The translations under genes and the position numbers were made by a program. Shown one piece after another: positions 1-64,000 of a DNA stretch of 64,000 bases (its first letter is position 1; every line of letters starts with the position of its first letter). The stretch spans positions 101,698,221 through 101,762,220 of the forward strand of contig OZ024931.1 in the NCBI GenBank assembly GCA_964017235.1, read 5' to 3'. The notes under the pieces are model-generated. The model did no database searches. It saw only the letters and a list, made by a program, of their open reading frames with translations, and was not told where the DNA came from. The DNA comes from Sabellastarte sp. h YS-2021 (taxonomy: Eukaryota; Annelida; Polychaeta; Sabellida; Sabellidae).

Positions 1-388
1 TTTTATATTATAAATTTGCTTGTATCTCCTTAACCGTGCGATTTCGTCGAAATTTTCGACCCACAGGGTATCTAAGAAATGTACTCTTGGCAATTTTCAA
101 AAAATTTTCCCCTCCCCACATATGGCGGCCATTTTGAATTTTCGAATTTTGGCCCAAAATGGAAAAACACAAATTTGCCTTAACCGTGCAAAGTAGAGTT
201 ATTTCGGTGAAATTTTCGACCCACAGGGTATCTAAGAAATGTACTCTTGGCAATTTTCAAAAATTTTTCCTCTTCCCAAAAATGGCGGCCATTTTAAATT
301 TTCAAATTTTTGCCAAAAATAGAAAAACAGAAATTTGCTTCTATCTTCTTAACTGTGCAAGATAGAGTGATTTCGTCAAAATTTTCGA
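1..388. repeat. 160-170-bp satellite, left block
   Basis: About two units of the tandem repeat that continues at 1084-3063. Each unit has the phrase GACCCACAGGGTATCT, an A-run, CCCCTCCCC, ATGGCGGCCAT and AAACACAAATTTGC. The block is broken at 389 by a LINE 3' end. The many short ORFs on both strands here are by-products of the repeat and are not genes. Confidence 0.9.
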
Positions 389-1083
389 CCCAACCAATGC
401 AAAAAGGCATGAAGCTGAAATAATTTACATGTACACTAATAAATATTTAACCATCATTGATATATTTCACAAATGAAACGGGGTCTTGTAAGACTACTGT
501 ACAATTCTGGAAAAAGGTTCATGGGGTGGACATTACACATGATAATGTGTGTTCTATGCTATCCTGTTTCTATTCATATGTCGCAGCTACTATCAACAGG
601 GCGTCCTATTTCTAGTTCTAACAGTTCTTGTCTTTTAGTAGTTGTCCCTATAGTACTAGGAATAGTCACCCAGATCGTCAATACCTTACAGTTCCTGCTT
701 TTCCATTCTTCAGCCTTTAAGTCAGCCAAACATTTTGGTCATAGTTTTGCCTTTGATGCTCCTAAGATCTGGAATGAACTCCCTCAAGATATTCGCAGTG
801 CAACATCAGTTGCCTCCTTCAGAAAGAAGCTTAAAACATACCTGTTTGCAAAAGCCTACCCACCATAGCCTCCCCTGTTATGTCTGTGTCTCCTTGGTAT
901 GACCTGGCTATGTCCCTTGATTAACGTTAACTGCCTTGCTTTATGTTTAGATGCGCCTTAGAGTCCATCAGTGATGGAGATTAAGCGCTATAAAAGTCCA
1001 CATTAGATTAGATTAGACTAGATTTTCTACTTTATACTATAAAGCATCTGACCTTTTGGGATGCTTTGTTTTTGTTAGCAAAA
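389..1083 (+). mobile_element. L2/CR1-like LINE, 3'-end fragment (copy 1)
   Basis: A 5'-truncated non-LTR retrotransposon inside the satellite: the satellite phrase GACCCA stops at 388 and resumes with AATGTAATCTTTGC at about 1084. It holds the end of ORF2 (704-868), then a 3' UTR ending in AAGCGCTATAAAAGTCC and ATTAG repeats, a tail type seen in L2/CR1-related LINEs. An inverted repeat (AAAGCATC / GGATGCTTT) follows. The clade call is by resemblance only. Confidence 0.7.
704..868 (+). pseudogene. LINE ORF2 C-terminal tail, frameshifted (copy 1)
   Basis: The reading frame at 704-868 encodes the typical end of a LINE ORF2 protein: FGHSFAFDAPKIWNELP, then DIRSATSVASFRKKLKTYLF, then a stop. This conserved tail follows the reverse transcriptase and carries no catalytic residues. 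Compared with copy 2 there is one extra base just upstream (at about 690-700), so the segment before it is out of frame. No RT domain is present, so the piece is non-coding in effect. Confidence 0.75.
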
Positions 1084-3063
1084 AATGTAATCTTTGCAAT
1101 TTTCAAAAAAATTTCCCCTCCTCAAAAATGGCCGCCATTTTGAATTTTCGAATTTTTGCCAAAAATGGCAAAACACAAATTTGCTTCTATCTCCTTAACC
1201 GTGCGAGATAGAGCAATTTTGTCGAAATTTTTGACCCACAGGGTATCGAAGGAATGTAATCTTTGCAATTTTAAAAAAATTTTCCCCTCCCAAAAAATGG
1301 CGGCCATTTTGAATTTTCGAATTTTTGCCAAAAATGGCAAAACACAAATTTCCTTCTATCTCCTTAACCGTGCGAGATAGAGCGATTTCGTCAAAATTTT
1401 TGACCCACAGAGTATCTAGGGATTGTAATCTTTGCAATTTTCAAAAAAATTTCCCCTCCCCAAAAATGGCGGCCATTTTGAATTTTCGAATTTTTGCCAA
1501 AAATGGCAAAACACAAATTTCCTTCTATCTCCTTAACTGTGCGAGATAGAGCGATTTCGTCAAAATTTTTGACCCACAGGGTATCTAGGGAATGTAATCT
1601 TTGCAATTTTCAAAAAATTTTCCCCTCCCCAAAAATGGCGGCCATTTTGAATTTTTGCCAAAAATGGCAAAACACGAATTTGCTTCTATCTCCTTAACCG
1701 TGCGAGATATAGCGATTTCGTCGAAATTTTTGACCCACAGGGTATCTAAGGAATGTAATCTTTGCAATTTTCAAAAAAATTTCCCCTCCCCAAAAATGGC
1801 CGTCATTTTGAATTTTCGAATTTTTGCCAAAACTGGCAAAACACAAATTTGCTTCTATCTCCATAACCGTGCGAAATAGAGCGATTTCGTCAAAATTTTC
1901 AACCCACAGGGTATCTGAGCATTGTACTCTTGGCAATTTTCAAAAAATTTTCCCCTCCCCAAAAATGGCGGCCATTTTGAATTTTCGAATTTTTGCCAAA
2001 AATGGCAAAACACAAATTTGCTTCTATCTCCTTAACCATGCGAGATAGAGAGATTTCGTCGAAATTTTCAACCCACAGGGTATCTAGGGAATGTACTCTT
2101 TGCAATTTTCAAAAAAATTTCCCCCTCCCCAAAAATGGCGGCCATTTTGAATTTTCGAATTTTTGCCAAAAATGGCAAAACACAAATTTGCTTCTATCTC
2201 CTTAACTGTGCGAGATAGAGCAATTTCGTCGAAATTTTCGACCCACATGGTATCTAAGGAATGTACTATTTGCAATTTTCAAAAAAATTTCCCCTCCCCA
2301 AAAATGGCGGCCATTTTGAATTTTTGCCCAAAATGGCAAAACACAAATTTGCTTCTGTCTCCTTAATCGTGCCAGATGTAGCGATTTCGTTGAAATTTTC
2401 GACCCACAGGGTATCTAAAGAATGTACTCTTTGCAATTTTCAAAAAATTTTCCCTTTCTCAAAAATGGCGGCCATTTTGAATTTTCGAATTTTTGTCAAA
2501 AATGGCAAAACACAAATTTGCTTCTATCTCCTTAACCGTGCGAGATAGAGCGATTTTGTCAAAATTTTCGACCCACACGGTGTCTGAGCATTGTACTCTT
2601 GGCAATTTAAAAAAAATTTTCCCCTCCCCAAAAATGGCGGCCATTTTGAATTTTCGAATTTTTGCCAAAAATGGCAAAACACAAATTTGCTTGTATCTCC
2701 TTAACCGTGCGATTTCGTCGAAATTTTCGACCCACAGGGTATCTAAGAAATGTACTCTTGGCAATTTTCAAAAAATTTTCCCCTCCCCACATATGGCGGC
2801 CATTTTGAATTTTCGAATTTTGGCCCAAAATGGAAAAACACAAATTTGCCTTAACCGTGCAAAGTAGAGTTATTTCGGTGAAATTTTCGACCCACGGGGT
2901 ATCTAAGAAATGTACTCTTGGCAATTTTCAAAAAATTTTTCCTCTTCCGAAAAATGGCGGCCATTTTAAATTTTCAAATTTTTGCCAAAAATAGAAAAAC
3001 AGAAATTTGCTTCTATCTTCTTAACTGTGCAAGATAGAGTGATTTCGTCAAAATTTTCGACCC
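1084..3063. repeat. 160-170-bp satellite, main block (~12 units)
   Basis: Tandem units spaced about 169-170 bp. Shorter 160-161-bp variants lack a 9-bp TTCGAATTT-type segment, as at about 1650 and 2320. The anchor GACCCACAGGG recurs near 1232, 1401, 1571, 1731, 1901, 2071, 2240, 2401, 2570, 2730 and 2891. Every unit carries AAAATGGCGGCCATTTT, a near-palindrome containing a YY1-like core. Confidence 0.92.
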
Positions 3064-3757
3064 AACCAATGCAAAAAGGCATGAAGCTGAAATAATTTAC
3101 ATGTACACTAATAAATATTTAACCATCATTGATATATTTCACAAATGAAACAGGGTCTTGTAAGACTACTGTACAATTCTGGAAAAAGGTTCATGGGGTG
3201 GACATTACACATGATAATGTGTGTTCTTCTATGCTATCCTGTTTCTATTCATATGTCGCAGCTACTATCAACAGGGCGTCCTATTTCTAGTTCTAACCAT
3301 TCTTGTCTTTTAGTAGTTGTCCCTATAGTACTAGGCATAGTCACCCAGATCGTCAATACCTTACAGTTCCTCCTTTCCATTCATCAGCCTTTAAGTCAGC
3401 CAAACATTTTGGTCATAGTTTTGCCTTTGATGCTCCTAAGATCTGGAATGAACTCCCTCAAGATATTCGCAGTGCAACATCAGTTGCCTCCTTCAGGAAG
3501 AAGCTTAAAACATACCTGTTTGCAAAAGCCTACCCACCATAGCCTCCCCTGTTATGTCTGTGTCTCCTTGGTATGACCTGGCTATGTCCCTTGATTAACG
3601 TTAACTGCCTTGCTTTATGTTTAGATGCGCCTTAGAGTCCATCAGTGATGGAGATTAAGCGCTATAAAAGTCCACATTAGATTAGATTAGACTAGATTTT
3701 CTACTTTATACTATAAAGCATCTGACCTTTTGGGATGCTTTGTTTTTGTTAGCAAAA
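3060..3757 (+). mobile_element. L2/CR1-like LINE, 3'-end fragment (copy 2)
   Basis: Nearly identical to 389-1083. The junction with the satellite (GACCCA then ACCAATGC) is the same, as expected for one insertion that was later duplicated with its flank. Confidence 0.72.
3303..3542 (+). pseudogene. LINE ORF2 C-terminal tail (copy 2, frame intact)
   Basis: A 79-codon open stretch in one frame: RHSHPDRQYLTVPPFHSSAF, then the tail FAFDAPKIWNELP and KKLKTYLF, ending at a stop. It is better preserved than copy 1 because it lacks the extra base. The start is arbitrary: there is no in-frame ATG, and the upstream RT part was lost by 5' truncation. This is the C-terminal tail family that follows RT in L2/CR1-type LINEs; no independent function is implied. 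Confidence 0.75.
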
Positions 3758-3968
3758 CATTTTTCTAGTTGGTTCTAGGACTTGAAAATATGAAAACAAC
3801 TTGTAAGAAATCATGGCTTTTGAATCTTACATCTGACAACATTTCATAGAATCTGTATACTTCTTACAACTGAACTTGTTCCTAAGATTTTCCCAAATCC
3901 CAATGTTGTTGCCCTTTTAGTTGTACCTACGGGCTGGGGTTCTTACCTGCCGAGGCTGGCTATTTTTA

Positions 3969-4048
3969 TGTCGTCACTCTGCGGCGTGGGCGTCCGCGTG
4001 AACAACTTCTCCTCCAAAACTACAAGGCCTAGAGACATGCTGTTTTTT
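3969..4048 (+). repeat. partial direct copy of the HINE 5' leader
   Basis: About 75 bp beginning TATGTCGTCACTCTGCGGCG repeat the leader of the element that starts at 4049. Either an older HINE fragment or a local duplication. Confidence 0.7.
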
Positions 4049-4559
4049 ATGTCAGCTGACTTGTCAGTCAGCTGACATTATGTCGTCACTCTGCGGCGTG
4101 GGCGTACGCGTCCGCGTACGCGTCCGCGTGAACAACTTCTCCTCCAAAACTACAAGGCCTAGAGACGTGCTGTTTTTTTTAAAAGATACCTTATCTATCG
4201 AGGATGAAAAATTGTTCAAGGCATGCAAATCTGTCTGTTCGTCTGTTTGCTAGAGACATTACAAGGGGGGTACCCCCACCAAAAGTGTGAAAATTTCAAC
4301 ACTTAATCACAATTTTCTCAGTGACTATTGCAGGGATTTCTCTCATATCTTGCATATATGTACTAGGCCAGAGGTAGATTCTCTTGTGTGAGTATGAGAC
4401 CTGGATCTGTCTTACTTTTTTTTTTAATAAATTTTTTTAATAATTTTTAATGCATTAAAATTCATGAAATCATGCACAAAATCATTTATAACTTGAAAAG
4501 TGTTGCATTTAGAGCATTTTGTTAAAATATGTTATTCAGCTACTTTTTTCATAGCTACA

Positions 4560-7500
4560 ATATGGTGAGTAAGTTGGGTGCCTGTCTCAATAGCTAAGTG
4601 AGTAATAGCTACTTTTGGGCTTTTCAGTAACTTCCATCATGAGTAAAATCACTTGTAACTTAAAAACTATTGCATTTAGAGAATTTCGTATAAATATGTT
4701 ATTCAGCTACTTTTGGGTCAGCTATAACATAGTAAAATTTCAGACCTGTAGCTCATGGCATAGCTGAGTAATAGCTACTTTTAGGTTATCACTGTTGAGT
4801 AAATCGCTTATAACTTCAAAACTATTGCATTTAGAGAATTTCGTATAAATATGTTATTCAGCTACTTTTGGGTCAGCTATAACATAGTAAAATTTCAGAC
4901 CTGTAGCTCATGGCATAGCTGAGTAATAGCTACTTTTAGGTTATCACTGTTGAGTAAATCGCTTATAACTTGGAAACTATTGCATTTACAGTATTTTGTT
5001 TCAATATGTTATTCACCTATTTTGGGATCAGCTATAACATAGTGAAGTTTCAGATCTGTGGCTCATTGCATAGCTGAGTAATAGCTACTTTGAAGTTCTC
5101 ACTATTGAGTAAATCACTTGTAACTTAAAACCTATTGCATTTAGAGAATTTCGTATAAACATGTTATTCAGCTACTTTTGGGCCAGCTATAACATAGTGA
5201 AATTTCAGATCTGTAGGTCATGGCATAGCTGAGTAATAGCTACTTTAAAGTTCTCACTATTGAGTAAATCAGTTGTAATTGGAAAACTATTGCATTTAGA
5301 GTATTTCGTATAAATATGTTATTCAGCTACTTTTGGGTCAGCTATAACATAGTAAAATTTCAGACCTGTAGCTCATGGCATAGCTGAGTAATAGCTACTT
5401 TTAGGTCATCACTATTGAGTAAATCAGTTGTAACTTGAAAACTATTGCATTTACAGTATTTTGCTTAAATATGTTGTTCACCTACTTTTGGGTCAGCTAT
5501 AACATAGTAAAATTTCAGACCTGTAGCTCATTGCATAGCTGAGTAATAACTACTTTGAGGTTCTCACTATTGAGTAAATCAGTTGTAATTGCAAAACTAT
5601 TGCATTTAGAGAATTTCGTATAAATATGTTATTCAGCTACTTTTGGGCCAGCTATAACATAGTGAAATTTCAGATCTGTAGGTCATGGCACAGCTGAGTA
5701 ATAGCTACTTTGAAGTTCTCACTATTGAGTAAATCAGTTGTAATTGGAAAACTATTGCATTTACAGAATTTCGTATAAATATGTTATTCAGCTACTTTTG
5801 GGTCAGCTATAACATAGTAAAATTTCAGACCTGTAGCTCATAGCATAGCTAAGTAATAGCTACTTTTAGGTTATCACTGTTGAGTAAATCGCTTATAACT
5901 TGGAAACTATTGCATTTACAGTATTTTGTTTCAATATGTTATTCACCTATTTTGGGATCAGCTATAACATAGTGAAGTTTCAGATCTGTGGCTCATTGCA
6001 TAGCTGAGTAATAGCTACTTTGAAGTTCTCACTATTGAGTAAATCACTTGTAACTTAAAACCTATTGCATTTAGAGAATTTCGTATAAACATGTTATTCA
6101 GCTACTTTTGGGCCAGCTATAACATAGTGAAATTTCAGATCTGTAGGTCATGGCATAGCTGAGTAATAGCTACTTTAAAGTTCTCACTATTGAGTAAATC
6201 AGTTGTAATTGGAAAACTATTGCATTTAGAGTATTTCGTATAAATATGTTATTCAGCTACTTTTGGGTCAGCTATAACATAGTAAAATTTCAGACCTGTA
6301 GCTCATGGCATAGCTGAGTAATAGCTACTTTTAGGTCATCACTATTGAGTAAATCAGTTTTAACTTGAAAACTATTGCATTTACAGTATTTTGCTTAAAT
6401 ATGTTGTTCACCTACTTTTGGGTCAGCTATAACATAGTAAAATTTCAGACCTGTAGCTCATTGCATAGCTGAGTAATAACTACTTTGAGGTTCTCACTAT
6501 TGAGTAAATCAGTTGTAATTGCAAAACTATTGCATTTAGAGAATTTCGTATAAATATGTTATTCAGCTACTTTTGGGCCAGCTATAACATAGTGAAATTT
6601 CAGATCTGTAGGTCATGGCACAGCTGAGTAATAGCTACTTTGAAGTTCTCACTATTGAGTAAATCAGTTGTAATTGGAAAACTATTGCATTTACAGAATT
6701 TCGTATAAATATGTTATTCAGCTACTTTTGGGTCAGCTATAACATAGTAAAATTTCAGACCTGTAGCTCATAGCATAGCTAAGTAATAGCTACTTTTAGG
6801 TTATCACTGTTGAGTAAATCGCTTATAACTTGGAAACTATTGCATTTACAGTATTTTGTTTCAATATGTTATTCACCTATTTTGGGATCAGCTATAACAT
6901 AGTGAAGTTTCAGATCTGTGGCTCATTGCATAGCTGAGTAATAGCTACTTTGAAGTTCTCACTATTGAGTAAATCACTTGTAACTTAAAACCTATTGCAT
7001 TTAGAGAATTTCGTATAAACATGTTATTCAGCTACTTTTGGGCCAGCTATAACATAGTGAAATTTCAGATCTGTAGGTCATGGCATAGCTGAGTAATAGC
7101 TACTTTAAAGTTCTCACTATTGAGTAAATCAGTTGTAATTGGAAAACTATTGCATTTAGAGTATTTCGTATAAATATGTTATTCAGCTACTTTTGGGTCA
7201 GCTATAACATAGTAAAATTTCAGACCTGTAGCTCATGGCATAGCTGAGTAATAGCTACTTTTAGGTCATCACTATTGAGTAAATCAGTTTTAACTTGAAA
7301 ACTATTGCATTTACAGTATTTTGCTTAAATATGTTGTTCACCTACTTTTGGGTCAGCTATAACATAGTAAAATTTCAGACCTGTAGCTCATTGCATAGCT
7401 GAGTAATAACTACTTTGAGGTTCTCACTATTGAGTAAATCAGTTGTAATTGCAAAACTATTGCATTTAGAGAATTTCGTATAAATATGTTATTCAGCTAC

Positions 7501-9990
7501 TTTTGGGCCAGCTATAACATAGTGAAATTTCAGATCTGTAGGTCATGGCACAGCTGAGTAATAGCTACTTTGAAGTTCTCACTATTGAGTAAATCAGTTG
7601 TAATTGGAAAACTATTGCATTTACAGAATTTCGTATAAATATGTTATTCAGCTACTTTTGGGTCAGCTATAACATAGTAAAATTTCAGACCTGTAGCTCA
7701 TAGCATAGCTAAGTAATAGCTACTTTTAGGTTATCACTGTTGAGTAAATCGCTTATAACTTGGAAACTATTGCATTTACAGTATTTTGTTTCAATATGTT
7801 ATTCACCTATTTTGGGATCAGCTATAACATAGTGAAGTTTCAGATCTGTGGCTCATTGCATAGCTGAGTAATAGCTACTTTGAAGTTCTCACTATTGAGT
7901 AAATCACTTGTAACTTAAAACCTATTGCATTTAGAGAATTTCGTATAAACATGTTATTCAGCTACTTTTGGGCCAGCTATAACATAGTGAAATTTCAGAT
8001 CTGTAGGTCATGGCATAGCTGAGTAATAGCTACTTTAAAGTTCTCACTATTGAGTAAATCAGTTGTAATTGGAAAACTATTGCATTTAGAGTATTTCGTA
8101 TAAATATGTTATTCAGCTACTTTTGGGTCAGCTATAACATAGTAAAATTTCAGACCTGTAGCTCATGGCATAGCTGAGTAATAGCTACTTTTAGGTCATC
8201 ACTATTGAGTAAATCAGTTTTAACTTGAAAACTATTGCATTTACAGTATTTTGCTTAAATATGTTGTTCACCTACTTTTGGGTCAGCTATAACATAGTAA
8301 AATTTCAGACCTGTAGCTCATTGCATAGCTGAGTAATAACTACTTTGAGGTTCTCACTATTGAGTAAATCAGTTGTAATTGCAAAACTATTGCATTTAGA
8401 GAATTTCGTATAAATATGTTATTCAGCTACTTTTGGGCCAGCTATAACATAGTGAAATTTCAGATCTGTAGGTCATGGCACAGCTGAGTAATAGCTACTT
8501 TGAAGTTCTCACTATTGAGTAAATCAGTTGTAATTGGAAAACTATTGCATTTAGAGAATTTCGTATAAATATGTTATTCAGCTACTTTTGGGTCAGCTAT
8601 AACATAGTAAAATTTCAGACCTGTAGCTCATTGCATAGCTGAGTAATGACTACTTTGAGGTTCTCACTATTGATTAAATCAGTTGTAATTGCAAAACTAT
8701 TGCATTTAGAGAATTTAGTATAAATATGTTATTCAGCTACTTTTGGGTCAGCTATAAAATAGTAAAATTTCAGACCTGTAGCTCATGGCATAGCTGAGTA
8801 ATAGCTACTTTTAGGTCATCACTATTGAGTAAATCAGTTGTAACTTGAAAACTATTGCATGTACAGTATTTTGCTTAAATATGTTGTTCACCTACTTTTG
8901 GGTCAGCTATAACATAGTAAAATTTCAGACCTGTAGCTCATGGCATAGCTGAGTAATAGCTACTTTGAGGTTATCACTGTTGAGTAAATCGCTTATAACT
9001 TGGAAATTATTGCATTTAGAGTATTTTGTTTCAATATGTTATTCACCTATTTTGGGGTTAGCTATAACATAGTGAAGTTCCAGACCTGTGACACATTGCA
9101 TAGCTCAGTAATAGCTACTTTAAAGTTCTCAATGTTGAGCAAATCACTTATAATTTGAAAACTATTGCATTTAGAGAATTTAGTATAAATATGTTATTCA
9201 GCTACTTTTGGGTCAGCTATAACATAGTAAAATTTCAGACCTGTAGCTCATGGCATAGCTGAGTAATAGCTACTTTTAGGTTATCACTGTTGAGTAAATC
9301 ACTTATAACTTGGAAACTATTGCATTTACAGTATTTTGTTTCAATATGTTATTCACCTATTTTGGGGTCAGCTATAACATGGTGAAGTTCCAGACCTGTG
9401 GCTCATTGCATAGCTGAGTAATAGCTACTTTGAAGTTCTCACTGTTGAGTAAATCAGTTGTAATTGGAAAACTATTGCCTTTACAGAAATTTGTGCAAAT
9501 ATGTTATTCAGCTACTTTTGGGTCAGCTATAATTACAGACCTGTAGCTCATGGCACAACTGAGCAATAGCTATTCTCAGGCACTGACTGTTGAGTAAATT
9601 GGCTATAACTTGAAAAATATTGCATTTGGAGTATTTTGTTAAAATATATTGTTCACCTACTTTTGGGTTAGCTATAACATAGTGAAATTACAGACCTATA
9701 GCTCATGGCATAGCAGAGCAATAGCTATTTTCAGGTTCTCACTATTGAGTAAATCAGTTGTAACTTGAAAACTATTGCATTTACAGTATTTTGCTTAAAT
9801 ATGTTGTTCACCTACTTTTAGGTCAGCTATAACAGACCAAAAATTCAGACATGTAGCTCATTGCATAGCTGAGTAATAGTTACTTTGAGGTTCTCACTCT
9901 TGAGTAAATCAGTAGTAACTTGAAAACTATTACATTAGAGTATTTTGTTAAATATGTTATTCACAGACGTTTTGGTCAGCTATAACATAG
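4560..9990. repeat. 155-bp satellite core of HINE copy A
   Basis: Tandem ~155-bp units anchored by GGGTCAGCTATAACATAGT and GCATAGCTGAGTAATAGCTA. For example, GCTACTTTTGGG occurs at 4706, 4861 and 5171, one or two periods apart. About 34 units are present, degrading toward the right edge after about 9480. Confidence 0.93.
4945..8551. repeat. 930-bp higher-order repeat (6 x 155 bp), ~3.9 copies
   Basis: Diagnostic variants recur exactly 930 bp apart. TTAGGTCATC is at 5401, 6331, 7261 and 8191. TGAGTAAATCGCTTATAACT is at 4951, 5881, 6811 and 7741. Copies 2-4 look identical where compared. Copy 1 differs at a few bases (CAGTTGTAACTTG versus CAGTTTTAACTTG). Units within one 930-bp block are clearly diverged from each other. 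Confidence 0.92.
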
Positions 9991-10059
9991 TGAAATTGCA
10001 GACCTCTATGTCATGGCATAGCTGATCAATAGCTTCTTTCAGGTTCTCACTGTTGAGTA

Positions 10060-10890
10060 AATCATTGTATCCAACCTGTAGGAAATCATGGGCTGGGAAT
10101 CTGTTAATATGGTCCAATTTGACCTTGGAACCCTCCTTCAAGGTCAAATGAGGATAGCCAAACATAAAAGTGCTTATAACTCGCTTATTATTGGTCCTAG
10201 AGGTTTGGAATGAAAACCAACCTATAGAAAATCATGAGCTGGGAATTTTTTGGTGTGGTCGGATTTGACCTTGGACCCTCCTTCAAGGTCAAATGAGGAT
10301 AGCCAAACTTAAAAGTGCTTATAACTCGCTTATTATTGGTCCTAGAGGTTTGGAATGGAAAACCAACCTATAGAAAATCATGGGCTGGGAATCTTTTGGT
10401 GTGGTCAGATTTCACCTTAGACCCCTCCTTCCAGGTCAAACGAAGATAGCCAGACTTAAAGTGCTTATAACTCGCGTATTATTGGTCTTGGAGGTTTGGG
10501 ATGGTAAACCAACATATAGGAAATCATGGGCTGGGATTCTTTTGGTGTGGTCAGATTTGACCTGGGACCCCTCCTTCAAGGTCAATTGAGGATAGCCAAA
10601 CTTACAATTGCTTAGAACTCGCTTATTATTGGTCCTACAGGTTTGGGATGGTAAACAAGCTACAGGAAATCATGGGCTGGGAATTTTTTTGTGTGGTCGG
10701 ATTTGACCTTGGACCCCTCCATCAAGGTCAAACAAGGATAGCCAAACTTAAAAAGTGCCTATGACTCACTTATTATTGGTCCGAGAGGTTTGGGATGGTA
10801 AACCATCCTAAATTCTTTGGCTGGGAATCTTTTGGTATGGTCAGATTTGACCTTTGGACCCCTTCTTCATGGTCGAACGAGGATATTGCA
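10060..10890. repeat. 146-bp tandem repeats of HINE copy A (~5.5 units)
   Basis: ATGGGCTGGGAAT or close variants recur at 10088, 10233, 10380, 10526 and 10672, spacing 145-147 bp. Each unit contains TTTGACCTTG and CAAGGTCAAA as an inverted repeat, then TTATAACTCGCTTATTATTGG. This is a second, sequence-unrelated tandem array in the same element. Confidence 0.9.
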
Positions 10891-11138
10891 TTTATAGTAT
10901 TTCTTTAAATATTTTTAACCTACTTTTTACACTTAAACAATTACCTTGTTACTTTATTTCATAATACCATTTGCAGGGCACAACTTTTTTGTCCTTTTTT
11001 TCTGTCAGCTTCGGAATATCTTTCGAACATGCTGTTCAGTTACCATTTACTGTATTTCTGTACAGCCCTTTCCCTGATAATTATGCTTTCCTCTCATTAT
11101 CACCATCACAAATCAAAAACATTCAGTCAGCTGACACA

Positions 11139-11156
11139 GTGCCCGTTCACGGGCAC
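11139..11156 (+). other. 3'-terminal hairpin of HINE copy A
   Basis: GTGCCCGTTCACGGGCAC, with GTGCCC pairing with GGGCAC around a short loop, 12 bp before the element end at 11168. Subterminal hairpins of this kind mark Helitron/Helentron 3' ends. Confidence 0.75.
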
Positions 11157-11168
11157 TCTCCTCTTGTT

Positions 11169-12075
11169 AAAAAGATACCTTCTCTATCGAGGATGAAAAA
11201 TTGTTCAAGGCATGCAAATCTGTCTGTTCGTCTGTTTGCTAGAGACATTATAAGGGAGGTACCCCCACCAAAAGTGTGAAAATTTCAACACTTTATCACA
11301 ATTTTCTCAGTGACTATTGCAGGGATTTCTCTCATATCTTGCATATATGTACTAGGCCAGATGTAGATTCTCTTGTGTGAGTGTGAGACCTGGATCTGTC
11401 TTATTTTTTTTTTAATAAATTTTTTTAATAATTTTTAATCCATTAAAATTCATGAAATCATGCACTAAATCACTTATAACTTGAAAAGTGTTGCATTTAG
11501 AGCATTTTGTTAAAATATGTTATTCAGCTACTTTTTTCAGAGCTACAACATCGTGAGTAACTTGGGTGTCTGTCTCAATAGCTAAGTGAGTAATAGCTAC
11601 TTTTGGGCTTTTCAGTAACTTCCATCATGAGTAAAATCACTTGTAACTTGAAAACTATTGCATGTAGAGAATTTCGTATAAATATGTTATTCAGCTACTT
11701 TTGGGTCAGCTATAACATAGTAAAATTTCAGACCTGTAGCTCATGGCATAGCTGAGTAATAGCTACTTTTAGGTTATCACTGTTGAGTAAATCACTTACA
11801 ACTTGAAAACTATTGCATTTAGAGTATTTTGTTTCAATATGTTATTCACCTATTTTGGGGTCAGCTATAACATAGTGAAGTTCCAGACCTGTGGCTCATT
11901 GCATAGCTGAGTAAAAGCTACTTTGAAGTTCTCACTGTTGAGTAAATCAGTTGTAATTGGAAAACTATTGCATTTACAGAAATTTGTGTAAATATGTTAT
12001 TCAGCTACTTTTGGGTCAGCTATAACATAGTGAAATTACAGACCTGTAGCTCATGGAACAACTGAGCAATAGCTA
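11169..12075 (+). mobile_element. HINE copy B, 5'-truncated, left part
   Basis: Starts directly after the 3' end of copy A with AAAAAGATACCTTCTCTATCG, which in other copies lies about 130 bp inside the leader. The leader, GGTACCCCCACC and four or five 155-bp units follow. DIRS-A1 interrupts it inside a satellite unit at AGCAATAGCTA, and it resumes at 18457. Confidence 0.8.
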
Positions 12076-12270
12076 TTTTATTGCGTTAATACATCCTATC
12101 CAATGGACAAATGCTATTCCGGTCGGCGCTGACCAGCTCGCCAAACGTCAGAAAAAGACGTCCTGTGTTTCCACCGGCTAGCCGGTCCCTAGTACTAGTG
12201 CACTCGCCAGATGGCGTGTCGAACTCCCTTCCTGTATAGACAGCGTGACGTCATAGCATCTTTTTCGTTT
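12076..12270 (+). repeat. DIRS-A1 left ITR
   Basis: Begins TTTTATTGCGTTAATACATC. From TATCCAATGGACA inward it is the inverted complement of the right ITR (18240-18456). The outermost ~30 bp differ from the right end, as is usual in DIRS elements. Confidence 0.9.
12246..12253. promoter_or_regulatory. CRE-like palindrome TGACGTCA in ITR
   Basis: A perfect CRE/ATF consensus about 130 bp before the gag ATG, followed by TAGCATCTTTTTCG. The mirror copy is at 18256-18263 in the right ITR. It is also present in A2 (21286-21293), A3 (34554-34561) and A4 (38982-38989), and mutated to TGACATCA in A5. A promoter role is inference. Confidence 0.5.
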
Positions 12271-12381
12271 TGCACGAACTAGTGTACACGGATATTATTT
12301 TGTCAGAAATATTTTAAGAATTTCAACAGTTACATTGTTTACGGAAACGTAAGTTTACTGCCATTTTGTTACCTATACATT

Positions 12382-14563
12382 ATGTCTTCTCCTGGCCAAC
12401 GTAGAGGGAAGTGTGGACACGTAATGGCGAATTTTGATAAACATTCTCATTGTGCGCGATGCAGGGACAAGGGAAAGGGTAAGGAACCTTGTGTTTCAGA
12501 TCCACAAACTTCTGACTGTCAAATATGTAATAGCCTCACGTCTGAACAACTCCAGCAATTATCTACACCTTCATATAAGCTTAAGAAGGAAAAACGTGAA
12601 GCAAACCTTACTGATTCAACCCCTTCCCAGGATTCTGATCAACTGGTCGACCCGTCAAGCCTGTCTGTTATTGGGGTCGTTGACGGACCGGGATCTGTGA
12701 AATCTCCTGCTCCAGTTCCCCCACCTGATAAGAAACCTAAGAAAGACAATAAGAGCAGTAAGAAGGGAAAATCTCCCTCTACAAAGGTTTCAAAACACAG
12801 TACTGATGAGAAATTTTCAGAAATGGATAGCAAATGGTCGGAGCGCTTCAGTCGTCTGGAAGCGTTGATAATGGCTAAGAGTTTTGAACCGACCTTCTCT
12901 TCAAAGGTGAAAGTTGCACCTACACTCACCTCCTCATGATGTTGAAAATATGGCTGAGCCCTTCATTCGACCTTCTACTTCAAAGCTTACTGGAACTGGC
13001 TTCTCTGCTGCAAAGCATCAGCCGACCAGTCAAGCAGTGACCAGTCAACAGGCTTCTACAACTAAGTTTCCTGGTACGGGCTTCTCTGCTAACAAGCATC
13101 AGCCGGCCAGTCAAACTAATTCTCACCGACCGACTTCAACTGCAAGGTTTACTGGACAAGGCTCCTCTGCTACTGTGCATCAGCCTACCAGTCAAGCCAA
13201 ATTCAACCGACCGACACCTGCCACCAACCCTTCAACCGACCCTCATTCTGCAAGAGAAGGTGATATTAACCGACCTTACTCTGACCGTCCTGCTGCTACC
13301 GACCGGCCACTGTCATCTGAACCGGCTGACACCGGCTCCCCTGCTCTTCACAGGTCTAGACGTGATAGCATCTCCAGTCTGTCATCTGAGGCCAGTAGCA
13401 TGTCTGATAACCCACCATTGGATTTATACACTGAAGAAGGGGAGTTATCTGAGGATCAGGATCAGCCGGTACCCGACCCGGACCAACCAGTGTCAGAAGA
13501 GCAGAATTATAGGGATACTATGCAGGGTATCCACTCCTTCATGGGCTGGTCACACATTCCAGAACTGGACAGTACAGCTTCCACTTCAGATGATAACCCT
13601 TTTGCAGGGCCCAAGACTGTAACTCCTGGCAAAGTGTCAGTTAAAATGCCCACTGAAGACTAGCTATGTAGGAAACTGGCCAAATTGAATCTCACTTTGG
13701 TTGAGGGTTATCCCTCCCGTGGATCAGAAGCTGGTGGCCTAGCTAAAGATGTTTTTCTGAGGCCGGCCACAACACAGTCCAAATGGTATGGACTTCACTC
13801 CGACCCTAAAGCTGAATCCTCACAGATTTCATCTTGGAATATAGATGCTTCAAAACTCAACAGCAGCTACAGTCGGATAGCCAAATACACTGGGCTGTCA
13901 TCTACTCCACCAGCATCTCGCAGAATATCACAGGAAACACTGTGTAGATGGGAGAGATCTGCCAGGGAGACTTCAGTTATATGCAATCAAGCTGCAAGCT
14001 TTAACCGTTGTCTGTTCAAGGCACAACAGAACATGAAGGACCAGCTGAAGATTTTGAAGGCGGAAAACAAAGGGAAGGGCTCGTCCAAAGCATCTGCAGC
14101 AGCTGAGGAACTGACCTATTTGATGGACTTTAACTCAAGCATTACACAGGCGGCTGCAAAATCTATGGAACATTTGTCAGAATTTGTTTTTGTTACTATG
14201 GGTAACTTAACCCTAGTACGCCGAGATGCATACTTGAACCACCTTAGAACCGGTATCAAGCCAGATACTCTCACAGCATTGAGGTCAGCCCCCCTTCATA
14301 TCTCAACTTTGTTTCCAGACTCAGTTATTAAGCGGGCAGAGGAGGATATAGCCCAACTTGAGTCCAAGGGACATGCTGGTGGGTCACATAACAAAGGTCG
14401 GTACCACCCTTATGAAAGGCAAGACAAGAGGTCGGTTAACCGGGACTCCAGATCTGAGAAACCCGCCTGGAAAACCATTGGCAGGAAACAGTTCAAGAAA
14501 GGCAGAGGACGTACCACCACTTTCTCATCACGACCAGCCAAGGGCCAGCAGTCGTATAAATGA
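12382..14563 (+). pseudogene. DIRS-A1 gag-like ORF1, frameshift plus nonsense
   Basis: The ATG at 12382 opens an N-terminal Cys/His domain: C11-G-H13, H21, C24-x2-C27, C37 and C46-x2-C49. The same pattern is seen in A2, A4, A5 and DIRS-C, and probably binds zinc. A Ser/Thr/Pro-rich linker follows, then the conserved stretch NYRDTMQGIHSFMGWSHIPE, then a basic C-terminus rich in Lys, Arg and Gly. By analogy this is the DIRS ORF1 (gag-like) protein; no homology beyond DIRS is visible. It is broken by a 1-base shift near 12918 and by TGG to TAG at 13661-13663. The C-terminal part (13685-14563) is open and ends AAA TGA CAA. Confidence 0.8.
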
Positions 14564-14643
14564 CAATTATTGTGTAACCAAGTTACAGACACGACTGCTG
14601 GCCGGGAGCATACCACAGACAATAAACACTGGTTTAAATTTAA

Positions 14644-16855
14644 ATGTTTCCTGTTGCATCACATGTTCATTCTGCACCCGGGCATTCCCAAAAGAGAGAA
14701 TTAAGTCCCGGGTCAGCAGGTTGTCATTACAAAAATTGCAAATTAAAGTCTGTGAAAAGTGTTTCTTGTGTCACTCAATTGTCTTGTGTTCAACCTGTAA
14801 CAAATGTCAAAAATACTGCACCAAATCTGCCTGTAGGGGCAAGACTTCAGAACTTTTGGAAAACTTGGCTGGATCAGGGAGCAGGCCCAAAAGTTGTTCA
14901 GATCCTAAAAGAGGGTTACACCCTTCCCTTCCGGATCCGGCCAAGGCTCACAAGGTCACCCACGGTTGTCAGCTGCTATGTCAATCCCCACAGGAACAGC
15001 TACCTGCTGGAGGCATTACATCAGCTCATAGCCAAAAATGCGGTAGAACTAGTAAGACACCAAACTTCCCTGGGGTTTTTCAACAGACTATTTTTAGTCC
15101 CAAAACCCAACAACAAATGGCGACCTATTCTAGATCTGAGCAAACTGAATCTTTTCCTCAAGGCGGAGAAATTCAAGATGGAGACACCGTAAACCATCAG
15201 GACATCCCTCCAACAAGGGGAGTGGGTCACCTCAATAGATTTCAGAGACGCCTACTTCCATATACCAATACAAGGAACAGTCCAGGAAATATCTGAGATT
15301 TCATGTCCAGGGTCAAACATACCAGTTCAAGGCCCTGCCTTTTGGTCTGTCCACAGCACCCTTGGAGTTTACTGTGATAGCAAAGGAGGTGAAACTGATG
15401 GCCAGTCACAAAGGTATAAGAATCCACCAGTACCTAGACGACTGGTTGGTGAGAGCCACATCCCACCAGGCTTGTCTTCAACATACTCAGAGTCTGGTGA
15501 AAATATGTCGAAAATTGGGCTGGCTGGTGAATTTGGAAAAGTCAGAACTGGTTCCAAAGCAGATCTTCGATTTTGTAGGTTACCAGTTCGACCTCAGGGC
15601 AGGTCGGGTCCGACCGACCCCAGACAGGTGGCAGAACCTTCAGGACAAAATATTAGAAATAATGTCACTGCCACGCTGTCCAGTTCGACAGTTCATGTCC
15701 CTGATAGGGTTGCTAACAGCCACAGAAAAGCAAGTTCACCTAGGCTGGCTACATATGTGGCCCATACAGTGGCACCTCAAGCAGCACTGGAGAATACCAG
15801 AGTCGCTAGAAAAAGTGATTCCAATTCCCAGATCCTTGTACCCTCATTTGCAATGGTGGCTACAGGAAGACAATGTTCTCACAGGCCAACCATTACACCC
15901 AATAAAGCATGCTCTGCAAATCTTTACAGACGCATCAAAAGAAGGGTGGGGCACTCACTTAAACGAATTCACTGCCAGAGGGACTTGGTCACTGCCAGAA
16001 AGCAAGTTGCATATAAATTATTTAGAACTCAAGGCAGTGTTTCTTGCCTTAAAAGAGTTTCAAAACCTCTGTGCAAACAAGATAGTACTTGTGGCAACCG
16101 ACAACACTACAGTGATGTCATATATAAACAAGGAAGGAGGCATGAGGTCGGGCACACTCTGTGCCCTACTAGGGAGAATCTTGACCTGGTGTACCAGACA
16201 TCAAGTAACTCTAAAAGGCCGACATATCCCCGGGCGGCTGAATGTGGTAGCAGACAAGCTATCCAGACTGGGCCAGACCATTCAAACAGAATGGTCCCTC
16301 CTTCCCAAGGTTTTCCAAGCTATATGCAGCAGGTGGCACCAACCTCAGATAGATCTATTTGCCACGAGGTTCAACAACAAGTTACCTCAGTTCGTGTCAC
16401 CAGTACCGGACTCCTCGGCAGTAGCAGTGGATGCACTCAGTCTGCCATGGGAGAATCTGGACGCATACGCCTTCCCACCAGCGGCCATCTTGGGCAAAGT
16501 GGTGGAGAGGTTACAGGACTCCCCTTGCAAGAGAATCATTCTGATTGCTCGGGGGTGGCCCAACATGCCTTGGTTTTGGGATCTAGTGACCATGTCCAGT
16601 CAGATCCCACTGAGCCTGCCCAACCTGTTGGCACAGCCTTTCAATCAGATCCCTCACAGAAATCTGACAAACCTAAATCTCCATGCATGGCTCCTAGAGC
16701 CACAGCAATCATGGACCAGGGCTTCTCTGAAGCAGTGGCAACAAGGATTGAGGCTCCTCAAAGAGGATCAACCAGATCTGTCTATGAGGCAAAGTGGGCC
16801 ATTTTTACAAAGTGGTGCATCACTAATCAGGTGGACTTCAGGGCACCCCCTGTAA
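14644..16855 (+). pseudogene. DIRS-A1 RT / RNase H / Dam-like ORF2, disrupted
   Basis: Encodes the DIRS reverse transcriptase, RNase H and a downstream Dam-like region. RT starts around PVGARLQNFW. The catalytic YLDD is at 15431-15442. RNase H shows TDAS, LELKAV, ATDNTT and ADKLSR, the D-E-D-D residues. The last part has DLFATRFNNKLP, AFPPAA and GWPNMPWFWDL, matching the region usually called the Dam-like methyltransferase of DIRS; its FPP motif is not a canonical NPPY or DPPY, so activity is doubtful. Broken by GAA to TAA at 15190-15192 and a one-base insertion near 15271. From there to 16855 the frame is open and overlaps the YR frame for its whole length. Confidence 0.85.
14652..14840 (+). 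pseudogene. cysteine-rich segment downstream of gag, family A
   Basis: In the frame -1 to RT (the gag/YR frame), this reads SCCITCSFC, then after a basic spacer KVCEKCFLC, LCSTCNKCQKYC and SACRG. The cysteine spacing (C-x2-C-x2-C-x5-C-x2-C-x2-C) is shared with A4 (41149-41325) and A5 (61004-61189). In A4 and A5 it is in frame with gag, directly beyond the gag stop position. In A1 a one-base loss between 14564 and 14651 puts it out of register with gag. It looks like a zinc-binding domain translated by readthrough or from its own start. Function unknown. Confidence 0.55.
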
Positions 16856-17757
16856 AGTCGGTTGCTGATTTCCTTATGTACCTTTTTGAGGACAGGAAGT
16901 TACAGCCCAACATCATTGATGGATACAGGTCCGCCATTGCTGATAAACTGGGAAATTTAACCCTCAACATCAGCAAAGATGAAAATCTCACTCGCCTCTT
17001 GGATAGTTTCCATAGAGACAGACCTAACGGTAGAAGGGGTATCCGTTCCTGGAACCAGTCTTTGGTCTTACACCAGCTGACCAAGGCCCCCTTTGAACCA
17101 ATAAAGGAAGCTTCCTTGAAGTATTTGACCTTCAAGACTGTTTTCCTATTAGCCCTGGGTTCAGGCAAACGCAGAAGTGAGATTCATGCCTGGCAACACA
17201 GAAATATCAGGCACCAATCTGACTGGTCAAAGGTGTCTCTGTACCCATCTCCCAGCTTTCTTTCCAAGAACCAGCTGGCCAAGGAGGGTCCAGAGTGTGT
17301 GGCCCCAGTGGTGATACCAGCCCTGGCCCCAACTCTGGATAGATCCCTCAAGTCTGATAGGTCACTCTGTCCAGTCAGAGCCTTGCGTTACTACTTGGAC
17401 AGGACCTCAGACATCAGGCAGAATAAGGAGTTGGTCTTTGTCTCCTTCAAGAAAGGTTTCGACAAGGATATCTCACCTGCCACTATCTCCTCATGGATCA
17501 AGCAGACTGTGATCCTATGCTATGAGCTTTCAGACCAGGAGGCCCACACCTTACATCAGGTCAAAGCCCATGATGTCAGGGCCTTTGCTGCTTCTAAGGC
17601 ATTCCAGTCTGGAATTTCCTTGGAACAGATCTTGTCAGCCTGTCATTGGAAGTCACATAATACCTTCACACAATTTTATCTGAAGGATGTGGCTTGGGCT
17701 GACTCTGAGCTCTATCACCTGGGACCTGTAGTGGCTGCTCAGCAGATCCACAAATAA
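15472..17757 (+). CDS. DIRS-A1 tyrosine recombinase (YR), open
   Basis: The catalytic domain begins around GFSEAVATRIEAPQRG (about 16720) and runs to the stop at 17757. It should recombine the circular DNA intermediate into the genome. Catalytic residues: Arg in GSGKRRSEIHAW (17170-17172), H-x-x-R as HDVR (17569-17580), the HWKSH motif, and the nucleophilic Tyr in TQFYLKDV (17677-17679). All are intact. The frame is open far upstream across RT/RNase H, and no ATG stands just before the domain. In the family the frame runs back to the gag stop, so the given start is only the point where this ORF becomes open in the present copy. The domain itself could still be active. Confidence 0.85.
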   Translation: MSSTYSESGENMSKIGLAGEFGKVRTGSKADLRFCRLPVRPQGRSGPTDPRQVAEPSGQNIRNNVTATLSSSTVHVPDRVANSHRKASSPRLATYVAHTVAPQAALENTRVARKSDSNSQILVPSFAMVATGRQCSHRPTITPNKACSANLYRRIKRRVGHSLKRIHCQRDLVTARKQVAYKLFRTQGSVSCLKRVSKPLCKQDSTCGNRQHYSDVIYKQGRRHEVGHTLCPTRENLDLVYQTSSNSKRPTYPRAAECGSRQAIQTGPDHSNRMVPPSQGFPSYMQQVAPTSDRSICHEVQQQVTSVRVTSTGLLGSSSGCTQSAMGESGRIRLPTSGHLGQSGGEVTGLPLQENHSDCSGVAQHALVLGSSDHVQSDPTEPAQPVGTAFQSDPSQKSDKPKSPCMAPRATAIMDQGFSEAVATRIEAPQRGSTRSVYEAKWAIFTKWCITNQVDFRAPPVKSVADFLMYLFEDRKLQPNIIDGYRSAIADKLGNLTLNISKDENLTRLLDSFHRDRPNGRRGIRSWNQSLVLHQLTKAPFEPIKEASLKYLTFKTVFLLALGSGKRRSEIHAWQHRNIRHQSDWSKVSLYPSPSFLSKNQLAKEGPECVAPVVIPALAPTLDRSLKSDRSLCPVRALRYYLDRTSDIRQNKELVFVSFKKGFDKDISPATISSWIKQTVILCYELSDQEAHTLHQVKAHDVRAFAASKAFQSGISLEQILSACHWKSHNTFTQFYLKDVAWADSELYHLGPVVAAQQIHK

Positions 17758-17840
17758 CCCAGGGAGGGAGGAGATTCTGTAAATATGTAAATAGTGTACA
17801 TATATATAAAAAAAACAAAAAAAACAAAAACTGTGCTTTG

Positions 17841-17854
17841 CTTCCTTCGGGAAG
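17841..17854 (+). other. UUCG hairpin in DIRS-A1 3' UTR
   Basis: CTTCCTTCGGGAAG: a 5-bp stem closed by C-G around TTCG, the extra-stable cUUCGg tetraloop at RNA level. A2 has it at 24708-24720. A4 (44587-44600, CTTCCCTTGGGAAG) keeps pairing with a different loop; A5 (63811-63823) has a variant. Confidence 0.55.
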
Positions 17855-17918
17855 TTTATTTCTTCTTATTATGGGACTGAACTCATCCCTCTCTTCCCCT
17901 ACCTCAGAGCAGGTCTGT

Positions 17919-17934
17919 AAAAAAAGGGGGGGGG
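17919..17934 (+). other. A7G9 purine tract in DIRS-A1 3' UTR
   Basis: AAAAAAA followed by nine G. A comparable A-run/G-run junction lies 3' of YR in A2 (split by the L1), A4 and DIRS-B; A5 keeps only G7. Confidence 0.75.
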
Positions 17935-18090
17935 TAAATTGGTTGACCGGTTTCCGGTAACCTAATGTAGCCTTAAGGGTCTGACCTCAAGGTCGACCCA
18001 GGCCTGAAAGGAAATTTTGTTAGTTCTGTTATGAGTTCACCTAAGTCCCTAGTAGCTTACCCGCCGACCAGGCGGTAGTTATTCAGCATT

Positions 18091-18180
18091 TGTCCATTGG
18101 ATAGGATGTATTAACGCAATAAAATTGCAAATTTAATAAGTAAATTAAATTTTTATAAGTTAATACCCTATCCAATGGAC
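18091..18180 (+). repeat. DIRS-A1 internal complementary region (ICR)
   Basis: Contains the complement of the left terminus (TGTCCATTGGATAGGATGTA, TTAACGCAAT) joined through AAAA to the complement of the right terminus (TTGCAAATTTAATAAG onward to CCTATCCAATGGAC). This is the hallmark of DIRS elements, serving as the template that joins the two ends in the circular intermediate. Confidence 0.92.
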
Positions 18181-18239
18181 ACACAAGACCCTCCCACCGA
18201 CCCCGCTATCAGCTTACTAGGGGTCTAATAGGTTTAGAC

Positions 18240-18456
18240 AACAAAAAAGATGCTATGACGTCACGCTGTCTATACAGGAAGGGGGTTCGACACGCCATCT
18301 GGCGAGTCCACTAGTATTAGGGACCGGCTAGTTGGTGGAAACACAGGACGTCTTTTTCTGACGTTTGGGGAGCCGGTCAGCGCTGACCGGAATAGCATTT
18401 GTCCATTGGATAGGTTATTAACTTATAAAAATTTAATTTACTTATTAAATTTGCAA
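18240..18456 (+). repeat. DIRS-A1 right ITR
   Basis: Inverted copy of 12076-12270, including the CRE at 18256-18263. It ends ACTTATTAAATTTGCAA, then TTTT and satellite sequence. Confidence 0.9.
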
Positions 18457-19289
18457 TTTTCAGGTACTGACTGTTGAGTAAATCAGTTGTAACTTGAAAA
18501 ATATTGCATTTGGAGTATTTTGTTAAAATATGTTGTTTACCTACTTTTGGGTCAGCTATAACATAGTGAAATTACAGACCTATAACTCATGGCATAGCTG
18601 AGCAATAGCTATTTTCAGGTTCTCACTATTGAGTAAATCAGTTGTAACTTGAAAACTATTGCATTTACAGTATTTTGGTTAAATATGTTGTTCACCTACT
18701 TTTGGGTCAGCTATAACATAGTAAAAATTCAGACATGTAGCTCATTGCATAGCTGAGTAATAGCTACTTTGAGGTTATCACTATTGAGTAAATCAGTTGT
18801 AACTTGAAAACTATTGCATTTAGAGTATATTGTTTAAATATGTTATTCACGTAATTTTTGGTCAGCTATAACATAGTGAAATTGCAGACCTGTATGTCAT
18901 GGCATAGCTGAGCAATAGCTACTTTCAGGTTCTCACTGTTGAGTAAATCATTGTATCCACTGGATAGCCGCAGTGTGTAGAGAGATTTCACCATTACCGC
19001 TCTAACGAAAAAAATATTATAGCTAGCCTTCTCAAGTTTGCAGGATATATTAATAACCATAAAATGTTGCCTGGGAATATTTATGGCCTGATTTTGAAAA
19101 ACAAGATGGCCGCCAGGGACGTTTATTCGACTTTAAACAAGGACTTTTGTTGGCCCTCTAGAGCAAAGGGTATTATAGGTAGAGATCTCAAATTCGCAGG
19201 ATATGTTCCTCATTATAAAATCTTGACTGGGAATATTTTTGGCCTCATTTTGAAAAACAAGATGGCCGCCACAGGTGTTTCTTTGTCAG

Positions 19290-20460
19290 TCATGAAAAGT
19301 GCTTATATCTCCCTTATTATTGGTCCTAGAGGTTTGGGATGGTAAACCAACCTGTAGGAAATTGTGGGCTGTGAATCTATCTTTTGGTGTGGTCAGATTT
19401 GACCTTTGACCCCTCCTTCAAGGTCAAACAAGGATAGCCAAACATAAAAGTGCTTATAACTCGCTTATTATTGGTCCTAGAGGTTTGGGATGGTAAACAG
19501 ACATATAGGAAATCATGGGCTGGGAATCTGTTGATGTGGTCCGATTTGACCTTGGACCCCTCCTTCAAGGTCAAACGAGGATACCCAAACTAAAAAGTGC
19601 TTATAACTCACTTATTATTGGTCCTAGAGGTTTGGAATGGAAAACCAACCTATAGAAAATCATGGGCTGGGAATCTTTTGGTGTGGTCGGATTTGACCTT
19701 GGACCCTGCCTTCAAGGTCAAACGAGGATAGCCAAACTTAAAAGTGCTTATAACTCGCTTATTAATGGTCCTAGAAGTTTGGGATGGTAAACCAACATAT
19801 AGGAAATCATGGACTGGGATTCTTTTGGTGTGGTCAGATTTGACCTTGGACTCCTCCTTCAAGGTCAATTGAGGATAGCCAGACTTAAAATTGCTTATAA
19901 CTCGCTTATTATTGGTCCTACAGGTTTGGGATGGTAAACCAACCTATAGGAAATCATGGACTGGGAATCTTTTGGTGTGGTTGGATTTGACCTTGGACCC
20001 CTCCTTCAAGGTCAAACAAGGATAGCGAAACTTAAAAGTGCCTATAACTCACTTATTATTGGTCCTAGAGGTTTGGGATGGTAAACCATCCTATAGGAAA
20101 TCATGGGCTGGGAATCTTTTGGTGTGGTCGGATTTGACCTTGGACCCTGCCTTCAAGGTCAAACGAGGATAGCCAAACTTAAAAGTGCTTATAACTCGCT
20201 TATTAATGGTCCTAGAAGTTTGGGATGGTAAACCAACATATAGGAAATCATGGGCTGGGATTCTTTTGGTGTGGTCAGATTTGACCTTTGGACCCCTCCT
20301 TCTAGGTCAAATGAGGACAGCCAAACTTAAAAGTGCTTATAACTCGTTTATTATTGGTCCTAGAGGTTTGGGATGGTAAACCAACCTATAGGAAATCATG
20401 GGCTGGGAAAGTTTTTGTGTGGTTAGATTTGACCTTGGACCCCTTCTTCAAGGTGGAACG
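19290..20460. repeat. 146-bp tandem repeats of HINE copy B (~8 units)
   Basis: Same unit as 10060-10890, with TTTGACCTTGG and CCTTCAAGGTCAAA in each. More units than copy A or copy C, so the array length varies between copies. Confidence 0.9.
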
Positions 20461-20716
20461 AGGATATTGCATTTGCAGTATTTCTTTAAATATGTTTTAA
20501 CCTACTTTTTACACTTAAACAGTTACCTTGTTACTTTCCTTCATAATACCATTTGCAGGGCACAACTTTTTTGTCCTTTTCTTCTGTCAGCTTCGGAATT
20601 TCGAATATGCTGTTCAATTACCATTTACTGTACTTCTGTACAGCACTTTCCCTGATAATTATGCTTTCCTCTCATTATCACCTTCACAAATCAAAAACAC
20701 TCAGTCAGCTGACACA

Positions 20717-20734
20717 GTGCCCGTTCACGGGCAC
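20717..20734 (+). other. 3'-terminal hairpin of HINE copy B
   Basis: GTGCCCGTTCACGGGCAC, identical to 11139-11156, with the end CTTGTT at 20746. Confidence 0.75.
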
Positions 20735-20802
20735 TCTCCTCTTGTTTCTGTACATGTCAATCTGGGAGTGTTTCTATGTATGTTAATTGTATGTTATTGC
20801 AG

Positions 20803-20882
20803 TGATATCTTCACTGGCCTGAGAGGTCCTCCAAAGGGCTTGTTACTGTTTGGACCACCTGGAACAGGCAAAACTCTTATAG
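20803..20882 (+). CDS. fidgetin-like 1 (FIGNL1) exon with Walker A
   Basis: An 80-bp exon between TTGTATGTTATTGCAG and GTATGTGT. It encodes [20 protein letters not shown], then TGKTLI plus one base. The Walker A motif GPPGTGKT is at 20852-20875. FIGNL1 is a nuclear AAA ATPase that acts on RAD51 in homologous recombination. The wording [12 protein letters not shown] and the continuation in exons b and c fit FIGNL1 better than fidgetin or spastin. The first base completes the previous codon (phase 2), and the last base G begins the Gly codon finished by exon b. Earlier exons are not in the window. A reading frame running on past 20882 would be intron. Confidence 0.9.
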
Positions 20883-21431
20883 GTATGTGTGTTTTAAGGA
20901 AGGTGGTCTGCTTGTCATGAAGAAAACAATGTGGGAAATCTAAACTGAGTAAATAGTTTATATAAATTTATACCTCTGGTTTAAAGAAATTCATGGTCAT
21001 TGCTGCTTATCCAGGTAAGTACCAACTACTAAATGGAGTTGCAGAGTGACACATTGCGTAAAGGACTAGCAATCATTGCTCTTTCATTTTCCTGGGTTGG
21101 GTTTGCTATATAAGTGGTTATTTTTATTGTGTTAATACATCCTATCCAATGGACAATTGCTAATCCAGTCGGCGCAGACCGGCCCGCTAAACGTCAGAAA
21201 AAGACGTCCTGTGATTTCGCCGGCTGGTCCCAGTACTGTGCATTCACCAGGTGGCGCATCGTACTTCCTTCCTGTCTAGACAGCGTGACGTCATAGCATC
21301 TTTTTCGTTTGGCGCATGTACAGTGCACACGGAATATATTTGAGTTTAAAGTTTTCAGTTTTTTTGTGAGAATAGTTACTACTTTGTTTTTATAAGCTTA
21401 TTTATGGATTCTTGGCAGTTTATAGGCCATT

Positions 21432-22600
21432 ATGTCTTCTCCTAGTCAACGACGTGGAGGGTGTGGCCACATGATGGCTGGTTTTGACTTACACAGTGTC
21501 TGTGCACACTGCCATGACAAGAAGAAGGATAAGGACCCTTGTGTTGAAAAACCAGACTCAGAATGCCAGCATTGTAAAGTCCTTACTGCAGATCAACTAG
21601 CCCAGCTCTCCACACCTTCCTACAAATAAAAAAAGGAGAAGCGAGATAAATCTGTTACACCATCTAAGGATCCGTCATCTTCAGTCACTCTCAGTCCCAC
21701 CCTTGTGGACCTGGCACGTGTGTCTGTAATAAGGGCAGTGGATGGCCAGGACACTGGTTTGAGTGCACAGCCGGCTGAGACAAAGAAAAAGGTGGAGGAA
21801 AAGAAGAAGTCGGTTAAGTCCAAGTCCTCAACTTCATCTAGCCGACCGGCTGCAGTGTCTGCCGACCAGAGATTTAAAGAACTGGACCAGAAATGGTCGG
21901 ACCGGTTCAACCGGCTAGAGGCACTCTTATTAGTCAAGACTTTGGACCAACCTCAACAAGAACTGACTTTCAGCACAGTCAAGGTTGTTCCAGCTCACTC
22001 TCCACCAGCTAATGTGATCAGGTCGGAACCCTTCATCAAGCCAACCGACCACTCAGCTTCTCAGCCCACTGACCGACCTTCTGTGTCTGCCACTACAGAC
22101 CCACCGGCTTCTAAGCCTCAGTCTGTCCGACCTCAGGCCATGGACCGACCAGCAGCCTCTAATAGGCCTTCCACTAGTGTCTCTAGTGCCTTCCAGCCGA
22201 CCAGAAGAGACACCACCAGTGATTTGGATTCAGACAGTGTTGTATCCGACCGACCCCCTGTGGATATCTTTGTAGAGTAGGGTGAATTGTCAGAGGAACT
22301 GGATGCCACCATAACCGACCCTGACCAGTCCCTCTCTGAGGAACAATCTTACAGGGAAACCATGAGAGGGATCCGGTTGTATATGGGATGGACTTATATA
22401 CCGGATATTGATTTGAATGCTGGTAGCTCAACAACCCGACCACCCCTTTGCTGGACATAAGCTGCAAACCCCAGGCAAGGTGTCGGTTCAGTTACCCACA
22501 GATTAATGGCTCTGCCGGAAACTTGCTAAATTGAACTTAACACTAACTGATGGATATCCATCCCGCAGTGCTGAGGCCAGTGGATTTAATATATTAAAAG
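21432..22600 (+). pseudogene. DIRS-A2 gag-like ORF1, multiply broken
   Basis: ATG 21432, with the family Cys/His domain (CGHMMAGFDLHSVCAHC, then PC and CQHC). In-frame stops occur at about 21627 (TAA), 22278-22280 (TAG) and near 22506 (TAA), plus a frameshift near 22435. The ORF runs into a deletion junction at about 22585-22601 with the filler TTTAATATATTAAAAG. Relative to A1, about 1.5 kb is missing here: the C-terminal half of gag, the cysteine-rich segment and the start of RT. Confidence 0.8.
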
Positions 22601-23729
22601 TCCAGGAAATATCTGAGATTTCATGTCCAGGGTCAGACATACCAATTCAAAGCACTGCCTTTCGATCTGTCCTAGGTCGCCTGCATATGAGACCCATACA
22701 GTGGCATCTCAAAAACAATTGGAGAATACCCGAGTCACTAGAAAAGATCATTCCAATACCCAGATCCCTGCACCCACATCTACAATGGTGGCTGGAGGAA
22801 AGCAATGTGCTACAAGGTCAACCATTACACCCAATAAAACATGCTCTGCAAATATTTACAGATGCATCAAAAGAAGGGTGGGATACTCACTTAAACGAGC
22901 ACACTACAAGAGGGACCTGGTCACTTCCAGAAAGCAAGCTGCATATAAACTATCTAGAACTAAAAGCGTCTTTCTAGCCTTAAAAGAGTTCCAAGACCTC
23001 TGCTCAGACAAGATAGTACTTGTAGCAACCGACAACACTACAGTGTTATACATAAACAAGGAAGGAGGCATGAGGTCGGGTCAGCTATGTGCCCTACTGT
23101 GGAGAATCTTGACCTGGTGTACCAGGAAACAAGTAACCCTCAAAGCCCGACACATTCCAGGCCGACTGATTGTGGTAGCAGACAAGCTATCCAGACTAGG
23201 CCAGACCATCCAAACAGAATGGTCTCTCCTTCCAGAGGTGTTCCAAACAATATGCAGCAGGTCACCGGTTCCGGATCCCCTGGCCACGGCAATGGATGCA
23301 CTCCGTCTGTCATGGGAGGATCTGGACGCATACGCCTTCCCACCAACAGCCATATTAGGCAAAGTGGTGGAGAAGTTACAGGACTCCCCATGCAAAAGAA
23401 TAATTCTAATTGGACCGGGGTGGCCGAACATGCCTTGGTTTTGGGATCTAGTGGCCCTGTCCAGTCAGATCCCATTGTGCCTGCCCAACCTGTTAACACA
23501 GCCCTTCAATCAGATCCCTCACAGAAATCTGACAAATCAAAATCTCCATGCATGGCTCCTAGAGCCTCAGCGATCAAGGAGCAGGGCTTCTCTGCAGCAG
23601 TGGCAGCAAGAATTGAGGCTCCTCAAAGAGGATCAACCAGATCAGTCTATGAGGCAAAGTGGGCCATTTTTACAAAATGGTGCCTCACTCATCAGGTGGA
23701 CTTCAGGGCACCCCCTGTTAAGTCAGTAG
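22601..23729 (+). pseudogene. DIRS-A2 RT remnant / RNase H / Dam-like
   Basis: A short RT remnant (SRKYLRFHVQG region, frameshifted) is joined at about 22670 to LGRLHMRPIQWHL. About 390 bp with the YLDD catalytic motif is absent. RNase H motifs follow: TDAS, YLELKA, ATDNTT and ADKLSR. A further deletion of about 64 bp near 23262 removes DLFATRFNNKLP. The last frame ends at 23729. Not functional. Confidence 0.8.
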
Positions 23730-24621
23730 CTGACTTCCTTATGTACCTCTTTTAGGACAGGAAGTTACAGCCCAGTACCATTGATGGTTACAGGTCAGCC
23801 ATTGCTGATAAGTTGGGAAATTCACCCATTAACATCAGCAAGGATGAAAATCTCAAGTGTCTCCTGGATAGTTTCCACAGAGACAGACCCAAAGGTCAGA
23901 GGGGAATCCCGTCCTGGAACCTATCCCTGGTCCTGCACCAGCTGACAAAGGCTCCCTTTGAACCAATTAAAGAGGCATCTCTGAAGCATTTGACCTTCAA
24001 GACAGTTTTCCTCTTAGCCCTTGGGCTGGGCAAGCGTAGAAGTGAGATTCATGCGTGGCAGAACAGAAATATCAGACACCAATCTGACTGGTCAAAGGTG
24101 TCCCTGTACCCTTCATCCACCTTTCTATCCAAGAATCAGCTGGCCAAAGAGGGTCCAGACAGTGTGGCCCCAGTGGTTATACCAGCCCTGGCCCCAAAGC
24201 TGGATAGGTCCCTCAAGTCTGACTCAGGTCTCTCTGTCCAGTCAGAGCCTTGCGCTACTACTTGGACAGGACCTCAGACCTCAGGCAGAATAAGGAGTTG
24301 GTCTTTGTCTCCTTCAAGAAAGGTTTTGACAAGGACATCTCGCCTGCCAACATCTCATGGATCAAACAAACTGTGATCCTATGCTACGAGCTCTCAGACC
24401 AGGAGGTCCTCATACTACATCAGGTTAAAGCCCATGATGTCAGGGCCTTTGCTGCTTCTAAGGCCTTCCAGTCGGGAATCTTACTGGAACAGATATTATC
24501 AGCCTGCCATTGGAAGTCACACAACACCTTCACACAATTCTACTTGAAGGATGTGGCTTGGGGTGATTCAGAGCTCTATCACCTGGGCCCTGTGGTGGCT
24601 GTTCAGCAGATCCACCAGTAG
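23530..24621 (+). pseudogene. DIRS-A2 tyrosine recombinase, broken
   Basis: YR domain from KEQGFSAAVAARIEAPQRG. GAG to TAG in LYLF-E-D at 23753-23755. The frame resumes with SKDENLKCLLDSF and the catalytic Arg in GLGKRRSEIHAW. A small insertion near 24226 shifts the frame (SDSGLS versus SDRSLC). The last part, from RYYLDRTSDL, retains HDVR, HWKSH and TQFYLKDV. Catalytic residues survive, but one stop and one shift break the protein. Confidence 0.85.
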
Positions 24622-24707
24622 TCTTGGGTTTGAGGAGATATGTATATATGTAAATAGCTTGTACATAGTTAAATGCAAAAATAAAACAAAAAAAAAACTC
24701 TGACATG

Positions 24708-24720
24708 CTTCCTTCGGGAG
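24708..24720 (+). other. UUCG hairpin in DIRS-A2 3' UTR
   Basis: CTTCCTTCGGGAG, near-identical to 17841-17854 with one weakened pair at the base. Confidence 0.45.
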
Positions 24721-24787
24721 ATTTATTTCCTTCTTATGGGACTGAACTCATCCCTCTCCTCCCTTACCTCAGAGCAGGTCTGTCACA

Positions 24788-24798
24788 AAAAAAAGGGG
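24788..24798 (+). repeat. L1 target-site duplication, left
   Basis: AAAAAAAGGGG, repeated at 36532-36542 on the far side of the LINE. Because the LINE 3' end is A-rich, the exact edge is uncertain by a few bases. Confidence 0.6.
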
Positions 24799-25647
24799 AC
24801 AAAGCCGAAGAGACAAAGCCAAAAGGCGAGATGTCATAAATTATTTTAAAGATTTAAAACCAAGTATATTGTGTTTACAGGACACTCATTTAACTATTAA
24901 AGAGGAAAACAATCTGAGAATGTCAACAGAGTTTGAATGCATCATTAGTTGGAAATATACAAATTCAAGAGGAGTTGCCATACTTTTTAATAATAATTTC
25001 GAATATAAAATTATCCATAAAGAAATTGATAATGATGGAAATTATGTAATGGTGGACTTGGATGTCTCTTCAGTTTCTCTTAGGTTAATAAATATATATG
25101 CCCCAAACATGGATTCTCCAGGCTTTTTTCAAAGTATACTAAAACTTATTGAAGAAAGCCAACAGGATCATCTCATAGTTTGTGGAGACTTTAATCTGGT
25201 TCTTAACCCAGAACTAGATAGCTTTAATTATGTGAACATCAATAACCCTAGATCAAGGAAATGTGTTCTAGCGATGTTACAACTTCATAATATGAAGGAT
25301 GCCTTTAGGTATCTCCACCCAACCCTGAAAAGATATAGCTGGCGGCGCAAAAATCCGATAAAACAAGCCCGATTGGATTATTTCATTGTGTCGGAATCCT
25401 TGACTGATTTGATTGCAGATTGTAATATTAAGCCTGGATACAGATCAGACCATTCAATATTAGAATTTAATTTATGTGTAAACCCATTTCAGCGTGGGAG
25501 AGGCCTTTGGAAATTAAACTGTAGTTTGTTGAAAAACCCAGAATATTTGAACATGATAAATCACACAATTCAAGATGTATTACTTTCGTATGTAGTTCCA
25601 GTTTATAACATTGAATTCATTACAGAAAGTAATTTTGAAAGACTACA
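24799..25647 (+). pseudogene. L1-like ORF2, part 1: AP endonuclease
   Basis: The frame reads RRDKAKRRDVINYF at the truncated start, then KPSILCLQDTHLT (catalytic Glu of QETH replaced by Asp), RGVAILFN, RLINIYAPN, CGDFNLVLNPELDS, ARLDYFIVS and YRSDHSILEF. These are the motifs of the apurinic/apyrimidinic-like endonuclease of L1-clade LINEs, which nicks target DNA to prime reverse transcription. The DIRS-B insertion ends the frame at 25647. It continues at 31835 in perfect register. Dead through truncation and downstream frameshifts. Confidence 0.88.
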
Positions 25648-25815
25648 TTTTATTACGCTACAATAGCTTACCATGTGGGACTTAATGCTGTTCTCGGGTT
25701 GCCACACCCGGGGCCAACGTCTTAGAAAAAAAGATCGTTCTTGTTAGCCACCGAATATACTAGTAGTTGTCGTCACGTGATAACTTCTGACCAATCGCCC
25801 TACTTTCTCGTTGGC
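25648..25815 (+). repeat. DIRS-B left ITR
   Basis: Inverted complement of 31642-31834 from GCTTACCATGTGGGACTTAA inward. Includes TCACGTGA at 25773-25780. Confidence 0.9.
25773..25780. promoter_or_regulatory. E-box palindrome TCACGTGA in DIRS-B ITR
   Basis: A perfect CACGTG E-box, mirrored at 31677-31684. It stands where family A has a CRE and family C an inverted AGGTCA repeat. A promoter role is inference. Confidence 0.45.
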
Positions 25816-26039
25816 CACGATTGACTGGTAGCAGTTTGTAAGTATACAGACATTTTCATTTATTTCTCAGTCTTTACGTATTGTTGGAGGCTAATATTTG
25901 GATATTTCTTTAAATATATTTCATAGATTATCCTGTAAAATTATTAATTTCACAACTTAAGTATTTTCCTTACAATCCGCGTGTTTTGAGTTTTCTCGGT
26001 TCAGGCAATTTCAATTGTACTTCTTTTTATTGCGTTAAA

Positions 26040-28203
26040 ATGTCTCTCCATCAAGCAAACAAAGACAAACCGAGAGCTTAGAAATTCCGCCATTTTTGCT
26101 TCAGTTTTGATAATCATAATTACTGCCCTACCTGTAGGGAGGCTGGCAAGGGAGATGACCCCTGTGTCACTTTTGAAGCACCCTGCCATATTTGCACGTC
26201 TCTCACTGATGAACAATTGCAAAAAATTCAAAACAGGAAGCGGTATTTAAAAAAGCAAAAAGCGGAAACTAGTTCCAAAGATGAACTAGATCTCTTGGGT
26301 GAAGGCGATGGGGACTCTTTTACTGGTTCTAATGCAGACCTTGAGAGTGCTGCCGATAACCTCTTTACCTCACCCCCCCCCCCGTCCTCAACCTCTCGCC
26401 TTCAGTTCTTTATCATTAAAGACCCCAGCCAAAGCTGTTCCACCCACCCCAGGTACTGTTTTGCAAAACAAAATTCAAAGAAATCTAGAGAAATCCCTGG
26501 GTGATTCCTTAAATATACATATCCAGCAGCAAATGGGTTCCTTCCAGGCATCCATATTAGAAGCATTTCAATCACTCCGAGAGGAGTTGGCAGTTAAAAA
26601 GCCTGCCGAGGTTGATCCCTCGCCTCATGCTTCAAAAGCTGGTCCATCCAGCAACACTGCTGCTCATCTGGACCTACCCCCTCCGAGGTCAAGTACTAAT
26701 GCTCAGTCCGAGGCAATGGATGTGGACGTTGGTCCAGCACTCCCTCCTCGACTAGTACTTAACCAAACTACCTCGGATCAGTACGTTGCCCCTTCTGAAG
26801 CTATACCGAAGGATTCCTCGTACTCACACAAAAAACAAAGCCACAGGCAAACAGTAGCACCGAGCTCTGCCTCGGATCAATTGGATGAGGATTCCGACGA
26901 ACCTCGGATCCATCCTAGACCTAAGAAACACTCTGACAAGAGCAAGCATAAATCTAGGTCCAGATATGTGTCATCTTCAGAGGAAGATCACTCCCCTGTT
27001 GCCAGACACAGGTCTTCTAAGCCCTCTAGGGCTCAGCCCTCAGGCGCAGCTTCTGATCAAGACCTCCCACAACATGATCCAGACCCCCCTTATTATAGGG
27101 AAGTAGCCCTGTCTGACATTCCCTCCCAATACTCTGAAGAGGTAGACACCTTCAGGCGCATTCTTTCTCTCCCTGACCCCAGGGACTCTATGCCTAGGTC
27201 TTCAACTTCAGTGTTGGGTCTGGATGACGAAAAAGGCCGTCAAGAGCTCAGACCTAGAGGTCCTTCCTCTATCCTACCACTTAGCTCAGTTATCAAGGAC
27301 GCCTTTGATAAATTTCAACATGATTTCAAAGCTGCCAATTTATCTGAGGGAAAATATGTCAAGCCTCCTCCATCCACTTCTAAGTGGTATAAGGTTGGAC
27401 AGCCCACTTTTCAAGACAAAATCCAGGAGTTGAATACGGACTTTGCCAAGATCTGTATTACTCCTAGACCTCCTGGGGCACCAGTAGCCAAAGTCCCTCT
27501 GCCAGTTCTTAAGGAGCTGGAACATCAGGCTAGACAAAATATTTCAACCCTCAATTTCACCGCTGCCTTTGCCAAAACCTCTTCTTCTTGCAATGCTTCC
27601 TTGGAAAAGTGCCAACATAGCATCAAGTCAACTGTCAAGAAGATAAAGTCTCAGATCCAGAAAGGTGCCAATCCTGAGAAAGCAGCAAAGCGCGGATATG
27701 AGGAAGTGGCTGAGTACTTGGATTTTTGGAACAAGACGGTTCTTGTTCAACATAGAGCTCTTACCTGTCTCAGCAAATCACTAGCCCATATTCTCCAGAG
27801 GGAATTATATTCCATGGCTAATACCGGCTTGCTTAGGCGCGAAGCCGAAATAACTCTATTGCATCCCCAGCTAGGGGAAACGAGACGCCAAGAACTTAGG
27901 AACTCGTCCTTCTGGGACTCCTCCTTGTTCGAGTCTCAACTTGTAAAGGAAGGTGAGGACTTCCTTCTCAAAAAAGGCACCTCAAAAGATTCTCAGGGTT
28001 TTGCACCCTACCAGAATAAGCCCTTTCGTGGCCCCCACAAGAAAAGAGGCTCCTACAGGAAACGCCCCTATGGGGGCAATACCTCTCAAAGCAGTAACCA
28101 ATCCTTTCCCTCGGGAAGAGGAAAATCCAACTTCAGAGGCTCCAGGGGTCGTTTTCGACCCCACAATAGGGGAAGGGGGCGTGGAAACCCCCCTTCTCAA
28201 TGA
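26040..28203 (+). pseudogene. DIRS-B gag-like ORF1, nonsense plus poly-C frameshift
   Basis: ATG 26040. After 13 codons there is TAG at 26079-26081. The frame continues with a degenerate Cys/His domain (FDNHNYCPTCREAGKGDDPC, then CHICTSLTDEQ). A run of 12 C at about 26372-26383 shifts the frame. From there to 28203 it is open: a Pro/Ser-rich and charged middle, a conserved segment with STSKWYKVG, then a basic C-terminus (FRGSRGRFRPHNRGRGRG) ending CAA TGA CTC. The Arg/Gly-rich tail suggests nucleic-acid binding. Only two lesions separate it from a full ORF. Confidence 0.82.
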
Positions 28204-30259
28204 CTCCTCCAAAGCCTCATTCAGTCCACCAGTAGGAAGTCGCCTCCGTTCTTTCAAGAGAGACTGGCTAATAAACAAATGTTCTCAAAACGTGTTAAAC
28301 ATTATCACCAATGGCTACGTTCTGCCATTCCGTTCAAAGCCAAACTTGATCAGATTTCCTCTGATTCTATCAGAGTACAAGGCCCAACAAAAAGACCAAG
28401 CCTTGGCCACTTGTATCCAGTCTCTCTTGTCAAAGAACGCCATCGAAAGGGTGGAAAACGTAAAATCTCTCGGGTTTTACAGTCGCCTGTTCCTAGTACC
28501 CAAGCCTCACCAAAGATGGAGGCCAGTCATAGACTTAAGCAGGCTCAACACTTTTCTACATGTAGAAAAGTTCAAAATGGAAACCCCGGAGTCCATCAGG
28601 ACTTCCCTGGTTCCAGGGGAGTGGGTATCGTCGATAGACCTGTCAGACGCATACCTTCACATTCCCATCCATCCAAACTCAAGGAAATACCTAAGGTTTT
28701 GCTACAAGACCCAGGTGTTCCAGTTCACCTCCCTACCTTTCGGACTGGCCACAGCCCCCCAGGTCTTTACGATGATCGTAAAGGAAGTGAAACTAATGGC
28801 CCTCTCAAGAGGTCTCAGAATTCACCAATACCTGGACGACTGGCTGATCAGGTCCCAGTCTCAGGAGGAATCTCAAAGGGACACACAGGCAGTGGTAGAC
28901 CTAACCCAATCCTTGGGTTGGATAATCAACCAAGAAAAATCAGAACTGAAACCTACTCAGGTGTTTTCGTTCGTGGGCTACGAATACCACCTAGATTCAG
29001 CCCTTGTAAGACCCACTCACGAGAGATGGCTCAAACTTCAGGATTTGATCCTACGACTCAAGTCAAAACGTGTTTTGACTGCAAGATGTTTGATGTCTCT
29101 AATTGGGTTGCTAGCCTCAACGGAGAAAATGGTCCCGGAGGGACGCCTTCACATGAGGCCCTTTCAGTTTCATCTCAAGGAGCACTGGAGATATCCTCAG
29201 TCGCTGGACAACCTCCTTCCTTGGACAGAAGCCATTGTAGCCCACCTAGATTGGTGGCAAAACCCCACAAATGTGATGAAAGGCGCAGACCTTCATCCCA
29301 AGGACCACAGTATCCAACTCTTTACCGACGCCTCAAACGAAGGTTGGGGCGCTCACTTAGATTAAAATTCTACAAAAGGGCTGTGGTCAGAGTGGGAAAA
29401 AAGGCTACACATAAATGTCCTAGAATTGAAGGCGGTCTCCCTGGCCCTTCGAGACTTCAAGGACCAGTGCCAGAATCAAACAGTGTTAGTTGCGACGGAC
29501 AACTCAACAGTGGTAGCCTACATCAAAAAGCAAGGGGGAACTCACTCAGCAGAGATGTGCGCTCTCCTGTGGAAAATCATGACCTGGTGCCATCACTACC
29601 ATATAACATTGAAAGCCAGGCACATTCCAGGGTGTCTGAATGTGATGGCCGACCTCCTATCCAGGTCCAACCAAGTGCAGTCAACAGAATGGTCTCTGCA
29701 CCCTCAGGTGTTCAAGCAAATCTGCCTGAAGTGGTTCACCCCTCATGTAGACTTATTCGCCACTCACCTGAACCACAAACTCCCTCTATATGTGTCTCCT
29801 ATCCCAGACCCAAGGGCCTGGAACATAGATGCTCTGAACATAAACTGGACCAACCTCACGGCCTACGCCTACCCTCCTACGGCTCTCCTTCACAAGGTGA
29901 TCCAAAAGATCAAGCAATGCCATTGCCTGATCATCCTGATAGCCCCAGGCTGGCCAGGGATGCCCTGGTTTTGGGACCTAGTGCAGCTCTCAACAGAGCT
30001 CCCACTACAACTCCCAGTGTCAACGACCCTACTCAAACAGTCCCACAACTATGTGTTCCACAACAATCCACAACAGCTGAACCTCCACGCCTGGTGTCTA
30101 GGAGCGGACAACTCCAAGAACAAGGCTTCTCTGTGGAGGTGGCAGAGAGAATTGCTGCCCCTCAGCGGTCATCAACAAGGACCATCTACAGGTCAAAGTG
30201 GGCCCTATTTGAAAAATGGTGCAGAGAAAATTCGGTGGATTTCTCCACTCCATCTGTGA
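27953..30259 (+). pseudogene. DIRS-B RT / RNase H / Dam-like ORF2, one stop
   Basis: Open from 27953 (a GTG, no obvious ATG; it overlaps gag by 251 bp in the +1 frame) to TAA at 29363-29365, then open again to 30259. RT: LFLVPKPHQRWRPVIDLSRL, SSIDLSDAYLHIPIH, LPFGLATAP and YLDD at 28829-28840. RNase H: LFTDASNEGWGAHLD, then the stop, LELKAV, ATDNSTV and ADLLSR. Dam-like region: DLFATHLNHKLP, YAYPPTALL and GWPGMPWFWDL. A single nonsense codon inside RNase H is the only visible defect. Confidence 0.88.
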
Positions 30260-31058
30260 AACATATCTCAGATTTTTTCATGTACCTGTACCAAGACTTA
30301 AACAGGCGCCCCTCGACCATTGATGGTTACAGGACTGCTATCGTTGACACTTTGGGCCCAACGGCCCAACACATTGCGCACAATGCAGACCTTCATAGGT
30401 TACTCTCCAGTTTTCACAGGGATCGTCCTAAAAGGTAGCCTTGTTCCCTTCTTCTGATTTCATAGCCAAAAACCAACTAGCAAGAGAAGGTTCTCAAAGT
30501 GTGTCACCAGTGACTATCCCTGCTTTGACTACCATTGTAGATAGACAGTTTAAGGAAGACAGGACCCTGTGTCCTGTGCGGGCCCTGAGGTTCTATTTGG
30601 ACCGAACTAAAGACCTGAGAGGGTCTCGTTCTCTCCTTTTCATCGCCTTTAAGAAAGGACATACCTCAGACATCAGACCCGCTACACTCTCCTCATGGTT
30701 GAAACAAACCATTCTACTTTGTTACAAACAAGCAGATCAACAAGCCTTGGACTTGGTCCAAGTCAAAGCGCATGACATCCGGGCCTTCGCGGCCTCTAAG
30801 GCCTTTTACGGTGGAGTATCGGTGGACCAAATCATGCAAGCCTGTCACTGGAAAGCTCACAACACATTCACAAATTTTTACCTAAAAGACCTTACTTGGT
30901 CGGACACCGACAACAATATGTATCTGGGACCCGTGGTGGCGGCACAACAAGTCCTAGATCCTTCCCCTCAGACCAGTTGTCCTCGGAAAGAAAAAAAGGG
31001 GGGGGGGGGGGGCACATCCGCTACAACCAAGTCTTCAGGAGTCTCTCCCAGGATCTAG
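28279..31058 (+). pseudogene. DIRS-B tyrosine recombinase, box I deleted
   Basis: This frame is open from just after the gag TGA (28204) through the RT overlap to 30438. YR domain from QGFSVEVAERIAAPQRSS to LLSSFHRDRPK. About 80 codons are then missing compared with A1 and C, including the first catalytic Arg (the KRRSEIHAW box). It resumes in another frame at 30441 (FIAKNQLAREG) with HDIR, CHWKAH and TNFYLKDL intact and ends at 31058 after an A/G tract. Without the box I Arg it cannot be active. Confidence 0.88.
30991..31012 (+). other. A7G15 purine tract in DIRS-B
   Basis: A run of A followed by about 15 G just after the YR domain, at the same relative place as in family A, although the flanks are unrelated. 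Confidence 0.75.
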
Positions 31059-31335
31059 GTATTCCTTTACCTTCAAGATGTTACGGGTAAGGTCATTTTA
31101 TTTTTTAATTATCAGGTAATTTCTATTAAGGACTTAGTCAGTTGTCGTTAATCTCATATTTCAGGTTAAAAATTTCATGAGATGCCCAACCACTGGGTTG
31201 GTCAGTCACACGTGAAGGTCCACTAGGGACCCTTAGACCTCGAAGTGAGCACCGCTGCACTTCCGTCCTACTACAAAACATCTGGACAGTTTTAGCACTG
31301 TCCCTTTTTACTTAGGTTTTTTGGCTCGTTACAGG

Positions 31336-31354
31336 CCCGATCTTCGGGATCGGG
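31336..31354 (+). other. 3' UTR hairpin of DIRS-B
   Basis: CCCGATC and GATCGGG pair around TTCGG: a 7-bp perfect stem about 320 bp after the A/G tract. Confidence 0.5.
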
Positions 31355-31480
31355 GCTCTGTAAAAGGGACTCAGACTGGCATTTCTGGCACTATTCTGTA
31401 TATATTAATTCAAATCTTAGAAAAAATGACATATCTTCCAGTCTCAGCTGTAATCCCGCCACCGGGCGGTTGAATTCAGC

Positions 31481-31580
31481 ATTAAGTCCCACATGGTAAG
31501 CTATTGTAGCGTAATAAAATTGAAAATTTTAATTACTTAAATGTAGCTTTTATAAGCTACAAGCTTACCATGTGGGACTT
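31481..31580 (+). repeat. DIRS-B ICR
   Basis: ATTAAGTCCCACATGGTAAG, then CTATTGTAGCGTAAT joined through AAAA to TTGAAAATTTTAATTACTT: complements of the two outer termini, head to tail. Confidence 0.92.
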
Positions 31581-31641
31581 AGGAGAGTCCCACCCTGCCT
31601 CCCCGCTGTTTACAGCTGAGGGGTAGGTTTAATAAAAAAAT

Positions 31642-31834
31642 TTCAACGAGAAAGTAGGGCGATTGGTCAGAAGTTATCACGTGACGACAACTACCAGTAT
31701 ATCTGGTGGCTAACAAGAACGATCTTTTTTTCTAAGACGTTGGCCCCGGGTGTGGCAACCCGAGAACAGCATTAAGTCCCATATGGTAAGCTTGTAGCTT
31801 ATAAAAGCTACATTTAAGTAATTAAAATTTTCAA
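31642..31834 (+). repeat. DIRS-B right ITR
   Basis: Inverted copy of the left ITR, ending AATTAAAATTTTCAA, followed directly by L1 coding sequence. Confidence 0.9.
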
Positions 31835-34384
31835 GTTTGTTCTCGCAGATGATGTACTTCTAGAAATGATCATGTTTAAAATTAGAGAGGTCACTATAAA
31901 ATTTTCTGGTACCCTTAAAAGAAAAGAATGTCAGGTAGAAAAAAATCTAATTCAAGATATAGAAAAATTAGAGAGTAATGAAAATTCATGTGATTTTCTA
32001 GCCATAGAAACTAAGAAAGAACAGCTGTTAGAGCTACGGAAGTATAGAATGAGAGGGGAAGCGGTAAGATCTCGAACCAGATGGTTGCATTCTGGTGAAA
32101 AGCCTTCAAAGTATTTCTGCAGTTTAGAACAAAAAAATTTTATAAACAAAACAATAAAAAAATAGTTCTGGATAATGGAGATATAATAGATGATCAAGTG
32201 AAAATGTTGGATCATAGTAAGCAATATTACGCTAATCTATTCAAATCAAGGGATGCAGTTATTCCAGATGTAAACCTTCATGAAATTTTTAGGGGCGATA
32301 ACATTTATAAACTAACAGAGTCTGAGGCACTTTCACTTGAAGGCTTAGTGACAATAGAAGAAATTGGAAATGCTGTGAAGAAAATGAAACACAATAAAAC
32401 CCCTGGTATTGATGGATTTCCAGCCGAATTTTTCAAAAAATTTTGGGGAAAGTTGAAGGTATTTGTATTACGAGCAATAAAGTATTGCTATCGGCAGGGA
32501 ACTCTCTCAATATCTATGAGACAGTCAGTCATCACGTGTCAGTCATCACAAAGAAAATAAACCTCGAGAATATTTGAAAAATTGGTGTCCTATTTCGCTT
32601 TTAACTGTTCCCTATAAGATTATATCACTAACCATAGCAGAAAGAGTGAAAAAAGTTTTAAACAAATTGATTGCCAGGTCTCGGACAGGTTTTATTAAAG
32701 ACCGTTTCATTGGGGAATCTACAAGGCTAATCTATATCATGGCATATACAGATACTGAAAACATAGATGGGTTATTGATGCTCATAGATTTTGAAAAAGC
32801 TTTTGATTCTATATCATGGAAATTTATGTACAATACTTTAGAATTTTTAGGTTTTGGTGAAAATTTTATCCATTGGATTCAGTTGTTAAATAGAAACTTT
32901 ATGGCATCAATACTACAAGTGGGAGTGAAATCAGATTTTTTCAAAATTGAACGAGGTTGTAAACAAGGGGACCCAATTGCACCATACCTATTTATAATTT
33001 GTGCTCAAATCTTGTATTACCTTATTAATAAAAATCCAGATATAAAAGGCATAAATATTGGAAATAAAGAATTTCGCCTTACACAATTTGCTGATGACAC
33101 TACATTGATTTTAGACGGTTCACAGAGCTCTCTTCAAGCAGCACTTAACACAATTGAAGTTTTTGGTAGTTACTCAGGATTAAAGATAAACAAAAGTAAA
33201 ACCAAACTTGTGTGGATTGGAAGGAAAAAACATTCCAAGTGGAAATTAAACATAAATTCAAATTTCGAGTGGGGTGTTTCAGAATTTAAACTACTTGGAA
33301 TATGGTTTTCAGTAGATTTAATGAAAATCCCAAGCATAAATTACAGTTTGACACTGGATGATGCTAAAAAGCTGATTTTAAATTGGAAAAAGAGGAATCT
33401 GACACCATTTGGAAAGATAACAATACTTAAACCTTTATCTTGTCCAGGTTTAACCATCTTTTTGGTTCCATCCCATCCCCTACAAAAGATTTTTTGTCAA
33501 AATTAAATACTCTATTATACAACTTTATTTGGGATAATAAACCAGACAAAATAAAAAGAGTACTTCTGTGTCAGGACTACAAAATAGGAGGCCTCAAAAT
33601 GACTAATCTAGAATGTTTCATTCAATCCCTCAAATTAACTTGGATTAATAGACTCTTGAAATGTGGAACATCTCCATGGGGTATTCTTTTTGAAGAAACA
33701 GTTTCTTGTGTGAAAAAAATATCATGCTTTGGGATTCAATGGTTTAAGCACCTAGTCAGTAAATCACAAAATCAATTCTGGAAAGATGTGTTTTTAGCAT
33801 GGATCAAAATATCCAGACCCGTTAAAAGTAATATTGATTTTATATCCAGTGTTCTGTGGTACAACCCGGATATATTTGATACACCCCTATTCTATCCAAC
33901 ATGGTTCAGAAATGGTATAACCTTTGTCGGAGACATTTTAAATAACGAAGGTCAAATAATGAGTAAAGCCGAAATTGAGAATCTGTATGGATTTAAAATT
34001 ACAAATTTCCTTGAGTACCACAGACTAAAAATTTTGCTGACTAGGTTTTTGAACAAACTGAAAATCACAGCTGGAAAATTTGAGCGGCCTTGTATCCCTC
34101 ATCATATTTCAATAATAATCCACTCAAAAAATGTAACAAAAACCTTTTATAGTATTTTAAACGACACAACCATTGATGCTAAGTTTAAATATAAATGGAA
34201 TGAGGAATTAGGAATAAATATACAGGAAAAAGATTGGGAACTTACATTCCAGATATGTTTTAAAACTGTTCAAGATAATGATATAATATGGCTCCAATAC
34301 AGGGTTTTACATAGAATACTGGGTACGCAATACATACTTCAAAAAATAGGCAAAACTAAATCATCTTTGTGTCTGCAATGCAAT
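31835..34384 (+). pseudogene. L1-like ORF2, part 2: reverse transcriptase
   Basis: Continues the ORF2 frame (FVLADDVLLEMIMFKIREV), the linker RSRTRWLHSGEKPSKYF, then RT: NKTPGIDGFPAEFFK, WCPISLLTVPYKI, LMLIDFEKAFDS, RGCKQGDPIAPYLF, the catalytic FADDTTLIL and the LLGIWF thumb motif. Frameshifts: a lost A near 32160, a disturbed repeat at 32525-32570 (CAGTCATCACGTGTCAGTCATCAC), and one near 33445. The C-terminal region stays open to TGTCTGCAATGCAAT at 34384, where DIRS-A3 interrupts. Confidence 0.88.
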
Positions 34385-34580
34385 TTTTATTGCGTTAATA
34401 CATCCTATCCAATGGACAATTTGCTAAACCGGTCGGCGCAGACCGGCCTGCCAAACGCCAGAAAAAGACGTCCTGTGTTTCCACTGGCTGGCTGGTCCCA
34501 GTACTGTGCATTCGCCAGGTGGCGCATGGTATTTACTTCCTGTCTAGACAACATGACGTCATAGCATCTTTTTCGTTTGG
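34385..34580 (+). repeat. DIRS-A3 left ITR
   Basis: Closely matches 12076-12270, with CRE TGACGTCA at 34554-34561. Confidence 0.88.
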
Positions 34581-35259
34581 CGCGTGTACTGTGCAGACGT
34601 GTTTTCAACATCTCCAGATATTTTAAGGAAAAGTGTGCATTATGACGGATTTTCAACCTTCTATGTGGATAGTTTCAGTGTAGAAGTGTTATCTACTGAT
34701 CAAGCACGGATATACATTTAGAAATCTGCTGGAAACGCTCCCTAGTTGACTCAATTTAGTGTTGATGATAGGGCAGTGATCGACGAGAAATATGAAGGCA
34801 GCCATTTTGCTAGTTTCCTCCCATTCAACCATTGTGTTGTTAGGGGCAGATCGACAATATTGAGGAATTATGGATATACTAGTTACAGGTATTTTTATCC
34901 CTGTGTTTGTTTGAATGTACCTTCTGTACCCTTCCAGCTACAGTCACCATAGAAACGTCTTTTCTAGTACTATACATTAGAAATCACGGAAAACTTCAGT
35001 CTACGTAGTTTTGAACACTGTAAATAGACAGAATTCCCCACATGAAAGGTGCATTCTTCATCAGAGCGCACTGGTACAGACTTCTCTGCTGTAAAGCATC
35101 AGTCACACCAGCCAGCTTGAGTATTTAGTGTTTTTTCATCAGAAGCAAGAGATGAATTCTTCAGATTTCTTCAGAGCGCACTGGTCCAGACATCTTTGCT
35201 GTAAAGCATTAGTCGACCGGCAAGCTCATATTCAGCCGACCTCACCTAGTATTTTCATA

Positions 35260-35400
35260 GAAGGAACTTCATCTTTAGTCACTCTCAGTCCCACCCTTGT
35301 GGACCCGGCACTTGTGTCGGTAATAAGGGCAGTGGATGGCCAGGACACTGGTTTGAGTGCACAGCCGGCTGAGCAACCGACTTCAGACCGGCATCGACCA
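35260..35400 (+). pseudogene. gag fragment inside DIRS-A3
   Basis: The frame encodes SLVTLSPTLVDPALVSVIRA, then VDGQDTGLSAQPAE. This matches DIRS-A2 gag (SVTLSPTLVDLARVSVIRAV) almost exactly, so the miniature element derives from an A2-like autonomous copy. No start, no Cys/His domain. A relic only. Confidence 0.75.
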
Positions 35401-35475
35401 GGACTTTCATCTTCAGCGCGCACTGGTCCAGGCTTCTCTGCTTTTAAAGCATCAGCCGACCGGCCAGCTCAAAAG

Positions 35476-35880
35476 AACGCGACCTCTGACGTCATATCCA
35501 GTCAGCCAATCGCGTGTCCTTCCTACCTAATGACGAAGCTGGTCACGTGTTGTCACCGACCAGGCAGGTCGGAAATGCGTTCTTCAAAACTCACGTCTAC
35601 TGTGATTACAGTCCCTGCTTTGCAGACCCGGCCTTGTTGTCGGTAGTGGGGTTTTGTGGACTGTAAAGTTGCCGGTAAAGCATCACACGAAGAACGCGAA
35701 TACTGACGTCATCTCCAGTTAGCCAATCGCGTGTCCTTCCGACCAAAACACGAAGCTGGTCACGTGTTTTCACCGACCAGGAAGGTCGGAACTGCGTTCT
35801 TCACAACTTATGTCTACTGTGATACCAGTCCCTCTCTCATGGACCGGCCTTCGTTGTCGGTAGTCGGGTTTGTGGATGAG
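35476..35880. repeat. ~215-bp tandem duplication in DIRS-A3
   Basis: GAACGCGA, CTGACGTCAT, AGCCAATCGCGTGTCCTTCC, GAAGCTGGTCACGTGTT and GGTCGGAA recur about 216 bp apart (35476 and 35692). Each copy holds a TGACGTCA and a CACGTG site. Confidence 0.8.
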
Positions 35881-35911
35881 CAGAATACTGCGCATTTGCA
35901 TGTTTAAGTAC

Positions 35912-36068
35912 TGGGCGAATGCACGGTACTGGGACCGGCCAGCCGGTGGAAACACAGGACGTCTTTTTCTGGCGTTTGGCGGGCCGGACTGCGCCGACCA
36001 GTTTAGCAAATTGTCCATTGGATAGGGTATTAACTTATAAAAATTTAATTTACTTATTAAATTTGCAA
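35912..36068 (+). repeat. DIRS-A3 right ITR (shortened)
   Basis: Inverted match to the outer part of 34385-34580 (GTCTTTTTCTGGCGTTTGG through TTTGCAA). The CRE-containing inner part is absent on this side. Confidence 0.82.
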
Positions 36069-36365
36069 ATCTCTCCTGAAACTCTCCTACATTTATTTTA
36101 CCACTGTAATAAATCTCAAATAATTTGGAATGAACTTAAATCATGGATTCAAAATGAGATTAATTTTACTATGAATATACAACCAAAAGATATAATGTTA
36201 GGATATTTTAATAAGGACCAGTATTTCCTTCCAATCAACACAATCATTATGGTTACAAAGAAATTTCTATTTAAAAATTCTAGAAAAGGTATTCCACATA
36301 TATTCAAAAACTTACAGGAGGATGTTAAAAATGTATATGTAGAACAAAAGTTAGTTGCTATATAA
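36069..36365 (+). pseudogene. L1-like ORF2, part 3: C-terminal Cys/His motif
   Basis: Resumes in exact register after DIRS-A3. CLQCN of part 2 joins ISPETLLHLFYHC, giving C-x2-C...H-x4-C, the zinc-knuckle-like motif at the ORF2 C-terminus of L1/Tx1 LINEs. It continues WNELKSWIQNEINF and stops TAA at 36363-36365. The 3' UTR follows to about 36531. Confidence 0.85.
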
Positions 36366-36730
36366 TTTTAAAGAAGATGTGTTTAATGAAGACTGGAAAC
36401 ATTTTGTAAAACTGTTTGATTAAAAATTATAAAAAAAAAACCCAAAATGTTAATTTAATACTGGGTCACCTTCTTGCCAGGGTGTTTGTAATGGCAATAT
36501 ATGGAAAATTGTGAAATAAAAGATTCGCAGGAAAAAAAGGGGGGGGGGGGGGGGAGGGGCAAAGCAGTATAGCCCTGGGTAACCGGTCGAGGCTTTCCGA
36601 TTATGGCCTTTTAAGGGTTTCCTGACCTCAAGGTCTACCCAGGCCTGGAGAAAATTTTGTTAGTTTTGTTTGTGAGTTCACTTGAGTCCCTAGTAACTTA
36701 CCCGCCGACCAAGCGGTAGTTATTCAGCAA

Positions 36731-36825
36731 TTGTCCATTGGATAGGATGTATTAACGCATTAAAATTGCAAATTTAAATTTAATAGTAAATTAAATTTTT
36801 ATAAGTTAATACCCTATCCAATGGG
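36731..36825 (+). repeat. DIRS-A2 ICR
   Basis: TTGTCCATTGGATAGGATGT and TTAACGCATT joined to TTGCAAATTTAAATTTAAT: complements of both termini, with a small expansion relative to A1. Confidence 0.9.
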
Positions 36826-36887
36826 CACACAAGACCCTCCCACCGACCCCGCTATCAGCTTACTAGGGGTCTAATAGGTTTAGACAA

Positions 36888-37100
36888 CGAAAAAGATGCT
36901 ATGACGTCACGCTGTCTAGACAGGAAGGAAGTACAATGCGCCACCTGGCGAGTGCACAGTACTGGGACCGGCCGGCTGGTGGAAACAGAGGACGTCTTTT
37001 TCTGATGTTTGGCGGGCCGGTCTGCGCTGACCGGAGTAGCAATTGTCCATTGGATAGGGTATTAACTTATAAAAATTTAATTGACTTATTAAATTTGCAA
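36888..37100 (+). repeat. DIRS-A2 right ITR
   Basis: Inverted copy of 21122-21310, with CRE at 36902-36909 and the palindrome CTGTCTAGACAG next to it. Confidence 0.9.
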
Positions 37101-37362
37101 TTTAGTGTAGACAGTAGACACTGTCCTATATTTGGACAAGTAACCAAGTGGTCCTCCAAATTAAAGTCCACTTAAAACTTTTGTGCTATTTCATGTAATG
37201 CAGCTGCAGGTTTACACATATTTGATGGTAGGTATTCTAATACTGGCCTCATTGAACTTAACACAATGGTAAAAAATTATCAGAATCAGACAACAAAGAA
37301 AGGAGTTTTACGCTTTTAAATTCAAAATTAGTGCTTGAAGTGTGAAAACAAAGTACATGAAC

Positions 37363-38635
37363 CAGTGTTTCCTGAGCCTCTTTTTTCTGGAGGTCAATTG
37401 ACCCCCTCTTTTAAAAATTTTTGAGGGTCAGTTAGGCTTGACCCACTCTGGTTAAACTGCACGGTAGGAAAATAATAGATAAATAATACAGAAATACCTC
37501 GCAAAGCCAGTGTTAGAGTGTTAGAGTTGTGAAATGTGGGGTACCATGTACCCCTTGGGCCACTAAAAATTTGATACAAGTAATATTCTGCCACATTTTC
37601 TTCAAGAAATAATGTTTAGATATGCCCAGTTAATAAAAAGCAATAAATTTGATTTATCACTTTAGAAAAATTACAGTACATTGTACACGGCTGTATATTC
37701 ATAAAGATATCTGAAGTACAACTGTGTACATCAGGGTAAAGAAAATAGTCAAAAAATAAACTTTACTTTCATAAGTTTTTTTCTCCCTTATTTTGGGACA
37801 ATTTTTAAGGTAGCAAAAATGAACAGAAGCACTACTCAATTTCCAGTGACATATAGTATGTTGATAGTTTCTCAAAATTATTTTATTTACCCTACAAATA
37901 TATTATACTGTTTGAAAGATAAATTATTGTAGTTTATGCTGCTTTTTATTTGACAAAAATCCATTGAGTAGTTCCAGAGTTACAGTGTTTTTGCTACATT
38001 CCCTGTAAATATTTGCGAATTTTACAGCTAATATTTTCCAGGGAGGTTTCCGGGGTTAAAAATTCAAGAGTTTCCAAGATTTAGTAGAACGTGTCTCCCA
38101 ATGCACAAGGTATTTGTCATCGTTCGGAGACATTGTTTCCAATTATGTCCTTGCAGAGATCACGTTTCTTTCGATATATAACGTTTCGAGTAAGGTTTGC
38201 TAGTGTACATTATAACACTGGCCATTTAAGATGGATCTCATCTGCGTAGCTCTCGCCTTACAAGAAATTTTAAAATATACAGCATATCCTCAGTGCTGTT
38301 TTATTGCATGTAACAGTAAAAAATATTGCGTCCTTTGGTGGATTCGGTAATTGAATAAAGCTAATGCACATGCGTGACCTCGTAACCTCGCGAACTCTTC
38401 ACCTCTTGACCTTTTTCACCCCACGCATGCGCAGTTACAAGTAAACAACAGGAAATCGGCCATTTTTGTTTTGAAATTGGAATAAATAAAGAACTGCTTC
38501 ATATATAGACGAAATGTTGATATTTCTTTTTACAAATACCTCTGCGTCAGTCTGACCCCCTGGTAAATAATATGTGCGTAAATCGCTTGATTTCAGCGTA
38601 AATTTACGCACATTTGTGCGTAAACGGAAACACTG
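37363..38635. mobile_element. hAT-like non-autonomous DNA transposon (1.27 kb)
   Basis: Termini CAGTGTTTCC and GGAAACACTG are perfect 10-bp inverted repeats of a sequence common in hAT superfamily ends. ATGAAC flanks both sides (37357-37362 and 38636-38641); it is 6 bp rather than the usual 8, so the superfamily call is tentative. No transposase ORF. The interior is AT-rich with an inverted GTGCGTAAAT/ATTTACGCAC near the right end. Confidence 0.65.
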
Positions 38636-38811
38636 ATGAACTATCACTCTATTAAAACTGTAGAGTATTCATAAACAAAGCCATAAGTTGTGATTGATTT
38701 ATTGTTAAAACAGATTTTATTTACTGTAAGTAAGCGCATTTGAGGATGTTGTATCAATTTTCTGCTATAAAAATGTTTCTGTTCCATTCTAAGTCATACC
38801 AGAACATTTAG

Positions 38812-39006
38812 TTTTATTGCGTTAATACATCCTATCCAATGGACAATTGCTTTACCGGTCGGCGCGACCGGTCCCGCCAAACGTCAGAAAAAGACGTCCT
38901 GTATAGAATACCGGCAGGACCTGCCAGGAGAGTGCATTCGCCAGGTGGCGCATCGTACTTCCTCTTCCTGTCTAGACATCGTGACGTCATAGCATCTTTT
39001 TCGTTT
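38812..39006 (+). repeat. DIRS-A4 left ITR
   Basis: Inverted complement of 45010-45208. CRE at 38982-38989. Confidence 0.9.
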
Positions 39007-39117
39007 GGCACGTGGAGAGTGAAGACGTGTTTTCACGACAAGCGAATTTTTTGTTCTACACCGAATACATCCATTTTATTTCAACTTTTAAGAAGTTCTA
39101 CAGTATTTTCTACAACT

Positions 39118-41019
39118 ATGTCTTCTCCAGGACAAAGACGAGGTTCCTGCGGTTTGACTTCCACTCCAAGTGTGCACGTTGTCGCGATAAGGGGGTGGCT
39201 GACGACCCTTGCATCCTCAAGAAGGAATGTAATGTCTGTAAGGGGTTTACTCCTGATCAGATTCAGCAGTTATCAACACCCACCTACAGAGAGCGAAGAG
39301 ACAAGAAGGCGACTGCGTCCTCCTCTGCTCCCACTCTCGTGGACCCTGCACACGTGAGTGTGCTGGGTAAGGTAGAGAAGGTCAAGGCTTCACAGCCTCA
39401 GTCAACCCCTACTACTGCCAAGAAGACGAAACGTAGTGAGTCTCCCAAGCCCTCTGCCAGCAAGAAGAAATCTTCCAGTAGCAGACCTTCAGCTGATGAT
39501 CTGAAACAGCTAGATGATAAATGGGCAGAGGTTCTCCCGGCTGGAGGCGATGCTGTTGGCCAAGACTTTCACAGTACCGGTTGAACCGGTTGTGAAACCA
39601 GCCTCAGATGTGACTACCAGCCAGAAGCCATTTTTTGACCCTGGTGCCACCACCAGCAGTCAAACTGCAGTGAATTCCGGTCCCTGCCTTGATCAGGCCA
39701 CCAGGGAAGCAGTAGATGAGATGCAGACAGCCACCCAGCCTCTTGAGGCTCCCGGTGCCGGGACAGCAACCCAGCCTGTTCAGGCCCCCGGTTCAGTCCC
39801 TGATGGTCAGCCCACCGGTGAAGTAGATCTGAGTGCAGCATCTGACAGTGAAGCTGACCAGCTCAGTGTTACCGGTTCCCTGGATGATGAGATCCACCGG
39901 GACCAGTCACCAGACAGGGATGTCACCAGGGATGAGACTGACCAGGAACCTACTGAGGAGGCCAATTATAGAGAAACTATGAGAGGTGTGAGAAGTTTCA
40001 TGAACTGGCACAAGATTCCTGAGTTTGAAACTGTGTCCTCTGCTGCAGATGACAACCCCTTTGCCGGTGCACGTGTACAGCCTACCGGTAAAGTCTCTGT
40101 GAAACTCCCTGTGGACGACTGGTTGTGCAGGAAGATGTCTACTCTCAACCTCACAATCACAGAAGGGTATCCCACCAGGAACACTGACAATACAGGCCTC
40201 CTCAGGGACCAGTTTGTTAAACCTCCCAGACCTTCCAGATGGTATGGGATGCATGCTGAGAAAACCAGTGAGAGTTCAACAGTACGCACCTGGTCACCGG
40301 ACCCTGCCAAACCCAACCATTCCTTCAGCAGGGTTGCACGAAGAAACCTACCTACTGCCCCACCCTCCCGGGCCTTCAGTCAAGATCTTCTCAGGCGTTG
40401 GGAGAGAGCAGCAAGGGAATAGACAATAATGTGCAACCAGGCTGCTGGTTTATCAAGGTGTTTGACTAGGGTTCAAGACTCTATGGCCACTCAGCTTAAA
40501 ACCCTACGTCTGGACAGCAAGGGCAAGTCATCAGAGAAGATGAAACAAGCTGTGAATGAACTGGAGTACTTGACCACTTTCAACCGGTCAATCTCACAAG
40601 CCATGGCCAGAACGATGCAGGACTTATCTGAGGGTGTTTTTATTAACATGGCTAACTTCACTCTGGCTCGCAGAGATAGTTATTTGGACTACCTACATGC
40701 TGGGGTGAAGCAAGATACTGTGAACGCCTTAAGAACGTCTCCGGTACATCTCAACGCACTGTTCCCGGACCGGCTTATTTTCAAGGCTGAAGAGGAAATC
40801 AGTAAGAGTGAGGAGAGGCGTTCGTCTGGTACGTCACACCGACCTCAGAATCGCTTCCACCCTTATGCTGCAAGTGACAAGTCGACTGGCCATCACGACA
40901 GGAAATCGAACCTCCCAGCTTGGAAGCAGATTAAAGACAAGCAACAAGCCAGGAAGGGTCGTGGCAAAGCCTCGACATTCTCCCAGAAGCCGGCTAAGGG
41001 TTTCAAGTCTCATAAATGA
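39118..41019 (+). pseudogene. DIRS-A4 gag-like ORF1, three lesions
   Basis: ATG 39118 (MSSPGQRRGSCG). A 16-bp deletion near 39154 removes HMMAG of the Cys/His domain and shifts the frame. The domain continues FDFHSKCARCRDKG and CNVCKGFTPDQ. Two bases are lost near 39530 in WAERFSRLEA. A TAG at 40420-40422 lies just before ICNQAAG. The rest is open: ANYRETMRGVRSFMNWHKIP, WLCRKMSTLNLTITEGYPTR, and a C-terminus ending CAT AAA TGA CAA. The frame after the TGA is open into the cysteine-rich segment. Confidence 0.85.
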
Positions 41020-41148
41020 CAATCACTGTGTAAATTCTGTGACCGGTCAGAAGAACTCTGTACATGTTACCGGTCAGGGAGACTTGAACCCAGCACCAGT
41101 GGTAGCCGGGAACAGCAAAGTGACTTTAAATTTGAATGTAGACTCTCA

Positions 41149-41325
41149 TGTTGCAAATGCTCATATTGTCACCGGGTTGCCACAAAGGAAAGGCATAAAT
41201 CCCACTTTTTGTCAAATGTACACAGAAATAAAATATGTGAAAAATGTTTCTTGTGTAGGTCACTTGAGTTCTGTAAATATTGTCACCAATGCCCCACATG
41301 CTGTTATAGATCCTCCTGTAGGGGC
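41149..41325 (+). pseudogene. cysteine-rich segment, DIRS-A4
   Basis: In frame with gag beyond its TGA at 41017-41019 and with no other stop between. It reads SCCKCSYCHRVATKER, then KICEKCFLCRSLEFCKYCHQ, then CPTCCYRSSCRG. All cysteines of the second cluster match A1 and A5, although neighbouring residues differ. The frame ends at TAA 41455-41457, just after a one-base insertion that also breaks RT. Likely zinc-binding; function unknown. Confidence 0.55.
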
Positions 41326-43566
41326 ACGGTTACACCAGTTTTGGGAGAAATGGGAAGCTCTGGGTTTGAGTCCAAAAGTAGTCACCACACTGAGGAAGGG
41401 CTACACCCTCCCCTTCCGGTTCAGGCCCAACTTGACAAGGTCACCTACTGTAATTAAGCAACTACCACAATCCAGCGAAACAGTCCTTCCTTTTAGAGGC
41501 ACTGTGTCAGCTGATAAACAAGAATGCAGTAGAACCGGTACAAAATCAAAACTCACTGGGTTTTTACAACCGGCTATTTTTGGTACCCAAACCCAACAAC
41601 CGGTGGAGACCGGTCCTGGACCTGAGCAACTTGAACACCTTCCTAAACACAGAGTCGTTCAAGATGGAGACCCCAGAGACAATAAGAACCTCCCTACAGG
41701 CAGGGGAATGGGTCACATCCATAGATTTCAAAGACGCATACTTCCATATACCAATTCACAGTCAGTCCAGGAAGTACATGTGTTTTCATCTCCAGGGTCG
41801 GTCCTATCAATTCAAAGCCCTACCCTTTGGTCTATCCACAGCTCCCATGGAGTTCACAGTGGTGGCCAAAGAGGTCAAACTCATGGCACTTCTGAGGGGT
41901 ATAAGGACCCACCAGTACCTAGACGACTGGCTGGTGAGAGCCTCTACCCACGACACTTGTCTCCAGCATACTCAAACCTTAGTGACCCTTTGTCAGGGAC
42001 TAGGGTGGCTGGTAAACAAGGAAAAGTCAGAACTGGCTCCCAAACAGGTTTTCAACTTCGTAGGTTACCAGTTCGACCTGAAAGAGGGCAAGGTCAGACC
42101 AACAGCAGAACGTTGGCAGACCTTGACAGACAAGATCAGATCAGTACTGTCGGATCCGGTTTGCCCGGTCCGACAGTTCATGTCCCTCATAGGTCTACTC
42201 ATAGCAACAGAATAACAAGTCCACCTAGGGCGACTGCACATGAGGCCCATACAGTGGCACTTGAAAAAGAACTGGAGGGTCCAAGAGTCACTAGGAAAGG
42301 TGATCCCGGTCCCCAACTCCCTCCACCCCCATCTAAGGTGGTGGCTGGAGGAAAGCAATGTGCTACTAGGTCAACCATTACACCCTCTAGCGAGCACACA
42401 GCAAGGGGAACTTGGTCCCTTCCAGAAAGCAAGTTGCACATAAACCACTTAGAGCTAAAAGCAGTTTTTCTAGCTCTAAAAGAGTTTCGAACCCTCTGCT
42501 GCAACAAGACAGTACTGATAGCTACAGACAACACAACAGTGGTTGCCTATATCAACAAAGAAGGGGGGATGAAGTCGGGCTCTCTGTGTGCCCTACTGTG
42601 GAGAATCCTGTCCTGGTGTACCAGACAGCAGGTAACTCTCAGGGCACGTCACATCCCCGGCTGGCTGAACGTGATAGCAGACAAGCTATCCAGACTTGGC
42701 CAGACCATTCAAACAGAGTGGTCACTTCATCCAAAAGTGTTCCAAGCTATATGCTCCCGGTGCGAACCCTCTGCTGCAACAAGACAGTACTGATAGCTAC
42801 AGACAACACAACAGTGGTTGCCTATATCAACAAAGAAGGGGGGATGAAGTCGGGCTCTCTGTGTGCCCTACTGTGGAGAATCCTGTCCTGGTGTTCCAGA
42901 CAGCAGGTAACTCTCAGGGCACGTCACATCCCCGGCTGGCTGAACGTGATAGCAGACAAGCTATCCAGACTTGGCCAGACCATTCAAACAGAGTGGTCAC
43001 TTCATCCAAAAGTGTTCCAAGCTATATGCTCCCGGTGGCACCAGCCCCAAGTGGACCTGTTTGCTACCAGATTCAACAACAAACTGCCACAGTTTGTGTC
43101 ACTGGTCCCAGACCCCCAGGCATGGGCAGTGGATGCACTCAGCCTCTCCTGGGAGAACCTGGACCCATACGCCTTTCCACCAGCAGCCATCTTGGGCAAA
43201 GTGGTGGAGAAGTTGCAGGACTACCCTTGCAACAGAATAATTCTGATTGCCCCAGGGTGGCCCAACATGCCCTGATTCTGGGATCTAGTGGCAATGTCCA
43301 GTCAAATCCCACTGTGTCTGCCCAACATACCAAACTTAGTGTCTCAGCCATTCAACCAGGTCCTCCACAGGAACCTGTCAAATCTGAACCTACACGCCTG
43401 GCTCCTAGAGCCTCAGCGATCAAGGAGCAGGGCTTCTCTGAGGCAGTGGCAGCACGAATTGAGGCTCCTCAAAGAGGATCAACCAGATCTGTCTATGAGG
43501 CAAAGTGGACCATTTTTACAAAGTGGTGCCTCAGTAATCAGGTGGACTTCAGGGCACCACCTCTGA
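41290..43566 (+). pseudogene. DIRS-A4 RT / RNase H / Dam-like, broken
   Basis: RT begins PPVGARLHQFWEKWEALG; a one-base insertion near 41455 shifts the frame. It is open through TSIDFKDAYFHIPIH, LPFGLSTAP and YLDD (41916-41927) to AAG-to-TAA at 42213-42215. About 65 bp around 42384 is deleted, removing the first RNase H Asp (TDAS) and shifting the frame. LELKAV, ATDNTT and ADKLSR follow, then are repeated by the 275-bp duplication. The Dam-like region has TGG-to-TGA at 43273-43275. The tail ends at 43566. Inactive. Confidence 0.85.
42488..43037. repeat. 275-bp tandem duplication in DIRS-A4 RNase H
   Basis: Copies 42488-42762 and 42763-43037, both starting CGAACCCTCTGCTGCAACAA. The copies are nearly identical (CTGGTGTACC versus CTGGTGTTCC), so the event is recent. 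275 is not a multiple of three, so the frame shifts. Confidence 0.92.
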
Positions 43567-44461
43567 AAGCTATTGCTGACTTCCTCCTGCACTTGTTTCA
43601 GGACAAGAAGTTGCAACCAGGCACTATTGATGGCTACAGATCAGCCATTGCTGACAAACTGGGCAATTCCACCATTAATGTCAGCAAGGATGAGAATCTC
43701 ACTCGTCTCCTGGACCCAAGGGCAGGAGGGGCATCCCCTCCTGGAACCTTTCCCTGGTGCTTCACCAGCTGACAAAGGCTCCCTTTGAACCCCTTAAAGA
43801 GGCCTCCTTGAAACATCTGACTTTCAAGACTGTTTTCTTGCTGGCCTTAGGTTCTGGTAAACGCAGGAGTGAGATCCATGCTTGGTTGCATAAGAACATC
43901 AGACACCAGTCAGACTGGTCTAAGGTGTCCTTGTACCCCTCACCCAGCTTCCTATCCAAGAACCAGCTGGCTAAGGAGGGTCCAGACAGTGTGGCACCAG
44001 TGGTCATTCCAGCCCTGGCCCCATCTCTGGATAGGTCACTCAAAGGTGACAGGTCCCTATATCCAGTTAGAGCCCTGCGCTACTACTTGGACAGGACTTC
44101 AGATGTTAGGCAGAATAAGGAGTTGGTCTTTGTCTCCTTCAAGAAGGGTTTTGACAAAGACATCTCACCTGCCACCATCTCCTCATGGATCAAACAGACT
44201 GTGATTCTGTGCTATGAGCTCTCTGACCAGGAGGCCCTCTCCTTGCATCAGGTTAAAGCCCATGATGTTAGGGCCTTTGCTGCCTCTAAGGCCTTCCAAT
44301 CAGGGATCTCCTTAGAGCAGATACTGTCAGCCTGCCACTGGAAGTCTCACAACACCTTCACTCAGTTTTATTTGAAGGATGTTGCCTGGGCTGACTCAGA
44401 GCTTTTCCACCTGGGACCTGTAGTGGCTGCCCAACAGGTGCACCACCAGGCCCAGAGGTGA
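43380..44461 (+). pseudogene. DIRS-A4 tyrosine recombinase, one frameshift
   Basis: Domain from KEQGFSEAVAARIEAPQRG to ENLTRLLD, where about 17-20 bp (SFHRDR) are missing near 43714 and the frame changes. It resumes at HQLTKAPFEPLKEASLK with the catalytic Arg in GSGKRRSEIHAW, HDVR, CHWKSH and TQFYLKDV, ending at 44461. All catalytic residues survive in two frames. Confidence 0.87.
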
Positions 44462-44675
44462 GGAGATGTTGTATATATATGTATATATGTGCAAATTGTA
44501 AATATGCTATATATGTACATAGTGTAAATATATTGGAATGTACGTTTGTTTTTTTTAAAAAAAAAACAAAAAAAAACTGTGACTTGCTTCCCTTGGGAAG
44601 TTTATTTCTTCTGGGACTTAACTCAGCCCCTCTCTCTCTCTCTTTCCCTTCTCAGACCAACCCTGGGAAGGAAAG

Positions 44676-44692
44676 AAAAAGGGGGGGGGGGG
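44676..44692 (+). other. A5G12 purine tract in DIRS-A4 3' UTR
   Basis: AAAAA followed by twelve G about 215 bp after the YR stop. Same relative site as in A1, A2, A5 and DIRS-B. Confidence 0.75.
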
Positions 44693-44857
44693 CGACGTCG
44701 GTAGACTCCCGGTTAACCGGTTAGTTGGTATCCGACCTTGACCTCTCAGGGTTCTCTGACCCTAGGTCAAATGGGCCCGTACAACTTTGTTTTTGTTATG
44801 AGTTCACTTGAGTCCCTAGCAGCTTGCCCGCCTACCAAGCTGTAGTTATTCAGCAAT

Positions 44858-44949
44858 TGTCCAATTGGATAGGATGTATTAACGCAATAAAATTGCAAAT
44901 TTAATAAGTAAATTAAATTTTTATAAGTTAATACCCTATCTAATGGACA
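44858..44949 (+). repeat. DIRS-A4 ICR
   Basis: TGTCCAATTGGATAGGATGT and TTAACGCAAT joined through AAAA to TTGCAAATTTAATAAG. It keeps the full right-end complement that the element's own right ITR has lost. Confidence 0.9.
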
Positions 44950-45009
44950 GGCAAGGCCCACCCAACCGGCCCCGCTATCGGCTTACTAGGGGCCTTACTA
45001 GGACTAGAC

Positions 45010-45208
45010 ACGAAAAAGATGCTATGACGTCATGATGTCTAGACAGGAAGAGGAAGTACGATGCGCCACCTAGCGAATGCACTCTCCTGGCCGGTCCTGC
45101 CGGTATTCTATACAGGACGTCTTTTTCTGACGTTTGGCGGGACCGGTCGCGCCGACCGGTAAAGCAATTGTCCATTGGATAGGGTATTAACTTTACTTAT
45201 TAAATTTG
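45010..45208 (+). repeat. DIRS-A4 right ITR, eroded end
   Basis: Inverted copy of 38812-39006, CRE at 45026-45033. The outer end reads GTATTAACTTTACTTATTAA, missing ATAAAAATTTAA, and stops at TTTG without CAA. Confidence 0.85.
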
Positions 45209-45718
45209 TAGCTGTGATGACTTTATATGCAAGCAAGTAATAGATAAGACATTTGACTGTCTGGACATAACCTGTATTGGGGGGTAAAAGCCTGATGGAA
45301 AAAACCTGGTTTAATTCTGTGAAGAACAGATTTAGGCCATATATGAATATTGAAGGGCTGCTAGTATCCCAATCACCTGGTGTGAATTCCAAGATATAGG
45401 ATTATCATCTTGCTGCAAAGAAGACTGGAGACTATGAAATCACAGCCTGGCTTTCCTTCCAGTTTAGGTAGAAGAGGGTATGGCCCACCTGAAAGACAAT
45501 GTTTTCAGTGATGGTGCTTTTCTTTTGACTCTTTCTATTCAACTTCTGTATACAGTACTGACAGAGCAATTAGGTAACCTGCTGAGTATGGTTCATCCAT
45601 TTGAAGTTTCAGATTCAGAAAGATTCCTCCAAATATATGCATAAACACTGTGGATGTCCATTATGTTATCTTTTCTTGTATGGACCACAATGACAGCCTC
45701 TGTAAACTGAGTGTGAAG
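45209..45718. other. intron sequence, nothing recognised
   Basis: About 510 bp between DIRS-A4 and a MITE. No exon, tandem repeat or element ends recognised. Confidence 0.6.
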
Positions 45719-46198
45719 TGGGGATGGGTCGGTACCAAAAATGTGTAAAAAGGTCACCAATGCGAAACCGTACCGATTCCGGGATTTTTAGTACACCCAA
45801 ACCAAACGTGGACGTTTTCTCTTAACGACTCCTCAATAAAAGTGGCCAAATGCACAAGATATGAGATAAAAGCTTATAATTTCTTCAGATTTCTGGTTTG
45901 TTCCCAGTATTTTAAGTCTTCTTTCAATTATATGACCTGACAAGTGAGATTGAGGTTATAAATTGTCATAACCAAAATATGGCAGTTCTCGTCAACGCAA
46001 TCGCTAGCACTGTATAAAGTCTGCAAATGCATGAAAATCGGAGATAAAAATCAGATTTTGGGTATGTTTCTTATATATTTTTTAACTCTTCCTTCCATTT
46101 TTGTGTTCACAAGCTAAGTGGCGGTTGTAAAATCTTAGGACGGTATTTCAGTAAAATGCTCTTGATACTGAGATACCGGACCTACCAACCCATCCCTA
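45719..46198. mobile_element. hAT-like MITE (480 bp)
   Basis: Ends TGGGGATGGGTCGGTA and TACCAACCCATCCCTA are inverted repeats (about 14 of 16 match). Flanking 8-bp duplications GTGTGAAG (45711-45718) and GTGTAAAG (46199-46206) differ at one base. An 8-bp duplication and GGGATGGG termini fit hAT. Non-coding. Confidence 0.75.
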
Positions 46199-46206
46199 GT
46201 GTAAAG

Positions 46207-46866
46207 GCTGGAATAGTGCTTTCAGCAAGTACCAACAGCCACCATTCTGTATGGAGACTTATCACTCAACTTCACAAAGATCAAAGTATGATATGCGCTT
46301 TGATTTAACAGAAAAACACTGGCAAGCCACATACAAAGAGAGTGAAAAAGCCACAAAAGATTTACACAAAAAACTGCTATACCTCTGCCAAACTGTGAGA
46401 AATGGAGAAAATCTCTTGAAAACTTCTTGCAGAAAATTAGCCACTGTATAAGAAAGAACAATTTTAACAATTGTGGATAAGTTTTAATCAGATCATTGAA
46501 AGAAATCAATGTATTATACTGCCAAACCCTCACACCCACCCCTTCCCCCCAAAATAAAAAGGAACATCTAGAATCATATCATTTTAAACCTTTTTGAAAA
46601 TAGGCAAGCTTTTTCCCAACTTATCTTTTTTTTAACCTCATTTATTCATCAGGCTTCTTTTCTTCACACCCATCATTAGTTGGGAATATTTTCAGTCTGA
46701 TTTCATATACTATCACAAATGAATGAGAAAACAACCACTCGAGAGTGGAAGCTTTTTGCATCAGTATGACTTATTTAGTTTATAAGGTATGATGATATTT
46801 GCAGCAGGTGTACCCAAACAGCAGTGAAAATAATGAATGTAAGAGATGGGGTGTTTGTAATTTCAG
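46207..46866. other. intron sequence, nothing recognised
   Basis: About 660 bp of unique-looking intron ending in the acceptor TTTGTAATTTCAG. Short ORFs here show no recognisable family. Confidence 0.55.
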
Positions 46867-46937
46867 GAAAATGTATTGCCAGTCAGTCGAAGTCGACTTT
46901 CTTCAGCATCAGTGCCTCCTCTCTCACGTCCAAGTGG
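46867..46937 (+). CDS. FIGNL1 exon b
   Basis: A 71-bp exon between TTTCAG and GTAAGTGC. Two bases finish the Gly codon begun in exon a, then 23 codons read [20 protein letters not shown] plus SKW. This is the segment right after Walker A in the AAA domain. It ends on a codon boundary (phase 0). Joining with exons a and c restores an unbroken AAA-domain sequence, the strongest evidence for the gene model. Confidence 0.92.
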
Positions 46938-47028
46938 GTAAGTGCCAAACTGTCTTATGACATTTTCTTGTATCAATAATTGTGACTCAGAACTGTACAC
47001 ATACCTTAACACTCTGTTACATCAGCAT

Positions 47029-47726
<698 letters not shown>

Positions 47727-47853
47727 TAGAAGCACATGTACTAATATTGTGTGTCATGCTATGGGGGTGTCCCACTGGAGCCAACCCTACAACTGACTCT
47801 GCGACACAAACAAACTCTATACAAACCCCTTCTGGCAGCTATTATTCATCATT

Positions 47854-48390
47854 ATGTCAGCCGACTTGTCAGCTGACATTATGGCATCACTCTGCGGTGT
47901 CCGCAGCCGCATGAACAACTTCTCCTCCAAAAGTACAAGGCCCAGAGACATGCTGTTTCTTTTAAAAGATACCTTATCTACTGAGGATGAAAAATTGTTC
48001 TTTCATCTGTTCCCCAGAGCCTTTATAAGTGAAGTACCCCCACCCAAAGTGTGAAAATTTCAAAATTTTCTCATTGAATGTTGCAGGAATTTCTCTTTTG
48101 TTTTGCATATATATGTACAAGACCACAAGTAGATTCCCCTATGTGAGTAGATCTCTCAGGTCTAGATATCTCCTTTTTATTTTTTTATGAATTTTTGAAA
48201 TGATTTTTAATGCATTAAAATCCATGAAATCATGCACTAAATCACTTGTAACTTGAAAAGTGTTGCCTTTAGAGCATTCTGTTAAAACATGTTATTCAGC
48301 TACTTTTTTCATAGCTACAATGTGGTGAGTAACTTGGGTGTCTATCTCAATAGCTAAGTGAGTAATGGCTACTTTTTATACTTTTCAGTG
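47854..48390 (+). mobile_element. HINE fragment D (5' leader only)
   Basis: Begins ATGTCAGCCGACTTGTCAG, continues with the diverged leader (GTACCCCCACCCAAAGTG) and the first part of a 155-bp unit, and stops at CTTTTCAGTG. 3' part missing. More diverged than the other copies. Confidence 0.75.
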
Positions 48391-48628
48391 GTGCTGTCAC
48401 TCACCACTGCAAATGAACATCGAATATTGCCCATGTTGGCCAACCAAGTACCGACATATGTCGACTTCATAAACTCACTTCAAAACAAAACTATTCAATT
48501 AATATGTACAGTAATATTGTTTTCTTACCTGTATCCACCATTTACAATGTCATATTTATATTTTTATTTCAGTTGATCATGCATTGTCAGATACACGGAC
48601 CCTTTGAAAATCGTCAGTAAATTAAAAG

Positions 48629-48830
48629 TTTTATAGCGAAATACCCTTACCATTTCCTAACAGTAGCTATTTGTTGGAGCCATCCAACCCAATGGCCAAC
48701 GCAGAGATGCGATTTTAAGGTTATATAACCACCTTAATAAAGCCATTGGGTTACAGTAGTCCGTCCTCCCGCCAATTAGGTCACCTGACCTCCTTTGTTT
48801 ACCTCATTATTTTTGTTGGCCATCAACAGT
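48629..48830 (+). repeat. DIRS-C left ITR
   Basis: Inverted complement of 54163-54374 from CCATTTCCTAACAGTAGCTA inward to AACAAAGGAGG complement. Confidence 0.9.
48778..48791. promoter_or_regulatory. AGGTCACCTGACCT inverted repeat in DIRS-C ITR
   Basis: Two AGGTCA half-sites inverted with a 2-bp spacer, as bound by some nuclear receptors. Mirror copy at 54189-54202. Role inferred from position only. Confidence 0.4.
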
Positions 48831-48897
48831 AGGACGTGTTTTGGAAGTGGTAAAGTTTCAGGGACTTTTGCTTTTTTATTGAGGTTTATTCTTCAAT

Positions 48898-50554
48898 ATG
48901 GCTAATAATACTGATTCTTCTGACAATAAGGCGAAGAAATCTTCGTCTTGTGGTCATCTTATGCCTGGATGGGACAACCATAGATATTGTTTTAAATGTC
49001 GAGAAACTGGTTAAGGGAGACGATTTATGTGCTTTGAAGAAAGACTGTTTGCTTTGTGCATCTTTCTCTGAGGATCAGAAGCGTAAGCTTAATTCCAAAC
49101 TTTCAAAAGGGAAGAAATCTGTAAAAGAAATTCCTGTTGAAAAACCCAAGATAGACGATTCCATCTTGGATGAAGATGACAATTCGTCTGTCACAAATGT
49201 GGCTCAGTCTTCGACTTCTAACAACCAGGCATTGGCAGCAATTTTATCACAACTGACAACCATATCGAACAGGCTTTCAGCAGTAGAGAAGAGGGATTCC
49301 CCTATGCAAGCAGACATTGTGGAAGCGTCTCCAAGGGGAAGTTCCGATTGCAGAGAAAAGACTATCTCTTCGGAAAACGCTTCCGTCGAGGTCCAGTCGA
49401 AACGTTCAGCGGAGGAAAACCCCTGTAATGACAATCGAGTTTCTGTACCTACAAAAAGGTGCAGAATCGAGATTTCAGATGGGGAATATGATTCATCTCA
49501 AGAGGAAAAACAGCCAGGTCCTTCCTATTCAGACACTTTGTTAACTGTAAAAAAATGGTTAGACATTGACATTACTGACACTGATGCTATCATTGCTCCG
49601 TCTGTGTTCTCCCAAGCTCATAAAATCAAGAAGTCTGCACAGGTTTCACTTGCTTTACCTCCAGCAGAGAACATGGTGAATCTTTGGGATTTCAAGGAGT
49701 ATGAGGCTTCTGGAATCTCCAAAGGTCAAGATAACATGAAGAATAAATCTTCCAGGAAAAATCCTCTAGCCAGGGGTCAATTTTTGAACTTTGACAGGCC
49801 CAATATGAAATGGTACAACATGACTCCTCAACCTCATGCTTTGGGAGCTCCTAAACTACAGGATGCCTTTAGGAATATAACTTCCTCTCAGTTTCAGGCT
49901 CCCACTACAGTCTCAACTCCCTTGAAGCAATATACTTTATGGGAATCAGTGAACAGGGAAAATATTAACGTGTTGAATCATATTTTCTGGTTCAACTCTG
50001 CAAATATGAAGTCTACTGAGGAAATGGAGAAACAATTCAGTATTATTAAATCTGCACAGTCTGAGGGTGATTTCAATAATGCCATGGAATATGTCCAGGA
50101 GTGTTTGCAGCTCCAAGCCACTATAAATCAGTCATTGGGGAAGTCTTTGGAGTCTTTGTTAGGGAGTTCCATAACTATGTCCTCCAATTTATTGCTAAAT
50201 AGGAGAGATAACTACCTCAAACATTGCTCAAAGGATGTTACAGAGGATGATATTTCCAAGTTGAGGAATTCTTCATTCACACCTAATGAGGTTTTTCCAG
50301 TAGAAACTTTGTCAGAAGTCCAGAGGAATTTTATTCAGTGGGCTCATGTTAACAGAGAGTCTTACAAACCTAGAAAGGAGCACTCTACTAGACATGAGGA
50401 TAGGAGGGACACTAAGCCACAGAACAGGTCTTTTCGTCCCTATCATGACAGTTCTGCCACCAGCTCCTCAGCAGCTAGTTCCACAACTAGTAACAGAGGT
50501 AGAGGATCCTTCTCATCCAGACCCTTCAGGGGCAGGGGTGGGAGAAGGAAATGA
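48898..50554 (+). pseudogene. DIRS-C gag-like ORF1, single-base frameshift
   Basis: ATG 48898 (MANNTDSSDNKAKKSSSCGH). Cys/His domain: CGH, H-x2-C-x2-C (NHRYCFKC), then, after an extra T at 49011-49012 that would cause a stop, LCALKKDCLLCASFSEDQK. Open from there to 50554. The middle is Ser/Lys/Glu-rich; conserved RPNMKWYNM; a helical segment around 50040-50250; and a basic C-terminus (GRGSFSSRPFRGRGGRRK) ending AAA TGA CTG. Apart from one base the protein is whole, so the shift may be recent or an assembly error. Confidence 0.88.
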
Positions 50555-52601
50555 CTGCTTGGTGCCAGGAGGCCGTTTATCCACATTTTGGCAGGTATGG
50601 GAAGCCAGGAGGGCACATCCAAGGGTAGTGACCATTTTGAAGGAGGGTTATTGTCTAAATTTCAGGCTAAAACCTCCATTGACAAAGATTCCTTTAATAA
50701 GGAGCAAATATTTGAACCGGGAGAAACAGCAGTTTTTGATAAAGGCGGTTTATCAAATGATCGACAAAAGAGCGATAACTCCAGTTCAAAAGGTCACTTC
50801 CCTGGGATTTTACAGTCGTTTGTTTCTTGTACCAAAACCAGGAAAAAGGTGGCGTCCAGTAATAGATTTAAGTGTGGTAAACAGTTATTTACATGTACCC
50901 ACTTTCAAAATGGAAACTGCAGAAAATATTCGAGATTCGCTGCAAGAAGGCGAGTGGGTAACCTCACTCGACCTTACAGATGCATACTTTCACATACCAA
51001 TACACCCACGGTTTCAGAAGTATCTTCGCTTCAATGTAGGCGACAGATCATACCAATTCACAGCCTTACCCTTCGGAATCGCTACGGCTCCACTCGAGTT
51101 CACCATGGTAGCAAAAGAGGTGAAACTGATGGCTCTTGCAGAAGGCATCAGGATTCATCAGTACATAGACGATTGGTTAATGAGAGCGAAAACAAAGCAA
51201 CAATGCCAAGAGAATACCCACAGGTTGATTCGTCTTGTTCAAAGCTTGGGTTGGATAATAAATTTCGAAAAATCAGATTTAATTCCAACTCAGGAAATCA
51301 AGTTTTTGGATTACAAATTCGACCTCAGGGTGGGTCTTGTGTTTCCAACTCAAAAGAAAATCGATCGCCTTCTAGAAAAGATAGTTTCCATGTTGAAAGC
51401 TACTCAAACATCTCCAAGGGAGCTCATGTCACTGATTGGGAGCATGGCTTCAATGGAGAAGACTGTACCATTGGGTCGTCTGCATATGAGGCCTCTACAA
51501 TGGTACCTCAAGACACACTGGAGGTATCCTCAGTCTCTGGATATCCCAGTACCAGTGTCTCAGGTTCTAAAACAGCATCTTCAGTGGTGGACCAATCTCT
51601 CGAACCTGATGAGGGGTTCCCCACTTCATCAGAAGGAGTGCAGTCTCCTTCTATTCACAGATGCTTCCCTAAAAGGCTGGGGGGCTCATTTAGAGCATCA
51701 CACAGCCAGTGGTCTGTGGAATCAGGTGGAGTCAAGACTTCACATAAACATTCTAGAGCTAAAAGCAGTATTTCTAGCTTTAAAATCATTCGAAAATCAG
51801 CTTCTGAATCAAAATCTGCTGATTTCCACAGACAACTCTTCAGTGGTTGCCTATCTGAACAAACAGGGAGGCACCCACTCTCAAGAAATGTGTGCCTTAA
51901 TCTGGAGAATCATGGCTTGGACAAATGCCAGGGGGATCCAGATTCGGGCAAAACACATTCCAGGGAATCTCAATGTCTTGGCAGATTCTCTGTCAAGAAA
52001 AGACAAGGTGATTCAGACCGAATGGGCTTTGAATCATCGAGTGTTCAATCAAATTTGCCATTGCTGGCATCAACCAATGGTAGATTTGTTTGCAACAAAG
52101 TTGAATCACAAGCTACCAATGTATGTGTCTCCTGTCCCCGACGGTCGGGCTTGGGAAACAGATGCATTGAACATCTCTTGGGAGGGTCTGGACGCCTATG
52201 TGTTTTGTCCAGTGGCTCTCATACCGCAGGTGATTCAAAAGATGACCACCTACAGGTGCAAGATAATCATGATTGCCCCAGGGTGGCCAGGGATGTCTTG
52301 GTTTTGGGATCTGGTGGATCTGTCCACGAAACTCCCTCTAAGGCTTCCTTTGTGGGTGAATCTGTTGACTCAACCGTTCAGCAACAGACTTCACAGCAAT
52401 CTGGCTTATTTGAACCTTCATGCTTGGCATCTGGAGTCAGTCCTGAAGGTTCAAGAGGATTCTCAGAGGAGGTGGCGAAGCGAATTAAGGAGCCTCAGCG
52501 ACACTCCTCGAGGAGAATCTATGAATCAAGGTGGTCCATATTTGGGAAGTGGTGTCAGGAGAATCAGGTGGACATCTCAGATCCCACTATTCCAAACATA
52601 G
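50346..52601 (+). CDS. DIRS-C RT / RNase H / Dam-like ORF2, intact
   Basis: ATG 50346, 751 codons, overlapping gag by 209 bp in the +1 frame. RT from GGRLSTFWQVWEARR: LFLVPKPGKRWRPVIDLSVV, TSLDLTDAYFHIPIH, LPFGIATAP and catalytic YIDD at 51162-51173. RNase H: LLFTDASLKGWGAHLE, ILELKAVFLAL, STDNSSVV and ADSLSR (D-E-D-D complete). The C-terminal Dam-like region has DLFATKLNHKLP, VFCPVAL and GWPGMSWFWDLVDLST; the FCP motif replaces the usual NPPY, so methylation is unproven. No stop or shift. It overlaps the gag/YR frame for 2 kb. Confidence 0.92.
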   Translation: MLTESLTNLERSTLLDMRIGGTLSHRTGLFVPIMTVLPPAPQQLVPQLVTEVEDPSHPDPSGAGVGEGNDCLVPGGRLSTFWQVWEARRAHPRVVTILKEGYCLNFRLKPPLTKIPLIRSKYLNREKQQFLIKAVYQMIDKRAITPVQKVTSLGFYSRLFLVPKPGKRWRPVIDLSVVNSYLHVPTFKMETAENIRDSLQEGEWVTSLDLTDAYFHIPIHPRFQKYLRFNVGDRSYQFTALPFGIATAPLEFTMVAKEVKLMALAEGIRIHQYIDDWLMRAKTKQQCQENTHRLIRLVQSLGWIINFEKSDLIPTQEIKFLDYKFDLRVGLVFPTQKKIDRLLEKIVSMLKATQTSPRELMSLIGSMASMEKTVPLGRLHMRPLQWYLKTHWRYPQSLDIPVPVSQVLKQHLQWWTNLSNLMRGSPLHQKECSLLLFTDASLKGWGAHLEHHTASGLWNQVESRLHINILELKAVFLALKSFENQLLNQNLLISTDNSSVVAYLNKQGGTHSQEMCALIWRIMAWTNARGIQIRAKHIPGNLNVLADSLSRKDKVIQTEWALNHRVFNQICHCWHQPMVDLFATKLNHKLPMYVSPVPDGRAWETDALNISWEGLDAYVFCPVALIPQVIQKMTTYRCKIIMIAPGWPGMSWFWDLVDLSTKLPLRLPLWVNLLTQPFSNRLHSNLAYLNLHAWHLESVLKVQEDSQRRWRSELRSLSDTPRGESMNQGGPYLGSGVRRIRWTSQIPLFQT

Positions 52602-53503
52602 CAAACTTCCTTAATTATTTGTTTAAGGAGAAGGCTCTCAAGCCATCGACTATTGCTGGTTACAGGACAGCAATTGCTGATGGATTGGGTTTGAAAGGTG
52701 AAGATGTGTCAAAAAGTCTTGAGTTGAATAGGTTATTGTCAAGTTTTTACAGAGACAAACCAGTGGTTAATAGATCCATACCTTCTTGGGATTTGGCCTT
52801 GGTTTTGCAGGCTCTTACTAAACGACCCTTTGAACCTTTGGGGAAGGCTTCATTGAAGTTGCTTACCTTCAAGACAGTTTTCCTTTTGACTTTGGCATCA
52901 GGCAAAAGAAGAGGTGAAATTCATGCTTGGACTTTCTCTTCTCTTAGTTACAAAGAAAATTGGTCACAAGTAACTATTGCTCCATCAACTGCCTTTTTGG
53001 CAAAGAACCAGTTGGCGTCAGATGGGCCTACTGTCATTAAACCTGTAGTCATTCCAGCTCTCAAACCTCATTTGGACAGCAGTTTGACTCAAGATAGATC
53101 TCTTTGTCCTGTGAGGGCCTTGAAATACTATTTGGACAGAACAAAGGATTTAAGGAAGAATAAGAATCTTAATCTTTTGTTTGTAGCTATTAAGGAGGGT
53201 TTTACCAGAGATATTTCAAGGGCAACAATCTCTTCTTGGCTAAAACAGACTATACTTTTGGCTTATGAGGAGTCGGATTCTGAAACGCAGCAGTTGTGTC
53301 AGGTCAAAGCTCATGATGTTCGTTCTATGGCGGCTTCTTTGGCTTTTAAAGGAGGAGTTTCCTTAAGTGAGATTCTTGAAGCATGCTTTTGGAAGTCCCA
53401 CAATACGTTTACCAATTTCTACCTTAAGGACCTCTGTTGGCATAATGGTCAGATCTTGAAATTGGGTCCAATAGTATCTGCTCAGCATGTTATAAACTTA
53501 TGA
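50555..53503 (+). CDS. DIRS-C tyrosine recombinase frame, intact
   Basis: Open directly after the gag TGA (50552-50554) in the same frame as gag, through the RT/RNase H overlap, to 53503. The YR domain starts around GFSEEVAKRIKEPQRHSSRR (about 52460). Catalytic set: Arg in ASGKRRGEIHAW (52907-52909), HDVR (53312-53323), FWKSH, and Tyr in TNFYLKDL (53420-53422). About 655 codons precede the domain, and the only independent ATG early on (50597) has nothing to recommend it. Gag-UGA-YR readthrough, or a spliced or separate mRNA, could express it. An active integrase is likely. Confidence 0.88.
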   Translation: MLGARRPFIHILAGMGSQEGTSKGSDHFEGGLLSKFQAKTSIDKDSFNKEQIFEPGETAVFDKGGLSNDRQKSDNSSSKGHFPGILQSFVSCTKTRKKVASSNRFKCGKQLFTCTHFQNGNCRKYSRFAARRRVGNLTRPYRCILSHTNTPTVSEVSSLQCRRQIIPIHSLTLRNRYGSTRVHHGSKRGETDGSCRRHQDSSVHRRLVNESENKATMPREYPQVDSSCSKLGLDNKFRKIRFNSNSGNQVFGLQIRPQGGSCVSNSKENRSPSRKDSFHVESYSNISKGAHVTDWEHGFNGEDCTIGSSAYEASTMVPQDTLEVSSVSGYPSTSVSGSKTASSVVDQSLEPDEGFPTSSEGVQSPSIHRCFPKRLGGSFRASHSQWSVESGGVKTSHKHSRAKSSISSFKIIRKSASESKSADFHRQLFSGCLSEQTGRHPLSRNVCLNLENHGLDKCQGDPDSGKTHSRESQCLGRFSVKKRQGDSDRMGFESSSVQSNLPLLASTNGRFVCNKVESQATNVCVSCPRRSGLGNRCIEHLLGGSGRLCVLSSGSHTAGDSKDDHLQVQDNHDCPRVARDVLVLGSGGSVHETPSKASFVGESVDSTVQQQTSQQSGLFEPSCLASGVSPEGSRGFSEEVAKRIKEPQRHSSRRIYESRWSIFGKWCQENQVDISDPTIPNIANFLNYLFKEKALKPSTIAGYRTAIADGLGLKGEDVSKSLELNRLLSSFYRDKPVVNRSIPSWDLALVLQALTKRPFEPLGKASLKLLTFKTVFLLTLASGKRRGEIHAWTFSSLSYKENWSQVTIAPSTAFLAKNQLASDGPTVIKPVVIPALKPHLDSSLTQDRSLCPVRALKYYLDRTKDLRKNKNLNLLFVAIKEGFTRDISRATISSWLKQTILLAYEESDSETQQLCQVKAHDVRSMAASLAFKGGVSLSEILEACFWKSHNTFTNFYLKDLCWHNGQILKLGPIVSAQHVINL

Positions 53504-54024
53504 GTAGGTTTTTATAACTGTATAATACTTTATGTGTTTGAATATGTGAATAGTTGATACTTTGGGTTGGATACAATTATTAACCAATCTGCTTGTATTT
53601 TACTTTGTGATGGGTACAATTATTTATTAATCTGTCTGTATTTTACAGGATAGACGGCGTCGACCTGTATATATTGTACAGTTTGCGTAGCTTGGACCGT
53701 ACTTGGTGTTTATGACGCGTCAGCTGATAGTGGTACCAAGTGGGGTTCGACCTGATGTTAGTTCAGTTTGTAAAGTAGATGTTGTTCAACAAGTGCATTT
53801 AGTGGATTCAGAGCATTGTGAGAGTGTTCAACTGCATACTGCCTTCATTTAAAAGGTATGTTGTTGTGTTGAATGTTGTATGTTGGATTGTATGTGTTGC
53901 TGTTTGCATGTACATTTCACTATTGTCATGTTTACTGTTGGTTCTCACAATGTTGCTTGTTGTTGTTGGTAGGTGGAAGTTTTAATAAAAGAATTCCCTC
54001 CTTCCTGCAAGGCTGCATTCAGCT

Positions 54025-54117
54025 ACTGTTAGGAAATGGTAAGGGTATTTCGCTATAAAATTGGAAAATTTAATAGTAATTTAAATTTTTATTAGAAATA
54101 CTTACCATTTCCTAACA
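54025..54117 (+). repeat. DIRS-C ICR
   Basis: CTGTTAGGAAATGGTAAGGG, TATTTCGCTAT joined through AAAA to TTGGAAAATTTAATAG onward to TTACCATTTCCTAACA: complements of both termini. Confidence 0.93.
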
Positions 54118-54162
54118 CATGGATTTCCCTCCCGCCTCCCCGCAAGTCATTCTTTTACCTGC

Positions 54163-54374
54163 AACAAAAATAATGAGGTAAACAAAGGAGGTCAGGTGAC
54201 CTAATTGGCGGGAGGACGGACTACTGTAACCCAATGGCTTTATTAAGGTGGTTATATAACCTTAAAATCGCATCTCTGCGTTGGCCATTGGGTTGGATGG
54301 CTCCAACAAATAGCTACTGTTAGGAAATGGTAAGTATTTCTAATAAAAATTTAAATTACTATTAAATTTTCCAA
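54163..54374 (+). repeat. DIRS-C right ITR
   Basis: Inverted copy of 48629-48830, ending ATTAAATTTTCCAA. Intron sequence ATTTGTC follows. Confidence 0.9.
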
Positions 54375-54592
54375 ATTTGTCTATTTTCGACAACATACAA
54401 TGTTGTACATATGGCTATATTATAACATACACCTCAAATAAATAAAACTACAATGTTTTCACACATTATTTGAAAGCTGTACATCAGTTAAATTGACTTG
54501 CCAACTTGTAAAAGAAAATAAAGATGCAATTCCAAAACTGCATTCCAGCAATGGTTCATTGCTTTACTGATAGGTCATGTGACTCCATTTTT

Positions 54593-57500
54593 ATGTCAGC
54601 TGACTTGTCAGTCAGCTGACATTATGTCATCACTCTGCGGCGTGGGCGTACGCGTCCGCGTGAACAACTTCTTCTCCAAAACTACAAGGCCTAGAGACAT
54701 GCTGTTTTTTTTAAAAGATACCTTATCTATCGAGGATGAAAAATTGTTCAAGGCATGCAAATCTGTCTGTTCGTCTGTTTGCTAGAGACATTACAAGGGG
54801 GGTACCCCCACCAAAAGTGTGAAAATTTCAACTTTTTATCACAATTTTCTCAGTGACTATTGCAGGGATTTCTCTCATATCTTGCAGATATGTACTAGGC
54901 CAGAGGTAGATTCTCTTGTGTGAGTATGAGACCTGGATCTGTCTTACTTTTTTTTTAATAAATTTTTTTAATAATTTTTAATGCATTAAAATTCATGAAA
55001 TCATGCACTAAATCACTTGTAACTTCAAAAGTGTTGCATTTACAGCATTTTGTGAAAATATGTTGTTCAGCTACTTTTTTCATAGCTACAATATGCTGAG
55101 TAAGTTGGGTGTCTGTCTCAATAGCTAAGTGAGTAATAGCTACTTTTGGGCTTTTCAGTAACTTCCATTATGAGTAAAATCACTTGTAACTTAAAAACTA
55201 TTGCATTTAGAGAATTTCGTATAAATATGTTATTCAGCTACTTTTGGGCCAGCTATAACATAGTGAAATTTCAGACCTGTAGCTCATGGCATAGCTGAGT
55301 AATAGCTACTTTTAGGTTATCACTGTTGAGTAAATCGCTTATAACTTAAAAACTATTGCATTTAGAGAATTTCGTATAAATATGTTATTCAGCTACTTTT
55401 GGGTCAGCTATAACATAGTAAAATTTCAGACCTGTAGCTCATGGGATAGCTGAGTAATAGCTACTTTTAGGTTATCACTGTTGAGTAAATCGCTTATAAC
55501 TTAAGAACTATTGCATTTAGAGAATTTCGTATAAATATGTTATTCAGCTACTTTTGGGTCAGCTATAACATAGTAAAATTTCAGACCTGTAGCTCATGGC
55601 ATAGCTGAGTAATAGCTACTTTTAGGTTATCACTGTTGAGTAAATCACTTATAACTTGAAAACTATTGCATTTAGAGTATTTTGTTTAAATATGTTATTC
55701 ACCTATTTTGGGGTCAGCTATAACATAGTGAAGTTCCAGACCTGTGGCTCCTTGCATAGCTGAGTAATAGCTACTTTGAAGTTCTCACTATTGAGTAAAT
55801 CAGTTGTAATTGGAAAACTATTGCATTTAGAGAATTTCATATAAATATGTTATTCAGCTACTTTTGGGTCAGCTATAACATAGTAAAATTTCAGACCTGT
55901 AGCTCATGGCATAGCTGAGTAATAGCTACTTTTAGGTTATCACTGTTGAGTAAATCACTTATAACTTGAAAAGTGTTGCATTTAGAGCATTTTGTTAAAA
56001 TATGTTATTCAGCTACTTTTTTCATAGCTACAATATGGTGAGTAAGTTGGGTGTCTGTCTCAATAGCTAAGTGAGTAATAGCTACTTTTGGGCTTTTCAG
56101 TAACTTCCATCATGAGTAAAATCACTTGTAACTTAAAAACTATTGCATTTAGAGAATTTCGTATAAATATGTTATTCAGCTACTTTTGGGCCAGCTATAA
56201 CATAGTAAAATATCAGACCTGTAGCTCATGGCATAGCTGAGTAATAGCTACTTTTAGGTTATCACTGTTGAGTAAATCACTTATAACTTGAAAACTATTA
56301 CATTTAGAGTATTTTGTTTCAATATGTTATTCACCTATTTTGGGGTCAGCTATAACATAGTGAAGTTTCAGACCTGTGGCTCATTTCATAGCTGAGTAAT
56401 AGCTACTTTGAAGTTCTCACTGTTGAGTAAATCAGTTATAATTGGAAAACTATTGCATTTACAGAAATTTGTGCAAATATGTTATTCAGCTACTTTTGGG
56501 TCAGCTATAACATAGTGAAATTATAGACCTATAGCTCATGGCACAACTGAGCAATAGCTATTCTCAGGTACTGACTGTTGAGTAAATCAGCTATAACTTG
56601 AAAAATATTGCATTTGAAGTATTTTGTTGAAATATATTGTTCACCTACTTTTGGGTCAGCTATAACATAGTGAAATTACAGACCTATAGCTCATGGCATA
56701 GCGGAGCAATAGCTATTTTCAGGTTCTCACTATTGAGTAAATCAGTTGTAGCTTGAAAACTATTGCATTTACAGTAGTTTGCTTAAATATGTTGTTCACC
56801 TACTTTTGGGTTAGCTATAACATAGTAAAATTTCAGACATGTAGCTCATTGCATAGCTGAGTAATAGTTCCTTTGAGGTTCTCACTGTTGAGTAAATCAG
56901 TTGTAACTTGAAAACTATTACATTTAGAGTAATTTGTTAAATATGTTATTCACAGAATTTTTGGTCAGCTATAACATAGTGAAATTGCAGACCTCTATGT
57001 CATGGCATAGCTGAGCAATAGCTACTTTCAGGTTCTCACTGTTGAGTAAATCATTGTATCCACTGGATAGCCGCAGTGTGTAGAGAGAGATTTCACCATT
57101 ACTGCTCTGATGAAAAAAAATATTATAGCTAGCTTTCTTAAGTTTGCAGTATATATTAATAACCATAAAATGTTGTCTGGGAATATTTTTGGCCTCATTT
57201 TGAGAAACAAGATGGCCGCCACAGGTGTTTTTTGTCAGTCATGAAAAGTGCTTATATCTCCCTTATTATTGATCCTAGAGGTTTGGGATGATAAACCAAC
57301 CTGTAGGAAATCATGGGGTGGGAATCTTTTGGTGTGGTCAGATTTGACCTTCAATGACCCCTCCTTCAAGGTCAAACAAGGATAGCCAAACTTAAAAGTG
57401 CTTATAACTCGCTTATTATTGGTCCCAGAGGTTTGGGATGGTAAACAGACAGGAAATCATGGGCTGTGAATCTGGTGATATGGTCCGATTTGACCTTGGA

Positions 57501-58096
57501 ACCCTCCTTCAAGGTCAAATGAGGATAGCGAAAATTGAAAGTGCCTACAACTCGCTTATTATTGGTGACAGAGATTTGGGATGGTAAACCATCCCATAGG
57601 AAATCATTGGCTCGGAATCTTTGGTATGGTCAGATTTGACCTTTGGACCCCTCCTTCAAGGTCAAATGAGGACAGCCAAGCTTAAAAGTGCTTATAACTC
57701 ATTTATAATTGGTCCTAGAGGTTTGGAATGGTAAACCATAGGAAATCATGGGCTGGGAATGTATTTGTGTGGTTAGATTTGACCTTGGACCCCTTCTTCA
57801 AGGTCGAACGAGGATATTGCATTTGTAGTATTTCTTTAAATATGTTTTAACCTATTTTTTACACTTAAACAATTACCTTGTTATTTTCCTTCATAATACC
57901 ATTTACAGGGCACAATTTTTTTTCCTTTTCTACTGTCAGCTTCGGAATTTCTTTCGAACTTGCTGTTCAGTTACCATTTACTGTATTTCTGTACAGCCCT
58001 TTTCCTGATAATTATTCTGTCCTCTAATCACCTTCACAAATCAAAAACACTCAGTCAGCTGACACAGTGCCCGTTCACAGGCACTCTCCTCTTGTT
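54593..58096 (+). mobile_element. HINE copy C, complete (3.5 kb)
   Basis: 5' ATGTCAGCTGACTTGTCAG, leader, about 12 units of the 155-bp satellite (55170-57050) without the 930-bp order, about four 146-bp units (57230-57830), and the tail with hairpin GTGCCCGTTCACAGGCAC at 58067-58084 (one mismatch), ending CTTGTT at 58096. Half the size of copy A. Confidence 0.8.
55170..57050. repeat. 155-bp satellite core of HINE copy C
   Basis: Same unit as 4560-9990. At about 55970-56110 the leader-type segment (GTGTTGCATTTAGAGCATT to CTTCCATCATGAGTAAAATC) recurs inside the array, so part of the leader has been re-duplicated. Confidence 0.88.
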
Positions 58097-58292
58097 ATGG
58101 ACTAGTTGTCAAAACGCCGAAAATATATTTCACAATGCTGAATAACCCTTCACTTTTAAAAGTTATTCTCTCATTATTATACAAATATGTTAATATCTTT
58201 GTAATCGGATTTTGTAAAAATACAACAAATTGTCGTTCATAATAGACCTAGCAAACAATAGTATTGGAAGTAGCAAGTGTCGTGACAGCACT

Positions 58293-58606
58293 ATTTTTCA
58301 GTGCCTTTCATAATGAGTAAAATCACTTGTAACTTGAAAACTATTACATTTAGAGAATTTTGTATAAAATATGTTATTCAGCTACTTTTGGGTCAGCTAT
58401 AACATAGTAAAATTGCAGACCTGTAGCTCATTGCATAGCTGATTAATAGCAACTTTGAGGTTATCACTGTTGAGTAAATTGCTTGCAACTTCAAAACTAT
58501 TGCATTTAGAGTATTTCGTTTAATACGTTTTTCATGTACTTTTGGGTCAGCTATAACATAGCAAAATTGCAGACCTGTAGCTCATGGCATAGCTAAGCAG
58601 TAGCTA
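58293..58606 (+). mobile_element. HINE satellite fragment E, left of DIRS-A5
   Basis: Starts mid-leader (TTTTTCAGTGCCTTTCATAA TGAGTAAAATC) and holds two 155-bp units. DIRS-A5 interrupts it at AGTAGCTA. The continuation would lie beyond the window. Confidence 0.75.
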
Positions 58607-58800
58607 TTTTATTGCGTTAATACATCCTATCCAATGGACAATTGCTAATCCGGTCAGCGCAGACCGGCCAGCAAAACGTACGAAAAATATATCCTGTGTT
58701 TCCACCGGCCGGCCAGTCCCAGTACTGTGCACTCACCAGGTTGCGCATCATACTTCCTTCCTGTCTAGACAGTGTGACATCATAACATCTTTTTCGTCTG
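58607..58800 (+). repeat. DIRS-A5 left ITR
   Basis: Matches 12076-12270 with more substitutions. Confidence 0.85.
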
Positions 58801-58927
58801 GCACACGTATTGTGCAGATGGATTTTGTGAAATTGTTGGAAGTTTCATTATTTGTCGAATGATGGTTTTTCTACAGAATTGGACTTTATTTTACCGTTGC
58901 TTCATTATGTGAGTATTCAGGACAAAC

Positions 58928-60898
58928 ATGGCGTCTCCTGGTCAAACATGGGGACTGTGTGGCCATTTGATGGCTGGTTTTGATAAACTTTCAGTTTGTG
59001 CTAGATGTAGAGACAAGAAGAAGGGTTCTGATCCCTGTGTTAAAGACAAGGTTTGTCCTCATTGTGATATACTCACGGAAGAGCAAAAGCTTCGACTGGC
59101 CACATCAGTTTATCAGAAGGAGAAGCGAGAATTAAAGACCCAGACAGAAGAGTTGAGTGGCACCCAAGTCCCTTGTCTCTGTTATAGGGTAGCGAAAGAC
59201 ATTGGGGTTAAAAGCTCAGAAGAGGTGAGTACCACCCCTGCGGGTGCGAAAACCAAGAAGATGGATAAGAGCTTGGAAGCGGTGAGTAGCACCCCTGAGG
59301 GTGCGAAAGCCAAAAAGACACAGAAAACCCCAGACATCACAGTGGCCAAGGAAAAGAGCAAGAAATGGCACTCTTCACCGGCTAGATCTTCCAAAAGGAC
59401 CACTGATAGTAAGCTGGAAGCCATGGATCTTACGTGGTCAGAGCAATTCAGCAGATTAGAAGCTATGCCTCTCTCCAAGTCCTTCAGTCAACCTGAACCA
59501 TTATTCCAGCCGGTTAAGATCACTCCAGTGAAGCCCCCACCAGCTGGTGCTGTGGATAATACAGAACCCTTCTTTGCACCGACCAGATCTACCGACCAAC
59601 CAACCTCTTCTCAGCAACAGGCTTCAGACCGACCTCAGCCAGTGGACTGACCATTATCTACCAACCAGCCCTCCACCGATCCAGTGACTAAACCCTCAGA
59701 CCTACCTACCCTCAGATTCGGATATGGACACTGACTCTGTTACAGATACCGAATCTCTGCCACGTGTTATGGGCCACACTAAAGAGGATGAGCTCTCTGA
59801 TATTGAACAGGACATATTTCTCACTGATGCTGACCAGGCCTTGTCTGAGAAACAGAATTACAGAGAGACTGTGCGTGGAATAAGATCCTACATGGGTTGG
59901 TCACATATTCCAGATGTGGATTCTGATCTCTCGAGTTCTGAAGACAACCCTTTTGCAACACCCAAGCAACAATCGACTGGCAAGATCAGTGTGAACTTAC
60001 CAACAGACGGTTGGTTGTGTCGCAAGATGGATAGACTTAATTTGACTTTGGTTCAAGGGTACCCATCAAGAAGTTCTGAAGCTGGAGGCCTCCAGAAAGA
60101 TCAGTTTATATAGCCGGCCAAATCACAAGTGAAATGGTATGGACTCCATCCCAGTCAAGACAAACCGGCCAGATCTGTGTCCTGGCATTCTGAGGCTGCA
60201 AAGCTTAACAGTACTTACAGCAGGGTTGCCAGATCGTCTGGCCTCACTTCACCGGCCCCAGCATCGCGTACCATCTCACAGGACATGCTCAGAAGGTGGG
60301 AAAAGAGTGCCAGGGAAGCTACATACATTTGTAATCAGGCTGCCGGTCTAGGTCGTTGTTTAAACAATCTCAGTTAAAGATCGTGCAATCAGAACACAGC
60401 AAGGGCAAGTCAGCAGACAAGGTCAGTGGAGCCACAGAAAAGCTACAGTACTTGATGATTTTCAAATCTTCTATTATATAATGCATGGCCAAAACAATGG
60501 AACATTTGTCAGACTTTGCTTTTGTCAGTATGTTCAACTTCACTCTTGCTCGTTGAGATTTTTATTTGGCTCACATGAAATCTGGAATTAAGCAGGACAC
60601 TCTGGCTTCCTTATGTCAGGCTCCAATGGACTTACCCACCTTATTTCCAGACAGCATACTGAAGAAAGCAGAAGACGACATCTCCAAGTTTGAGGATAAG
60701 GGATATTCTCATGCAAGCATTTCAGGTTGCAAGGATTCACGTTATGATCCATACAAGAGGGCGGACCAGTCATCTTATGAGTCCAAGTCTGGTAAACCAG
60801 TCTGGAAAAATATTGGTCGGGCACATAAAAAGAAAGGCAGGATCCAGACAGGAAAGTTTTCATCACGTCAGGCCAAGGGTCAGTCTGCTTATAAATGG
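58928..60898 (+). pseudogene. DIRS-A5 gag-like ORF1, decayed
   Basis: ATG 58928 (MASPGQTWGLCGHLMAGFDK); Cys/His domain complete (CGH, CARC, PC, CPHC). An internal repeat EVSSTPEGAKAKK-like occurs two or three times at 59220-59330. TGA at 59648-59650, a shift before 59724, TAG at 60111-60113, another shift near 60371 and TGA near 60554. The C-terminus ends AAA TGG CAA: the family gag stop TGA has become TGG, so gag here runs straight into the cysteine-rich segment. Confidence 0.85.
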
Positions 60899-61003
60899 CA
60901 ATCAATGTGTAACTTACTTGTTTCCAAGCAGACTGACCGGGAGCAAGCAACAGACACCAGAACAGACAATAAACTATTTTCAAAAGACACTTGGAAAGCC
61001 AGT

Positions 61004-61189
61004 TGTTGCAAATACTGTACCTACTACACCAGGGCTTTCACAAAAGAAAGATGTAAGTCCTGGCGTGTCAGGTGGTTATCAAAGTTGCAAATTAAAATAT
61101 GTGAAAGATGTTTTCTGTGTCGATCAATTGTCTTTTGTAAAGCCTGTAACAAATGTCAAACATGTTGCCTCAAATCTGCCTGTAGGGGC
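61004..61189 (+). pseudogene. cysteine-rich segment, DIRS-A5
   Basis: Continuous with gag because the stop is TGG. It reads SCCKYCTYYTRAFTKER, KICERCFLCRSIVFCKAC, then NKCQTCCLKSACRGQT. All second-cluster cysteines match A4. The frame stays open to 61633, overlapping RT. Confidence 0.55.
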
Positions 61190-63150
61190 CAGACTTCAAA
61201 ACTGTTGGAAAAATTGGCTGGATTTGGGTGTCGGTCTGAAAGTAGTTCATATCCTCAAAGAGGGCTACACTCTCCCCTTTTAGACCCAGCCGAACTTGGC
61301 AAGATCTCCCATAATAAGCTGTTATGTCAATCCCCACAGGAACCTCTACCTGTTGGAGGCATTACATCAGCTTATAGACAAAAACGCAGTAGAGCTAGTA
61401 AACAATCAAAGATCTCTGGGGTTTTTCAACTGGCTGTTTTTAGTGCCCAAACCCAACAACAGGTGGAGACCTATACTAGATCTGAGCAATTTGAACCAAT
61501 TCCTCAAGGTGCAAAAATTCAAAATGGAGACACCGGAAACCATCAGGACCTCCCTCCAACAAGGGGAGTGGGTGACCTCAATAGTACGCCTACTTCCACA
61601 TACCAATACAGGAACAATCCAGGAAATATCTGAGATTTCATGTCCAGGGCAAAACGTACCAGTTCAAAGCACTACTGTTTGGCTTGTCCACAGTCCCCAT
61701 GGAGTTCACTGTGATAGCCAAGGAGGTGAAACTGTTGGCCATACACAAGGGTATAAGAACCCATCAGTACCTAGACGACTGGTTGAGCCAGGTCCCACCA
61801 AAATTGTCTCCAGCATACATAGGATTTAGTGAAAATGTGTCAAGATTTGGGTTGGCTTCAACTTCATAGGCTACCAGTTCGATCTCAGGTCCGGTCGGGT
61901 CCGACCAACACCGGACTGGTGGCAGAACCTTCAAGAAAAAATAGACACTGCTGTCCCTACTGGCTTGTCCGGTCTGGCATTTCATGTCCTTGATAGGTCT
62001 GCTGACAGCCACAGAGAAACAAGTTCACCTAGGTCGACTGCATATGAGACGCATACAGTTGCATTTGAAAAACAACTGGAGGATACCGGAAACACTGGAA
62101 AAGGTGATTCCTATTCCCAGGTCCCTGCACCCCCATTTACAATGGTGGCTGAAAGAAGACAATGTTCTCCCAGGCCAATCACTATACCCAATAAAACATG
62201 CTCTACAAATATTTACAGACTCATCAAAAGAAGGGTTGGGCGTTCACTTAAACGAGCACACTGCAAGAGGAACCTGGTCTCTTCCGGAATGCAAGCTGCA
62301 TATAAACTATGAACTAAAAGCAGTCTTTCTAGCCTTAAAAGAGATCAAACATCTCTGTTCAGACAGGATAGTACTGGTAGCAATCGGCAACACCACAGTG
62401 GTGTCATACATAAACAAGGAAGGAGGCATGAGGTCTGGTCCACTGTGTGCCCTACTGTGGAGAATGTTAACCTGGTGTTCCAGGAAGCAATTAATCCTCA
62501 AAGCCCGACACATACCAGGCTGGCTGAATGTGGTAGCAGACAAGCTATCCAGACTAGGTCAGACCATCCAGACACAGTGGTCCCTCCTTTCAAAGGTTTT
62601 TCAGCCAATATGCAGCAGGTGGCACCGACCCCAAATAGACGTATTTGCAACAAGGTTCAACAACAAGTTGCCCCTGTTTGTGTCTCCAGTGCCGGATCCC
62701 CTGGCCTCAGCAGTGGATGCACTCAGTCTGCCATGGGAGGATCTGGATGCATACCCTTTTCCACCAGCAGCCATATTGGGCAAAGTGGTGGAGAACTTGC
62801 AGGACTCCCCTTGCAAGAGAATCATTCTGATTGCTCCGGGGTGGCCCAACATGCCTTGGTTTTGGGATCTAGTGGCCATGTCCAGCCAAATCCCACTGAG
62901 TCTGCCCAACCTACCCAACCTGTTGACACAGCCCTTCAATCAGACCCCTCACAGAAATCTGACAAATCTAAATCTCCATGCATGGCTCCTAGAGCCTCAG
63001 CTATCAAGGAGCAGGGCTTCTCTGAGGCAGTGGCACCAAGAATTGAGGCTCCTCAAAGAGGATCAACCAGATCAGTCTATGAGGCAAAGTGGACCATTTT
63101 TACCTTATGTACCTGTTTCAGGACAGGAAGTTACAGCCCAGCACCATTGA
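61190..63150 (+). pseudogene. DIRS-A5 RT / RNase H / Dam-like, decayed
   Basis: RT begins NLPVGARLQNCWKNWL. TAG in LPF-R at 61281-61283. Open to about 61580, where a small deletion shifts the frame. YLDD is at 61768-61779 in another frame, followed by another shift near 61800. From 61984 it is open to 63150: RNase H TDSS, ELKAV, but AIGNTT instead of ATDNTT (the third catalytic Asp is now Gly), ADKLSR; Dam-like DVFATRFNNKLP, PFPPAA and GWPNMPWFWDL. Inactive. Confidence 0.85.
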
Positions 63151-63806
63151 TGGTAACAGGTCAGCCATTGCTGATAAACTGGGAAACTCACCCATTAATA
63201 TCAGCAAAGATGAAAATCTCACTTGTCTCCTGGATAGTTTCCACAGAGACAGACCCAAAGGCCGGAGGAGAATTCCCTCCTGGAACCTCTCCCTGGTTTT
63301 ACACCAGCTGACAAAGGCTCCATTTGAACCAATTAAAGAGGCCTCTGAGAAGCATTTGACCTTCAAAACAGTTTTCCTCTTGGCCCTTGGGTTGGGCAAG
63401 CATAAAAGTGAGATACATGCTTGGCAGAACAAAAACATTAGACACCAATCTGATTGGTCAAAGGTGTCCCTGTACCCATCACCCAGCTTTCTTTCAAAGA
63501 ATCAGCTGGGCAAAGAGGGTCCAGACAGTGTGGCCCCAGTGGTTATACCAGCCTTGGCCCCCAACTCTGGATAGGTCCCTCAAGTCTGACAGGTCCCTCT
63601 GTCTGGTCAGAGCATTGCGCTACTATTTGGACAGGACGTCATACCTCAGGCAGAATAAGGAGTTGGTTTTTGTCTCCTTTAAGAAAGGTTTCGACAAAGA
63701 CATCTCACCTGCCACTATCTCCTCATGGATCAAACAGACTGTCATCCTATGCTATGAACTCTCGGACCAGGAGGCCCAAAAAAAATTTAAAAAAAAAACA
63801 AACTGA
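62960..63806 (+). pseudogene. DIRS-A5 tyrosine recombinase, truncated
   Basis: Domain from KEQGFSEAVAPRIEAPQRG; a deletion near 63103 (FTKWCL to MYLF) shifts the frame. Box I reads GLGKHKSEIHAW, so the catalytic Arg is His. An extra C near 63560 shifts again. After ELSDQEAQ at about 63778 the sequence jumps to A-rich 3' UTR, deleting H-x-x-R and the Tyr nucleophile. Dead in several ways. Confidence 0.85.
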
Positions 63807-64000
63807 CATGCTTCCTTTGGGAGGTTTATTTCTGCTTCTTATGGGGCTGAACTCATCCCTCTCTTCCCCTACCTCAGAGTAGGTCTGTAAACAGGGGGGG
63901 CATTGTCGGTATAGCTGGGGTAACCAGCTGCTGATAACGGATCTTGGCCTGAAGGGTCGATCCAGGCCCGGAGAAAATCTTTGTTAGTTTATGAGTTCAC

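Follow-up and report, generated by a model that had tools for sequence, protein, structure and literature searches.

The window analysed here, a 64,000-nucleotide stretch of the Sabellastarte sp. h YS-2021 genome, carries several DIRS elements of A, B and C type (Table 1). They display the features of DIRS1-like retrotransposons, namely inverted terminal repeats (ITRs), internal complementary regions, a reverse transcriptase/RNase H (RT/RNase H) and a tyrosine recombinase (YR). ITRs also bound the A-type elements (174 nt, 98% in A4; 175 nt, 95% in A1), and the internal complementary regions appear near the 3' end as short reverse-complement matches to both termini (61 and 40 nt in DIRS-C). The DIRS-C YR carries R, HxxR and Y motifs, which we take to be the catalytic residues of a tyrosine recombinase; its conserved N-terminal part overlaps RT as far as 52598 and the catalytic part then follows. 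Its match to Cre is weak and non-significant (E 0.05), and the DIRS-A1 YR matches Phage_integrase at 6.4e-5, under the curated score cut-off. The zero-frame part of DIRS-A1 is 40% identical to DIRS-C across 829 positions. The DIRS-B copy breaks within YR, which resumes at 30432-31055 in a different frame. RT and RNase H share a single frame (in DIRS-C, Pfam RT_RNaseH 3.6e-6 besides RVT_1), and a Pfam search at E 0.01 found no methyltransferase domain after RNase H in the C or B RT frames, although many DIRS1-like elements have one; a passage of PMC9210276 reports this domain in only part of the Xenopus DIRS families (38; PMC9210276). According to passages of PMC3266345 and PMC9210276, the Anolis element AcDIRS1 likewise starts with CTT. 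The DIRS RT motif has more than 16,000 matches in this one genome.

Table 1. Position of the DIRS features in the window.
Feature	Position	Strand	Remarks
DIRS-A1 UGA, AAA-UGA-CAAUUA	14561..14563	+	
DIRS-A1 zero-frame (YR) part	15193..17754	+	854 aa
DIRS-B element	25665..31792	+	ITR arms 149 nt, 97%
DIRS-B UGA, CAA-UGA-CUC	28201..28203	+	
DIRS-B post-UGA zero frame	28204..30435	+	ends within YR
DIRS-A4 UGA, AAA-UGA-CAAUCA	41017..41019	+	
DIRS-A4 Cys-rich module	41020..41313	+	gag/YR frame, directly 3' of UGA
DIRS-C element	48646..54334	+	ITRs 48646-48818 and 54162-54334, 173 nt, 100% identity
DIRS-C gag	48898..50551	+	ATG 48898 up to UGA; window copy out of phase near start
DIRS-C RT/RNase H open frame	50304..52598	+	+1 relative to gag; RVT_1 E 4e-21
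DIRS-C UGA, then C	50552..50554	+	window copy and 20 further copies
DIRS-C post-UGA zero frame	50555..52354	+	stop-free, little protein conservation, RT overlaps in +1
DIRS-C tyrosine recombinase (YR)	52355..53500	+	gag frame; motifs RRGE, HDVR, W..HNTF..FY
DIRS-A5 (old copy), equivalent site	60896..60898	+	TGG, then CAATCA

A first-pass annotation had described gag and YR as sharing one frame split by a lone UGA, and its observations on the window hold. Save for the TGA, frame 2 of DIRS-C is open from 48854 to 53503 and frame 1 of DIRS-B from 26290 to 30438. The contexts AAA-TGA-CTG (C), CAA-TGA-CTC (B) and AAA-TGA-CAA (A1, A4) are correct; in A4 (frame 1) and A5 (frame 2) gag leads through indels into YR, in the same phase before the frame changes; and RT/RNase H does lie +1 to gag. 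Near the gag start, the window copy of DIRS-C differs in length by 1 nt, a private change absent in 19 of 19 other covering copies (one does not cover the position), so its ATG at 48898 does not share the phase of the remainder. Seven of the 21 C copies (20 loci and the window) are fully covered and, read from the gag ATG, meet no stop but the UGA until YR ends; the remaining 14 are incomplete, broken or not in phase.

The conserved single-UGA, zero-phase layout, which had been singled out as worth testing, persists in almost every row of four family-level searches within this one genome. These UGA-spanning searches gave 566 covering rows, all best-scoring rows of that genome and tabulated without the base following the stop: TGA stands in 565 and exactly one stop is found in 510. 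Among the best-scoring rows, TGA is present in 142/142 for the B query (sole stop in 133; lowest identity 95%), 142/142 for the C query (119; 72%), 142/142 for the A-type query L012 (133; 83%) and 139/140 covering rows for the A-type query L050 (125; 65%), and open frames of about 1,537-1,831 aa span the stop in many rows. When the stop was left free in the search, TGA occupied 98 of 100 A-type sites among the matches listed; when the next base was freed as well, TGAC occupied 100 of 100 B-type sites among the matches listed, all one identical string. UGA-C stands at the junctions of A1, A4, B and C and in those copies that were inspected letter by letter; for DIRS-C it occurs in 21 of 21 copies (window and 20 others), preceded by AAA or AAG. 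Exceptions are DIRS-A5, with its TGG, and one A-type row (L050 query) without a stop. A recognisable junction was found in four of ten RT-motif loci (L041-L050), by a filter that itself demanded TGA-C; five of the remaining six look decayed, with between 7 and 26 stops in the zero frame, and the sixth, L041, has 2 zero-frame stops and no UGA-C junction. Among viral contigs, five pattern matches were obtained and none was confirmed as a relative. Stop identity was considered as a proof of readthrough, but the ordinary RT-frame terminator is equally invariant (TAG in 150/150 rows of C-type families) and an invariant stop alone therefore proves little.

Through the RT overlap, the YR frame contains no stop in 681, 684 and 538 codons, where 38.6, 24.5 and 21.5 were expected, and none of 5000 codon permutations per family was stop-free, whether in C, in B or in A1; by the same test, the +2 frame across the overlap showed no stop depletion. 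The first 100 codons past the UGA likewise hold no zero-frame stops, against 5.7 and 5.2 expected. The open zero frame in the overlap is not due to chance and, judged from these permutations, selection is shown to keep it open. It could be argued that RT codon usage or a recent common origin has left the frame open as a side effect, unrelated to YR expression: members of one family are almost identical, and common descent preserves their stops. This is scarcely credible, given the outcome of the permutations in all three families and their divergence, the RT frames being 52-55% and the fourfold sites 33-37% identical.

What is kept open is hardly kept as protein. Zero-frame similarity between families exceeds an open-frame null strongly at the YR domain only (z 6.3-7.3); weak excesses aside, the linker upstream of that domain shows no protein conservation between families. 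Amino-acid constraint over the whole linker was rejected by comparison with this null, and a simpler first null, which gave z 10.1, was dropped for permitting stops. C SNPs agree: where the zero frame overlaps RT, shared variants give a ratio of 1.24, with no sign of amino-acid constraint. Gag-frame constraint does extend to the UGA (ratio 0.45 over 97 A-type variants; C shared variants 4 synonymous to 1 non-synonymous), and the gag-frame shared variants of DIRS-C are mostly synonymous. The A-type SNP test (12 loci) leaves out the post-UGA stretch, as those loci were chosen by similarity there. It is as if ribosomes merely passed through the pre-YR zero frame. A dN/dS below 1 between gag and YR, which the first pass had proposed as a test, is consequently the wrong signature: the codons stay open yet, weak excesses aside, are unconserved as protein before the YR domain.

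The best case of a conserved zero-frame stretch without a usable ATG of its own is, from sequence comparison, that of the A-type elements. Directly past their UGA lies a Cys-rich zero-frame module whose conservation extends across diverged groups (13-17 Cys align in each family pair), and no zero-frame ATG occurs for 110-187 codons. In DIRS-A4 the module runs for 98 codons to the PPVG motif of the RT frame, and the first zero-frame ATG is at codon 110. Conservation in the module is not unique to the zero frame, since families resemble one another in the +1 frame as well (z 6.6-18.9), in one of six pairs more than in the zero frame. The module has no match in Pfam, and only non-significant Zn-ribbon matches in the PDB (E 0.13-0.16).

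These observations bear on two other ways of making YR, both of which we consider improbable. YR could be translated from an internal ATG, through reinitiation or an IRES. In its favour, a zero-frame ATG lies 14 codons past the UGA in DIRS-C and 25 codons past it in DIRS-B, so the absence of an own AUG is best shown in the A-type. Such a start would have to be reached in DIRS-C past 35 ATG triplets between the gag ATG and the UGA, gag's own counted; it would not serve the conserved, ATG-less A-type stretch, and it gives no reason for some 600 little-conserved codons to stay open. Alternatively, splicing could fuse a 5' exon onto zero-frame sequence past the UGA, which would supply a start codon and remove the stop. 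Under splicing, YR need not be in phase with gag and the stops between them need not be limited to one, and an acceptor near YR would make the ~600 open codons unnecessary. Moreover, in the aligned A-type copies residues are shared from codon 1 past the UGA (Q-x-L) and no AG occurs before codon 4, so the acceptor would have to precede the UGA, which the mRNA would then retain, although what is conserved in these first codons may be the readthrough context and not the protein.

The context of the stop had been described as leaky. UGA-C is indeed present at A1, A4, B and C, but only the A-type (UGA-CAAUYA) is an exact CARYYA readthrough motif; B and C, with CUC and CUG, are weaker and share UGA-CU with the UGA-CUAG sites treated alongside CARYYA in PMC4132726, without their A(G). 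The part of that paper on CARYYA gives ~15% readthrough in an OPRL1 reporter and indicates that the C after the stop matters (PMC4132726). The 100 nt past the UGA were no more stable as RNA structure than shuffles in C, B and A4 (z 1.0, 0.6 and -1.5). A 5' stem in B (z -2.8) was set aside, being unmatched in C (-1.3) or A4 (-0.6).

We propose, with a probability of about 0.73, that gag in these DIRS elements ends at a programmed leaky UGA yielding Gag-YR. Most ribosomes would terminate at UGA-C and release Gag; a minority would decode the UGA as an amino acid and continue in the gag frame, crossing ~600 codons in which RT is read in a different frame, to finish in YR. The product would be a Gag-YR fusion of roughly 1,540-1,800 residues, and we infer that this fusion is the working recombinase, as we do readthrough itself and its rate. 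The layout, its conservation in one genome, the selection for an open frame and the ATG-less A-type stretch can all be demonstrated at the sequence level and support the Gag-YR readthrough reading of the layout in this genome.

RT-frame conservation in B and C begins just past the UGA, before any RT-frame ATG (the first is at codon 68 in C and 125 in B), a feature on which the first pass had not remarked. Most simply, RT/RNase H of B and C would be entered by a +1 shift at or near the gag UGA, a weaker proposal than Gag-YR readthrough. That the shift occurs at some other point of the final 80-95 gag codons, or that RT has another start, is a sizeable minority possibility: 12 of 12 A-type loci have a +1 frame open over the 67-100 codons that precede the UGA, and in C and B it is open over 83-85 codons, an openness that says little about the shift window because just 0.0-1.7 stops were expected. 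Before the UGA there is no sign of RT-frame constraint (SNP ratio 1.70 in the A-type; C shared variants 5 non-synonymous and 0 synonymous, five variants only), upstream pairwise RT-frame z is at most 1.7 in nine of ten pairs (3.1 in the remaining pair, but +2 reaches 2.7 there), and the B versus C RT-frame alignment begins 5-11 codons downstream. Combining a +1 entry at the UGA with readthrough, we suggest tentatively, at somewhat under even odds, that AA-UGA-C may be a three-way junction producing Gag by termination, Gag-recombinase by readthrough and Gag-reverse transcriptase by a +1 shift, one weak stop setting the ratio. The long RT/YR overlap would then exist because both exits begin at the same point.

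The passages of PMC3266345 and PMC9210276 on DIRS1-like elements give three ORFs, with no shared gag/YR frame or readthrough there, and the main texts of both contain 0 occurrences of 'stop codon'. Those passages leave the expression of overlapping DIRS genes unexplained, and readthrough would be a specific answer; if true, it would explain why pol and YR overlap so far, and its product would be a gag-recombinase fusion instead of the usual gag-pol. As presented in part of PMC5009743, murine leukaemia virus also places an enzyme in the gag frame behind one leaky stop, but uses UAG, makes a pol product and has a stimulatory pseudoknot, where the DIRS elements have UGA-C, a recombinase and no structure that we found. 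Tca2 of Candida albicans is likewise a retrotransposon with gag, a UGA and an enzyme frame; it differs as an LTR element with pol downstream, and its gag-UGA-pol junction directed no readthrough in yeast, according to PMC2194720. With two leaky contexts (CARYYA and UGA-CUN), the families described here would provide natural material for termination studies. A +1 frameshift site at a UGA is found in antizyme; we know of no such frameshift paired with a productive in-frame extension, a pairing that is conjectural here. Bacterial RF2 offers a further likeness in the part of PMC5009743 devoted to it, its +1 frame being entered at a UGA whose conserved following C is stressed.

The first-pass layout of the DIRS elements, which lie amid satellite arrays in a genome of 1.79 Gb, holds up. 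In DIRS-C, gag and the tyrosine recombinase (YR) indeed share one frame, open but for a lone UGA followed by C; DIRS-B has the same single-stop layout, the AAA-TGA-CAA context is present in A1 and A4, and RT/RNase H is +1 to gag. In DIRS-A4 and A5, the zero frame (that of gag and YR) continues from gag in the same phase as described, YR being reached via frame changes. A satellite array flanks DIRS-A1 on each side, and the RT region of DIRS-A4 carries a tandem duplication.

Features of the window
Feature	Position	Description
DIRS-C	48646-54334	inverted terminal repeats of 173 nt, perfect
DIRS-C gag-YR frame	48854-53503	frame 2; single stop TGA 50552, then C
DIRS-C RT/RNase H	50304-52598	frame 3; +1 to gag
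DIRS-B		DIRS-C layout repeated; TGA 28201
DIRS-A1	12095-18414	
DIRS-A1 junction	14561	AAA-TGA-CAA; older copy
DIRS-A4 junction	41017	AAA-TGA-CAA; older copy
Cys-rich module	41020-41313 (A4)	gag/YR frame of A-type DIRS; also in L049, L050, L046, L012
DIRS-A4 duplication	42488-43037	275-bp tandem duplication (99%)
155-bp satellite arrays	4640-10069, 11628-12080, 18458-18955, 55171-57053	
146/147-bp arrays	10071-10885, 19295-20466, 57244-57816	near the 155-bp satellite

The proposal that the single UGA and the zero phase are kept across copies is correct in this genome and far more general than first stated. TGA-C occurs in 20/20 further DIRS-C copies; from the gag ATG, seven of the 21 copies are fully covered with the UGA as the only stop before the YR end; the remaining 14 carry further stops or indels, or are gapped. 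Close to where gag begins, the window copy differs in length by 1 nt from every other copy covering the site (19/19), and in its YR region it has 6 nt (53165-53176) absent from 18 of 20 aligned copies, the other two being without coverage there. A degenerate RT motif built from the window elements matched the genome 16,412 times, versus 2 for its reversed control. Four protein queries beginning in gag and continuing into the zero frame, with the UGA translated as a residue, were each scored on the best 142 rows of 19,551 to 32,786 first-look candidates, which are similarity-ranked and hence well-preserved copies. TGA was present in 142/142 rows for the B, C and A-type L012 queries, one TGA being the sole stop in 133, 119 and 133, respectively; the C rows fall in groups at about 91-100%, 78-84% and 72-76% identity. 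With the A-type L050 query, for which identity goes down to 65%, 140 of the best 142 rows reach the UGA, 139 with TGA and one with no stop, and 125 have exactly one TGA. Pooled, the searches gave 566 covering best rows, with possible overlap between queries; 565 contain TGA and 510 a single stop, the TGA being taken as the junction since the row tables hold neither its position nor the next base. When the stop codon was left free, 98 TGA, 1 TAA and 1 TGC appeared among 100 listed of 1,701 A-type matches; with the next base also free, 100/100 listed B-type sites (of 208) were one identical string with TGAC. One RT-motif locus (L041) lacks a UGA-C junction, its upstream zero frame containing only two stops, a TGA-T and a TAA at a distance of about 1 kb; it is possibly an exception or a decayed copy. 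Some subgroups comprise identically scoring rows with full-length open frames which, together with the number of RT-motif matches, suggests recent activity.

The ordinary terminator of the RT frame, TAG 52599, is itself kept in 150/150 rows of C-type families, so that conservation of a stop among related families has no diagnostic value. The UGA differs from it in what comes after: 982 open codons versus 30 in DIRS-C. When synonymous codons of the RT frame were shuffled (5000 permutations), 38.6 (C), 24.5 (B) and 21.5 (A1) zero-frame stops were expected over 681, 684 and 538 codons; none was observed, 0/5000 permutations were stop-free in any of the three, and the +2 frame showed no stop depletion in the same test. 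C and B are already free of stops in the 100 codons that follow the UGA, against expectations of 5.7 and 5.2, respectively. The RT frames of B and C align over 674 codons at 55% identity, fourfold sites being 35% identical, near saturation. With 200 shuffles free of zero-frame stops as the null, the families resemble one another strongly in the zero frame only where the YR domain begins, in the window from codon 600 onwards (z 7.3, 6.3 and 6.4 in three family pairs; +2 control 2.9, 2.8 and 1.6), other overlap windows giving z -0.7 to 3.0 versus -1.0 to 2.7 for the +2 control. Most of the overlap is thus open with hardly any particular protein needed, and the DIRS-C SNPs agree: the 20 overlap variants shared by at least two copies give ratios of 0.22 in the RT frame (constrained) and 1.24 in the zero frame (unconstrained), with 0 zero-frame nonsense changes versus 0.9 expected, and singletons show no constraint in either frame (1.04, 1.18), with 1 nonsense change versus 4.7 expected. 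The dN/dS below 1 proposed as a test between gag and YR is therefore not the signature to expect there. Ribosomes arriving from upstream would need such an overlap to be open; the rival routes to YR, initiation or splicing near it, would not.

A-type families carry a Cys-rich module in the zero frame directly 3' of the UGA, not seen in B or C, with no Pfam match and non-significant PDB Zn-ribbon matches (E 0.13-0.16). Four diverged groups (A4 and the further loci L050/L046, L049 and L012) share 13-17 aligned Cys per pair, and their first zero-frame ATG after the UGA comes at codon 110 (A4), 186 (L050), 187 (L046, with one extra stop), 123 (L049) or 182 (L012). The idea that YR has no AUG of its own is thus best supported in the A-type; in C and B the first zero-frame ATG is at codons 14 and 25, so that the argument there is the open linker and the 35 ATG triplets, gag's own counted, between the gag ATG and the UGA of DIRS-C. 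A splice acceptor just after the A-type UGA is made less likely by shared residues from codon 1 onwards and by the absence of any AG ahead of codon 4. Between groups, the Cys-rich stretch scores z 6.6-18.9 in the +1 frame versus 10.6-17.0 in the zero frame (higher in 5/6 pairs); +1 similarity is expected if both frames are read, yet is also a caution.

The RT frame has its first ATG at codon 68 in C and at codon 125 in B; over the stretch ending at the former, 23/65 RT-frame residues are identical between C and B, ~10 SD above shuffles, versus 9 identities in the zero frame, ~3.6 SD above its own. Upstream of the UGA no RT-frame constraint was seen (one of ten family pairs at z 3.1, with +2 at 2.7). 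In 6/6 A-type copies tested, no stop interrupts the +1 frame between the UGA and the RT motif (about 6.6 stops expected over five), the families being related and no exact probability claimed. RT, too, would therefore likely be entered from gag by a +1 shift at or very near the UGA.

Directly 3' of the stop position, 18/18 A-type junctions found by homology have CAAUCA or CAAUUA, both of which fit CARYYA exactly: 12 loci chosen by similarity just there (A4 among them), L046, L049, L050 and L012, recognised by a filter requiring TGA-C, and A1 and A5. Seventeen have TGA; A5 has TGG. In the excerpted text of PMC4132726, CARYYA gives about 15% readthrough in an OPRL1 reporter, similarly for UGA or UAG, and the C following the stop matters. 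The B (UGA-CUC) and C (UGA-CUG) contexts fall short of CUAG, and no outstanding RNA structure appeared 3' of the UGA. A stable fold is predicted just 5' of the DIRS-B UGA (28104-28203, z -2.8), weaker in C (-1.3) and A4 (-0.6).

Readthrough of the UGA is the best-supported of the mechanisms proposed for YR expression, with confidence slightly lowered because A5 reads TGG and the A-type module is also similar in the +1 frame; a shared exit for RT at the UGA would be the boldest reading left. DIRS elements are described, in the portions consulted of five papers, as having three ORFs, with pol and YR overlapping over a long stretch and the catalytic part of YR lying 3' of the overlap, and with no mention of gag-YR readthrough (PMC3266345, PMC9210276, PMC5633606, PMC3783388, PMC6681497). 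Nor did any title or abstract opening among the matches listed concern it; the Goodwin and Poulter papers or later reviews may mention it. Readthrough from gag into pol is classical. Tca2 shows, according to the abstract of PMC2194720, that a UGA at the end of gag does not always allow readthrough in a reporter.
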